Shown here: piece by piece, positions 1 to 46,223 of the stretch
How the letters are laid out: each line of letters begins with the position of its first letter
Numbering within the stretch: position 1 is the stretch's first letter
From: an uncultured Pelagibacteraceae bacterium
GTDB taxonomy: Bacteria > Pseudomonadota > Alphaproteobacteria > Pelagibacterales > Pelagibacteraceae
Assembly: GCA_902577285.1 (NCBI GenBank)
Contig: CACGYL010000007.1
Span: forward strand, 1 to 46,223
Length of the DNA stretch: 46,223 nucleotides
Direction: 5' to 3'
Notes under the pieces: model-generated
Told to the model about the DNA's origin: nothing
Databases searched by the model: none
Seen by the model: only the letters and a program-made list of their open reading frames with translations
Made by a program: the position numbers and the translations under genes

Positions 1-572
1 ATGGTAAGGATTGGTCAGAGGTAAAACCAAATATACCATTTAAACAACTACCAATGTTAATGGTAGATGGAAAACATGAAATTTGTCAAAGCTTGGCAAT
101 TTTGACATTTGTTGAAAATTTGGCAGGTATTAATATTACTGACCCAATATTAAATGCAAAAGCAAACGCTATAATGCAAAGTGCTCATGAACTATTTATG
201 CCACTTAATCCAACAGTAAATTTTGCAACAGGTGAGAAGTTTAAAAAAAAAAGAGAAGATATGATGCCATTTTTAATGTCAAGATTTGAAGATCTTGAAA
301 AAGTTTTGACAGAAAATCATAAAAAATTTTTTATTTTAGACGAACCTAGAGCATGTGATTTTGCTGCATTCCACCATTTAGATTTATCCAAAATGCTTGA
401 TCCTAAATTAATAAAAAAGTTTCCTAGGTTAGAAAAATTTCTGGAAGACATAATGTCTATCGATAGTGTTAAATCCTATTTAGAAAATCGACCAGAGTTG
501 ATTGATGTAAGTGTAGAACCAAAACTAGTAATTGATGGAGTTCCACATCCAACAGGAGTTAAAAAAACCTAA
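1..572 (+). CDS. Glutathione S-transferase family protein, 5'-truncated by window
   Basis: The reading frame is open from base 3 with no stop before the window edge, so the gene begins upstream; the ATG at 54 is internal. About 189 residues are visible. The first part is the end of a thioredoxin-fold GST N-domain, with the typical 'QLPMLMVDG' (cis-Pro) and 'EICQSLAI' (glutathione gamma-Glu contact) segments. The rest is the helical C-domain, including 'DEPRACDFAAFHHL', which matches the family N-capping Asp region. The catalytic Tyr/Ser/Cys region is outside the window, so the subclass cannot be assigned. The substrate is unknown; a cytosolic glutathione-conjugating or thiol-handling role is inferred from the family only. 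Confidence 0.85.
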   Translation, partial: GKDWSEVKPNIPFKQLPMLMVDGKHEICQSLAILTFVENLAGINITDPILNAKANAIMQSAHELFMPLNPTVNFATGEKFKKKREDMMPFLMSRFEDLEKVLTENHKKFFILDEPRACDFAAFHHLDLSKMLDPKLIKKFPRLEKFLEDIMSIDSVKSYLENRPELIDVSVEPKLVIDGVPHPTGVKKT

Positions 573-582
573 TTTTAAATAG

Positions 583-611
583 TTGATTGCGTTATATAAA
601 ATTTCTATTAT
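583..611 (+). promoter_or_regulatory. Predicted sigma70 promoter for the tRNA gene
   Basis: TTGATT at 583-588 and TATTAT at 606-611 are separated by exactly 17 bases, matching the -35/-10 consensus at 4/6 and 5/6 positions. Transcription would start near 618, about ten bases before the mature tRNA 5' end. In AT-rich DNA such matches occur by chance, but the spacing and location directly upstream of a stable RNA gene support it. Confidence 0.45.
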
Positions 612-628
612 AACTTTGAGAAATTAAT

Positions 629-705
629 GGCGGGGTAGCTCAGTTGGTTAGAGCGCGGGACTCATAAGCCCGAGGTCAGTGGTTCGATCCCACTTCCCGC
701 TACCA
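629..705 (+). tRNA. tRNA with CAU anticodon (elongator Met, or Ile2)
   Basis: A 77-base cloverleaf. The acceptor stem GGCGGGG pairs with TCCCGCT (two G-U pairs at the ends), the D arm is GCTC/GAGC, the anticodon loop is CTCATAA, the T arm is AGTGG/CCACT around TTCGATC, the discriminator is A, and CCA is encoded. The anticodon stem CGGGA/GCCCG has an A-G mismatch next to the loop. It is not an initiator tRNA by its standard acceptor pairing (initiators usually lack a 1-72 pair). CAU could be elongator Met or a lysidine-modified Ile2; sequence alone does not settle this. The gene ends two bases before the stop codon of the convergent apt gene. Confidence 0.95.
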
Positions 706-707
706 AA

Positions 708-1235
708 TTAATGACCAGGAAAATCCATTAAATTTTCAACGTTGTAACCTTTTTTAAGAAGATTATTACAACCACCTAAATCAAAAAGATTTATCACAAA
801 TATAAAGGCTGCAACATTTCCTTTAGAAAGTTCAATAAGTTTTGCTGCAGCTTCTGCAGTTCCTCCTGTTGCTATCAAATCATCTATTATGAGAACAGAG
901 TCATTTTGTGAAATTGAGTCTTTATGGACTTCTATTGTTGCTGTTCCATATTCGAGCTCAAAATCAACTGAATGTACATCAGCAGGCAGTTTATTTTTCT
1001 TTCTTAACATTATGAATGGTTTTTTTAAAATGTAAGAAACAGCAGATGCAAACACAAAACCACGTGATTCAATTGCAGCGATTTTATCTACCCTAAATTT
1101 TTTGGATCTCTCGACTATTTGATTTATTGACTCCTCAAAAGCAGTCTCATTCTTTATTAATGTGGTTATATCTCTAAATAAAATACCTTTTTTAGGATAA
1201 TCTTTAATTGAGCGAATATAATCTTTTAAATCCAT
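708..1235 (-). CDS. apt: Adenine phosphoribosyltransferase
   Basis: 175 residues, normal length for Apt. It converts adenine plus PRPP to AMP and pyrophosphate in the cytosol (purine salvage). The PRPP-binding loop 'IDDLIATGGT' spans residues 117-126, and 'ESRGF' at 56-60 is the Apt-typical segment near the base site. The start ATG is followed by the usual N-terminal 'IRSIKDYPKKGILFRDITTL' segment. Apt diverges from mtnP with only 37 AT-rich bases between the start codons. This makes metabolic sense because MtnP releases adenine, which Apt recycles. There is no room for a terminator before the convergent tRNA gene. Confidence 0.95.
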   Translation of the reverse strand: MDLKDYIRSIKDYPKKGILFRDITTLIKNETAFEESINQIVERSKKFRVDKIAAIESRGFVFASAVSYILKKPFIMLRKKNKLPADVHSVDFELEYGTATIEVHKDSISQNDSVLIIDDLIATGGTAEAAAKLIELSKGNVAAFIFVINLFDLGGCNNLLKKGYNVENLMDFPGH

Positions 1236-1272
1236 AATAGTTATTTATAATTCAGATATAATTACTTTTTAC

Positions 1273-2145
1273 ATGGCAAATAATAAATTAGCAATAATTG
1301 GTGGAAGCGGTCTTTATGATGTTGAGGAGTTTAAAGACAGAGAATTAATAGATTTAAACACTCCTTGGGGAAAACCATCAGATAAGGTTTTAAAAGCAAT
1401 TTATAAAGATAAAGAAGTTTATTTTTTACCAAGACACGGTAAAGGGCACTTTATTTCACCATCAAACATAAATTTTAGAGCAAACATTGACTCATTAAAA
1501 CAATTGGGTGTAACAGATATTGTCTCTGTCTCCGCAGTAGGTTCTTTGAAAGAAAATTTGCCTCCTGGTAAATTTGTTATTGTTGACCAATTTATTGACA
1601 GAACATTTGCTAGAAATAAAACCTTTTTTGATGATGAAATAGTTGCTCATGTATCAATGGCACACCCAACCTCTAAAGGCTTAATGAATGCATGTGAGTA
1701 TGCAATAAAAAAAGAAGGAATAGATTATCAAATGGGAGGAACTTATGTGGTAATGGAAGGCCCACAATTTTCAACTTTAGCAGAGTCAAATCTTTACAGA
1801 TCATGGAAAGCAGATGTGATCGGAATGACAAATATGCCTGAAGCTAAATTAGCAAGAGAAGCAGAAATTAGATATGCATCTGTTTCAATGGTGACTGATT
1901 ATGATTGTTGGCATCCAGATCATGAAAATGTTGATGTTCAACAAGTAATTAAAGTATTATTAAATAATGCTTCTAAAGCAAAAAGTATGATTAAAAATCT
2001 CATTGATAATTTTGAAACTCATATTGATCCGAATGATCCAACAAATAATTGTTTAGATGTTGCTATAATTACTGCTCCAGAAAAAAGATCACAAAAGACG
2101 ATAATCAAACTAAAAACAGTAGCCGGTAGAGTTTTAAACAAGTGA
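1273..2145 (+). CDS. mtnP: S-methyl-5'-thioadenosine phosphorylase
   Basis: 290 residues, the usual length. It cleaves methylthioadenosine (MTA) with phosphate to adenine and 5-methylthioribose-1-phosphate. The phosphate loop 'GGSGLY' is at residues 10-15, 'RHGKGH' at 54-59, and 'SAVGSL' near 87. The late segment 'VTDYDCWH' carries the Asp pair typical of MTA phosphorylases, where purine nucleoside phosphorylases usually have Asn, so MTA rather than inosine/guanosine is the likely substrate. It is the first gene of a five-gene operon and overlaps the next gene by four bases (GTGA). MTA is the by-product of the SpeD-SpeE fusion encoded at 15094. Confidence 0.93.
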   Translation: MANNKLAIIGGSGLYDVEEFKDRELIDLNTPWGKPSDKVLKAIYKDKEVYFLPRHGKGHFISPSNINFRANIDSLKQLGVTDIVSVSAVGSLKENLPPGKFVIVDQFIDRTFARNKTFFDDEIVAHVSMAHPTSKGLMNACEYAIKKEGIDYQMGGTYVVMEGPQFSTLAESNLYRSWKADVIGMTNMPEAKLAREAEIRYASVSMVTDYDCWHPDHENVDVQQVIKVLLNNASKAKSMIKNLIDNFETHIDPNDPTNNCLDVAIITAPEKRSQKTIIKLKTVAGRVLNK

Positions 2146-2930
2146 CTGCAAAATTAACTGATAAGCAAATTTTAGATTATAAAAAAGATGGCGTAATTTT
2201 AATCAAGAAAGTTTTTTTGCCTTGGATTGAAAAACTTAGTCAGGGATTTCAAAAAGTATTAAATAAACCAAGTTCACATGGAAGAGAAAATGTTTCAAAA
2301 CAAGATGGAGGAAGATTTTTTGAGGACTATTGCAATTGGCAAAGAATAGAAGAATTTAAAGATTTTATTTTTAATTCACCAGCTGCAGAAATTGTTTCTC
2401 AATCAACTCAATCAAATAAAATTCAGGTTTTCCATGAGCATATTTTCTTAAAGGAACCTGGCACAAAAGAAACTCCATGGCATCAAGATCTTCCATATTA
2501 TTGTGTAGACGGAAATGATACAGGAAGTTTCTGGATACCATTAGATAGTGTATCAAAAGATAACTCTCTAAAAGTTTTAAAAGGTTCCCACAAGTTGCCA
2601 ATGTTAGTAAGACCTACTAAATGGTCAAATGATACGTTTTGGTATAAAAATAATAAGAGTTTTATGGACACTCCGAATATAGATAAAAATAATATTTTTA
2701 GTACAGAGATGGATGTAGGAGATGCAATATTATTTAATTTTAAAGCTTTACATTCATCTTCAGGAAATAGTGACAAAAAAAGTCGTAAAGCTTTTTCTGC
2801 AAGATTTATTGGAGACGATGTAAGATACATTGATAGAAAAGGAGAAACATCTCCACCTTTTGCTGGAATAGATTTAAAACCAGGAGATAAAATGAGAAAT
2901 GATTGGTTTCCTGTGGTTTGGAGTAATTAA
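2142..2930 (+). CDS. Phytanoyl-CoA dioxygenase (PhyH) family Fe(II)/2-oxoglutarate oxygenase
   Basis: 262 residues, starting at a GTG that overlaps the mtnP stop. The metal triad is visible: HxD at His114-Asp116 and a distal His204 in 'KALHSSSGN'. Arg215 in 'SRKAFSARF' fits the 2-oxoglutarate-binding position. 'PWHQDLPYY' and 'SFWIPLDSVSKDNSLKVLKGSH' are characteristic of the PhyH superfamily. The family hydroxylates varied small molecules, including phosphonates (PhnY) and acyl-CoAs; the substrate here is unknown. Its position between mtnP and mtnA, with overlapping or abutting ends, implies co-translation with methylthioadenosine salvage, although such an enzyme is not part of the classical pathway. 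Confidence 0.88.
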   Translation: MTAKLTDKQILDYKKDGVILIKKVFLPWIEKLSQGFQKVLNKPSSHGRENVSKQDGGRFFEDYCNWQRIEEFKDFIFNSPAAEIVSQSTQSNKIQVFHEHIFLKEPGTKETPWHQDLPYYCVDGNDTGSFWIPLDSVSKDNSLKVLKGSHKLPMLVRPTKWSNDTFWYKNNKSFMDTPNIDKNNIFSTEMDVGDAILFNFKALHSSSGNSDKKSRKAFSARFIGDDVRYIDRKGETSPPFAGIDLKPGDKMRNDWFPVVWSN

Positions 2931-4004
2931 ATGAGAATAAATGGAAAAAAATATAGAACGATTTGGTATGAAGATGATGTAGTAAAAATAATTGATCAAA
3001 CCAAGCTTCCGCATCATTTTATTATTAAAGATTTGAAGACAATAAAAGATGCGGTAAAAGCAATAAAAACTATGGAAGTAAGAGGTGCACCTCTTATTGG
3101 TGGAACTGCTGCCTACGGAATAGTATTGGCAATAAAAGAAAATAAAAATTTAGATTTCATTAAAAAAAGTTCAGAAGAATTAGTTAATTCAAGACCTACA
3201 GCTATAAACTTGCAATGGGCAGTTCATAGAATGAATAATAGATTATCATTTGTGAAGTCTGATGAGTTGTTGGATGTAGCATTAAAAGAAGCAAAATTAA
3301 TATGTGATGAGGATGTAAAATTTTGTGAGAACATAGGATTTAATGGGCTAAAAATAATTGAAGAAATTTATAATAAAAATAATAAAACTGTTAATATCTT
3401 AACTCATTGTAACGCAGGGTGGTTAGCAACTATAGATTGGGGGACAGCAACCTCGCCAATTTATCATGCTCATAAAAAAGGAATTCCCATTCATGTTTGG
3501 GTTGATGAAACTAGACCAAGAAATCAAGGAGCAAACTTAACTTCGTATGAGTTGAATGAAGAAAATATTCCAAATACTATAATTGCAGATAATACTGGTG
3601 GAATATTAATGCAACGAGGGGAGGTTGATATGTGTATTGTTGGAACAGATAGAACTTTATCAACTGGTGATGTTTGTAATAAAATTGGTACATATTTAAA
3701 AGCATTGGCCGCTCATGACAATAATGTTCCTTTTTATGTAGCCTTACCAAGTTCAACAATAGACTGGGATATAAAAGATTTTAAAGATATTCCTATTGAA
3801 AAGAGAAATCCTGAGGAGTTGTCTTATATTGAAGGAAAAGATGAAAATAATAATATTAAAAAAGTTTTGATTTATCCAGAAACAAGTAGGTCGATGAACC
3901 TAGCATTTGATATTACACCTGCAAAATACGTGACAGGCTTAATAACAGAGAAAGGTGTGTGCGAAGCATCTACAAATGGTCTAAAAAGAATGTTTGAAAA
4001 GTAA
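2931..4004 (+). CDS. mtnA: S-methyl-5-thioribose-1-phosphate isomerase
   Basis: 357 residues, standard length for MtnA. It isomerises methylthioribose-1-phosphate to methylthioribulose-1-phosphate. Family signatures are in place: 'RGAPLIG' at 51-57, the catalytic Cys160 in 'THCNAG', and Asp240 in 'VGTDRTLSTGDV'. The ATG directly follows the stop of the dioxygenase gene, and its own stop overlaps the sulfatase start (TAATG). The archaeal/eukaryal eIF2B-like and ribose-1,5-bisphosphate isomerase relatives are less likely because mtnP lies in the same operon. No mtnB, mtnC, mtnD or mtnK is seen in the window. Confidence 0.94.
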   Translation: MRINGKKYRTIWYEDDVVKIIDQTKLPHHFIIKDLKTIKDAVKAIKTMEVRGAPLIGGTAAYGIVLAIKENKNLDFIKKSSEELVNSRPTAINLQWAVHRMNNRLSFVKSDELLDVALKEAKLICDEDVKFCENIGFNGLKIIEEIYNKNNKTVNILTHCNAGWLATIDWGTATSPIYHAHKKGIPIHVWVDETRPRNQGANLTSYELNEENIPNTIIADNTGGILMQRGEVDMCIVGTDRTLSTGDVCNKIGTYLKALAAHDNNVPFYVALPSSTIDWDIKDFKDIPIEKRNPEELSYIEGKDENNNIKKVLIYPETSRSMNLAFDITPAKYVTGLITEKGVCEASTNGLKRMFEK

Positions 4005-5587
4005 TGAATAAAGTTAAAAATATATTATTTATAATGGCTGATCAGCTAAGATTTGATTATCTATCTTGTTATGGTCATCCACATTTAAAGACACCTCATA
4101 TAGATGGGTTAGCAAAAAAAGGAGTATTGTTTGAGTCAGCTTATGTCCAAGCACCTGTTTGTGGGCCTTCAAGAGCATCATATTATACTGGAAGAACAGT
4201 TTTTAGTCATGGCTCAACATGGAATCAAATACCCTTGCCAATAGGAGAATTAACTATTGGGGATTATTTAAGAAAATCAGGAATAAAAACTGGAGTTGTT
4301 GGTAAAACCCATATGCGACCTGATAAAGATGGAATGGATAGACTTGGAATTTCAAAAGATACAGAAATAGGTTTGACAGTTAGTGAACCAGGGTTTGATC
4401 CTTACGAGAGAGATGATGGACTTCACCCAAATAACCATATTAAAAATTCAAACAAAAAATTATCTTACAATGAATGGTTAAATAAACTTGGATACGAAGG
4501 AGAAAACCCATGGGATAGTTGGGCAAATTCATCAGTAGATGAGAATGGAAATATTCTTAGCGGATGGAGATTAAGAAACTCAAACAAACCAGCAAGAGTT
4601 AAAGAGGAACATTCAGAAACTGCATTTATGACCAATCGATCGATAGAGTTTATTAAAGAGAGTGGAGAAAATCCTTGGTTCTTACATTTGTCATACATTA
4701 AGCCTCATTGGCCATACATTGCGCCTGCACCTTATCACAATATGTATTCCGCCAATCAATTTTATCCAGTTCATAGAAGCAATACTGAAAAAGAGATAGA
4801 TCACCCTGTTTATAAAGCTTTCATGGAAAATAATATTTCAAAGACTTTTTCCAGAGAAGAGGTGAGAAATACTGTTCTTTCAGGATATATGGGATTAATC
4901 AAACAAATAGATGATAATCTTGGAAGACTATTTAAATTTCTAGAGGATAAAGATTATATGGAAAATACAATGATAGTTTTTACTTCAGATCATGGTGACT
5001 ACCAAGGTGATCACTGGTTAGGAGAAAAAGAATTATTTCATGAACAAATTGTTAAAGTCCCAATGATTATTTATGACCCTAGTAATTTGTCAGATAATAA
5101 TAGAGGAGTAAGAGAAAAGAGATTTGTTGAGGCTATTGATTTACTCCCAACTTTTCTTGACTCTATTGAAAGTAAAGTAAGTAGACATTGTCTAGAGGGA
5201 CAGTCTTTACTTCCAATTATAAGAGGCAACAAAGTATTAAATTGGAAGGAAAGTGTGTTTAGTGAAATTGATTATTCATTTAATGAGGCTCGAAAAATTT
5301 TAAACATAGGCCCATCTGATGCTAGGGCTTATATGATTAGAAATAACAAGTGGAAGTATATTTACTATAAAGGATTTCCTCCACAATTATTTGACTTAAT
5401 AAATGATCCTGATGAATTTAATGACATCGGACAGTCTCCTAAATACTCAAAAATAGTTCATGAAATGAAAGATATGCTTCTTGATAGGATTACTAGTCGA
5501 AAAAATAGAGTTGCGGCAACAGACGAATTCGTTTTGAAAGATAGAGATTATACCAAAGATGATGGAATTATGATAGGTGTTTGGTAA
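4004..5587 (+). CDS. Sulfatase-family hydrolase, phosphonate monoester hydrolase-like
   Basis: 527 residues of the alkaline phosphatase/sulfatase superfamily. The metal-binding start 'IMADQLRFD' is followed by the formylglycine signature CGPSR at residues 53-57 (Cys53 as the predicted formylglycine). 'TSDHGDYQGDHWLGEKELF' supplies the C-terminal metal Asp-His pair. Segments such as 'PWFLHLSYIKPHWPYIAPAP' and 'YMGLIKQIDDNLGRLF' resemble phosphonate monoester hydrolases and related arylsulfatases more than choline sulfatases, as I remember those families. No signal peptide is evident, so it is probably cytosolic. Likely reaction: hydrolysis of a sulfate, phosphate or phosphonate ester; the true substrate is unknown. 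It is translationally coupled to mtnA and to the next gene. Confidence 0.85.
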   Translation: MNKVKNILFIMADQLRFDYLSCYGHPHLKTPHIDGLAKKGVLFESAYVQAPVCGPSRASYYTGRTVFSHGSTWNQIPLPIGELTIGDYLRKSGIKTGVVGKTHMRPDKDGMDRLGISKDTEIGLTVSEPGFDPYERDDGLHPNNHIKNSNKKLSYNEWLNKLGYEGENPWDSWANSSVDENGNILSGWRLRNSNKPARVKEEHSETAFMTNRSIEFIKESGENPWFLHLSYIKPHWPYIAPAPYHNMYSANQFYPVHRSNTEKEIDHPVYKAFMENNISKTFSREEVRNTVLSGYMGLIKQIDDNLGRLFKFLEDKDYMENTMIVFTSDHGDYQGDHWLGEKELFHEQIVKVPMIIYDPSNLSDNNRGVREKRFVEAIDLLPTFLDSIESKVSRHCLEGQSLLPIIRGNKVLNWKESVFSEIDYSFNEARKILNIGPSDARAYMIRNNKWKYIYYKGFPPQLFDLINDPDEFNDIGQSPKYSKIVHEMKDMLLDRITSRKNRVAATDEFVLKDRDYTKDDGIMIGVW

Positions 5588-5925
5588 TGAATCCATTAAT
5601 ATTATCTTTAATTGGTTTAGTATTAGTTGGCGTATCTGCAAATTTATTAAATTTAATTAAAAAAAATAGAATTTTTTTATTAATTTCAATGCTACCTTGT
5701 ATTTATATTTTTATTTATGGTCTATACGCAACTTTTGGACCAATTGATTTATACAAAGACGGCACTGAAAATTTTATCGCTCAAAACCCTGGAAAAGATT
5801 TACCAGTTGTATTTGTCCTTTTGAAGTTTTATCAATATATATTAATCCTTGTTGGAGCTATATTTGGATTAATTTATTTTAATTATTTTCGAAATTTTAA
5901 TAATTCTACGGAGTCATCAGACTAG
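5587..5925 (+). CDS. Small membrane protein of unknown function
   Basis: 112 residues from the ATG at 5587, which overlaps the sulfatase stop as TAATG; an in-frame TTG at 5581 is a less likely start. Three hydrophobic helices are visible: roughly residues 3-20, 30-48 and 75-100. Between helices two and three lies a polar loop containing 'PIDLYKDGTENF'. I do not recognise the family. The position as last gene of the mtnP-mtnA operon suggests a membrane partner of that pathway. Its 3' end overlaps the convergent dctM gene by 20 bases, which is unusual even for this compact genome. Confidence 0.7.
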   Translation: MNPLILSLIGLVLVGVSANLLNLIKKNRIFLLISMLPCIYIFIYGLYATFGPIDLYKDGTENFIAQNPGKDLPVVFVLLKFYQYILILVGAIFGLIYFNYFRNFNNSTESSD

Positions 5926-7216
5926 GCAAATACAAACATATAGCTGGAAAAGCTATTATTAATGCAAGTCTAATTACATCAGTCATTAAAAACGGAAGCG
6001 TGCCAAACCAAATGGTTTGCAAGGGCGTTTTCTGCATAACACCCTTAATCACAAATAAATTCATACCAACGGGAGGAGAAATTAATCCAAATTCAACAAC
6101 AATTACTGCAAATATTCCAAACCATACAGGATCTATCCCTGCATCAACTATCACTGGATAGAAAACTGGAATAGTTAAAAATAACATTGCTAAAGAGTCC
6201 ATAACAGTTCCAAGAACTAAATATATTACACAAATTACTAGAATTACTCCTAACGGAGTAAGCTCAAGATAATTAATAAAATCAACTACTGCAAAAGGTA
6301 ATTGAGTAACAGTTATTAAATAATTAAATATACTTGCTCCTATTACAATTAAATATAATGATCCAACTGTTTTGATAGTTGTCCAAACCGCATCTTTCAA
6401 AAGGTTTAAATTTAATTGACCTCTAAAAAATATAAAAATTAATACTAATATTACTCCTACAGCTGCACTTTCAGTTGCTGTAAAAAATCCTAAGTAAAGT
6501 CCTCCCATCATGATTACAAAAATTAAAAAAATAGGAAAAACTTTTGATAGAGCAGAAATTCTATCCTTTAGTGGCATCTTAACTCCGTATCCACCTTGTG
6601 ATGGATATATTAAAAGATAAACCCTTATTGCAATCATATAGAGTATAACAGCAATTATCCCAGGAATTAATGCAGCAAAAAAAAGTTCCTGAACAGATTG
6701 TTCTGTTAAATAAGCATATATGACCAATATTACACTTGGAGGAATTATAATCCCGAGTGTTCCACCTGATGCAATAGAACCACTTATTAAAGCATCACTA
6801 TATCCATGCCTTCTCATTTCTGGACCGGCCATTTGAGACATTGTAGCAGCTGTAGCAATTGATGATCCACAAATCATTCCAAAACCAGCACAAGCTCCTA
6901 CAGTCGACATTGCTAGTCCACCTTTATAATGACCCACAACTGCGTATGCTGCATCATAAAGATTTCTTGATAGATTGGAGCTATTTGCAAGATTTCCCAT
7001 TAAAACAAAGAGTGGTAAAACCGATAATGTATATTTAGATACAGCGTCAAATGGGGCGGTTCCTAGTACAAATATCGCTGGATCAAAACCTGATATCATT
7101 GCAAAACCAGTAAAGCCAACTACTAACATTGCAATACCTATTGGGACGTTCAACACCATTAAAATTAAGACCGCAGCGAAAGCTAAGCCACCGTTAATTA
7201 CAGCATCAATACCCAT
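5906..7216 (-). CDS. dctM: TRAP transporter large membrane subunit (DctM family)
   Basis: 436 residues, with about a dozen hydrophobic helices along the whole length, normal for DctM. Typical segments include 'MLVVGFTGFAMISG' near the start, 'GSSIATAATMSQMAGPEMRRHGYSDAL' in the middle and 'EFGLISPPVGMNLFVIKGV' near the end. It forms the sodium-driven ion channel of a tripartite ATP-independent periplasmic transporter. The start overlaps the stop of dctQ by one base, so the two are one transcript. The matching binding protein is most likely the dctP on the opposite strand at 8671, beyond a divergent FAH-family gene. Confidence 0.92.
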   Translation of the reverse strand: MGIDAVINGGLAFAAVLILMVLNVPIGIAMLVVGFTGFAMISGFDPAIFVLGTAPFDAVSKYTLSVLPLFVLMGNLANSSNLSRNLYDAAYAVVGHYKGGLAMSTVGACAGFGMICGSSIATAATMSQMAGPEMRRHGYSDALISGSIASGGTLGIIIPPSVILVIYAYLTEQSVQELFFAALIPGIIAVILYMIAIRVYLLIYPSQGGYGVKMPLKDRISALSKVFPIFLIFVIMMGGLYLGFFTATESAAVGVILVLIFIFFRGQLNLNLLKDAVWTTIKTVGSLYLIVIGASIFNYLITVTQLPFAVVDFINYLELTPLGVILVICVIYLVLGTVMDSLAMLFLTIPVFYPVIVDAGIDPVWFGIFAVIVVEFGLISPPVGMNLFVIKGVMQKTPLQTIWFGTLPFLMTDVIRLALIIAFPAICLYLPSLMTP

Positions 7217-7704
7217 TAAGATTGTTTCTCTAAATTATTTACTAAAAGAGTTTTTACAAACCAAACTAGAATAGCAAGTACACTTAACCACATCCCAATA
7301 GAGCATATGAAATAAAATGGATAAAAATAAAGCTCTAGATCGATAGTTACTCTTTGATTATTCATAAATTTGTAAGATGTTAAAGTTGTCGAGTATGCCA
7401 TTAATGACATTATTGAGATCATTAAAATAAACTTTAAAATCACTAAATAAGTTTTAAATATTCCTAAATTTAAATTATTAATAAAGTCTGCTGATACATT
7501 TGCATTTAAGAAAAAAGCTCTTGGCATAGCTAGAAATGCAACTAAAGCCATGCCTATCTCAACCAGCTCAATTGTGCCTGTAACTGGAGAGTTTAAAAAA
7601 CGTCTTCCAAAAACATCGCAAAAAGTTAATACAGCTAATAAAAATAATATAATACCAGAGGCCATAGCTGAATAATCAAAAACTCTACTGACTTTAGTAA
7701 TCAT
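7216..7704 (-). CDS. dctQ: TRAP transporter small membrane subunit (DctQ family)
   Basis: 162 residues with four hydrophobic helices, the usual DctQ topology. 'LTFCDVFGRRFLNSPVTGTIELVEIGMALVAF' carries the conserved 'RR/GRRF ... G..E' pattern of this otherwise variable family. It pairs with DctM downstream. It diverges from the FAH-family gene at 7771 across 66 bases, which presumably hold both promoters. Confidence 0.88.
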   Translation of the reverse strand: MITKVSRVFDYSAMASGIILFLLAVLTFCDVFGRRFLNSPVTGTIELVEIGMALVAFLAMPRAFFLNANVSADFINNLNLGIFKTYLVILKFILMISIMSLMAYSTTLTSYKFMNNQRVTIDLELYFYPFYFICSIGMWLSVLAILVWFVKTLLVNNLEKQS

Positions 7705-7770
7705 AAAAATGTTGCTTCAAATTCTTTAAACATTACCATATAAACTGTATCAAAAATAGAAAGTATTCTT

Positions 7771-8622
7771 ATGAAATTTATTTCCTTTGCGCTTAATGGA
7801 CAAAAAAAATTTGGCATTATCAATAATAATAAAATAACAGATTTGACAGGAAAAATTTCTAATTCAAATACATTAAAAGATTTAATTTCAAATAAAGGAA
7901 TCTATGAGGCAAAAGATTATGCAAAAAATAATCCAGGAGATTTAAATGTTTCAGAAGTTGAATATTTACCATTAATACCAAATCCAGGAAAAATTATATG
8001 TGTTGGTTTAAATTATAGTGAACACGTAAAAGAAACTAACAGGACAGTAGAGGAAAATCCTGTAATATTTCACAGATTTCCAGAAAGCCAGACTGCTCAC
8101 CTGCAATCTATTCAAAGACCATTTGTTTCTAAGAGCTTAGACTTTGAGGGTGAGATGGCTGTAATCATGGGTGAGGGTGGAAAACATATAAAACCTGATG
8201 ATGCGCTAAAACATATAGTAGGATATTCTTGTTATAACGAAAGTACTATTAGAGAATGGCAAAGACATACAAGACAATTTGGAATGGGAAAAAACTTTGA
8301 AAAGACAGGAAGCTTCGGTCCACATATGGTATTAGCAGAAGATATAAAAGATTATAAAAATCTAACTATTGAAACTAGATTAAATGGTGAAGTCATGCAG
8401 AATGCAAAATTAAGTCAACTTATATTTGATATACCCATTTTAATTTCTTATGTATCTAAAGCTATGGCTTGGAGGGCAGGAGATGTTCTTGTAACTGGAA
8501 CTCCAGGAGGAGTAGGTTTTAAAAGAAACCCTCCAATATTTATGAAGCCCGGTGATAAAGTTGAGATAGAAATTACAGAAATTGGTATTTTATCTAACAC
8601 AATTAAGGATGAAATCATCTAG
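7771..8622 (+). CDS. Fumarylacetoacetate hydrolase (FAH) family protein
   Basis: 283 residues, typical of the bacterial FAH-fold family (hydrolases, decarboxylases and isomerases acting on oxo-acids from aromatic catabolism). 'KIICVGLNYSEHV' opens the catalytic domain near residue 73, the metal Glu pair lies in 'DFEGEMAV', and 'VTGTPGGVGF' is near the end. The third metal ligand, usually Asp in 'NDxTxRD', reads Glu here ('YNESTIREWQ'), a variant I associate with a known subgroup. The neighbouring extradiol dioxygenase, hydroxylase and TRAP genes point to ring-cleavage product processing. A weak promoter candidate (TTCAAA 7716, TATAAA 7739, 17-base spacer) lies upstream. Confidence 0.9.
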   Translation: MKFISFALNGQKKFGIINNNKITDLTGKISNSNTLKDLISNKGIYEAKDYAKNNPGDLNVSEVEYLPLIPNPGKIICVGLNYSEHVKETNRTVEENPVIFHRFPESQTAHLQSIQRPFVSKSLDFEGEMAVIMGEGGKHIKPDDALKHIVGYSCYNESTIREWQRHTRQFGMGKNFEKTGSFGPHMVLAEDIKDYKNLTIETRLNGEVMQNAKLSQLIFDIPILISYVSKAMAWRAGDVLVTGTPGGVGFKRNPPIFMKPGDKVEIEITEIGILSNTIKDEII

Positions 8623-8670
8623 ATTTCACTATAGACTTTCTTAAATTATTTTTAACAGAGGGAAATTAAT

Positions 8671-9684
8671 ATGAAAAAAAAATTAATTGGGATTGTTTTA
8701 GGAATTTTTTCCTTAAGCATAATTAGTTCAGCTTCTGCTACTGAATTAAAGTTGGCAACATTTGAACCACCAAAAGCATTTATAGCAAGTAAAATTTTAG
8801 CTGCTTGGGCAGATAAAGTAAATAAATGTTCAAATGGTGCTTTAAATGTAAAAATGTATGCTGGTGGTGTTTTAGGAAGTCCTCCTAAACAATATGATAT
8901 TGTAACATCAGGTGTTGCAGATATCTCTTGGACAGTATTAGGATATATTGGTGGTCAATTTCCACTTAGTTCAGTTGTTGAATTACCATTTTTAACAAAA
9001 ACTTCAAAAGCAGGATCTAGAGCTTTGAATACTCTTTATGAAGAAGGATACCTGAATAAAGAAATGGCTGGAATTAAACTTATAGGCTTACATTCTAACC
9101 CTGGATATCAAATCCACATGAAAGATACAAAAGTAGTTAAACCTGCAGATTTCAAAGGAAAAAAAATGAGGGTGCCAAGCAAAATAGCTGGAACTATACT
9201 TAAAACTTTAGGAGCAACAGGAGTAAAGGTACCAGCTCCAGGAACTTCTGAGGCTTTAAATAAAGGTGTTATAGATGGAACTCCTTTTCCATATACAGCT
9301 ATTGGTTCATTTAGATTATTCGATGTAACAAAATATCATACAGAGGTTAACATCACTAACGCAACATTCGGATTAATAATGAATGAAGGAAAGTATAATG
9401 GTCTTTCCTCAGCAGCTAAAGGATGCATTGACAAACATTCAGGTCAATGGTTTGGAGATTGGGCTTCTAATTTGATTGACACCCAGAATGCTAAAATGAA
9501 GGTACAAGTTGAAAATACTCCTGGCCATGAAATCACAGTTGCATCTGACTCAGTTTTAGCTGAATACAAAAAAATATTAGCTCCAATCGAAGCAGATTGG
9601 TTAGCAGAAATGAAAGGCAAAGGCCTTGATGGAGATGCTGTTTTAAAAAGAGCAAGAGAAGTAATTTCTAAAATAGACGGTTAA
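8671..9684 (+). CDS. dctP: TRAP transporter substrate-binding protein (DctP family)
   Basis: 337 residues with a clear signal peptide: Lys-rich start, hydrophobic core and a cut near 'SSASA|TE' around residue 23. The periplasmic receptor has the family motif 'FKGKKMRVPSKIAG', with the Arg that normally binds the substrate carboxylate, and 'GVIDGTPFPYT'. A good ribosome site (GAGGGA) precedes the ATG. A strong intrinsic terminator follows the stop, so it can be transcribed with the upstream FAH-family gene or alone. The ligand is unknown; by context an aromatic or other organic acid. Confidence 0.92.
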   Translation: MKKKLIGIVLGIFSLSIISSASATELKLATFEPPKAFIASKILAAWADKVNKCSNGALNVKMYAGGVLGSPPKQYDIVTSGVADISWTVLGYIGGQFPLSSVVELPFLTKTSKAGSRALNTLYEEGYLNKEMAGIKLIGLHSNPGYQIHMKDTKVVKPADFKGKKMRVPSKIAGTILKTLGATGVKVPAPGTSEALNKGVIDGTPFPYTAIGSFRLFDVTKYHTEVNITNATFGLIMNEGKYNGLSSAAKGCIDKHSGQWFGDWASNLIDTQNAKMKVQVENTPGHEITVASDSVLAEYKKILAPIEADWLAEMKGKGLDGDAVLKRAREVISKIDG

Positions 9685-9696
9685 TCGTTTAATTCT

Positions 9697-9726
9697 GAGC
9701 CCGCTAATTTCATAGCGGGCTCTTTC
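9697..9726 (+). terminator. Intrinsic terminator after dctP
   Basis: A perfect 9-bp GC-rich stem (GAGCCCGCT at 9697-9705 with AGCGGGCTC at 9714-9722) closes an 8-base loop and is followed by a short T-rich tail. It stands out strongly against the AT-rich background. It separates dctP from the extradiol dioxygenase gene that starts at 9748. Confidence 0.85.
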
Positions 9727-9747
9727 AAAATCTAGTATATTATTAAA

Positions 9748-10722
9748 ATGGCAGTTAAAGCACTCAGTTATATTGGAGTTAATTCGGATAAATTTGAAGA
9801 TTGGTCTAATTATTCACAAAAGTACTTAGGCATGCAAATGATAGATCGGGGAAAAGATATTTTATCTTTTCGTATGGATGATCAAAAACAAAGATTAACT
9901 GTTACAGGCGAAAAGGGAGATGACCTTGGTTTTTTAGGATGGGAAGTTGAAACTAAAGAAGATCTTCAAATTTTTGCATCAAAACTTGAAAAAAATAAAA
10001 CAATTGTGCAACAAGGTAAATCTTCTTTAGCAGATAAACGTTTTGTTGAAGATTTAATTTATTTTTATGATCCACAAGGGAATCGCATAGAACTTGTTTA
10101 TAAACCAATGTTAGATACCGATCCTTTTAGACCGGGTAGACCTATTTCAGGATTTAAAACTGGAGCTTTAGGAATGGGTCATGCTGTGATTCATGTTAAA
10201 AAAATTGACGATTTAATACCTTTTTACAAAGATATTATGGGATTTAAAATTAGCGATTATAGTCATACACCTATATCATTATGCTTTTTTCACGTTAACG
10301 GCAGACACCATAGCTTAGCTTTGTTTGGTTCCGGAAGAACAGGGTTTCACCATTTTATGGTTGAATACAATAATCTTGATGATGTAGGCCAAGGTTATGA
10401 TCTATTACAGTATAAAGATAATGCAATCGCTTACACAATGGGAAGACATACAAATGATTACATGACATCTTTTTATTCAATAACCCCATCAGGTTTTTTT
10501 ATTGAAAATGGCTGGGGAGGACGAATTATTGATCCAGAAACCTGGCAACCTATAGAAACATTTGAGGGGCCAAGTTTTTGGGGACATGAAAGACTTTACT
10601 TACCAGATGATGAAAGAATGAAATTCAGAAATAAAAGACTTGAAACTGCATCAGAAGGAAAACAAGCGCCATTGTTAATTGACTGTCCTTGGTTATATTC
10701 AAACATAAATAAAAAAAATTAA
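9748..10722 (+). CDS. Two-domain extradiol ring-cleavage dioxygenase (VOC superfamily)
   Basis: 324 residues with two vicinal-oxygen-chelate halves, as in 2,3-dihydroxybiphenyl 1,2-dioxygenase-type enzymes. The catalytic half (from about 140) has the metal triad: His145 in 'GHAVIH', His201/202 in 'GFHHFMVE', and Glu253 in 'FFIENGWGG'. 'HTNDYMTSFYSITPSG' is the classic extradiol signature. It would open a catechol-like ring next to the hydroxyls, using Fe(II) and O2. It is followed after 11 bases by an FAD hydroxylase, which typically makes such catechols. The exact substrate is unknown. Confidence 0.92.
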   Translation: MAVKALSYIGVNSDKFEDWSNYSQKYLGMQMIDRGKDILSFRMDDQKQRLTVTGEKGDDLGFLGWEVETKEDLQIFASKLEKNKTIVQQGKSSLADKRFVEDLIYFYDPQGNRIELVYKPMLDTDPFRPGRPISGFKTGALGMGHAVIHVKKIDDLIPFYKDIMGFKISDYSHTPISLCFFHVNGRHHSLALFGSGRTGFHHFMVEYNNLDDVGQGYDLLQYKDNAIAYTMGRHTNDYMTSFYSITPSGFFIENGWGGRIIDPETWQPIETFEGPSFWGHERLYLPDDERMKFRNKRLETASEGKQAPLLIDCPWLYSNINKKN

Positions 10723-10733
10723 TAAAAATATCA

Positions 10734-12194
10734 ATGAGAGAATTTGACATAGCTATTGTAGGATTAGGTCCTACTGGGGGAACTTTAGCAAATCTTTTTG
10801 CTATGCATGGTTTTTCAATTTTAATACTTGATAAAGAAGAAAGTTTTTACCCATTACCTAGAGCTGTTCATTTTGATGATGAAATAATGAGGGTATTTCA
10901 AACTATAGGGATAACAAAAGATTTTTTGAAATATACTATTATAAATAAAGGTACAAAATTCGTTAATTCAAATCAAAAAGTAATACTAGATTGGCCTAGA
11001 CCAAAAAACATTACCGATAATGGATGGTATCCAAGTTATAGATTTCATCAACCAGATTTGGAAAAGCAACTCAGAAAAAGATTAAAAAGTTATAAAAATG
11101 TATTAATAGAGCAAAATGCCAATGTATTAAAAATTAAAAATTCTAAAAATAATGTAAATATCAAATACGTAAATTCTAAAAGCAAAAAAACTTTTCATAT
11201 AAAATCAAAATATTTAGTTGGATGTGATGGAGCTAATTCAATTACCAGAAGACAAATGAAAACAAAGATGAATAACTTAGGTTTTACACAGAAATGGGCA
11301 GTTGTAGACTTAATTTTAAAAAAGAATAAAAAAAATTTACCGGATAGAACAATTCAATATTCAAATCCTCAACAGCCCGCAACCTACTGTAGAAATGTTG
11401 GTAAAAGAAGACGATGGGAATTTGCAATTAAAAAAAACCTTAGCGACAAAAAAGTTTTATCAGAAAATTATATTTGGAATTTTTTAAAACCTTGGATAAA
11501 TAAAAGCGAGGCTATACTTGAAAGGAAGACTATTTATACCTTTAAATCAGCAATGGCGAGAAAATGGCGTAATGGTAGAATTTTTATTGCTGGAGATGCG
11601 GCTCATTTAATGCCTCCATTTATGGGACAAGGTATGTGTGCTGGAATAAGAGATGCATCAAATCTAGCTTGGAAAATTTCATCATGTTTAAGAGTCAAAC
11701 ATAATGAAGCTCTTTTAAATTCATATCAATCAGAAAGGTCTCTTAATGTTAAAGAATATATTGAAACAACTATGAGAATGGGAGAGTTTGTAAATGCGGT
11801 AGAATCTATACAAATAACTAAAAATATTAGTTCTAATGACAAAGGTATTAAAAGTATGCAATCAATTAAACCAAAATTAGGAAAAGGTATAGGGCATGTT
11901 AAAGATAAAAATAGAGGAAAAATTTTTCCTCAATTTAAATTAAAAAAAAACAAAAATTTGGATGATTATTTTTCAAAAAAAGGAATTATAATATTATCAT
12001 CAGAAATAAGAGCAAAAAATATAAAAAATTGTTCTTTACTAAAAGTGAAAAACTTAAAAAGTATATCAGCCTATTTAAAAAATATTAATTCAAAAGCTAT
12101 TTTAGTGAGACCAGATAGATTTATTTTGGGTTCTGCAAATTCAAATCAAGAATTTAATTCAATTATAAAAAAATATTCAAATATTTTAAGATAA
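10734..12194 (+). CDS. FAD-dependent aromatic hydroxylase (MhpA-like)
   Basis: 486 residues of the class A flavin monooxygenase family. The Rossmann motif GLGPTG is at residues 10-15, 'GCDGANS' is the DG motif, and 'GDAAHLMPPFMGQGMCAGIRD' is the second FAD signature, whose 'PPF.GQG' form is common in MhpA-type 3-hydroxyphenylpropionate hydroxylases. It would insert a hydroxyl next to an existing phenol using NAD(P)H and O2, yielding a substrate for the preceding extradiol dioxygenase. The C-terminal third is very Lys/Asn-rich and diverges from family members. The 3' end overlaps the convergent BKACE gene by nine bases. Confidence 0.88.
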   Translation: MREFDIAIVGLGPTGGTLANLFAMHGFSILILDKEESFYPLPRAVHFDDEIMRVFQTIGITKDFLKYTIINKGTKFVNSNQKVILDWPRPKNITDNGWYPSYRFHQPDLEKQLRKRLKSYKNVLIEQNANVLKIKNSKNNVNIKYVNSKSKKTFHIKSKYLVGCDGANSITRRQMKTKMNNLGFTQKWAVVDLILKKNKKNLPDRTIQYSNPQQPATYCRNVGKRRRWEFAIKKNLSDKKVLSENYIWNFLKPWINKSEAILERKTIYTFKSAMARKWRNGRIFIAGDAAHLMPPFMGQGMCAGIRDASNLAWKISSCLRVKHNEALLNSYQSERSLNVKEYIETTMRMGEFVNAVESIQITKNISSNDKGIKSMQSIKPKLGKGIGHVKDKNRGKIFPQFKLKKNKNLDDYFSKKGIIILSSEIRAKNIKNCSLLKVKNLKSISAYLKNINSKAILVRPDRFILGSANSNQEFNSIIKKYSNILR

Positions 12195-12971
12195 ATTAAA
12201 AAGTTTATTTACCGCTTTAATCTTTGAATGATTATCAGGTGCAATCTCTCCATCTGGCATAAATATAGAGTTTTCAAATCCTACTCTTATCTTACCACCT
12301 AGACTTACTGCCTTTTCTAGACAGCTCATTTCTTCTTTCGCAAATGCACATATGGCCCAGTCAAAATTAACATTATTTGCTTTCATTTTTTTAATGAACT
12401 CAGGAATTTTTTCTGGATAACTAACTTTACCAGTATAATGACCAATTACAAATAAACACCATACTCCATCTGTAGGAATTTCTGATTTTTTTAAAAGATC
12501 AATTAATAAAACTATGTCATCTGGGTTATACAAAATATGTTGAATTTTTGTCCCAGCTTCAGTTAAATATTTATACAATTTTATATCTTCAATTGTGGGT
12601 TTTCTGGAGGGTATTAATTCAGATGTGCCAATAGAAGTTCCTGGTGGGGTAACATCATAGGCAAGTTTCCTCATATCATCTGGGGAATATTTGCCTATTG
12701 CTTCAGTTGTTACTTGTATGTGCATATTTGGAACTTGAAATTCTAATTCTTTTAAAGCTTCTTTATAAAGACCGGCATCAAGTACATGTTCTCCTTTATC
12801 ATTTCTTACATGTAAATGAATTGCTTTTGCGCCTGCTGCAAAGCAGTTTTTGGCTACCTCAACAGTCTCTTTTATAGTTAAAGGTACTTCTGGATGATCT
12901 TTTTTAACTTTTCTTGCACCATTTGGAGCAACCATCAAATTAGGAAGTTTTTTTGGTTTATAAAATGGCAT
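12186..12971 (-). CDS. BKACE / 3-keto-5-aminohexanoate cleavage family (DUF849) protein
   Basis: 261 residues, slightly shorter than usual members. The beta-keto acid cleavage enzymes condense a beta-keto acid with acetyl-CoA to give acetoacetate plus a new CoA ester. The zinc motif 'HLHVRN' has His52 and His54, 'NGARK' at the start and 'VGFENSIFMPDG' near the end are family features. The start ATG lies three bases after the stop of the aldolase-dehydrogenase fusion gene, so both are one operon. The substrate of this subgroup cannot be predicted from sequence alone. Confidence 0.88.
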   Translation of the reverse strand: MPFYKPKKLPNLMVAPNGARKVKKDHPEVPLTIKETVEVAKNCFAAGAKAIHLHVRNDKGEHVLDAGLYKEALKELEFQVPNMHIQVTTEAIGKYSPDDMRKLAYDVTPPGTSIGTSELIPSRKPTIEDIKLYKYLTEAGTKIQHILYNPDDIVLLIDLLKKSEIPTDGVWCLFVIGHYTGKVSYPEKIPEFIKKMKANNVNFDWAICAFAKEEMSCLEKAVSLGGKIRVGFENSIFMPDGEIAPDNHSKIKAVNKLFNLS

Positions 12972-12974
12972 AAA

Positions 12975-15023
12975 TTATCTTAAAGAAGCAGCTATATTTC
13001 CACCATCAACTGTTAAAACAGCTCCAGTAGTTTTTTTGGAAACTGAAAGATGAAAAAATGCCTTGGCAACATCTTCGGCTTTAACTTCATTTAGAAGCAA
13101 ATTGCCTTTCATATAATCCTCAGTTGAAACATCTCTTGCTTTAGCTCTAGATTTAATCATTTCATCATTTAAGAGACCGCTCCTAATTCTATCTGCGTTT
13201 ACTCCATTAGATCTTATTCCATAGGAACCATAGTCTAATGCATACTGTTTACATAAATTTAATAAGGCAGACTTAGGCAACCCATAAGGTCCAAAATTTT
13301 TACCAGGATTTACAGACTGTTTAGATATATTAAATAGTAAACATCCCTCAATATTTTGAGCCTTCATTATTTTGGTAGCTTCAGCTGCACAATTTTGATG
13401 AGAAAAAAAATTATCTTCGAAGCTCTTTCTTAAAATTTTGTCATCAACTTCAGCGATTGATCCTCCCAAAGCAGTTCCTGCATTTGATATTAGGATATCT
13501 ATCCCACCAAATTTGGATGAAATTAAATTAAATGCCTTTTTAACACTTTCTTTGTTTGTTACATCACAATAGATACAAAGATCATTAATTTTTTTAGTCA
13601 TTTCAGCAACTTTTTTCCTATTATTATCTATTAAAACTACCTCTGCTCCATATTTTTTAAATAATTTGTAAGTTGCTGTCCCAATTTTTCCAAATGCACC
13701 AGTAATAACGACAACATTACCTGCTAATTCTTTTATTTCTTTTTTTATTTTTGCTTGTTCTAGAGACCAATATTCAACATCAAAAATATCTTTTTTTGAT
13801 ATGAATTTATATTTTGAAGTTTCTTCAACTGAGGAAATTACTCTAGCATTAGTTTCTGTTAAGTCCGCTGCTACCTTTGCTGCTTTTAGATTATCTCCTA
13901 TACAAAACACACCAATATTCTGCACTAATATCACTCTTGGTGAAGTATCTAGCATCGTTTTCTTTTCTTTAACTTTTTTTTGATTCTGTTCAAAGTATTT
14001 TAAGTATTTTTTTTTATAATTAATAAAAGCTTTAATTGCAGTTTTTTTAAAATCATCAATTGATGAGTTATGTTTAGGTTTAATTATTAAAGGGAAAGGT
14101 TTTACTCTAATGACATGGTCCGGTGTAGCCGTACCCTCTGTTGAATATCTCTCTACATCATTTCCATTAATGAAATAATTTAAAATTTTATTATTTCTAA
14201 AGGTTAAAATAAATTTCTTATTGGCACCTTTAGATGCTAATCCTCTTAATATTGGTGCTATTTCAGAAGGAGTAATTTTTGTATTTAATTTAGTTATTTG
14301 TTTAATTTTTTTTCTTTTTAACTTTCTTAAAGCCTTTTCTGCATCTGTTACATACTTTATCATGAGATCATAAGATTCTTTTGCATCATCAGAAAAAGTA
14401 AATATTCCATGATTTAGCAAGATAAGACAATTTATATTAGGGTTTTTGTTATAAACCTCTTTAATTTTTTGAGCTAAACCATATCCTGGCATTACATAAG
14501 GGATCAAACTTACTTTTTTTCCAAATATCTTTTTACAAAAAGCAAAACTATTTGGACGATTAGTTACATTCATAATTGCATCAGAATGTGTGTGGTCAAC
14601 AAATTTAAATGGTAAAAAAGCATGTAGAAAAGTTTCTACTGATGGATTAGGAGATTTAATATTAATTAAATTCCTTTTTTGATATGCTACCATTTCTTCA
14701 TCTGATAATTTTTTTTTATTCCTTAAAGCTAAAAGAGGGTTCAATTTTACTGCTGGCAATCCCTCTGGTTCAATTTCAGCCATATCCCAGCCACTTCCTT
14801 TTACACACAAAACGTCGTAATTTTTTCCATCTAAATCTTTTATAGTTGTCTTAACAGAGGTGTTGCCACCACCATGTAAAACTAGCTCACTATTTCTTCC
14901 AAGTAGCCTAGTCGTATAAACCCTGAGAGCCATATCCTTAGAATGACCAAGTTTCTTATATTTTGATATGTATTTTTTAGCCTCGTTATTTGACCAATTA
15001 TTTTTCACAGCATTATCCTTCAA
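12975..15023 (-). CDS. Class II aldolase - short-chain dehydrogenase fusion (RhaD-type bifunctional enzyme)
   Basis: 682 residues. Residues about 30-230 form a class II (zinc) aldolase domain with 'ELVLHGGGNTS', Glu130, the metal pair His144/His146 in 'DHTHSDA', and His205 in 'LNHGIFTF'. A linker follows, then a Rossmann SDR domain from about 435 with TGAFGKIG (441-448), Ser567, and catalytic Tyr580/Lys584 ('YGLPK'). The layout matches bifunctional rhamnulose-1-phosphate aldolase/lactaldehyde dehydrogenase proteins. No rhamnose isomerase or kinase is nearby, so the real sugar phosphate may differ. It is co-transcribed with the BKACE gene and diverges from the SpeD-SpeE gene. Confidence 0.9.
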   Translation of the reverse strand: MKDNAVKNNWSNNEAKKYISKYKKLGHSKDMALRVYTTRLLGRNSELVLHGGGNTSVKTTIKDLDGKNYDVLCVKGSGWDMAEIEPEGLPAVKLNPLLALRNKKKLSDEEMVAYQKRNLINIKSPNPSVETFLHAFLPFKFVDHTHSDAIMNVTNRPNSFAFCKKIFGKKVSLIPYVMPGYGLAQKIKEVYNKNPNINCLILLNHGIFTFSDDAKESYDLMIKYVTDAEKALRKLKRKKIKQITKLNTKITPSEIAPILRGLASKGANKKFILTFRNNKILNYFINGNDVERYSTEGTATPDHVIRVKPFPLIIKPKHNSSIDDFKKTAIKAFINYKKKYLKYFEQNQKKVKEKKTMLDTSPRVILVQNIGVFCIGDNLKAAKVAADLTETNARVISSVEETSKYKFISKKDIFDVEYWSLEQAKIKKEIKELAGNVVVITGAFGKIGTATYKLFKKYGAEVVLIDNNRKKVAEMTKKINDLCIYCDVTNKESVKKAFNLISSKFGGIDILISNAGTALGGSIAEVDDKILRKSFEDNFFSHQNCAAEATKIMKAQNIEGCLLFNISKQSVNPGKNFGPYGLPKSALLNLCKQYALDYGSYGIRSNGVNADRIRSGLLNDEMIKSRAKARDVSTEDYMKGNLLLNEVKAEDVAKAFFHLSVSKKTTGAVLTVDGGNIAASLR

Positions 15024-15093
15024 TAAATTATTACCGTAGTTTTTTATTTGAAAGAAGTAAAAAATTAAAATACTAAAGTTATTTAATAATTAT

Positions 15094-16134
15094 ATGACTA
15101 AAGTTGGAGAACATATTACCTTAGATATTATAGGCACAAAAAAGGAGTATGACCCTGTCTTCTTTGAAAAATTAGTTTATAAAATTGCTAAAATAGCAAA
15201 AGTTACTGTACTCCAAATATCAAAATATAAGTTTGAGCCTCAAGGATTTACTTTAGTTGCATTATTGGCAGAAAGTCACATTAGTTTTCATACATTTCCT
15301 GAAAAAGGAATTATTAGTTTCGATTTTTTTACATGTGCAAAAATTTCTCCCTCTGTTGCTTTAGAGGTTATTAAAGATGAAATTAAACATACTCATATAA
15401 TTAAAAAACAGTTTAATCGAGATACCATAGACCTCTATCATGACAATTATAGCTCACCAGGTTTAAAAAAATCATATGTTGTAAATAAAGTGTTCGAAAA
15501 TTTTAAGTCAAAAGTTGGCCAACACATTGAGATATTAGAATTAGAACAATTTGGAAAAGCATTATTTATAGATAATGAAATTCAAGTAGCAGAAAAAGAT
15601 GAGCATCTTTATAGTTCTACATTTGTAAACTCTGGACTAAGTTTAAACTCTAATAAAGAAAAAGCTGCTATTATTGGTGGAGGAGATGGAGGAGTTGCTA
15701 GAGAATGTATATCAAAAAATTTTGGATTTATAGATTGGTACGAATTAGATCCTGAAGTAGTAGAGGTTTGCGACAAACACCTTGGAACAATTGGAGATAA
15801 GGCTACTGAAAAAAATTCAGTAAAGTGTGTTTGGGGTGATGCTTTTGAAAGTATAAAAGCTGTTAAAGATGATACATATGATCAAATATATGTAGATTTA
15901 AACGACGATCAATATTGTATTGATTTAGCTGCTAAAAATATGAACTCTCTTGTAAGAATATTAAAACCAAAAGGTGTAATTACTGCCCAAGTTGGGAGTC
16001 AAGATAAAAAGCCTAAACAAGTTGAAAATTGGTTAAATATATTTAACCAAAATTTTGGTAACACTAAATTATCTAGAGTTTATATACCTAGTTTTGATTG
16101 TTCTTGGAACTTTTCCTCTTCAATAAATCATTAA
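15094..16134 (+). CDS. S-adenosylmethionine decarboxylase - spermidine synthase fusion
   Basis: 346 residues joining two enzymes. The N-terminal part is a prokaryotic SpeD: self-cleavage at Glu60-Ser61 in 'AESHISFHTFPE' (Ser61 becomes the pyruvoyl group), His66, and Cys81 at the expected spacing. The C-terminal part (from about 125) is an aminopropyltransferase, with 'GGGDGGVARE' at 195-204, acidic Glu217, and 'YVDLND' at the catalytic Asp region. It would make decarboxylated SAM and use it to aminopropylate a diamine, releasing methylthioadenosine. Fusions of this kind have been described in several bacteria, including Pelagibacter. Its MTA product links it to mtnP/mtnA in this window. Confidence 0.93.
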   Translation: MTKVGEHITLDIIGTKKEYDPVFFEKLVYKIAKIAKVTVLQISKYKFEPQGFTLVALLAESHISFHTFPEKGIISFDFFTCAKISPSVALEVIKDEIKHTHIIKKQFNRDTIDLYHDNYSSPGLKKSYVVNKVFENFKSKVGQHIEILELEQFGKALFIDNEIQVAEKDEHLYSSTFVNSGLSLNSNKEKAAIIGGGDGGVARECISKNFGFIDWYELDPEVVEVCDKHLGTIGDKATEKNSVKCVWGDAFESIKAVKDDTYDQIYVDLNDDQYCIDLAAKNMNSLVRILKPKGVITAQVGSQDKKPKQVENWLNIFNQNFGNTKLSRVYIPSFDCSWNFSSSINH

Positions 16135-16191
16135 AATTTTCTTTTTAATTCAGGAAAATTGTGAAATACTTATTTTTTTAACGGAGGAAAA

Positions 16192-17019
16192 ATGAATGTA
16201 ATAAAAAAAATATTTTTAACTTTTCTATTATCCTTATTTTTAATTAGCTCTGCTAATGCTGATAAAATTAGGATTGGAACTGAGGGTGCTTATCCTCCCT
16301 GGAATTCAAAAGATGCTTCAGGGAAATTAATCGGTTTTGAGGTAGAACTAGCTTGGCAATTATGTAGATACATTGGTCAACAATGTGAAATAGTTGAACA
16401 AGACTGGGATGGTATGATCCCAGCTTTAACTTCAAAAAAATTTGATGCAATAATGGCTGGAATGTCAATCACTGAGGAAAGAATGAAAACAATAAATTTT
16501 TCTCAAGGATACGCTGATGAAGTTGCATCTTTGGCAGTTATGAAGGGTTCAGATCTAGAGGGAATAGATACTCCTGATGCTGTAAACTTAAACCTTGGCG
16601 GATCAGCTGTAAATAAAGCAATGAAAACATTAACATCTGCTTTATCGGGAAAAACAGTTTGTACTCAAATTGGTACAATCCACCAAAATTTTCTTGAGTC
16701 TGGAGATGTAGGAAAAATAAACTTAAAAACTTACAAGACACAGGATGAGGTTAATCTTGATTTATCTAATGGCAGATGTGATGTAGCATTAGCTGCTGCG
16801 GTAGCATTTACTGACTACGCTGAAAAATCTGGAGAAGCTGTTGTACTTGTGGGACCAACTTTTTCAGGTGGTGCATTTGGTAATGGTGTAGGGGTAGGTA
16901 TTAGAAAAGATGATACCAAACTTTTAAAAGCTTTTAATAAAGCCATTGATAAAGCAAGAAAAGACGGTCATATAAGTAGAATAGCCATTAAATGGTTCGG
17001 TTTTGACGCTTCTATGTAA
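16192..17019 (+). CDS. ABC transporter substrate-binding protein, polar amino acid/opine family
   Basis: 275 residues with a signal peptide cut near 'SSANA|DK' (about residue 23). 'IRIGTEGAYPPWN', 'GFEVELAWQLC' and 'WDGMIPALTSKKFDAIMAGMSITEERMKTINFS' are hallmarks of the family 3 (HisJ/ArgT/OccT-like) periplasmic receptors, which bind basic amino acids or opines. 'FGNGVGVGIRKDD' near the end also fits. An excellent ribosome site (GGAGG at 16183) precedes the ATG. A perfect hairpin separates it from the first permease gene. Confidence 0.92.
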   Translation: MNVIKKIFLTFLLSLFLISSANADKIRIGTEGAYPPWNSKDASGKLIGFEVELAWQLCRYIGQQCEIVEQDWDGMIPALTSKKFDAIMAGMSITEERMKTINFSQGYADEVASLAVMKGSDLEGIDTPDAVNLNLGGSAVNKAMKTLTSALSGKTVCTQIGTIHQNFLESGDVGKINLKTYKTQDEVNLDLSNGRCDVALAAAVAFTDYAEKSGEAVVLVGPTFSGGAFGNGVGVGIRKDDTKLLKAFNKAIDKARKDGHISRIAIKWFGFDASM

Positions 17020-17032
17020 TTAATTTTAGATA

Positions 17033-17057
17033 TGGCGACTATATTATATAGTCGCCA
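17033..17057 (+). promoter_or_regulatory. Perfect intercistronic hairpin between binding-protein and permease genes
   Basis: An 11-bp perfect inverted repeat (TGGCGACTATA at 17033-17043 with its complement at 17047-17057) closes a 3-base loop. No T-run follows, so it is probably not a strong terminator. It ends six bases before the permease ATG and sits where a ribosome site should be; no Shine-Dalgarno sequence is visible. A 3'-end stabiliser of the upstream message, or a translational brake on the permease, is inferred. Confidence 0.75.
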
Positions 17058-17063
17058 ATCTAT

Positions 17064-17756
17064 ATGGAACTTCTTTCATTTGGAGATACTGGTTGGGGAG
17101 ACGAGCTATTTTTCGCAACCTTAATGACTATTGCTGTATCTATTGCTGCAATGGTAATCGGATTTGTATTTGCTTTAATATTTACACCTTTAAAATTATC
17201 TAAAAACAAAACATTAAATATTATTGGAAATTGTTACACTACGATTATTAGAGGTGTTCCAGAACTATTAGTAATATATTTATTATTTTTCGGCGGTACT
17301 GGAGCTGCAATGTATGTTGCGTCAATTTTTGGATATGATGGATATATTGAGATAAACGCTTTTATAACCGGTGCTCTTGCTATAGGCATTATATCTGGAG
17401 CATACTCTACGGAGGTTTTTAGAGGAGCAATTTTATCAATTGATAAAGGTCAATTCGAAGCATCTAAAGTTTTGGGATTAAAGAAAAATATTCAATTTTA
17501 TAAAGTTATTTTACCCCAAATGTTGAGATTATCTATTCCGAATCTAAGTAACGTATGGCAAATAACACTCAAAGATACATCATTAATATCTGTAACTGGA
17601 TTAGTAGAAATAATGAGACAGTCTTACATTGCTGCAGGCTCAACAAGAGACCCGCTATTTTTTTATTCTGTAGCAGCAGTTCTGTATTTAATTCTTACAT
17701 TCTTAAGTATGAAAATAATTAACAAATTAGAAGTTAGATACAAAAAAGGTTTTTAA
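17064..17756 (+). CDS. ABC transporter permease, HisQ-like
   Basis: 230 residues with about five hydrophobic helices. The cytoplasmic EAA loop that contacts the ATPase reads 'GQFEASKVLGLKKNIQFYKVILPQ', and 'IIRGVPELLVIYLLFF' is the family-typical segment after the first helix. It forms half of the inner-membrane channel of a polar amino-acid importer. It overlaps the second permease gene by one base (TAATG). Confidence 0.92.
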   Translation: MELLSFGDTGWGDELFFATLMTIAVSIAAMVIGFVFALIFTPLKLSKNKTLNIIGNCYTTIIRGVPELLVIYLLFFGGTGAAMYVASIFGYDGYIEINAFITGALAIGIISGAYSTEVFRGAILSIDKGQFEASKVLGLKKNIQFYKVILPQMLRLSIPNLSNVWQITLKDTSLISVTGLVEIMRQSYIAAGSTRDPLFFYSVAAVLYLILTFLSMKIINKLEVRYKKGF

Positions 17757-18433
17757 TGGATATAAATTTAATGATCAGTATTTTTCCTAGCCTGTTAAAT
17801 GGGACAGTAATAACTTTAAAACTTCTTGTATCTTCAATGTTTTTTGGATTGTTAATAGGTTTGCTTTTTGCAATTTTAAGGATAAATAAAAATCCAATAA
17901 TAAATAAATTTGCATATGGATACTCTTATTTCTTTAGAGGGACTCCATTATTAGTTCAGTTATATTTAATATATTATGGGTTAGCAAACATTGAGTTTCT
18001 AAGGAATTCAATCTTGTGGGTAATTATCAGAGAGCCTTATTGGTGTGCAATTATTGCATTTTCATTAAATACTGGAGCATACACATCTGAAATTTTAAGA
18101 TCAGCCTTCCAAACAATAAAAGAGGGCTACATAGAAGCTGCAAAAAGTCTTGGTGTTACAAAACAAATTACCTTTTTTAAAATACAAATTCCAATTGCAA
18201 TCAAACAGTCATTACCAGCTTATGGAAATGAAATAATTTTAATGCTTAAGGGGACTTCTCTCGCAAGCGTTATAACAATTATGGATTTAATGGGTGAGGC
18301 AAGGAAAGTAAATGTTTTAACTTTTAAACCTTTTGAAGCTTTTATTACTGCAGGAATAATATATTTATTTCTAACCTTTATTATACATAATATTGTAAAG
18401 TACTTAGAAAAAATATATGGATTTCAAACATGA
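17756..18433 (+). CDS. ABC transporter permease, HisM-like
   Basis: 225 residues with five hydrophobic helices. 'FFRGTPLLVQLYLIYYGL' and the EAA loop 'GYIEAAKSLGVTKQITFFKIQIP' identify it as the partner of the preceding permease. It overlaps the following nitrilase-family gene by four bases (ATGA). No ATP-binding subunit follows or precedes; the system must use an ATPase encoded elsewhere in the genome. Confidence 0.92.
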   Translation: MDINLMISIFPSLLNGTVITLKLLVSSMFFGLLIGLLFAILRINKNPIINKFAYGYSYFFRGTPLLVQLYLIYYGLANIEFLRNSILWVIIREPYWCAIIAFSLNTGAYTSEILRSAFQTIKEGYIEAAKSLGVTKQITFFKIQIPIAIKQSLPAYGNEIILMLKGTSLASVITIMDLMGEARKVNVLTFKPFEAFITAGIIYLFLTFIIHNIVKYLEKIYGFQT

Positions 18434-19215
18434 AAGTAGCTTGTATTCAGTTATCTAGCGGTGAAAATTATAATAAAAATTTTAAGGATATTATAAAATA
18501 TATAAATCAAGCAATAAAGAATAAATCAGACCTAATAATTACACCAGAAACCTCTTCATTAATGTCGGCTGATAAAAATAATTTATTTAAATATTCATAT
18601 GAAATGAAAAATGATCCAATAATAAAGAAAGTAAAACTTATAGCTAAATCAAAGAAGAAGTGGATACTTCTTGGCTCAATGTGTATTAAAGAAAAAAGCA
18701 AATTAAGAAATAGATCTATTCTTATTGGACCAAATGGTAAAATAAAAACTTTTTACGATAAAATAAATATGTTTGATGTTAAAGTTTCAAAAAAAGAACA
18801 ACACAAAGAAAGTAAAGTATTTAAGGCAGGTAAAAAATTAGTATCAGCTACATTACCATGGGGAAAAATAGGCCTTTCAATTTGTTATGATTTAAGATTT
18901 CCTGAACTTTACAGAAACTTATCAAAAAGAAATTTAAGTTTTATAACGGTTCCGTCGGCATTTACCAAAACAACAGGTCAAAGACATTGGTTAGCTTTGT
19001 TAAAAGCAAGAGCTATTGAAAACTTTTGTTATATATTCGCTCCTAATCAAACTGGAAAAAATACGATTAAAAGAGAAACTTTTGGACACACGGTCATCAT
19101 CTCACCAGATGGTAAAATAATGGCTCTCAAGAAAATTGGAAAAGGAATTATATATTCAAATATAAACCCTAAAATAGCTATGGATTTAAGAAAAGTAATT
19201 CCTAGTATGCTTTAA
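18430..19215 (+). CDS. Nitrilase-superfamily amidase (Nit1/deaminated glutathione amidase-like)
   Basis: 261 residues with the complete Glu-Lys-Cys triad: Glu40 ('ITPET'), Lys111 ('YDKINMFDV') and Cys152 ('SICYDLRFPELYR'). 'VPSAFTKTTGQRHW' and 'LKARAIENFCYIFAPNQTG' place it in the branch with Nit1/YafV-type amidases, which hydrolyse deaminated glutathione or alpha-ketoglutaramate-like amides. It is cytosolic. Its ATGA overlap with the ABC permease gene means the two are co-translated, so it may act on the imported compound, or may be a housekeeping repair enzyme carried in the same operon. It overlaps the convergent DUF6165 gene by four bases. Confidence 0.88.
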   Translation: MKVACIQLSSGENYNKNFKDIIKYINQAIKNKSDLIITPETSSLMSADKNNLFKYSYEMKNDPIIKKVKLIAKSKKKWILLGSMCIKEKSKLRNRSILIGPNGKIKTFYDKINMFDVKVSKKEQHKESKVFKAGKKLVSATLPWGKIGLSICYDLRFPELYRNLSKRNLSFITVPSAFTKTTGQRHWLALLKARAIENFCYIFAPNQTGKNTIKRETFGHTVIISPDGKIMALKKIGKGIIYSNINPKIAMDLRKVIPSML

Positions 19216-19601
19216 TAACTTGTGTATTGCTTAATTTCTTTTATTTTTGAACCAGTTTGATTGTTTATCGCTAATTTTATTTTTGCTCTATCATCATTTA
19301 GAAAATGAACATCTCTAGATAATTTTATAAAATTTTCACCAAAATCACTATTTTTTTCACATATTCTTTTATTATCTTCTATATCCCAAAGTTTTGTATT
19401 AATCGCCTTTAATTCTTCATAAAGTTTTTTTAATGGGTCACTTAAAGTTATGTTTTCATCTAATTGTTTTTTTAGTATCAAATATTCATCATTAATAAAT
19501 TTTAATTTGTCAGTATCTTTAATTTTCTTTTTTTTGATTTCTAAAATTGAAATTTTATCTAGAAGTTCACCAACGGATACCTCAATTAAAATTTTATTCA
19601 T
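19212..19601 (-). CDS. DUF6165-like protein
   Basis: 129 residues, mostly charged and helical, starting 'MNKILIEVSVGELLDKISILEIK' and ending in a Lys-rich tail. The pattern of an initial short beta segment then long coiled helices ('KLKFINDEYLILKKQLDE', 'KLYEELKAINTKLWDIEDNKR') agrees with what I recall of DUF6165, a family found next to glycosyltransferases. No enzymatic motif is visible. It diverges from the family 9 glycosyltransferase gene across only 32 bases, supporting a role linked to surface-glycan or LPS synthesis. Confidence 0.65.
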   Translation of the reverse strand: MNKILIEVSVGELLDKISILEIKKKKIKDTDKLKFINDEYLILKKQLDENITLSDPLKKLYEELKAINTKLWDIEDNKRICEKNSDFGENFIKLSRDVHFLNDDRAKIKLAINNQTGSKIKEIKQYTSY

Positions 19602-19633
19602 AAATAAAGATAGTGTGTTAAGTTGTTTAAAAT

Positions 19634-20575
19634 ATGTCTAATATTCTTATAATTAAACATGGTTCTTTAGGTGATATAGCCCAGGCAAGTGGTGCAATTC
19701 AAGATATTTCTGATTTTCATAAAGATGATAAAATTTATTTATTAACATCCAAGCCTTATATTGATCTTTTTAAGCAAAACCCCCATCTCGCGGGAACAAT
19801 TTTAGATAAGAGGTTATCAAGATTTAATTTGATTTATTTATTTAATCTTATGCGTAAATTAAAAAAATACAAATTTATAAAAGTTTTTGATTTACAAAAT
19901 TCTTCTCGTTCAAGTTTTTATAAAAAAATATTATTTCCTAATGCTGGCAATCTTATTTGGTCGTCTTCTGAAACTACATTGCCAAAAGATAAATCTAAAG
20001 ATGAATTTGATAAAAACCCTGTTTTAGACAGATTTAAACATCAACTAGAAACCTCAGGTATTAAAATTAAAAAAACTATGTTTCCTGATTTTGATTGGGC
20101 TTGCTCCAATATAGAAAATATAAAAAAAAAATTTGATTTAAATAAATACATAGTTTTATTTCCTTTCTGTTCACCACATTTGATAATTAAAAAATGGCCT
20201 TATTACAATGAACTCATAGAATTAATAAAAAAAAAATTTGACGATGAATATAAAATTGTCGTTGCTCCAGGCCCTAAAGAGATTGATATGACAAAAGAGA
20301 TTAATGCAATTTCAATTTTAAACGAAAATAAATCATTAAGCATACAGGAACTTGCATCTTTAATAAAAAACAGTACTTTTGTTATATCAAATGATACAGG
20401 ACCAGCACATATGACCTCACATCTTGGTGTTAAAGGAGTGGCATTATTCGGATCACATACTACAGCATACAAAGTAAGTATAGAAAGAGAAAATTTTAAA
20501 GCAATCCAAGTAACAGATCTTAATAAACTTTCACCGGAAAAAGTTTTTGAATATATTTTACAATCTTTAAATTAA
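19634..20575 (+). CDS. Glycosyltransferase family 9 (heptosyltransferase-like)
   Basis: 313 residues with the GT-B fold of ADP-heptose:LPS heptosyltransferases. The N-terminal 'ILIIKHGSLGDIAQASGAI' is the acceptor-side signature. 'FPFCSPHLIIKKWPYYNELIEL' and 'ISNDTGPAHMTSHLG' are the nucleotide-sugar side motifs. It would transfer a heptose or related sugar in the lipopolysaccharide core at the inner membrane. Its stop overlaps the start of the TauE/SafE gene (TAATG). Confidence 0.88.
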   Translation: MSNILIIKHGSLGDIAQASGAIQDISDFHKDDKIYLLTSKPYIDLFKQNPHLAGTILDKRLSRFNLIYLFNLMRKLKKYKFIKVFDLQNSSRSSFYKKILFPNAGNLIWSSSETTLPKDKSKDEFDKNPVLDRFKHQLETSGIKIKKTMFPDFDWACSNIENIKKKFDLNKYIVLFPFCSPHLIIKKWPYYNELIELIKKKFDDEYKIVVAPGPKEIDMTKEINAISILNENKSLSIQELASLIKNSTFVISNDTGPAHMTSHLGVKGVALFGSHTTAYKVSIERENFKAIQVTDLNKLSPEKVFEYILQSLN

Positions 20576-21318
20576 TGGAAATAAACTTCCTTTTTTTTAT
20601 AAGTGTCGTTCCAGCCATAATACTTTATGGAATTGCAAAGTCTGGTTTAGGTGGTTCTATATCATTAATATCTGTTCCTTTGATGACTGTTGTTATGCCA
20701 TTACAACAAGCACTTGCAATCATTCTACCTATTCTAATATTTTCAGATATTATAGCTGTATATAGATTTAGAAGAGAATTTGATTTTAGTATTCTTAAAG
20801 TAATAGTGCCATTTGCAGCACTAGGTATTCTAATAGGTTCATTTACGTTTAATAATTTTTCAGAAGATTTGCTCAAACTAATAGTAGGGGTAATGGGTTT
20901 TTTATTTGCTGGACATTATTTTTTGTTTAAAAAAGAAAAAACAATTCCAGCAAAGCAAAATTTTTTAAAGGGTGCTATATGTTCGTCAATTGCTGGATTT
21001 TCAAGTTTTTGTGTACATGCAGGTGGAACTCCTACGAGTCTTTATTTATTACCATTAAGATTAAAAAAAGAAGTTTACGTTGGAACTAGAATAATTTTTT
21101 TTAGCTGTGTTAATCTAATAAAACTTCCACTATACATTTATTTATCAATGATGAATTTTGATACATTGTATCAATCTATCTCCCTTTTCCCTTTGGCTAT
21201 AATTGGAATATTTATTGGGTATAAATTATTAAAAATTATAGAAGAAAATTTATTTTATAATATTCTTTATGCATTAATACTTTTAAGCAGCACAAAACTC
21301 ATCATAGATTTTATTTAA
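20575..21318 (+). CDS. TauE/SafE family membrane permease
   Basis: 247 residues with about seven or eight hydrophobic helices. 'GIAKSGLGGSISLISVPLMTVVMP' near the start is the hallmark of the family, and a second glycine-rich repeat lies around residue 140 ('SIAGFSSFCVHAGGTPTSLYLLPL'). Members export or import sulfite, sulfoacetate or other small organosulfur anions. The substrate here is unknown. It is translationally coupled to the glycosyltransferase, which may be a compact-genome effect rather than a functional link. Confidence 0.87.
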   Translation: MEINFLFFISVVPAIILYGIAKSGLGGSISLISVPLMTVVMPLQQALAIILPILIFSDIIAVYRFRREFDFSILKVIVPFAALGILIGSFTFNNFSEDLLKLIVGVMGFLFAGHYFLFKKEKTIPAKQNFLKGAICSSIAGFSSFCVHAGGTPTSLYLLPLRLKKEVYVGTRIIFFSCVNLIKLPLYIYLSMMNFDTLYQSISLFPLAIIGIFIGYKLLKIIEENLFYNILYALILLSSTKLIIDFI

Positions 21319-21322
21319 AAAT

Positions 21323-22393
21323 TTAAACTTCATCAGTAAATTTTTTAAGTATAATAGGAAGAAAGGCTACAATAATTAATATTCTCAAAAAGTGATGATA
21401 GCTAACAAAAATTGGATCAATATTATAAGCTACACTTATAACAACCATTTCATGTATGCCTCCTGGAGCGAAACTTAGAAATGTAGGAATGAAATCAAAG
21501 CCAAGAAATTGTAAAAAATAAGCCGTTATCATTGCAACAATTACAAGAATAGAACTCACCATAACCCCATGAAATATATAAAAAAATAATTCTTTTAGTT
21601 TCAGACCATTTAGTCTACTTCCAAGTGCAGTTCCTAAAAAAATAAAAGCAATATTTATTATAAAATCAGGAAATCTAGCATTCACAATTTCAAACGTATA
21701 AAATAATCCTGATAAAGCCATTGCTCCAACAAGAATTGGAGATGGAATTTTTAGTTTTTTTAAAATTATTGAAAATAAATAACAAATTAAAATTAAAAAT
21801 ATAATTTCAAAACAATAACTAAGATCATAGATATTATCGTAATTATATCCTTCGATCTCGGAAAAACCCAAATTACTAATAAATAGAATTGGTACAAAAC
21901 TAACAATAAAAATTACTCTTGTTGCTTGTGGTATTAATACTTGCTTATGATTATCTTTTTTACCATATTCTAAAAGTGCTGCTGCAATTGGAACAAATCC
22001 ACCTGGTAGAGCTGCTAAAGTAGCAATAAATTTATCAAATTTACAAACTTTAATAAAATATAAACCAGCCAATATTGTACTTACAATTGTACATACCAAC
22101 ATTGCTACAGATGAGAATACCCACAAATGTATTTTGTATAATAAAGATATATTTAGTGTCGCGCCAAGAATTATTCCAACCAATAAAAAAATAGGATTTA
22201 ATAATTTTGTGGGAAACTTTATGTCAAATTTTGTAAAAGCCACACAAAGATTCAAGCCAAGAGAACCTAATAACCATGGCAAAGGGAGCCCAATTATAGT
22301 TCCAATATAACCTCCTACAATACCAATAGCGAGAGCTTTATAGCTGGCTCTCAAATCTCTAAAAAAATTTTGAAATGATAAAGTATTTAACAT
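21323..22393 (-). CDS. AbrB-family membrane protein
   Basis: 356 residues and about ten hydrophobic helices in two similar halves (AbrB duplication, COG3180-like). Repeated segments 'GIVGGYIGTIIGLPLPWLLGSLGLNL' and 'KIPSPILVGAMALSGLFY', and the glycine/proline motifs 'LAALPGGFVPIAAALLEYG' and 'FAPGGIHEMVVISVAYN', occur once in each half. Members are often mis-named ammonia monooxygenase or regulator; a transport or membrane-associated role is inferred. It diverges from tctC, and such proteins are often near Tct or other anion transporters. Confidence 0.85.
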   Translation of the reverse strand: MLNTLSFQNFFRDLRASYKALAIGIVGGYIGTIIGLPLPWLLGSLGLNLCVAFTKFDIKFPTKLLNPIFLLVGIILGATLNISLLYKIHLWVFSSVAMLVCTIVSTILAGLYFIKVCKFDKFIATLAALPGGFVPIAAALLEYGKKDNHKQVLIPQATRVIFIVSFVPILFISNLGFSEIEGYNYDNIYDLSYCFEIIFLILICYLFSIILKKLKIPSPILVGAMALSGLFYTFEIVNARFPDFIINIAFIFLGTALGSRLNGLKLKELFFYIFHGVMVSSILVIVAMITAYFLQFLGFDFIPTFLSFAPGGIHEMVVISVAYNIDPIFVSYHHFLRILIIVAFLPIILKKFTDEV

Positions 22394-22407
22394 TTATGTA
22401 ATCATTA

Positions 22408-22436
22408 TTGACACTAAATATAAATCTATGTTTAAT
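22408..22436 (+). promoter_or_regulatory. Strong sigma70 promoter of tctC
   Basis: TTGACA (22408-22413, perfect -35) and TTTAAT (22431-22436, 5/6 match to -10) are separated by exactly 17 bases. Transcription would begin near 22443, leaving a short leader with the ribosome site GAGGAAA before the ATG at 22471. The same -10 and spacing precede the other TRAP binding-protein gene at 33728. This also shows that the in-frame TTG at 22408 is not the gene start. Confidence 0.75.
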
Positions 22437-22470
22437 ATCAGGTATTATAATTATAATAAGAGAGGAAATA

Positions 22471-23451
22471 ATGAAACTAATTAAATCTTTAATTACAGTT
22501 TTATTCTCAACTTTACTTTTAATTTCAGCAACAACTTCAAGCTCAGTAGCAATGGATAAATTGCACTTTGTAATCGGTGGTGGTGCTGGAGGTGGTTGGG
22601 ATGGAACTGCTAGAGGAACAGGAGAAGCTTTAACAAAAGCTGGAATGTTAAAAAGTGCATCATTTGAAAATATGTCAGGTGGTGGAGGTGGAAAAGCTTT
22701 AGCTTACATGATCAATACAAAACCTGCTAATACAATTCTAGTTCAATCAACACCATTGGTCTTAAGATCAATCACACGACACAAAGGTTATGTAAAAGGC
22801 AATGGTACTTTATCTTACAAAGATGTTGTGCCAATTGCTGGAGTTATTGGTGATTATGGAGCTATTGCAGTAGCAAAAAGTTCACCTTTTAAAAACTTTA
22901 AAGATGTAGTTGATGCTTACAATAAAGATCCAAATTCAGTTAAGATGGCTGGTGGTTCTGTCAGAGGAAGCATGGACCATTTAATTGGCGCTTTAGCTTT
23001 TCAAGCAGCAGGAGCTGACCCGAATGCAGTTGCATATATACCATATGATGCTGGAGGAAAAGCATTAGCTGGACTTTTATCTGGGGAGACTCAAATTATA
23101 TCAACAGGCTTAGGTGAATTGATGGGTGCAAGAGACCAAGTAAGAATTATTGGTATTACTGCTCCTTCAAGAGTATCTGATGCTCCAGATGCACCGACAT
23201 TAAAAGAACAAGGATATGATGTACAATTCGTTAACTGGAGAGGTTTTTTTGGACCTCCAGGAATGAGCAATTCTGATAAATCAAAAATTGCTAAAATGTT
23301 AGGCGACGTACAAAAAACTCCTGAATGGGAAACTGTAAGAGCAAGAAATGCATGGGTAAATATTTATAACCCAGAAGGAAAGTTTGTTTCTTTCTTAGAA
23401 AAACAAACTGAAGAAATGACAGCTCTTATGAAAAAACTAGGAGTAATTTAA
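22471..23451 (+). CDS. tctC: Tripartite tricarboxylate transporter substrate-binding protein (TctC/Bug family)
   Basis: 326 residues from ATG 22471, chosen because GAGGAAA lies just upstream, a signal peptide starts there (cut near 'SSSVA|MDK'), and the upstream in-frame region is a promoter. 'FVIGGGAGGGWDGTARGTGEAL' and 'MSGGGGGKALAYM' are the glycine-rich ligand loops of the Bug family, and 'SVRGSMDHLIGALAFQAAG' follows the family pattern. It is the periplasmic receptor for an organic acid. An intrinsic terminator follows the stop and overlaps the start of tctB. Confidence 0.92.
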   Translation: MKLIKSLITVLFSTLLLISATTSSSVAMDKLHFVIGGGAGGGWDGTARGTGEALTKAGMLKSASFENMSGGGGGKALAYMINTKPANTILVQSTPLVLRSITRHKGYVKGNGTLSYKDVVPIAGVIGDYGAIAVAKSSPFKNFKDVVDAYNKDPNSVKMAGGSVRGSMDHLIGALAFQAAGADPNAVAYIPYDAGGKALAGLLSGETQIISTGLGELMGARDQVRIIGITAPSRVSDAPDAPTLKEQGYDVQFVNWRGFFGPPGMSNSDKSKIAKMLGDVQKTPEWETVRARNAWVNIYNPEGKFVSFLEKQTEEMTALMKKLGVI

Positions 23452-23471
23452 TCTTTAAGATTATTTAAAAT

Positions 23472-23519
23472 AGAGCAGTGAATATAAATACAACAAAAAT
23501 TATATCACTGCTCTTTTTT
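23472..23519 (+). terminator. Intrinsic terminator/attenuator overlapping the tctB start codon
   Basis: A perfect 10-bp stem (AGAGCAGTGA at 23472-23481 with TCACTGCTCT at 23505-23514) closes a 23-base loop and is followed by six T residues (23514-23519). The tctB GTG start (23478) lies inside the 5' arm, and codons 10-14 of tctB form the 3' arm and T-run. It should both lower read-through from tctC and mask the tctB start. Confidence 0.8.
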
Positions 23520-23948
23520 ATTTTCTCAGCATTCTATCTATACACGGCTTATCAAATTCAGGTTTTTGCATTTGATGAAAATGCAGCATTTAATGCTAGA
23601 ACATTTCCAATTTATTTAGGCTATGCAGGATTATTTTTTTCTGGGTTAAAACTTGTTCTACCTGAGCCTAACACCATAAAAGTAGACCATAAAAATCTAG
23701 AGTATAAAAAAACAGTAATACTTATAGTAATTGCAATTATTTATGGAGCTACAATTTTAAAAGTTGGATACTTTTTAACAACTTCTTTATTTTTGTTTTC
23801 GTCTTATTATTTTTTAGGTGAGAGAAGATGGGTCTTGATGTTTTTATTATCATTTCCCTTCGTGGCAGCTTTTATGTACCTTCTTCATGGTATTCTTGAT
23901 ATTTATTTAAGAGATCCATTTTTACAATCAATTGGAGTTATGGGATGA
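23478..23948 (+). CDS. tctB: Tripartite tricarboxylate transporter small membrane subunit (TctB family)
   Basis: 156 residues with four hydrophobic helices, the usual TctB layout. The GTG at 23478 is the only plausible start because the first helix begins at residue 8 and no other start codon follows in time. 'FDENAAFNARTFPIYLGYAGLFFSGLKL' is typical of the loop between the first two helices. No good ribosome site precedes the start, which lies in a terminator stem. It overlaps tctA by four bases (ATGA). Confidence 0.87.
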   Translation: MNINTTKIISLLFFIFSAFYLYTAYQIQVFAFDENAAFNARTFPIYLGYAGLFFSGLKLVLPEPNTIKVDHKNLEYKKTVILIVIAIIYGATILKVGYFLTTSLFLFSSYYFLGERRWVLMFLLSFPFVAAFMYLLHGILDIYLRDPFLQSIGVMG

Positions 23949-25450
23949 TCGAAGGAATTTTAATTGGATTAACCACAGCTCTTACACTCCAAAATATTTT
24001 AATGGTAATGGTAGGTTGTTTTTTTGGAACTATTATTGGAATGTTGCCTGGACTTGGTCCAATGACTGCCATTGCTTTAATGATACCAATTACCTATGGT
24101 TTTGATCCTGCTACAGGTTTAATTCTGATGGCTGGAGTTTATTATGGTGCTGTATTTGGTGGCTCGACTTCCTCAATTTTGCTTAACGCACCGGGTGTTC
24201 CAGGGACAGTTGCCACATCATTTGATGGCTACCCAATGGCACAACAAGGAAAGGCAGGTAAGGCTTTAGCAATTGCTGCTTGGAGTTCTTTTGCAGGAGG
24301 GACACTATCTGCAATTTATCTTTTATTTATGGCACCCAGTTTGTCTAAAGTAAGTTTGTCATTCAGATCGCCTGATTATTTCGCTTTAATGATTCTAGGT
24401 TTAACCGCTATTGCTGCTTTTTCTTCTAAAGGTCAATTTTTAAAAGCAATGATGATGGTAGTATTAGGTTTAATGTTAGCTTCAGTTGGTCAAGATAGTT
24501 TATCGGATATTACAAGATTTACATTTGACAATATGAACTTAACAGATGGAATTAGCTTTGTTCTTGTTGTAATGGCTACATTTGCAATGAGTGAAGCGCT
24601 TACAATTATTTTAAAAAGAAATGATCCAACTAGTGCTGCTAAACAAGTTTCATTGACAGAACTTGGTTCAATTAAAATCAATAAAGAAGAAAGATCAAAA
24701 ATGTACAAAACAATCCCAAGATCATCCATAATTGGTTTTTTAATTGGAGTATTGCCAGGCGCAGGTGCAACAATTGCATCTTTCTTAGCTTATGGAATGG
24801 AAAGAAATGTAGTTAATGATGAAGAAAAAGAAAAGTTTGGAAAAGGAAGTGTAAATGGTTTGTCAGCTCCTGAAACTGCAAATAATGCAGCGTGTTCTGG
24901 TTCATTTGTCCCCATGTTAACGCTAGGTATACCAGGAAGCGGAACTACCGCGGTTATGTTAGGTGCACTATTAGGTTTTGGAGTTCAGCCTGGACCAAGA
25001 TTGTATATGACAAATCCAGAAATTTTTTGGTCAATAATAATGTCAATGTATATAGGTATGGTTATATTATTGATTTTAAATCTTCCTTTAATTCCATATA
25101 TTGCAAGAATTCTTGCTGTCCCTAAAAATTACTTAATTCCTCTGATTTTATTTTTCTCAGTTACAGGAATTTATGTAATGTCTTTCAATAACTTTGATAT
25201 TTATTTAATGATTGGAATTGCAGTTGTTGCAACATTTCTAAGATTATATGATTTTCCTATGCCACCTTTGATACTTGCCTTTGTATTAGGAGGATTAATG
25301 GAAGAAAACTTGAGAAGATCTTTATTATTAAGCAATGGTTCTTGGGAATTTTTATGGGACAGAGCTTTAACCGCATGTATTTTACTAACTACAATTTTAA
25401 TTGTAATTTGGCACGTTTATAAAACTATGTTTAAAAAGACTAAAACTTAA
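23945..25450 (+). CDS. tctA: Tripartite tricarboxylate transporter large membrane subunit (TctA family)
   Basis: 501 residues, standard TctA length, with about a dozen hydrophobic helices. Key motif 'GTIIGMLPGLGPMTAIALMIP' occurs near residue 30, and its second copy 'GFLIGVLPGAGATIASFLAYG' near 262; 'FGGSTSSILLNAPGVPGTVATSFDGYPMAQQG' is another hallmark. It forms the cation-driven permease of the TctCBA system. The 3' end overlaps the convergent membrane protein gene by four bases. Confidence 0.95.
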   Translation: MIEGILIGLTTALTLQNILMVMVGCFFGTIIGMLPGLGPMTAIALMIPITYGFDPATGLILMAGVYYGAVFGGSTSSILLNAPGVPGTVATSFDGYPMAQQGKAGKALAIAAWSSFAGGTLSAIYLLFMAPSLSKVSLSFRSPDYFALMILGLTAIAAFSSKGQFLKAMMMVVLGLMLASVGQDSLSDITRFTFDNMNLTDGISFVLVVMATFAMSEALTIILKRNDPTSAAKQVSLTELGSIKINKEERSKMYKTIPRSSIIGFLIGVLPGAGATIASFLAYGMERNVVNDEEKEKFGKGSVNGLSAPETANNAACSGSFVPMLTLGIPGSGTTAVMLGALLGFGVQPGPRLYMTNPEIFWSIIMSMYIGMVILLILNLPLIPYIARILAVPKNYLIPLILFFSVTGIYVMSFNNFDIYLMIGIAVVATFLRLYDFPMPPLILAFVLGGLMEENLRRSLLLSNGSWEFLWDRALTACILLTTILIVIWHVYKTMFKKTKT

Positions 25451-25866
25451 GTAATATAAATTTTATCAGACAAACCGTAACAAAGTATAGCCATCATAAT
25501 TAAAAAGACTGTAGGCGCTATAATACCTTCATTTGTAACTTTTTCATTAAGACCTGTTTTATCAATTTTAAGCGAGTAGAAATTTGTTCCTAAAACACAT
25601 GCATGTATAATAAATATTAAATTAAAAAATGCCCAAGTACCTTCAACTCCATTTGGTCTTACAAACATTATATAAATAGCCATTATTACCCAACCAAGCA
25701 TTAGCGCTCCAACAAATCTAACCATTACAGCTGCACTATGATCTATACCAAATTTATCCATGAATTTCTTTGTTCCAACAATTGTTTGAAAACAATAGGC
25801 AGCTATCCCTATAAAATGTGCAAGAAATACAATTAAGTAGAAAATGTTATTAAATTTAGCAATCAT
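25447..25866 (-). CDS. Four-helix membrane protein of unknown function
   Basis: 139 residues with four hydrophobic segments at roughly 8-27, 47-68, 78-96 and 114-134. The loop between the first two contains 'GTKKFMDKFGIDHSAA'. I do not recognise a catalytic motif or a firm family. It lies nine bases downstream of the glycosyltransferase gene on the same strand, so the two are probably co-transcribed. Low-complexity membrane composition limits inference; a real gene is supported by full use of the space and a clear ATG start. Confidence 0.7.
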   Translation of the reverse strand: MIAKFNNIFYLIVFLAHFIGIAAYCFQTIVGTKKFMDKFGIDHSAAVMVRFVGALMLGWVIMAIYIMFVRPNGVEGTWAFFNLIFIIHACVLGTNFYSLKIDKTGLNEKVTNEGIIAPTVFLIMMAILCYGLSDKIYIT

Positions 25867-25875
25867 AAAACTATT

Positions 25876-26958
25876 TTATAAGATTCTTTTATATTTTTCA
25901 ATTGCCTTATCCCAAAGAAAGTTTGTAGAATTATTTTTAGCTTCTTTGCCGTATTCTAAATATTTATTTTCTCTAAAAAGAGTTTCTATACTTGAGTAAA
26001 TATCCTCTAATTTATTACCATCACATATCAAACCTGTTTTTTCATGTATAATTGCATCTGAAGCTCCTCCATCTTTTCCCCCAATTGATGGAACTCCATA
26101 TTGTGCAGCCTCAACATAAGCAATTCCAAAGCCTTCAACTGATTTTTTATAAATTACGGATGGCATTACAAAAATATTTGATTTTGCAACAAGGGCATTT
26201 TTTAAATCAGTTGGTATATCTTTTAAAAAAGTTACCTGATCTTCTAACTTTAATTCAACAACTAATTTTTTTAATTTTTCTTCCTCTTTTCCATACCCAA
26301 TACATGTATAGAAAATTTCTGGATAAACTTCTTTTAGGTTTCTAACAGCCATAATAACTTTTTCATGATTTTTTCTTTTGTCAAATCTTGAGACTGTTAT
26401 TAGTCTATTTTTCTTTCCTTTAAATATTTCCTCAGCCTCATCTAAGTATCTTTTTGGAACTTCAACAACTGGATCTACACCAGGATTAATAACAACTATT
26501 TTTTCTTCATCTACTCCAAGGTCTATAGCTAAGTTTTTTGTATAATTTGAATTTGCAACTACATGATCAACATTATTTAAAACTGATAAAACTTTCTTAT
26601 TTAATCCTGAGCCTTTAGGGTGATTTATTTCTTTTGAATGAATTAAACAGATTTTCTTTTTATTTGTTTTAATAAATTCTAAACTTTTCCAATGATCAGC
26701 AATTAAACACTCTACATTTTTATTATTTTCAAGATAATCATTAATTAAATAAGATTTTCTATATTTTCTAATTAGCTTCATTCCACTAACTCTTTCAATT
26801 GAAAATGAAACAGATTTATCAAATTCTTCGTGATTTTCATGGTAATCTGCAAAAACTTTTATAAGATTTATTTTTGCTAGAGATCTTGCCAATCCCCACA
26901 TGAGATTTTGCATACCTCCTAACTCTGGTGGAAAAGTTCTAGTAATTAGTAAATACAT
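25876..26958 (-). CDS. Glycosyltransferase family 4 (GT-B) protein
   Basis: 360 residues. The N-terminal 'RTFPPELGGMQNLMWGLARSL' and the C-terminal retaining-GT signature 'SVEGFGIAYVEAAQYGVPSIGGKDGGASDAI' (E-x7-E) define the family. 'TVSRFDKRKNHEKVI' is the standard nucleotide-sugar domain entry. It is cytosolic or peripheral to the inner membrane and transfers an activated sugar, presumably into a surface glycan or glycolipid. It follows the thioredoxin-like gene by six bases, in the same minus-strand transcript. Confidence 0.92.
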   Translation of the reverse strand: MYLLITRTFPPELGGMQNLMWGLARSLAKINLIKVFADYHENHEEFDKSVSFSIERVSGMKLIRKYRKSYLINDYLENNKNVECLIADHWKSLEFIKTNKKKICLIHSKEINHPKGSGLNKKVLSVLNNVDHVVANSNYTKNLAIDLGVDEEKIVVINPGVDPVVEVPKRYLDEAEEIFKGKKNRLITVSRFDKRKNHEKVIMAVRNLKEVYPEIFYTCIGYGKEEEKLKKLVVELKLEDQVTFLKDIPTDLKNALVAKSNIFVMPSVIYKKSVEGFGIAYVEAAQYGVPSIGGKDGGASDAIIHEKTGLICDGNKLEDIYSSIETLFRENKYLEYGKEAKNNSTNFLWDKAIEKYKRIL

Positions 26959-26964
26959 TATTTA

Positions 26965-27516
26965 TTAAAACCACTTAATACTGCAGCCCATACTAGGAAA
27001 CTGTTCGTTTGGACCTTTGTTAGATTTTGCAATCATTTTCATGGCTTTTTTAAGTTCACTGTCTCCATTTTCTTTAGGTTTTAAGTTTTGTAACTCTCTT
27101 ATTCTTCCTCTGTATTGAAGTTCAAGGTCTTTATTATATCCAAAAAAATCTGGAGTACAGACTGCACCATAAGTTTTTGCTACTTGTTGAGTTTCATCTA
27201 TTACATACGGAAAATTAAAATTATGATTTTTTGAAAATTTGATCATATTATCAAATGAGTCTTCTTTATATCTCTTTGGGTCATTTGACATTATTGCTAT
27301 AGATTTAATACCATCATTCTCTAAACTCTTACAGTCTTCGACAACATTTTTGATTACTGCTAAAACATAAGGACAGTGATTACAAATAAACATTATTAAT
27401 GTTCCATTTTCACCTTTTACATCATTCAATGAAATTATTTTATTGTCTATTGATTTAAGTTCAAAGTAATCAGCTTTTTTACCAAAGTCACAAATTGGTG
27501 TTTTTGTTAATGCCAT
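26965..27516 (-). CDS. Thioredoxin-fold (AhpC/TSA-like) redox protein
   Basis: 183 residues with a redoxin fold. The active site 'FICNHCPYV' gives a CxxC pair at Cys45/Cys48, preceded by 'NGTLIMFICNHCP', where thioredoxin-like domains have the beta strand before the redox helix. 'GAVCTPDFFGYNKDLELQYRGRI' near 125 is a family feature, with cis-Pro after Thr. It matches the thioredoxin-family proteins annotated next to AhpC/TSA domains. No signal peptide is seen, so it is cytosolic. It diverges from the gamma carbonic anhydrase gene over 20 bases. Confidence 0.87.
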   Translation of the reverse strand: MALTKTPICDFGKKADYFELKSIDNKIISLNDVKGENGTLIMFICNHCPYVLAVIKNVVEDCKSLENDGIKSIAIMSNDPKRYKEDSFDNMIKFSKNHNFNFPYVIDETQQVAKTYGAVCTPDFFGYNKDLELQYRGRIRELQNLKPKENGDSELKKAMKMIAKSNKGPNEQFPSMGCSIKWF

Positions 27517-27536
27517 GATAAAAGACTATATAATTT

Positions 27537-28049
27537 ATGTTTTACGATTTAAAAGATAAAAAACCAAAAAACCTTGGCGAAAATTGGGTAGCACCTAACG
27601 CTGTTATAATTGGAGACGTAACATTAGAAAAAAACTCTAGTGTCTGGTTTAATGCAACTCTTAGAGGTGATATTGAAAATATACACATTGGAGAAGGTTC
27701 AAATGTTCAAGATGGAAGTGTTTTACACACAGATCCAGGTTATCCATTAAAAATTGGAAAAAATGTAACCATTGGTCATATGGTTATGCTCCATGGATGC
27801 ACAATTGATGACAACTCTTTAATTGGGATTGGAGCAGTTGTTCTTAACAGAGCAAAAATTGGAAAGAATTGTATAATTGGTGCTAAATCATTGGTAACTG
27901 AAAGAAAAGAAATTCCTGATAATTCTTTAGTAATGGGATCACCCGGAAAAGTAATAAGGCAATGTACTGAAGACGAAATTGATGCAATAAAACAAAACGC
28001 AATTAGGTACCAAGAAAATTGGAAAAAATATTCAAAGTCTATATTTTAA
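27537..28049 (+). CDS. Gamma carbonic anhydrase-like hexapeptide-repeat protein
   Basis: 170 residues of left-handed beta-helix hexapeptide repeats ('APNAVIIGDVTL', 'IGKNVTIGHMVMLHGCTI', 'IGIGAVVLNRAKIG'). The three metal-site histidines of gamma carbonic anhydrases are in place: His64, His81 and His86. It is a probable trimer in the cytosol. Family members interconvert CO2 and bicarbonate or have lost activity (PaaY, CaiE, YrdA); activity is therefore uncertain. The 3' end overlaps the secreted-protein gene by one base (TAATG). Confidence 0.88.
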   Translation: MFYDLKDKKPKNLGENWVAPNAVIIGDVTLEKNSSVWFNATLRGDIENIHIGEGSNVQDGSVLHTDPGYPLKIGKNVTIGHMVMLHGCTIDDNSLIGIGAVVLNRAKIGKNCIIGAKSLVTERKEIPDNSLVMGSPGKVIRQCTEDEIDAIKQNAIRYQENWKKYSKSIF

Positions 28050-28627
28050 TGAAAAAACTTTTTTATAGTTTATTAATATTAGTTTTATTAACTCAATTCT
28101 CCCAAGCTTTTGAAAGATTTATACCTTTAGAGCTTTTCACAGGTGGAAAAATTAGAAATGATACAGTAATTAAATTTACAAAAGCTAATTTGGTATTTGG
28201 CGAAAAGAAAAAAAAGAAAATTATAGGTCCTGAAGATTGGCATCATCCAGAAACTGGAGAAAAAATAAAAGTATATAAAAGAACAAGAAAAGGGCAAAGT
28301 AGTCTCAAAACCCAGTTATTTACTGTAACCAACGATGGACAATGTATAGGAAGAATTTGGGATAGTAGACGTGGTGGTAGAATAATTGAAAATGGATGTA
28401 AATTTCCCTTGGGGGTTTGGAAACAAGGAGAAACTAGGTCATTCGTTGGATCTTCCGGAGGGAAACCTAGAAAAATTGAATTAACAATTTTAAAATTAGG
28501 AAAAAAACAAAATAGCAATCTTAAATTTAATTGGAAATTATATAATATGAAAAATGGAAAATTAATGGATGATAATGATTATACTTTTTCCCCAGGAAAG
28601 GCGATGGTAGGTTTAAATGAAAACTGA
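28049..28627 (+). CDS. Secreted protein of unknown function
   Basis: 192 residues from the ATG at 28049 (TAATG overlap with the gamma carbonic anhydrase gene); an in-frame TTG at 28019 would lie inside that gene and precede the signal peptide. The N-terminus is a signal peptide cut near 'FSQAF'. The mature part contains a Lys-rich stretch around residue 55 and two cysteines within 'GQCIGRIW' and 'IENGCKFPLG', about 20 residues apart, that could form a periplasmic disulfide. No known motif is recognised. Confidence 0.75.
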   Translation: MKKLFYSLLILVLLTQFSQAFERFIPLELFTGGKIRNDTVIKFTKANLVFGEKKKKKIIGPEDWHHPETGEKIKVYKRTRKGQSSLKTQLFTVTNDGQCIGRIWDSRRGGRIIENGCKFPLGVWKQGETRSFVGSSGGKPRKIELTILKLGKKQNSNLKFNWKLYNMKNGKLMDDNDYTFSPGKAMVGLNEN

Positions 28628-28831
28628 TTAGCTCAAAAGCAAGTCATTAACAGAATAAATAATTAATCCTATTATAATTATAAAAAATATAACAAAAGCT
28701 ATTTGTTCTCCTATTTTCTTTTTTATTTTAGTTTCACCTTTTTTAAATTTTCTAATTTGAAATATACCAAATCTCATTACAAGTAGACCTAATATTATCA
28801 AAGATAAATAAAGTATAAAATTATAAAGCAT
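28628..28831 (-). CDS. Small two-helix membrane protein
   Basis: 67 residues with two hydrophobic helices (about 4-21 and 43-63) joined by a strongly basic loop 'RKFKKGETKIKKK', giving a hairpin topology with the loop probably on the cytosolic side. It overlaps the stop of the beta carbonic anhydrase-like gene by 11 bases and ends one base from the convergent secreted-protein gene, so it fills the only free space. Size and shape recall HIG1-type or other twin-helix proteins, but I cannot assign it. Confidence 0.6.
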   Translation of the reverse strand: MLYNFILYLSLIILGLLVMRFGIFQIRKFKKGETKIKKKIGEQIAFVIFFIIIIGLIIYSVNDLLLS

Positions 28832-29225
28832 TTTTGACAGATAATATTTTAAATGAAACTTTAATTTTGGGAAATTTTTCCTTCAAAGTTTTCTTTAACT
28901 TATTAAATGATTTCTTATGTATTACGTTTTCAATTCTTGAATTAAAATTTTTATTGTTATTTACAATTTTAGCAGCTCCACAATCATTGTGATTTAATAC
29001 TATTAATTTATTAATTTTATGTAAATTTATTGAAGTTTCTAAATTTTCCCAGAATGTCGCATGCCATTTTTTGAATTTATTATTTGTTACACCAATTGAA
29101 CCACCTGCAATTGTAAAAGCGCTAAATTTTCCTGTAAGTTTTATATCTTTTAAATGTTGATGAACTGGTTTTTGAAACCTTGGATCCATACAGGAAAGAA
29201 CCATTGCTTCATATTTTTTTGACAT
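28821..29225 (-). CDS. Beta carbonic anhydrase-like protein, short form
   Basis: 134 residues, well below the usual 190-220. Zinc-site residues of beta carbonic anhydrases are present: Cys12-x-Asp14-x-Arg16 ('SCMDPRF'), then His79 and Cys82 ('LNHNDCGAA'), with normal spacing between the halves. 'FTIAGGSIGV' fits the segment that follows the first motif. The C-terminal helices of the classical enzyme are missing. It may be a compact active carbonic anhydrase or a degenerate zinc protein. It lies three bases after the flavoprotein gene. Confidence 0.8.
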   Translation of the reverse strand: MSKKYEAMVLSCMDPRFQKPVHQHLKDIKLTGKFSAFTIAGGSIGVTNNKFKKWHATFWENLETSINLHKINKLIVLNHNDCGAAKIVNNNKNFNSRIENVIHKKSFNKLKKTLKEKFPKIKVSFKILSVKNAL

Positions 29226-29228
29226 AAT

Positions 29229-29834
29229 TTAAGGAACTAACCAATTTTCTATATTTTTTTCAAGATCAATCCTGGCTCTCCTATGACCTTTCGCAGCTAA
29301 ATATAGCCATTCAATATTTTTTATTTTGCACTGAATTACAGTAAAATTTTTGTAACCTTCTTCACTTTGTTCCATTGTAAAGCCAGATTTTTCAATATCA
29401 TCATTTAAACCAGATCCAGGTTCATCAATTTCTGTTCCTGGTCCATTATTTACTAAATAACATTTACGACTTACATGAGCTGTTTTTAACCAAGATTGTT
29501 CTGTGATTTCATTATTATGGTTGATGGTGCAATTTACTTTTACTCTTAGTTGAATTTTTTCCTCTTTATCATAAAAAATTAAGGCGGCGTTGTTATTTTT
29601 TTTCAATTTCGGAATTTTGTCAGATCTAATATCACTATGAAATTGAAGTATATTATTTGATTGATCTGATTTTCTTAGAACCACAATTCTTCCATCAAAA
29701 TCTGAATGATCGCCGCAAACAAAAACTGGAATTCTAAAAGGAGATGATCTATTCGTTACAGCATCATCAAGCATTGACCATATTTTTTTCTTTATTTCAG
29801 AAAAGTCCTCATAATATGGGACGGCATTTGACAT
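29229..29834 (-). CDS. PNPOx-like FMN-binding protein
   Basis: About 201 residues from the ATG at 29834, four bases after the stop of the preceding dehydrogenase gene; an upstream in-frame TTG at 29864 would overlap that gene. The split-barrel flavin fold of pyridoxamine 5'-phosphate oxidase-like proteins is suggested by 'GRIVVLRKSD', 'LQFHSDIRSDKIPKLKKNNNAALIFYD' and 'IEWLYLAAKGHRRARID'. The last resembles the Ala/Gly-His-Arg-Arg-Ala segment near the end of PdxH-like enzymes. The substrate is unknown; true PdxH is possible but the central region is atypical. Confidence 0.8.
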   Translation of the reverse strand: MSNAVPYYEDFSEIKKKIWSMLDDAVTNRSSPFRIPVFVCGDHSDFDGRIVVLRKSDQSNNILQFHSDIRSDKIPKLKKNNNAALIFYDKEEKIQLRVKVNCTINHNNEITEQSWLKTAHVSRKCYLVNNGPGTEIDEPGSGLNDDIEKSGFTMEQSEEGYKNFTVIQCKIKNIEWLYLAAKGHRRARIDLEKNIENWLVP

Positions 29835-29838
29835 TGGA

Positions 29839-30714
29839 TTACTTCTTTTTCTTGAGTCTAGCAATTAAACTAGAGCTATCCCATCGATTACCACCCATCT
29901 TTTGAACATCGGCGTAATACTCATCAACTATTTCAGTAATCGGGACTGGTGAACCATTTCTTTTTGCTTCCTCAATTACAATCTTCAAATCTTTTCTCAT
30001 CCAATCTACTGCAAAACCGTAATCAAATTTATCTTCAACCATAGTTTTATATCTATTTTCCATTTGCCAAGATTGAGCCGCGCCTTTAGATATTGTTTCC
30101 ATTACTTTATCAATATCTAAACCAGCATTTATTCCAAAATTGATAGCTTCTGATAGACCTTGAACAACACCTGCAATGCACATTTGGTTCATCATTTTTG
30201 TAAGTTGACCACTTCCTGATGGACCAATTAATTTTACTTTTTTACTATAGCAATCAATTACTGGTTCAGCTTTTTTAAAAACCTCTTCATCACCTCCAAC
30301 CATAACCGTTAGAATTCCACCTTCAGCACCTGATTGACCTCCAGAAATCGGTGCATCTAAAAATGCAAATCCTTTTTCTTTCGCTTTATTATATAGTTCT
30401 CTCGATACTTCTGCAGATACAGTTGAATTATCTACGTAGATTGAACCCTCCTTAGCACTGTGAAATAATCCGTTTTCACCTAAAGTAACTTGTTTCAAAT
30501 CATCATCGTTACCCACACAAGTAAAAATAAAATCAGCGCCTTCCACAGCCTCTTTAGGTGTTGAAGCCATTTTACCTTTATATTCAGTAATCCATTTTTC
30601 AGCTTTAGTAGTTGTTCTATTAAAAACAGTTACATTGTGCCCAGCTTTTGATATATAACCAGCCATCGGATAACCCATTACCCCGAGACCTATGAAAGCA
30701 ACATTACAAGTCAT
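29839..30714 (-). CDS. 3-Hydroxyisobutyrate dehydrogenase-family oxidoreductase
   Basis: 291 residues, normal for the beta-hydroxyacid dehydrogenase family. NAD(P) motif GLGVMG is at residues 9-14, 'FLDAPISGGQSGAEGGILTVMVGG' is the substrate-binding signature, and 'GQLTKMMNQ' has the catalytic Lys. It oxidises 3-hydroxyisobutyrate or reduces tartronate semialdehyde or related compounds; the substrate cannot be chosen from sequence. It leads a four-gene minus-strand operon. Its start is only 11 bases from the divergent MFS start. Confidence 0.92.
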   Translation of the reverse strand: MTCNVAFIGLGVMGYPMAGYISKAGHNVTVFNRTTTKAEKWITEYKGKMASTPKEAVEGADFIFTCVGNDDDLKQVTLGENGLFHSAKEGSIYVDNSTVSAEVSRELYNKAKEKGFAFLDAPISGGQSGAEGGILTVMVGGDEEVFKKAEPVIDCYSKKVKLIGPSGSGQLTKMMNQMCIAGVVQGLSEAINFGINAGLDIDKVMETISKGAAQSWQMENRYKTMVEDKFDYGFAVDWMRKDLKIVIEEAKRNGSPVPITEIVDEYYADVQKMGGNRWDSSSLIARLKKKK

Positions 30715-30725
30715 AAAATATTTAT

Positions 30726-31934
30726 ATGTTTAAAAATTTAAGTTTAAAAGTAATTATATTTGGATTTATTTTTACATTTTTTTCATGTTTTGGACAGAGT
30801 TTTTTTATAGGATTATTCAATTCAAGCATCAGAGAAACACTTTCTATTACACATGGACAATTTGGCACGATTTATGCTTCAGCTACTCTATTTAGTAGTT
30901 TACTCTTAATATGGATCGGAAAAAAAATTGATGATGTAAATGTACTTAAATTTGCGATTTTTGTTACTTTACTTTTATCATTTTCTTCTTTTTTCTTTTC
31001 CAAAACATCATCAGTAGCTTTTCTGTTTGTCTCAATTTTTTTAATGAGGTTTTCTGGACAAGGATTAATGTCTCATACAGCTTCAACTACCATTTCAAGA
31101 TACTTTACAAAATCTAGAGGTAAAGCGTTAAGTATTATTTGGTTTGGTTTATCTTCTGCAGAATTCATAATGCCTGTATTAATCGTTTATCTTTTAACTC
31201 TAATTGTTTGGCAAGATCTATGGGTAATCTTTTCTTTAATAGTTTTAATTTGTCTGCCGTTAGCATCTTATATTTTAGTTAAAGAAGTCAAATTAGATAC
31301 TAGAGAAGGTAGTCAAAACAAAATTTTAAAAGAAGAAAATATAAAAAACTGGAAAAGAATAGAAGTCCTTGGAGATTATAGATTTTATATTGTCTCATTA
31401 AACATGTTGGCAATGCCCTGGATAGCTACAGGAGTATTTGTATATCAATCATTTGTCACTAATTCGAAAGGGTGGGGTGAATATACAATTGCGCAATCTT
31501 TTATGTCTTACTCGATTTTTTCTGTAATTACTTTAATTGTTGCTGGTTATTTGATTGATAAGTTTACAAGTAGAAAATTACTAATCTATATGAATATTCC
31601 ACTATTCTTAGGAACTTTAATCATTATATACTTTGATGCTCCACAAACTGCTTTTTTATTCCTTGGATTAGTAGGAATATCAAACGGTCTAGCTAACTTA
31701 TTAGGATCATCAACATGGGCAGAAATTTATGGAGTAAAATATATTGGATCTATTAAAGCTTTGACTACTGCTTTAATGGTATTTGCAACTGCTTTTGGTA
31801 CAGCATTATTTGGTTTTTTTATAGATGCTGGATTTTCAATTGAAAAAATAGCATTTATTGCAGCAATTGCAATTGCATGCTCTATAGCCTTACTTTTTAC
31901 TATTAGAAAAAAATTAAATCCAGTTTATCTCTAA
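30726..31934 (+). CDS. Major facilitator superfamily transporter
   Basis: 402 residues with twelve hydrophobic helices. A motif A-like loop 'WIGKKIDDVNVLKF' follows the second helix, 'MRFSGQGLMSHTASTTISRYFTKSRGKALSIIW' is the helix 4-5 region, and the second copy of motif A is 'GYLIDKFTSRKLL'. The layout resembles oxalate/formate antiporter-like or nitrate-porter relatives, but the substrate is unknown. Its promoter must overlap the divergent dehydrogenase gene. Confidence 0.88.
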   Translation: MFKNLSLKVIIFGFIFTFFSCFGQSFFIGLFNSSIRETLSITHGQFGTIYASATLFSSLLLIWIGKKIDDVNVLKFAIFVTLLLSFSSFFFSKTSSVAFLFVSIFLMRFSGQGLMSHTASTTISRYFTKSRGKALSIIWFGLSSAEFIMPVLIVYLLTLIVWQDLWVIFSLIVLICLPLASYILVKEVKLDTREGSQNKILKEENIKNWKRIEVLGDYRFYIVSLNMLAMPWIATGVFVYQSFVTNSKGWGEYTIAQSFMSYSIFSVITLIVAGYLIDKFTSRKLLIYMNIPLFLGTLIIIYFDAPQTAFLFLGLVGISNGLANLLGSSTWAEIYGVKYIGSIKALTTALMVFATAFGTALFGFFIDAGFSIEKIAFIAAIAIACSIALLFTIRKKLNPVYL

Positions 31935-31950
31935 TACTGCTTGATTTTTT

Positions 31951-31956
31951 TATAAT
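31951..31956 (+). promoter_or_regulatory. Candidate -10 element upstream of rpoZ
   Basis: A perfect TATAAT lies 20 bases before the rpoZ ATG. No convincing -35 hexamer is found at the right distance, so this is only suggestive. A possible ribosome site (GAGG at 31958) follows, but it is unusually far from the ATG. Confidence 0.3.
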
Positions 31957-31976
31957 CGAGGTGTATCTAACCCACC

Positions 31977-32495
31977 ATGGCTAGAGTTACAGTAGAAGAT
32001 TGTATTGATAAAGTTAAAAGTCCTTATGAGTTAGTGCTGGTTGCAAAGGAGAGAGCAACGCAACTTAATTCAGGATTAGAACCCACTTTAGATAGGGATA
32101 ATGACAAAAACACTGTAATAGCATTAAGAGAAATTGCTGAAGAAACAATAAAAGTCCCTGATTTGACAGATGCTGCAGTTTATAAATTAAGAAAACATGT
32201 TGAACAAATAGATGATGCATCAGACGACGAGGATGATATTGGTGATGATTTTGAAAACCTTTATAAAGGCGAAATTTCAAAGAGTGGTGTGCCAATTCTT
32301 CCATCAAAGAGAGCTAGAAAAATTCCAGAAAAAATTCAAGTTTCTAAAGATGATTTAGCTGAGTTACAAAATACACCTGAACAACCATCATCAGATCCTG
32401 TTGAGGACATACAAGAGGAAGAAACCGATGTTTCATTAGATGAAATGAAAGATCAAGAAGAAACTGTATCTGACGAAACAGAAAACCAAGAATAA
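31977..32495 (+). CDS. rpoZ: RNA polymerase omega subunit with long acidic tail
   Basis: 172 residues, nearly twice the E. coli omega. The conserved core is residues 1 to about 60: '[13 protein letters not shown]', then the omega-typical helix '[13 protein letters not shown]', and '[14 protein letters not shown]'. It helps fold and stabilise the beta-prime subunit and has a role in ppGpp response. From about residue 75 the protein is mostly acidic ('[15 protein letters not shown]'), ending in an Asp/Glu/Ser-rich tail, presumably disordered. Alphaproteobacterial omega proteins often have extensions, but the function of this one is unknown. Confidence 0.93.
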
Positions 32496-32496
32496 A

Positions 32497-33639
32497 TTAA
32501 TTAAATTCCTTTATTATTTTCTCCCTGTGCTCATCTAAATCGGGAATATTACCTCTACTATTTTCATCTTTATATGTAGACATTTTAATTGGGTTTCCTG
32601 CAGATTTAAATTCACCAATAATTTTATGATATGATTTTACAATCATATTTCTTTCTTTAATTTGTGGATTTTCTACAGCTTGTTTTATATTAAAAATTGG
32701 CCCACATGGAATTTTCAATGCTTCCATTTCTTTAACCCAATCGTTCGTAGATTTTGAACTTAATTTTTTTTCAAAAATTTCTTTTAATTGATCCATATTT
32801 TCACATCTTAATGAATTAGATATAAATCTTTCATCATTTGCAGTTTCAGGAATTTTTAGTACATCACAAAGTTTTGCAAAAAGTTTATCATTTCCTGCAG
32901 CAATGATTATGTAGCTATCTTTTGTTTTAAAAGCTTCAAATGGAGCAATTGATGGATGTCTTGAACCCATTGGTCCTGGAATTTCATCTTTGGAAAGATA
33001 TCTTGCAATTGCATTTTCTAAAATTGCTATTTGGCAATCTAACATTGAAACATCTATAAAAGCTCCTTTTCCAGTTTTTTGTCTATCGTATAAAGCCGCA
33101 TTTATTCCAATTGCTGTAAACAGACCTGCTGTGATATCACCAATAGATGTTCCAACTCTTGTTGGTTCAGAATTAGGATGACCAGTTACACTCATCAAAC
33201 CCCCCATGCCTTGAACCACCATGTCATATGCAGGTAATTCTTTTAAAGGTCCAGTTTGGCCAAAGCCTGACGCCGAAGCATAAATTAATTTAGGATATTT
33301 TTTACTTACATCTTTCCAGCCAAAACCCCACTTTTCTAATGTACCAGGTTTAAAGTTTTCTACTAAAATATCCGCCTTAGATAAAATTTTATCAAAAATT
33401 TTCTTATCCTCATTATTTTTTAAATTTAAAGCGATACTTTCTTTTCCTCTGTTTAATGACATAAAGTATGCAGAATAATCTTTAACAAAAGGTCCAAATT
33501 TTCGAGAGTCATCACCTGTTTCAGGTGCTTCAATTTTTATAACTCTTGCACCCAAATCTGAGAGTATCATAGTGCAATAGGGTCCTACTAAAACCCTAGT
33601 TAAATCAACAACTAATAAATTTTTTAGTGGTCCATCCAT
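32497..33639 (-). CDS. CaiB/BaiF (class III) CoA-transferase
   Basis: 380 residues, usual size. 'LTRVLVGPYCTMILSDLGARVIKIE' near the start, 'NLKPGTLEKWGFGWKDVSKKYPKLIY'-like middle (reads 'NFKPGTLEKWG'), and the catalytic Asp in 'VSMLDCQIA' are class III features. It moves CoA between carboxylates. It diverges from a TRAP transporter whose last neighbour is malonyl-CoA decarboxylase, and no malonyl-CoA synthetase is present, so activation of malonate by this enzyme is a plausible inference. Other acids such as succinate/itaconate-like substrates remain possible. Confidence 0.92.
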   Translation of the reverse strand: MDGPLKNLLVVDLTRVLVGPYCTMILSDLGARVIKIEAPETGDDSRKFGPFVKDYSAYFMSLNRGKESIALNLKNNEDKKIFDKILSKADILVENFKPGTLEKWGFGWKDVSKKYPKLIYASASGFGQTGPLKELPAYDMVVQGMGGLMSVTGHPNSEPTRVGTSIGDITAGLFTAIGINAALYDRQKTGKGAFIDVSMLDCQIAILENAIARYLSKDEIPGPMGSRHPSIAPFEAFKTKDSYIIIAAGNDKLFAKLCDVLKIPETANDERFISNSLRCENMDQLKEIFEKKLSSKSTNDWVKEMEALKIPCGPIFNIKQAVENPQIKERNMIVKSYHKIIGEFKSAGNPIKMSTYKDENSRGNIPDLDEHREKIIKEFN

Positions 33640-33665
33640 AATAAAATATACGACATTTCCTTATA

Positions 33666-33694
33666 TTGACTCTTAACCATAAGTTCAATTTAAT
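33666..33694 (+). promoter_or_regulatory. Strong sigma70 promoter of the TRAP/malonate operon
   Basis: TTGACT (33666-33671) and TTTAAT (33689-33694) are separated by exactly 17 bases; each matches consensus at 5/6 positions. The start of transcription would fall near 33701, about 27 bases before the ATG. The leader holds a strong ribosome site, AGAGGGG, at 33716. The tctC promoter at 22408 has the same arrangement and the same -10. Confidence 0.75.
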
Positions 33695-33727
33695 ATGTTT
33701 ATTAAATTAATTTAAAGAGGGGAAAAC

Positions 33728-34738
33728 ATGTTAAAAAAAATAAGTTTTTATTTTACAACATTATTTTTAGCTTTCTCATTAATTGGATCAGCATACGCTG
33801 TGACACTAAAAGCAAGTCACCAATGGCCTGGAACACCTAGAGCTGATGGTTCTTATGATCCAAGACATGAAATGGTTCAAATAATTGCAGATGAAGTTAA
33901 AAAAGCAGGAGTAGATTTAGATATTAGAATTTATCCAGCAAAATCATTATATAAACCCAAAGAGCAGTGGAAACCAATGACAACTGGTCAGTTGGATATT
34001 TCAGCATTTCCATTAGCGTACGCATCAAAATTCCACCCAGAATTTGATGCAACATTGATGCCAGGAACAGTTAAAAATCATGACCATGCACTAAGATTTA
34101 ATAAAGGTCCAATGATGACTGAAATTAAGAGAATTATAAATGATGCTGGTGTTGTTGTTCTATCTGATGCTTGGCTTGGTGGCGGTTTTGCATCTAAGTC
34201 AAAATGTATTAAAAATCCATCAGATGCTAAAGGACAAGTAATGAGAGCAGCTGGTAAAGCTTTTAACCAAATGTTAGAGGCTGCTGGCGCTGGTATTCAA
34301 AGTATGCCTTCATCAGAAATTTATACTGGATTGCAAACTGGAGTATTAACAGGTGCAAATACTAGTTCAGGAAGTTTTGTTAGTTACAAAATTTATGAGC
34401 AAGTAACATGCGCAACACCTCCAGGAAAATTCGGATTGTGGTTTATGTATGAGCCAATTTTGATGTCAAAAATGAGCTTTGATAAATTAAATTCAAAACA
34501 ACAAGATGTTTTAATGAAAGCTGGTAAAGTTGCTGAAAAATATATGACTGCGCAAGTTGAAAATCTAGATAAAAAATTTGAGGACGCTTATAAAGCAGCA
34601 GGAGTAAAATTAGTATATATGGATGCAAATGACCATGCGGCTTGGGTTGAGATTGCTAAACAATCTTCACACAAAGCATTTGCTGAAAAAGTTCCAGGTG
34701 GCGATAAGCTAATGGAAATGGCTTTAGCAGTTAAATAA
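33728..34738 (+). CDS. dctP: TRAP transporter substrate-binding protein (DctP family), probably malonate-type
   Basis: 336 residues with a signal peptide cut near 'GSAYA|VT' (about residue 24). 'GQVMRAAGKAFNQML' has the family Arg expected to bind a carboxylate, and 'SEIYTGLQTGVLTGANT' matches the DctP domain. Two Cys ('SKCIKNP', 'EQVTCATPP') could form a disulfide. The operon order dctP-dctQ-dctM-malonyl-CoA decarboxylase parallels the malonate TRAP (MatPQM) operons of rhizobia, so malonate is the inferred ligand. A strong terminator follows. Confidence 0.92.
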   Translation: MLKKISFYFTTLFLAFSLIGSAYAVTLKASHQWPGTPRADGSYDPRHEMVQIIADEVKKAGVDLDIRIYPAKSLYKPKEQWKPMTTGQLDISAFPLAYASKFHPEFDATLMPGTVKNHDHALRFNKGPMMTEIKRIINDAGVVVLSDAWLGGGFASKSKCIKNPSDAKGQVMRAAGKAFNQMLEAAGAGIQSMPSSEIYTGLQTGVLTGANTSSGSFVSYKIYEQVTCATPPGKFGLWFMYEPILMSKMSFDKLNSKQQDVLMKAGKVAEKYMTAQVENLDKKFEDAYKAAGVKLVYMDANDHAAWVEIAKQSSHKAFAEKVPGGDKLMEMALAVK

Positions 34739-34752
34739 AAAGATATATAAAG

Positions 34753-34788
34753 AACCCCTATTTAAAATATTAAATAGGGGTTTTTTTT
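34753..34788 (+). terminator. Intrinsic terminator abutting the dctQ start codon
   Basis: A perfect 12-bp stem (34753-34764 with 34771-34782, GC core CCCC/GGGG) is closed by a 6-base loop and is followed by eight T residues (34781-34788). The dctQ ATG begins at the very next base. The 3' arm carries AGGGG (34776-34780), eight bases from the ATG, so the terminator arm may double as the ribosome site. Confidence 0.88.
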
Positions 34789-35283
34789 ATGAAACAAAAA
34801 TATTTAAAATTCTGTAATTATAGTTCACAAGCATGTGGAGCTTTTGCTGTTCTAGCTCTGCTTTTATCAATATTGGTAATTGTTGAGTTGGTTTTTGAAA
34901 GATATTTTTTTCAAAGAGCAATCACATGGCAAACAGAGCTTGTGACGATGCTTTTAGTTGCTTCAACTTTTATAGGAAGTGCTTATGTTTTAAGCGAAAA
35001 AGCGCATGTGAGTATGGAGTGGATTTATGATTTTTTATCAAAGAAAAACATTCTTAGACTTAAAATTTTCACATCATTAATAAGTTTATTGTTTTTTTTA
35101 ATCTTATTCTATTTTGGGTATTTAATGGTTGAGGAAGCTTTTACAAAAAATTATTCTACAGGAACTGTTTGGGATCCTCCTTTATGGATACCTTATTCAT
35201 CAATGATGATAGGAGCAGCATTAATGATCCTTCAATATATTGCCGAAATAATTAAACTTATCGACGAAGAAGGTGGTTACTAA
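34789..35283 (+). CDS. dctQ: TRAP transporter small membrane subunit (DctQ family)
   Basis: 164 residues with four hydrophobic helices. 'VIVELVFERYFFQRAITWQTELVTMLLVASTFIGSAYVL' is the conserved DctQ core, with the 'W..El' that follows the second helix. The start codon directly follows the T-run of an intrinsic terminator. It overlaps dctM by one base (TAATG). It forms the membrane complex with the next gene. Confidence 0.9.
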   Translation: MKQKYLKFCNYSSQACGAFAVLALLLSILVIVELVFERYFFQRAITWQTELVTMLLVASTFIGSAYVLSEKAHVSMEWIYDFLSKKNILRLKIFTSLISLLFFLILFYFGYLMVEEAFTKNYSTGTVWDPPLWIPYSSMMIGAALMILQYIAEIIKLIDEEGGY

Positions 35284-36614
35284 TGGATCCGTTAATAATA
35301 GCAATAATCGTTGCGGTTTTCACTTTAGTAGTATTATTTTCTGGAATACCAATTGCTTTTGGTTTGAGCTTTGTCTCAATAACATTACTAGTTGCATTTG
35401 AGGGTTTTCAAATGTTAGATGTTTTTGCAGAAACATTTTATGCTGGACTAAACTCTTTTGTTTTACTTTCAATACCAATGTTTATTTTAATGGGAATGGC
35501 GGTCGCCAATTCTCCAGCGGGAAAAGATCTATATACAGGATTAGATAGATGGCTTTGGAGAGTACCAGGTGGATTAGTAATTTCTAATATAGGTGCTTGC
35601 TCAATATTTGCTGCATTAAGTGGATCAAGTCCTGCAACATGTGCAGCAATTGGAACTATGGGAATACCTGAGATGAGAAAAAGAGGGTATTCTGATCAAA
35701 TAGCAACAGGAACAATAGCAGCTGGTGGTACGCTAGGAGTTTTAATTCCTCCCAGCATTGTTTTGATTGTTTATGGAATTGCTACAGGAACATCAATTGG
35801 AAGATTATTCTTAAGTGGCTTGATACCTGGATTTATGTTAGCAGGAATGTTTGCTATATGGGCTCTCATACATAGTTATTTTATTGATAAAGATTCAGCA
35901 AAAGCTTTAAAGAACAGAACACCTCCAACTTTTAAAGAGAAAATTGAAGTCTTGCCAAGAATTTTACCCTTCCTAGCAATTATAGCTGGTGTTCTTTATG
36001 TTTTATATGGTGGAGTAGCTACACCTTCAGAAGCATCTGGTGTTGGAGCTTTTTTAGTTTTCGTATTAATCGCTGTTGTTTACAAAATTTATCAACCAAA
36101 GAAAATCTGGAACATTGTTAAAGTATCTATGAAAGAAAGTGTGATGATAATGTTTATCATCGCTGCATCTTATCTTTTTGCATTCACATTATCACAGCTT
36201 TATGTAACTCAATCATTAGCACAAAGTATGGTGGAGTTAAGTTCAAATAAATGGGTTGTATTTATTTTAATTAATATTTTTCTTTTAATTGCAGGTTTCT
36301 TTTTACCACCAGTGGCAGTTATTGTGATGACTTCAGCGATATTGCTCCCAGTTATAACTACTTTGGGCTTCGACCCTTATTGGTTTGCAATTGTATTTAC
36401 AATAAATATGGAAATCGGTCTTATTACCCCACCTGTTGGATTAAATCTTTATATTATTAAAGGTATTACACCTGATGTAAGTTTGTCAGAAATATTAAAG
36501 GGATCTATACCATTTATGATAATTATGGCTCTAGCTATATTAATTTTGTGTATTTTTCCTGAAATAGTTACTTGGTTGCCAGATAAAATAATGGGTAAAA
36601 GTTTAGGTTTTTAA
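35283..36614 (+). CDS. dctM: TRAP transporter large membrane subunit (DctM family)
   Basis: 443 residues with about a dozen hydrophobic helices. 'ALSGSSPATCAAIGTMGIPEMRKRGYSDQIATGTIAAGGTLGVLIPPSIVLIVYG' (shown only as a pattern of GSS, GIPEM, GTLG and PPS) is the central signature and 'MEIGLITPPVGLNLYIIKGI' the C-terminal one. It is the sodium-coupled channel of the TRAP system. The malonyl-CoA decarboxylase gene starts 15 bases later. Confidence 0.94.
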   Translation: MDPLIIAIIVAVFTLVVLFSGIPIAFGLSFVSITLLVAFEGFQMLDVFAETFYAGLNSFVLLSIPMFILMGMAVANSPAGKDLYTGLDRWLWRVPGGLVISNIGACSIFAALSGSSPATCAAIGTMGIPEMRKRGYSDQIATGTIAAGGTLGVLIPPSIVLIVYGIATGTSIGRLFLSGLIPGFMLAGMFAIWALIHSYFIDKDSAKALKNRTPPTFKEKIEVLPRILPFLAIIAGVLYVLYGGVATPSEASGVGAFLVFVLIAVVYKIYQPKKIWNIVKVSMKESVMIMFIIAASYLFAFTLSQLYVTQSLAQSMVELSSNKWVVFILINIFLLIAGFFLPPVAVIVMTSAILLPVITTLGFDPYWFAIVFTINMEIGLITPPVGLNLYIIKGITPDVSLSEILKGSIPFMIIMALAILILCIFPEIVTWLPDKIMGKSLGF

Positions 36615-36629
36615 TATATAAAAAACACC

Positions 36630-37937
36630 ATGCTAAATATAAAAAGAATTTTTGAAACCATTGCTGATGCTGGACAAAAGATTTTAGAAAAAAAATCTCT
36701 TAAAAGTATTACAAAAAAGAGAGATTTGATCGATCTTTGTGATGACTTGTTATCTACAAAAGGAGCAGCATTTGGAATTACTTTGGCAAGAGATATATTA
36801 TTTAGATATCAAAATTTATCTATAGAGGAAAAAAATAAATTTTTAATTCAGGTTAATCAAAAATATAAACCAGATCCATTAAAAATTGATGAGGCAATTA
36901 AAAAGTACAGTGATGATCAAGATGATTATTCAATTTTGAACTTATCAAGAGTAGCGTCTGGAATTAGAAAAGAGTTGTTTGTAAGATTGAATATGGCTCC
37001 AAACGGAACCTCAGAGATTGTATCACTTAGAGAAGATCTACTTAGATTGATGAAAGAAAATCCAGAATTAAAAAGTTTAGATTATGATTTGATAGATATA
37101 TTTAAAAATTGGTTCAATCCAGGTTTTTTAAAACTAAGAAAAATTACTTGGGATACAAAAGCTGCAATCTTAGAAAAATTATTGAAATATGAAAAAGTTC
37201 ATTCTATGAAAGATATGAATGAGTTAAAAAGAAGACTTGGTAAAGACAGAAGATTTTTTGCATATTTTCACCCTGCATTAGAAGACGAACCAATTATTTT
37301 TGTAGAAATCGCATTAACAAAAGGTTTAAGCCAATCGATACAAGAATTAACTAGACCTTCAGAAGAAAAAATTAAAGATTACGATACTGCAACATTTTAT
37401 TCAATTAGCAACTGTCAAGAAGGGCTTTCAAGAGTAACACTTGGAAACTTTCTTATAAAAAGAGTTGTTTATGAACTTCAAGAAGAGCTACCAGATGTGA
37501 AATATTTTGGAACTTTGTCACCAATGGTAGGTTTTGCTGATTGGTTTAAAAATATGCAAAGCTCTGAAGCAGCCGAAATACTTGGAGAGGCAAACAAAAA
37601 TAGTTTAGACTTTTTAAAGTCAAATGATTTAAAAATAGGTGATAAGAGAATTGCAGATAGCAAAGTATTAATTAGCAAATTAGCTTTAAATTATTTAGCA
37701 AAACAAAAAAATGATTTTGGATTTCCAATTAATGATGTATGTAGATTTCACCTAAAAAATGGAGCTGATATAGATGACATAGCTATTAATGCTAATGTTT
37801 CTGAAGTTGGATTTAAGAGGTCTTTTGGTGTGATGGTTAATTATCGATATGAATTAGCAAAAATTGAGAAGAACCATCAAGAATATGTAAACGAAAAAAA
37901 GGTAAATATTTCAAATAAAGTTAAAAAATATGTCTAA
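36630..37937 (+). CDS. Malonyl-CoA decarboxylase
   Basis: 435 residues, standard size for the MCD family. It converts malonyl-CoA to acetyl-CoA and CO2. An N-terminal helical domain is followed by the GNAT-like catalytic domain with 'FYSISNCQEGLSRVTLGNFLIKRVV', the catalytic Ser in 'FGTLSPMVGF', the catalytic His in 'CRFHLKNGA', and the family end signature 'FGVMVNYRYEL'. It follows the TRAP genes closely, which supports malonate catabolism. Its 3' end overlaps dusA by eight bases. Confidence 0.94.
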   Translation: MLNIKRIFETIADAGQKILEKKSLKSITKKRDLIDLCDDLLSTKGAAFGITLARDILFRYQNLSIEEKNKFLIQVNQKYKPDPLKIDEAIKKYSDDQDDYSILNLSRVASGIRKELFVRLNMAPNGTSEIVSLREDLLRLMKENPELKSLDYDLIDIFKNWFNPGFLKLRKITWDTKAAILEKLLKYEKVHSMKDMNELKRRLGKDRRFFAYFHPALEDEPIIFVEIALTKGLSQSIQELTRPSEEKIKDYDTATFYSISNCQEGLSRVTLGNFLIKRVVYELQEELPDVKYFGTLSPMVGFADWFKNMQSSEAAEILGEANKNSLDFLKSNDLKIGDKRIADSKVLISKLALNYLAKQKNDFGFPINDVCRFHLKNGADIDDIAINANVSEVGFKRSFGVMVNYRYELAKIEKNHQEYVNEKKVNISNKVKKYV

Positions 37938-38931
37938 AATTAACAGACTTGTATCAGTTGCTCCAATGATGGACTGCACTGATAGACATGAAAGATACTT
38001 CTTAAGGTTAATAAGTAAAAACGTTCTTCTCTATACAGAAATGGTAGTTTCAGAAGCTATTGATAGGGGAGATAAGGAAAAATTATTATCTTTTGATCTC
38101 AGAGAAAAACCTGTTGCTCTGCAATTAGGTGGATCCACTCCAAAATTGTTAGCAAATTCAGCAAAAATTGGTGAAGAATTTGGCTATGATGAAATAAATT
38201 TAAACTTAGGATGTCCAAGCAAAAAAGTTCAAAAAAATAAATTTGGAGCTTGTTTAATTAAAGAGCCAAATCTTGTAGCAGAGTGCTTATCAGAGATGAT
38301 CAATTCTACATCACTACCAGTCACTGTTAAGACTAGAATTGGTTATGATGATGTTGAAGATTACGAACATTTTTACAATTTTATAAGCACACTTAAAGAA
38401 ACAGGCGTAAAGACTTTTATTATTCATGCAAGAAAAGCAATGCTTGGAAAATTTACTCCAAAACAAAATCTTAATATACCACCTTTAAAATATGATTATG
38501 TTTATAAATTAAAACAAGATTTTAAAGATTTAGAAATAATAATTAATGGAGGAATTACAACAACTTATCAGGTTAAAAATCATTTAGATAAAGTTGATGG
38601 TGTTATGATTGGAAGATCAGTTTATCATTCGCCGTACCTTTTAGCAGAAATCGAAAATGAAATATTTGAGAATTATGATATTAAAGATAGAGAGGAAATT
38701 ATAGAAGATTTAATTGACTATGTTAAAGCTGAAGTTAAAAAAGGCACAAGAGTAAATCAAGTGATGAGACATACTCTTGGTTTATTTCATGGTCAAACTG
38801 GCTCAAGCCATTGGAAAAGATATTTAAGTGAAAATATGTGTGTAAGAGATGCGGATGTAAAAAAAATAGATCATATTATGGATAAAGTTAAACTTTCTCA
38901 TAAGTTACATTCGGCAGGTCAAATTGATTAA
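37930..38931 (+). CDS. dusA: tRNA-dihydrouridine synthase A
   Basis: 333 residues, normal for DusA. The FMN-dependent TIM-barrel enzyme reduces specific uridines in the tRNA D loop (U20/U20a). 'VAPMMDCTDRHERYF' is the DusA start, 'LGCPSKKVQKNKFGACLI' contains the catalytic Cys in 'GAC', and 'VMIGRSVYHSPY' is the phosphate-binding end. It overlaps the upstream and downstream genes by eight bases each, so it is likely in the malonate transcript by genome compaction, not function. Confidence 0.95.
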   Translation: MSKINRLVSVAPMMDCTDRHERYFLRLISKNVLLYTEMVVSEAIDRGDKEKLLSFDLREKPVALQLGGSTPKLLANSAKIGEEFGYDEINLNLGCPSKKVQKNKFGACLIKEPNLVAECLSEMINSTSLPVTVKTRIGYDDVEDYEHFYNFISTLKETGVKTFIIHARKAMLGKFTPKQNLNIPPLKYDYVYKLKQDFKDLEIIINGGITTTYQVKNHLDKVDGVMIGRSVYHSPYLLAEIENEIFENYDIKDREEIIEDLIDYVKAEVKKGTRVNQVMRHTLGLFHGQTGSSHWKRYLSENMCVRDADVKKIDHIMDKVKLSHKLHSAGQID

Positions 38932-39754
38932 TACAATTTTATCAAATCAGTACTACCTACTTATTTTATTAATGGTACTAACTGCATTCCCAGTTGGTTT
39001 TTTTGCAGGATATTTTGGTATTGGAGGTGGATTAATTTCAGTACCAGTACTTTTTTTTATTTTTGAGACTGCAAATATTGATGAATCATATTTAATGCAC
39101 TTATCAGTTGGTACAGCTTTTTCTATTACTATTTTTACATCTTTTGTTTCGGTAATGACACACAGAAAACATAAAGCAGTAGATATAAATATTTTAAAAA
39201 CCTATGGACTATTCGTTATATTTGGTGTCTTGCTTGGTACTTATATGGCAGCATTGTTAAATACAAAATCTTTAGTTTTGTTCTTTGCTGTTGTTGTCTA
39301 TTTTTTTGGTGGATATTTATTGTTAGTAAAACAAGAATTAAAAAAAAATAAAAAATTTAAGTTTTTTCCAAAAGCAACTTTTGGTTTTTTATCTGGCTTT
39401 ATATCCGCACCCATGGGAATAACAGGTGCGATGATGAATGTTCCAATATTAAGATATTTTGGATATCCAATTAGTAGAGCAATAGGGAGTTCAGCTGCTA
39501 TAGGATTTGTAATAGCTTCTATTGGTTCTATTGGTTTTTTAACTTCTGGTTTTTTATTGAATGCAAACCTACCATTAAGCTTAGGTTTTGTTAATATTCC
39601 TGCTTTTCTTATATTTATCCCCATAACATCATTTATGGCCCGTGTTGGCGCTAATATGGTTCACACTACAGATAAAAACAAAACACAAAGAATGTTTGGG
39701 GTATTTTTGTATGTTATAGGAACTCTTTTTTTAATAAGGTTTTTAGATCTTTAA
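38924..39754 (+). CDS. TauE/SafE family membrane permease
   Basis: 276 residues from the TTG at 38924, or 260 from ATG 38972; the TTG start gives a longer first helix but the ATG cannot be excluded. About eight hydrophobic helices. 'GFFAGYFGIGGGLISVPVLFF' and the second repeat 'GFLSGFISAPMGITGAMMNVPIL' are family hallmarks. The substrate, a small anion or organosulfur compound, is unknown. It is convergent with the phosphomannomutase gene with no gap, so both use other terminators. Confidence 0.85.
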   Translation: MINTILSNQYYLLILLMVLTAFPVGFFAGYFGIGGGLISVPVLFFIFETANIDESYLMHLSVGTAFSITIFTSFVSVMTHRKHKAVDINILKTYGLFVIFGVLLGTYMAALLNTKSLVLFFAVVVYFFGGYLLLVKQELKKNKKFKFFPKATFGFLSGFISAPMGITGAMMNVPILRYFGYPISRAIGSSAAIGFVIASIGSIGFLTSGFLLNANLPLSLGFVNIPAFLIFIPITSFMARVGANMVHTTDKNKTQRMFGVFLYVIGTLFLIRFLDL

Positions 39755-41209
39755 TTAAATCTTTTGATCGTAATCACCAATTTTGCCAGTTTTTTGAAGT
39801 AAATCATCAATAAAATCGAAGATTTTTTTCTTTCTTTCATTTGAGGTAGGACTCTCAGTTACCACAACTAACGAAGGTTTATTTGATGAAGCTCTTATTA
39901 AGCCCCAGGATCCATCATCAAAAGTAAATCTTATACCGTTCACTGTTAGAATATTTTTAATTTCTTGATTATCAATTTTAATGTTATTTTTTTTTATATT
40001 TTCTACTTGTTTAATTAAATCATCAACAACTTGATATTTTTCATCATCTTTACAAAATGGGGCCATTGTCGGAGATTGATAAGTATTAGGTAGTTCACTA
40101 ATTATTTCACTCATTTTTTTATTATTATTATTTATTAAATGACATACTTGTATTGCTGAGTTTATTCCATCGTCGTATCCATAGCCTAAAGGTTGATTAA
40201 AAAAGAAATGACCACTTTTTTCAAAACCAGCAAGAGCTTGTTCTTGATTTACTTTTCTTTTAATGTGGGAATGTCCAGTTTTCCAATACAATGTTTCACA
40301 AGAATTACCTTTTAAAACTTCGTCAGTTGAATATAAACCAGTTGACTTTACATCCACTACAAATTTCGAATTTTTATGAGTACTAGATAAATTTCTAGCA
40401 ATTAATAAACCTATTTTATCTGAGAATATTTCATTTCCTTTATCATCAATAACTCCAACACGATCACCATCACCATCAAAACCGAAACCTATATCAGCAT
40501 TATTTTCTAGGACACATTTGCTAATAGCATGTAGCATCTCTAGATCTTCTGGATTTGGATTATACTTAGGGAACGTATAGTCCAAATTACAATCTAACTC
40601 TATAACTTCACAACCAATACCTCTTAATATATCTGGTGCAAATATTCCTGCTGTTCCATTTCCACAAGCAACTACAGCTTTGATTTTTTTATTAATTTTA
40701 TTTTTGTTAATTAGATCGTTCTTATAAATACTTTGAAAATTAGTAATTTCTTTTTCACTACCCTCACCAATAATAAATTTATTATTTAAAGTTAAATTTT
40801 TTAATTCTTTCATTTCCTCTGGGGCGTGGGTTAATCCTTTTTTTATTCCCATTTTTACGCCAGTCCATCCATTTTCATTATGACTTGCTGTAACCATTGC
40901 TACTGCATCACTTCCTAAATTGAATTGTGCAAAATAAACCATAGGTGATAAAGATAACCCAACATCCTCAACGTAACACCCAGTCGATATGAGACCTTTT
41001 TTAAGTGCTGTTTTTATTTCTTCGCTATAAGATCTGTAATCATGACCAACAATGATTCTAGGATTTTTTTTCTTTGTGTGATTGATAACTTGTGTTCCCA
41101 AACCTTTTCCCAAATTTGTCACACCTTCTAAATTGATGTTATCGGGATACAACCATCGCGCGTCGTATTCTCTAAAACCAAAAGGATCAATTTTTATTGA
41201 ATTTTCCAT
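39755..41209 (-). CDS. Phosphomannomutase/phosphoglucomutase
   Basis: 484 residues of the alpha-phosphohexomutase family, like AlgC/ManB. The active-site Ser109 is in 'TASHNENGWTGVKMG', the Mg loop is 'DGDGDRVG' in the second domain, 'GFEKSGHFFF' is the sugar loop, and 'RASSNKPSLVVVTES' is the phosphate-binding domain 4 motif. It interconverts mannose-6-P/mannose-1-P and glucose-6-P/glucose-1-P for surface-polysaccharide synthesis. It diverges from nrdA across 159 bases. Confidence 0.93.
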   Translation of the reverse strand: MENSIKIDPFGFREYDARWLYPDNINLEGVTNLGKGLGTQVINHTKKKNPRIIVGHDYRSYSEEIKTALKKGLISTGCYVEDVGLSLSPMVYFAQFNLGSDAVAMVTASHNENGWTGVKMGIKKGLTHAPEEMKELKNLTLNNKFIIGEGSEKEITNFQSIYKNDLINKNKINKKIKAVVACGNGTAGIFAPDILRGIGCEVIELDCNLDYTFPKYNPNPEDLEMLHAISKCVLENNADIGFGFDGDGDRVGVIDDKGNEIFSDKIGLLIARNLSSTHKNSKFVVDVKSTGLYSTDEVLKGNSCETLYWKTGHSHIKRKVNQEQALAGFEKSGHFFFNQPLGYGYDDGINSAIQVCHLINNNNKKMSEIISELPNTYQSPTMAPFCKDDEKYQVVDDLIKQVENIKKNNIKIDNQEIKNILTVNGIRFTFDDGSWGLIRASSNKPSLVVVTESPTSNERKKKIFDFIDDLLQKTGKIGDYDQKI

Positions 41210-41284
41210 GTTGATATTTTTATAATTTTTTTATTTTTTTATTGATAATCTTTTTTACAAGTTCTATAAATGTTCTCTTGATTT

Positions 41285-41333
41285 GTTGGTTATATAGTGT
41301 AATTACCAAATCATCATACAACATCTAGTTGTT
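41285..41333 (+). promoter_or_regulatory. Possible pair of NrdR boxes upstream of nrdA
   Basis: Two sites 33 bases apart start to start (about three helical turns). The first, 41285-41300, ends in TATATAGTGT, which matches the right half of the NrdR box well but not the left. The second, 41318-41333, holds the inverted repeat ACAAC-N5-GTTGT with poorer agreement. Position, spacing and symmetry suit NrdR repression of the nrdAB operon, but the match is incomplete. Confidence 0.35.
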
Positions 41334-41368
41334 TTACTAAATTAAGTATAGTACAAAAAAGGAGCTAA

Positions 41369-43306
41369 ATGAACAAGATTTTATCACAAGCTATTAGGAA
41401 AGCTGTCTCTGATTATACGCCAGGTGTGAATCAAGACCCTAAAGATAGAAGATTAGATTTATTTTCTTTAAATAGTGAAACAGAATTATTTCAAAATTCC
41501 AAAGGCATAACAATCAAAATTGACAGAAGCAAAGATGATAACTTAACTGATTTCGGTAAAGCTACTCTAAAAGACAGATACCTAGGTGCGAACGAGTCTT
41601 TCCAAGATTTATTTGCTAGAGTAGCAAGTCATTATGCAGATGATAATTTACATGCTCAAAGACTTTATAATTATATTAGCAATTTGTGGTTTATGCCTGC
41701 AACTCCGGTTTTATCAAATGGAGGAACAACAAGAGGGCTACCGATATCTTGTTTTTTAAATGAAGCTAGCGATAGTCTTAACGGTATTCTTGACCTATGG
41801 AGTGAGAATGTTTGGCTTGCTGCAAGAGGTGGTGGTATCGGAAGTTACTGGGGCAATCTTAGATCTATAGGTGAAAAAATTGGAAGAGTTGGAAAAACAT
41901 CAGGAATAATTCCTTTTATTAAAGTAATGGACTCATTAACAATGGCAATAAGTCAAGGCTCACTTAGAAGAGGATCTGCTGCTTGTTACATTCCTATAGA
42001 TCATCCAGAAATTGAGGAGTTTATTGAAATGAGAAGACCTACTGGAGGAGACCCAAATAGAAAATCATTAAATCTACATCATGGTGTTTTAGTTTCGGAT
42101 GCCTTTATGAGAGCTGTTGAGCTTGATGAGCAATGGGGATTAAAAAGTCCAAAAGATGGCGCAGTTCAAGCAACTGTTTCTGCAAGAAATTTATGGATAA
42201 GATTATTAACAGCTAGAATTGAAACAGGAGAACCATACATTGTTTTCATTGATACTGTTAATAGACAAATTCCCCAACATCATAAACTAGCTGGTTTAAA
42301 CGTTAAAACTTCAAATCTTTGTAGTGAGATAACACTTCCAACTGGAATTGATAAAGACGGAAGAGATAGAACTGCTGTATGTTGCCTATCATCACTAAAT
42401 GTTGAAAAATATGATGAGTGGAAAGATGATGAAAATTTTATTCAAGATGTCATGAGATTTCTAGATAACGTTATGACTGATTTCATAGAAAATGCACCTG
42501 AACAATTTAGTGATGCAACATACTCAGCAATGAGAGAACGAAGTGTAGGATTAGGTGTAATGGGACTACATTCTTATTATCAAAAGAAAATGATCCCAAT
42601 CGAGTCTGTTATGAGCAAATCTTGGAATAAAAAGATATTTGAACATATTCACAAATATGTAGATAAGGCGTCAAAAGATTTAGCTGAGGAAAGAGGACCA
42701 TGTCCTGATGCGGCAGATTATGGTATTATGGAAAGGTTTTCTAATAAAACTGCGATAGCACCTACCGCATCTATATCTATTATATGCGGTGGAACATCTC
42801 CTGGTGTTGAGCCAATTGCTGCAAATAGCTTCACACATAAAACACTTTCAGGATCATTTAATGTGCGTAATAAATATTTAAGAAAATTATTGGAAAAACA
42901 TGGAAAGGACACAGATGAAGTTTGGTCAAGCATTACAACTAACCAAGGGTCTGTTTCACATTTAGATTTCTTAACTCAAGATGAAAAAGACGTTTTTAAA
43001 ACAGCTTTTGAATTAGATCAAAGATGGCTCGTAGATTTAAGTGCGGATAGAACACCTCACATTTCTCAAGCTCAATCTATTAACTTATTTTTACCTGCAG
43101 ACGTACATAAAAGGGATTTGCATCAAATTCACTTCCAAGCTTGGAAGAAAGGTTTGAAGAGTCTTTATTACTGCAGGTCTAAATCAATACAGCGTGCTGA
43201 AAATGTTAATGATGCAAACTCAACAGACATTGCAGCAAACGTATATAAATCCAAAGAAGAAAATAATAACCAACAAGATTATGAGGAGTGTTTATCGTGT
43301 CAGTAG
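41369..43306 (+). CDS. nrdA: Class I ribonucleotide reductase, alpha subunit
   Basis: 645 residues. It reduces ribonucleoside diphosphates to deoxy forms. Catalytic residues are all present: Cys128 ('PISCFL'), the Asn316-Cys318-Glu320 trio ('NLCSEITLP'), the second redox Cys at 338/339 ('VCCLSSLN'), and the C-terminal thioredoxin-accepting pair Cys641/Cys644 ('ECLSCQ'). The N-terminus enters the ten-stranded barrel directly and I see no ATP-cone domain. The ribosome site GGAG precedes the ATG. The 3' end overlaps nrdB. Confidence 0.95.
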   Translation: MNKILSQAIRKAVSDYTPGVNQDPKDRRLDLFSLNSETELFQNSKGITIKIDRSKDDNLTDFGKATLKDRYLGANESFQDLFARVASHYADDNLHAQRLYNYISNLWFMPATPVLSNGGTTRGLPISCFLNEASDSLNGILDLWSENVWLAARGGGIGSYWGNLRSIGEKIGRVGKTSGIIPFIKVMDSLTMAISQGSLRRGSAACYIPIDHPEIEEFIEMRRPTGGDPNRKSLNLHHGVLVSDAFMRAVELDEQWGLKSPKDGAVQATVSARNLWIRLLTARIETGEPYIVFIDTVNRQIPQHHKLAGLNVKTSNLCSEITLPTGIDKDGRDRTAVCCLSSLNVEKYDEWKDDENFIQDVMRFLDNVMTDFIENAPEQFSDATYSAMRERSVGLGVMGLHSYYQKKMIPIESVMSKSWNKKIFEHIHKYVDKASKDLAEERGPCPDAADYGIMERFSNKTAIAPTASISIICGGTSPGVEPIAANSFTHKTLSGSFNVRNKYLRKLLEKHGKDTDEVWSSITTNQGSVSHLDFLTQDEKDVFKTAFELDQRWLVDLSADRTPHISQAQSINLFLPADVHKRDLHQIHFQAWKKGLKSLYYCRSKSIQRAENVNDANSTDIAANVYKSKEENNNQQDYEECLSCQ

Positions 43307-44304
43307 CAGAAAAAATAAATAAAGAAATAATTCAACCAAAAAAAATGGGTTTACTAGTTGAGAACCCAGTTTACAAACCTTTTAGATATCCATGGTGTTA
43401 TGATGCTTGGTTAACTCAACAGAGAATTCATTGGTTGCCTGAAGAAGTTCCATTAGGAGATGATGTAAGAGATTGGCAAAAAAACTTATCACAACCAGAA
43501 AAAAATTTATTAACTCAAATTTTTAGATTTTTTACTCAAGCTGATGTTGAAGTTAACAATTGTTACTTAAGACACTACACAACAGTATTTAAACCAACTG
43601 AAGTACTAATGATGATGACTGCATTCGCATCTATGGAAACTGTTCACGTTGCAGCTTATTCACATCTACTTGATACAATTGGAATGCCAGAGTCTGAATA
43701 TTCGGCTTTCATGAAGTACAAAGAAATGAAGGATAAATATGATTACATGCAAGGTTTTAATGTAAATTCAAAAGAAGATATTGCAAAAACAGTCGCTGTA
43801 TTTAGTGCATTCACTGAAGGTTTACAATTATTCGCAAGTTTTGCCATCTTACTTAACTTCCCAAGACATAATAAGATGAAGGGTATGGGCCAAATTGTTA
43901 CTTGGTCAGTAAGAGATGAAACACTTCACTGTAATTCAATGATCAGAGTCTTTAAAGAGTTTATTAAAGAAAACCCTGAAATATGGACACCAAAACTTAA
44001 AAAAGAACTTTATGAGGCATGCAGAACTATTGTTGAGCATGAAGACTCTTTTATTGATTTAGCTTTCGAAATGGGACCTATGGAAGGTTTAACAGCAAAA
44101 GAGGTTAAAGAATATATAAGGTTTATTGCAAACAGAAGATTAGATCAGTTAGGCTTAGAACCCATTTATGATGTTCAAAAAAATCCACTGACTTGGCTTG
44201 ATACAATGTTAAATGCAGTTGAACACATGAACTTCTTTGAGGGTAGGGCTACAGAGTATTCAAAGGCTTCCACAAGAGGATCTTGGACCGAAGCTTTTTC
44301 TTAA
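43297..44304 (+). CDS. nrdB: Class I ribonucleotide reductase, beta subunit
   Basis: 335 residues from the GTG at 43297, chosen over GTG 43288 because GAGGAG at 43283-43288 is then correctly spaced. The di-metal carboxylate set is present: Asp83, Glu114, His117, Glu174, Glu208 and His211, and the radical Tyr121 follows the 'ETVH' helix. It supplies the tyrosyl or metal-centred radical to NrdA. It overlaps the nrdA stop by ten bases, implying coupled translation. No ATP cone is fused to its N-terminus. Confidence 0.94.
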   Translation: MSVAEKINKEIIQPKKMGLLVENPVYKPFRYPWCYDAWLTQQRIHWLPEEVPLGDDVRDWQKNLSQPEKNLLTQIFRFFTQADVEVNNCYLRHYTTVFKPTEVLMMMTAFASMETVHVAAYSHLLDTIGMPESEYSAFMKYKEMKDKYDYMQGFNVNSKEDIAKTVAVFSAFTEGLQLFASFAILLNFPRHNKMKGMGQIVTWSVRDETLHCNSMIRVFKEFIKENPEIWTPKLKKELYEACRTIVEHEDSFIDLAFEMGPMEGLTAKEVKEYIRFIANRRLDQLGLEPIYDVQKNPLTWLDTMLNAVEHMNFFEGRATEYSKASTRGSWTEAFS

Positions 44305-44306
44305 AA

Positions 44307-45431
44307 TTATCTTTGATTTAATTGAAGAACCCTACGGTGTTTGCTACCTTTGTAGCTTGCTAATGGCCTGATTAGCTTATTAGCAGCATGTTGTTCTATA
44401 ATATGAGCAGACCAGCCTGTAATTCTTGAAATTACAAATATTGGCGTGAAAAAGTCAGTATCAAAACCCATTAAATGATATGTGGGTCCAGTAGGGTAGT
44501 CCACGTTGGGATGAATATTTTTTCTATCAATCATCACTTTTTCTACTATGTCATAAATTTTTTCAAATTTTTTGTCTTTCTTAATTTTAGCAACTTTACC
44601 AAAATATTCTCTCATTGTTGGAACTCTAGAATCTCCACTTTTATAAACTCGATGACCAAAACCCATAACAACATCTTTATTGTCTAAAGCTTTATTGATC
44701 CATTTAAGTGCATTTTCAGGTTTTTTAATTTTATTCATCATGTGCATTACCTCTTCGTTAGCACCTCCATGAAGAGGGCCTTTTAAACTTGCTATAGCAC
44801 CAGTAATTGCTCCATGAATGTCTGATAGACTACTTGTTATAGTTCTTGCTGTAAAAGTTGAAACATTAAAACTATGTTCAGCATATAAAATAAGAGATAC
44901 ATCAAATGCTTTTACAATATCTTTGTTTGGAACTTTTCCAAAACACATATGAAAAAAATTTTCTGAAAAGGATAGATTTTTTTTTGGTGGAATAATTTTT
45001 TTTCCTTTTCTTGCTCTATAAAAAGCCGCAAGAGCAACAGGCGTCTTTGCAAAAATTCTCATTACTTTTCGCATGTTTGCTTTGGGCGAGTTGTCTTTGG
45101 TTTCTTTATCTTCAAGTCCCATAATGCTAACCGTAGTTCTGGCCACATCCATAGGGTGAGCTTTTTTAGGAAATTTTTTAATATCATCTAATAATGTTTT
45201 AGATAATTTTCTCTCTTTTCTTTCATCGTTTTCAAATTTTTTTAATTGTTTTTTAGTTGGTAGCTCACCATTGAGGATTAAATAAGCGACCTCTTCAAAT
45301 TTACATTTCGAACATAAATCTTGAGCGGCGTATCCTCTATAAGTCAAAGAATTAATTTCTGGCATTACTTTGGAAACTTCTGTTTCGTCAACAACTATAC
45401 CTAGTAACCCTTTTTTGATATCATCACTCAT
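44307..45431 (-). CDS. prpC: 2-Methylcitrate synthase / citrate synthase family
   Basis: 374 residues, the length of PrpC-type rather than large TCA citrate synthases. Family catalytic segments are 'GPLHGGANEEVMHMM' and 'VMGFGHRVYKSGDSR', and 'FTPIFVISRITGWSAHIIEQ' near the end. It condenses propionyl-CoA (or acetyl-CoA) with oxaloacetate. Its partner prpB precedes it with a one-base overlap (TAATG), which supports the methylcitrate role. The gene is convergent with nrdB across two bases. Confidence 0.92.
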   Translation of the reverse strand: MSDDIKKGLLGIVVDETEVSKVMPEINSLTYRGYAAQDLCSKCKFEEVAYLILNGELPTKKQLKKFENDERKERKLSKTLLDDIKKFPKKAHPMDVARTTVSIMGLEDKETKDNSPKANMRKVMRIFAKTPVALAAFYRARKGKKIIPPKKNLSFSENFFHMCFGKVPNKDIVKAFDVSLILYAEHSFNVSTFTARTITSSLSDIHGAITGAIASLKGPLHGGANEEVMHMMNKIKKPENALKWINKALDNKDVVMGFGHRVYKSGDSRVPTMREYFGKVAKIKKDKKFEKIYDIVEKVMIDRKNIHPNVDYPTGPTYHLMGFDTDFFTPIFVISRITGWSAHIIEQHAANKLIRPLASYKGSKHRRVLQLNQR

Positions 45432-46223
45432 TATTCATGCCCATCTGTATTAAAATTATAAATCTTTTCGTCTAAAGCATTATATTTTTCGTATTCTACT
45501 AAATCATATAATCTTTTCCGCGTTTGCATTTTATCAATAATATTGTTTTGATGTCCATCAGCAAAAATGGCACGTAAACCATCTTCAACATTTTTCATTG
45601 CTAGTCTTTGAGTAGAAACAGGGTAAATAACTATATTATATCCTAAGTCTTCAAGTTGCTTATAATTGAGTAATTTTGATTTTCCAAACTCTGTCATGTT
45701 TGCTAAAAGATAACAATCAAGCGATTTTCTAACAAATTCAAATTCCTTCTCATCTTCTAGAGCTTCTGGAAATATTACCTCAGCACCTGCATCAATATAA
45801 GCCTTACATCTATCAATCATGCTTTCAATTCCTTCAACACTTTTTGCATCAGATCTTGCTATAATCTTAAAATTTTTATCTTTTTTTGAGGACACACATT
45901 CTTTTATCTTATCAACCATTTTTTCTTTTGAGATAAGTTCTTTGTTATCTAAATGGCCACATCTTTTCTGTTCAATCTGATCTTCCAAATGAACGGCAGC
46001 AACTCCAAATTCTTCAAATGTTTCAATTGTTTCTTTACATGATTTAAATCCAGTATCAATATCAACAATTGTTGGTAGATTTGTTACTCTAGAAATTAAA
46101 TAAGATCGAGTGCTAACATCTTGAAGAGTTGTTAAACCTATATCTGGAAATCCTAAATCATTTGCCATTACTCCACCTGACACATAGACTGCATCGTAGC
46201 CTATTTCTTCTATCAATTTAGCT
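45431..46223 (-). CDS. prpB: 2-Methylisocitrate lyase, 5'-truncated by window
   Basis: The frame stays open to the window edge (the TTG at 46216 is internal), so about 25-30 N-terminal residues are missing. The lyase signature 'KRCGH' is present with Cys as the acid catalyst, and 'YDAVYVSGGVMANDLGFPDIGL' is the first strand region. 'DIDTGF' carries the Mg ligand. It splits 2-methylisocitrate to pyruvate and succinate. A phosphonomutase-like relative is possible but the pairing with prpC argues for methylisocitrate lyase. Confidence 0.92.
   Translation of the reverse strand, partial: AKLIEEIGYDAVYVSGGVMANDLGFPDIGLTTLQDVSTRSYLISRVTNLPTIVDIDTGFKSCKETIETFEEFGVAAVHLEDQIEQKRCGHLDNKELISKEKMVDKIKECVSSKKDKNFKIIARSDAKSVEGIESMIDRCKAYIDAGAEVIFPEALEDEKEFEFVRKSLDCYLLANMTEFGKSKLLNYKQLEDLGYNIVIYPVSTQRLAMKNVEDGLRAIFADGHQNNIIDKMQTRKRLYDLVEYEKYNALDEKIYNFNTDGHE

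Follow-up and report, generated by a model that had tools for sequence, protein, structure and literature searches.

The DNA analysed here, referred to as the window, is a stretch of 46,223 nt that represents one contig (C7) of a 933-kb genome, 58% complete, of the SAR11 lineage. Its forward strand carries a TRAP transporter operon, dctP-dctQ-dctM, at positions 33728-36614, with a malonyl-CoA decarboxylase gene downstream of it. The solute-binding protein is encoded by dctP (33728-34738; NCBIfam TRAP_S1, PF03480), the small permease by dctQ (34789-35283; PF04290) and the large permease by dctM (35283-36614; TIGR00786). A gene on the opposite strand (32497-33639) is divergent from dctP. The region 32497-37937 groups a CoA-transferase, the TRAP operon and the malonyl-CoA decarboxylase, and this grouping suggests a malonate-type substrate. 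An alternative start for dctQ was weighed and dropped; the ATG at 34789 is kept because most orthologues align from residue 1.

The intergenic region between dctP and dctQ contains a hairpin. Its arms, AACCCCTATTTAA (34753-34765) and TTAAATAGGGGTT (34770-34782), form a perfect stem of 13 bp, closed by a loop of 4 nt at 34766-34769. A tract of eight Ts (34781-34788), two of which are also counted in the stem, abuts the dctQ start codon, and the ATG begins at 34789 with no gap. The sequence-only reading of this DNA had described a perfect stem, eight Ts and an ungapped ATG, and all of these are present, although the stem is 13 bp and not the 12 bp that it gave. Four G-C pairs adjoin the U8, and the element has the stable stem and the direct U-tract that an intrinsic (Rho-independent) terminator requires. 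The folded RNA has an energy of -21.6 kcal/mol (z -6.4), which was equalled by none of 200 dinucleotide shuffles, and the terminator score is +39.6. The fold displays 17 pairs, since AAAG (34749-34752) extends the stem by pairing with some of the Ts.

Attenuators usually act through a terminator placed ahead of a start codon, and a conditional attenuator or riboswitch, with an antiterminator that decides on read-through, should also be considered. This is very improbable at dctP-dctQ, as only 14 nt separate the dctP stop codon at 34738 from the stem, and an Rfam scan of the window matches nothing but a tRNA. An internal promoter in the conserved block TATATAAAGA (34744-34753) was also rejected: no good -35 sequence is seen upstream by eye, there is none on the plus strand among the scan sites that rank above the 28 weakest, and the block is missing in more distant orthologues.

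To follow the element in related genomes, dctP and dctQ homologs were collected. Of 201 genomes of the genus, 101 have a dctQ relative, and from the 430 dctP loci found in named genomes 80 were retained. Altogether 166 loci were given for the reading of junctions (L001-L116, L238-L253 and L318-L351), and 160 of these are readable; loci L002-L006 are other TRAP operons and L341 is unreadable. By inspection, a hairpin is found in all 160 junctions, which amount to 86 distinct sequences, and the latter is the better count because some places are represented more than once among the loci. One locus, L249, does not have the CCCC/GGGG anchor and displays its own GCCC/GGGC hairpin instead.

Base pairs were counted in 83 distinct sequences, with L350 and L351 left out (dctQ identity below 60%). 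The loop is variable, whereas in the stem a change in one arm is matched by a compensatory change in the other (A-T/G-C in 71 and 11 sequences, T-A/C-G in 49 and 9, A-T/T-A in 76 and 7). The five inner stem positions are paired in 405 of 415 cells, compared with 155 or 243 after a one-base shift of one arm. The AAAG positions at 34749-34752 are paired in 76-81 of the 83 sequences. The T-run is also conserved, with a length of 6-9 in 111 of 111 close dctP-dctQ junctions.

AT-rich DNA yields many weak stems, and a simple terminator scan of positions 15001-35000 showed no excess over shuffled sequences (6 sites vs 7.9 +/- 2.8), both of which might point to a hairpin that arose by chance or from base composition. 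However, the conservation and covariation refute such an artefact, and the absence of an equal fold among the 200 shuffles and the enrichment over other junctions described below argue against it as well, so that its probability is negligible. The scan gave the dctP-dctQ stem on the minus strand only, probably because the extended stem absorbs the Ts. A bidirectional terminator as the main role was rejected, as the opposite-strand gene 32497-33639 diverges from dctP.

Beyond the genus, a close dctP is found in 40 of 117 genomes of the same order, six of them outside the genus. In g2 (L348, L349) the hairpin carries GCAGGGGTAT, followed by Ts. In g4, as judged by eye, L350 keeps the T-run with an ATG 9 nt beyond the stem, and in L351 the next ATG is 24 nt beyond the stem. 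In g3 (L352, L353) a different sequence makes up the hairpin, which has no T-run and, by eye, is 9 nt upstream of an ATG. The spacing of AGGGG is kept in neither of the genera g3 and g4, and the hairpin is still present. Thus the predicted hairpin outlives both the T-run and the AGGGG spacing in deeper relatives. In two other loci, L117 and L118, the DctP hairpin is followed by seven to nine As, not Ts, directly before the dctQ ATG.

Hairpins are also associated with other binding-protein genes of the window. Between an SBP_bac_3 gene (16192-17019) and its permease (ATG at 17064) there is a hairpin at 17033-17057 on the plus strand, which has a z of -6.3, no T-run and a terminator score of -14.9. 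This permease was found in 155 of 201 genomes. The hairpin is present in the 30 close loci fetched and, by eye, in 7 more distant ones, with stems that differ by paired changes; a U-tract was not found in the close set of 30 loci, nor was a ribosome site found at the permease start.

The second junction, between tctC and tctB, displays a hairpin followed by six Ts (23472-23519, T-run at 23514-23519, plus strand), with a z of -6.7 and a terminator score of +23.4. It encloses the GTG start codon of tctB (23478), which lies in the 5′ arm, while the 3′ arm extends through codons 8-13 and the T6 forms codons 13-14. The T-run is found in all 30 close sequences and in 6 of 7 distant ones, being broken in L356. 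In 37 sequences the synonymous difference of tctB is 0.071 in codons 2-14 vs 0.330 in codons 31-156, and the former is the lowest of 143 windows of codons. Part of this constraint may be ordinary for gene starts, because milder dips are found in dctQ (0.286 vs 0.398) and hisQ (0.323 vs 0.426). The terminator-like hairpin that overlaps the beginning of tctB, from the start codon to codon 14, is shared by loci L258-L287 and L354-L360. In another TctC/TctB type (L167, L168, L170), a different hairpin lies within the first codons of the next open reading frame.

The sequence-only reading had listed the hairpins at 17033 and 23472 as comparable to that of dctP-dctQ. Both are real, but they are not of the same kind: one is devoid of a T-run and the other encloses a GTG start, so that a terminator combined with a hidden ribosome site does not hold as a general arrangement. 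A further hairpin (9697-9722, plus strand; L138) follows the other dctP gene of the window (8671-9684). The gene downstream of this dctP is of the glyoxalase type and not a permease; thus the hairpin goes with the binding-protein gene and not with the junction as such. When 49 gene ends of the window are ranked by hairpin, the four recognised binding-protein genes take ranks 2-5, and rank 1 overlaps a tRNA gene.

The 3′ arm of the dctP-dctQ stem contains AGGGG (34776-34780, plus strand), eight bases 5′ of the dctQ ATG as the earlier reading had it, and this is a plausible ribosome site for dctQ. The sampled DNA did not contain the 16S end, and with a presumed anti-SD tail the computed duplex of AGGGG has a fair energy of -5.9 kcal/mol, vs -8.2 for dctP and -8.0 for dctM. 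In 111 of 111 junctions the motif is base-paired and its GGGG lies 7-10 nt from the ATG (8 nt in 73 of them). In the five junctions with a six-T run, three extra bases hold the distance at nine. It should be noted that the Shine-Dalgarno signal of SAR11 start regions is weak, with 17-18% at or below -4 kcal/mol vs 5-10% in shuffled sequences, and therefore the hiding of a ribosome site may matter little.

The constant spacing and the compensating offset of the six-T junctions are what would be expected if the element were chiefly a translational gate, where the stem hides AGGGG and blocks initiation of dctQ and the T-run is a mere spacer. Several findings argue against this, and it is considered quite unlikely. 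The duplex computation found no comparable ribosome site at the hisQ and tctB starts, at several other DctP/DctQ junctions tens of bases separate the hairpin from the start codon, and the g3 and g4 relatives do not keep the spacing. Thus the ribosome site inside the stem, which had been proposed from the letters, is plausible at dctQ but is not general.

Alternatively, the hairpin may terminate little or not at all and may mainly serve, once a polycistronic transcript has been cleaved, to shield the binding-protein mRNA from exonucleases at its 3′ end, as do the REP sequences of malE-malF. In favor of this, the hairpin is retained where the T-run is lost, and hairpins devoid of a U-tract are conserved at the SBP_bac_3/permease junction and in dctP-dctQ of g3 (L352, L353). 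The T-runs, however, do not fit: a pure stabiliser would need none, and that of dctP-dctQ is kept at 6-9 in every one of the close junctions, while that of tctB is kept in 30 of 30 close and 6 of 7 distant sequences under synonymous constraint. Protection as the main role is therefore unlikely. Conversely, termination cannot be the sole role, because the 17033 family, L117/L118, L352 and L353 have hairpins without a U-tract.

The occurrence of such hairpins was surveyed over the SAR11 genome G155 (785 kb). Open reading frames were called, the 75 bases past each stop codon were folded, and a fold of -14 kcal/mol or better was taken as strong. Folding energy was used as the measure, as exact-stem finding misses L220 (a 14-nt loop) and L219 (a mismatch). 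A transporter gene comes directly after eleven recognised binding-protein genes (five DctP, four SBP_bac_3, one OpuAC and one NMT1), and these junctions were compared with 99 others on the same strand whose gaps measure 25-130 bases. A strong fold is present at 10 of the 11 binding-protein/transporter junctions vs 9 of the 99 others (Fisher p 2e-8, where, as with all p-values here, orthologous loci are treated as independent, though they are not). The eleventh junction, that of the SBP_bac_3 gene L226:7052 with a permease next, folds at -13.8 kcal/mol, and with a cut-off of -12 the counts are 11 of 11 vs 11 of 99. Since the OpuAC and NMT1 genes were recognised through their hairpins, the count for DctP and SBP_bac_3 only is also given, 8 of 9 vs 11 of 101 (p 1.5e-6). 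As the family listing covers 25 of 169 families, a gene of another binding-protein family that has no hairpin could be missed; among 18 signal-peptide-like or hairpin-bearing G155 proteins examined in Pfam, no transporter-linked binding protein beyond L226:7052 was detected. Convergent gene ends of G155 reach the -14 kcal/mol level in 15 of 222.

Two other G155 loci display hairpins of this type. A bacteriorhodopsin-like (proteorhodopsin) gene, L203:14937-16109, is followed by a hairpin that is among the strongest and carries a T-run, and a ferredoxin-like gene comes next. A molybdopterin oxidoreductase gene, L218:8969-10611, is followed by a hairpin that overlaps the start of the next open reading frame, a small secreted cytochrome-like gene whose first codons contain the T-run.

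Eight further genomes, including that of the window, gave a strong hairpin at 45 of 51 binding-protein junctions vs 10 of 151 other gene ends of those loci, or 1 of 42 when the controls were matched for gap. With repeats removed, this set comprises 30 of the 45 DctP matches and every match of the other three families. Two of the ten hairpin-bearing controls, L131 and L169, resemble binding-protein junctions that the open-reading-frame rule overlooked, and were kept as controls. The six misses (L136, L137, L143 and L154-L156) fall into two operon types that do not have a strong hairpin, a DctP type (L136, L137, L143) and an SBP_bac_3 type (L154-L157). These hairpin-less types are exceptions that could show the purpose of the hairpin.

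Overall, the pattern is found in SAR11 after DctP, SBP_bac_3, TctC, Peripla_BP_6, OpuAC and NMT1 genes, and the terminator score is positive in 21 of 29 DctP, 11 of 19 SBP_bac_3, 8 of 8 TctC and 14 of 23 Peripla_BP_6 loci. Outside of SAR11, a z of -3 or lower was found at DctP in 2 of 15 co-directional junctions of other Alphaproteobacteria (from 30 loci, best-scoring gene per genome) vs 22 of 27 in SAR11, a difference that is only suggestive because the sample is small and GC-rich. The enrichment of stems at these junctions in related genomes, on which the earlier reading depended, is thus present. Its proposal of a general SAR11 design holds for a hairpin after binding-protein genes; the ribosome site in the stem and the T-run vary. 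Across SAR11 the predicted hairpin is the constant feature, and the U-tract, the putative termination and the overlap with the start site are operon-specific.

The function we favor for the dctP-dctQ element, and consider probable, is that of an internal intrinsic terminator that would set the binding protein above the permease and cap the dctP mRNA. RNA polymerase copying dctP would meet the hairpin and U8 just past the stop codon. If termination is efficient, most transcripts would end there, leaving a dctP mRNA capped, and presumably stabilised, by a stable 3′ hairpin, and a read-through minority would carry dctQM. In the read-through RNA the stem would hold AGGGG near the AUG, and this repression would allow dctQ to be translated only after the stem opens.

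A broader proposal is offered tentatively and is somewhat doubtful at present. In SAR11, strong hairpin terminators after binding-protein genes would be far more common per gene than at convergent gene ends, and genome streamlining may have pressed them into permease start codons and even into coding sequence, so that one overlapping element could set both the amount of permease mRNA and the frequency of its translation. In tctB the start codon is part of the 5′ arm and the T-run doubles as Phe codons under synonymous constraint.

SAR11 cells devote much of their protein to binding proteins and have few regulators. A hard-wired hairpin after most binding-protein genes would let a streamlined genome fix the ratio of binding protein to permease without extra promoters. 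It would also provide a rule for SAR11 metatranscriptomes, where a fall in coverage past such a gene would be an intrinsic feature of the operon. With tctB, one can test how a single stretch of DNA serves as terminator, start site and coding sequence.

Stem loops such as the REP sequences of malE-malF act as stabilisers between binding-protein and permease genes. The SAR11 hairpins are similar to REP in their position after the binding-protein gene and in a presumed differential expression within the operon. They differ in that no repeated sequence family is evident, the stems differ between operons, and dctP-dctQ has a T-run. Earlier work on dctP-dctQ of Rhodobacter reportedly exists. No report of such hairpins in SAR11 was found in the open-access, as distinct from the subscription, literature.

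Terminators under 15 nt from start codons, three of them annotated as sequestrators of the ribosome binding site, are described in excerpts of PMC2965389. The dctP-dctQ element is similar in the closeness of a terminator to a start codon; unlike the attenuators of those excerpts, it follows a binding-protein gene within an operon and has no known antiterminator. The rhtB element of Pelagibacter (Meyer et al. 2009; PMC2704228, in part) is likewise a SAR11 hairpin, of which about half of the examples are followed by 6-9 U, but it is reported beside rhtB and neighbouring genes and not at binding-protein/permease junctions.

The closest similarity is to elements of cellulolytic Clostridia, where internal intrinsic terminators follow the SBP genes of ABC importer operons (Wu et al. 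2022; PMC9045158, here from excerpts). That work gives 191 putative stem-loops after SBP genes, with termination efficiencies of 20.7-96.1% for those tested and over 90%, the highest class, for two with more than five U, and predicts at least 15 such elements in E. coli. As in that class, a single stem-loop lies between the binding-protein and translocator genes, the tails are U-rich or U-poor, and long stems sometimes pair with the U-tract. The dctP-dctQ element, a stem-loop that likewise follows an SBP gene within a transporter operon, fits with its -21.6 kcal/mol and U8 into the reported range of -10 to -38 and the Type I tail of more than five U. The terms "ribosome binding" and "start codon" gave no matches in a word search of the PMC9045158 text. 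Going by those excerpts, the SAR11 elements differ in that they are also found in TRAP and TTT operons and that the putative terminator abuts or contains the next start codon. The principle is thus already known from the Clostridia ABC operons. What looks new is its spread over TRAP, TTT and ABC operons of one streamlined lineage, and its overlap with start codons and coding sequence.
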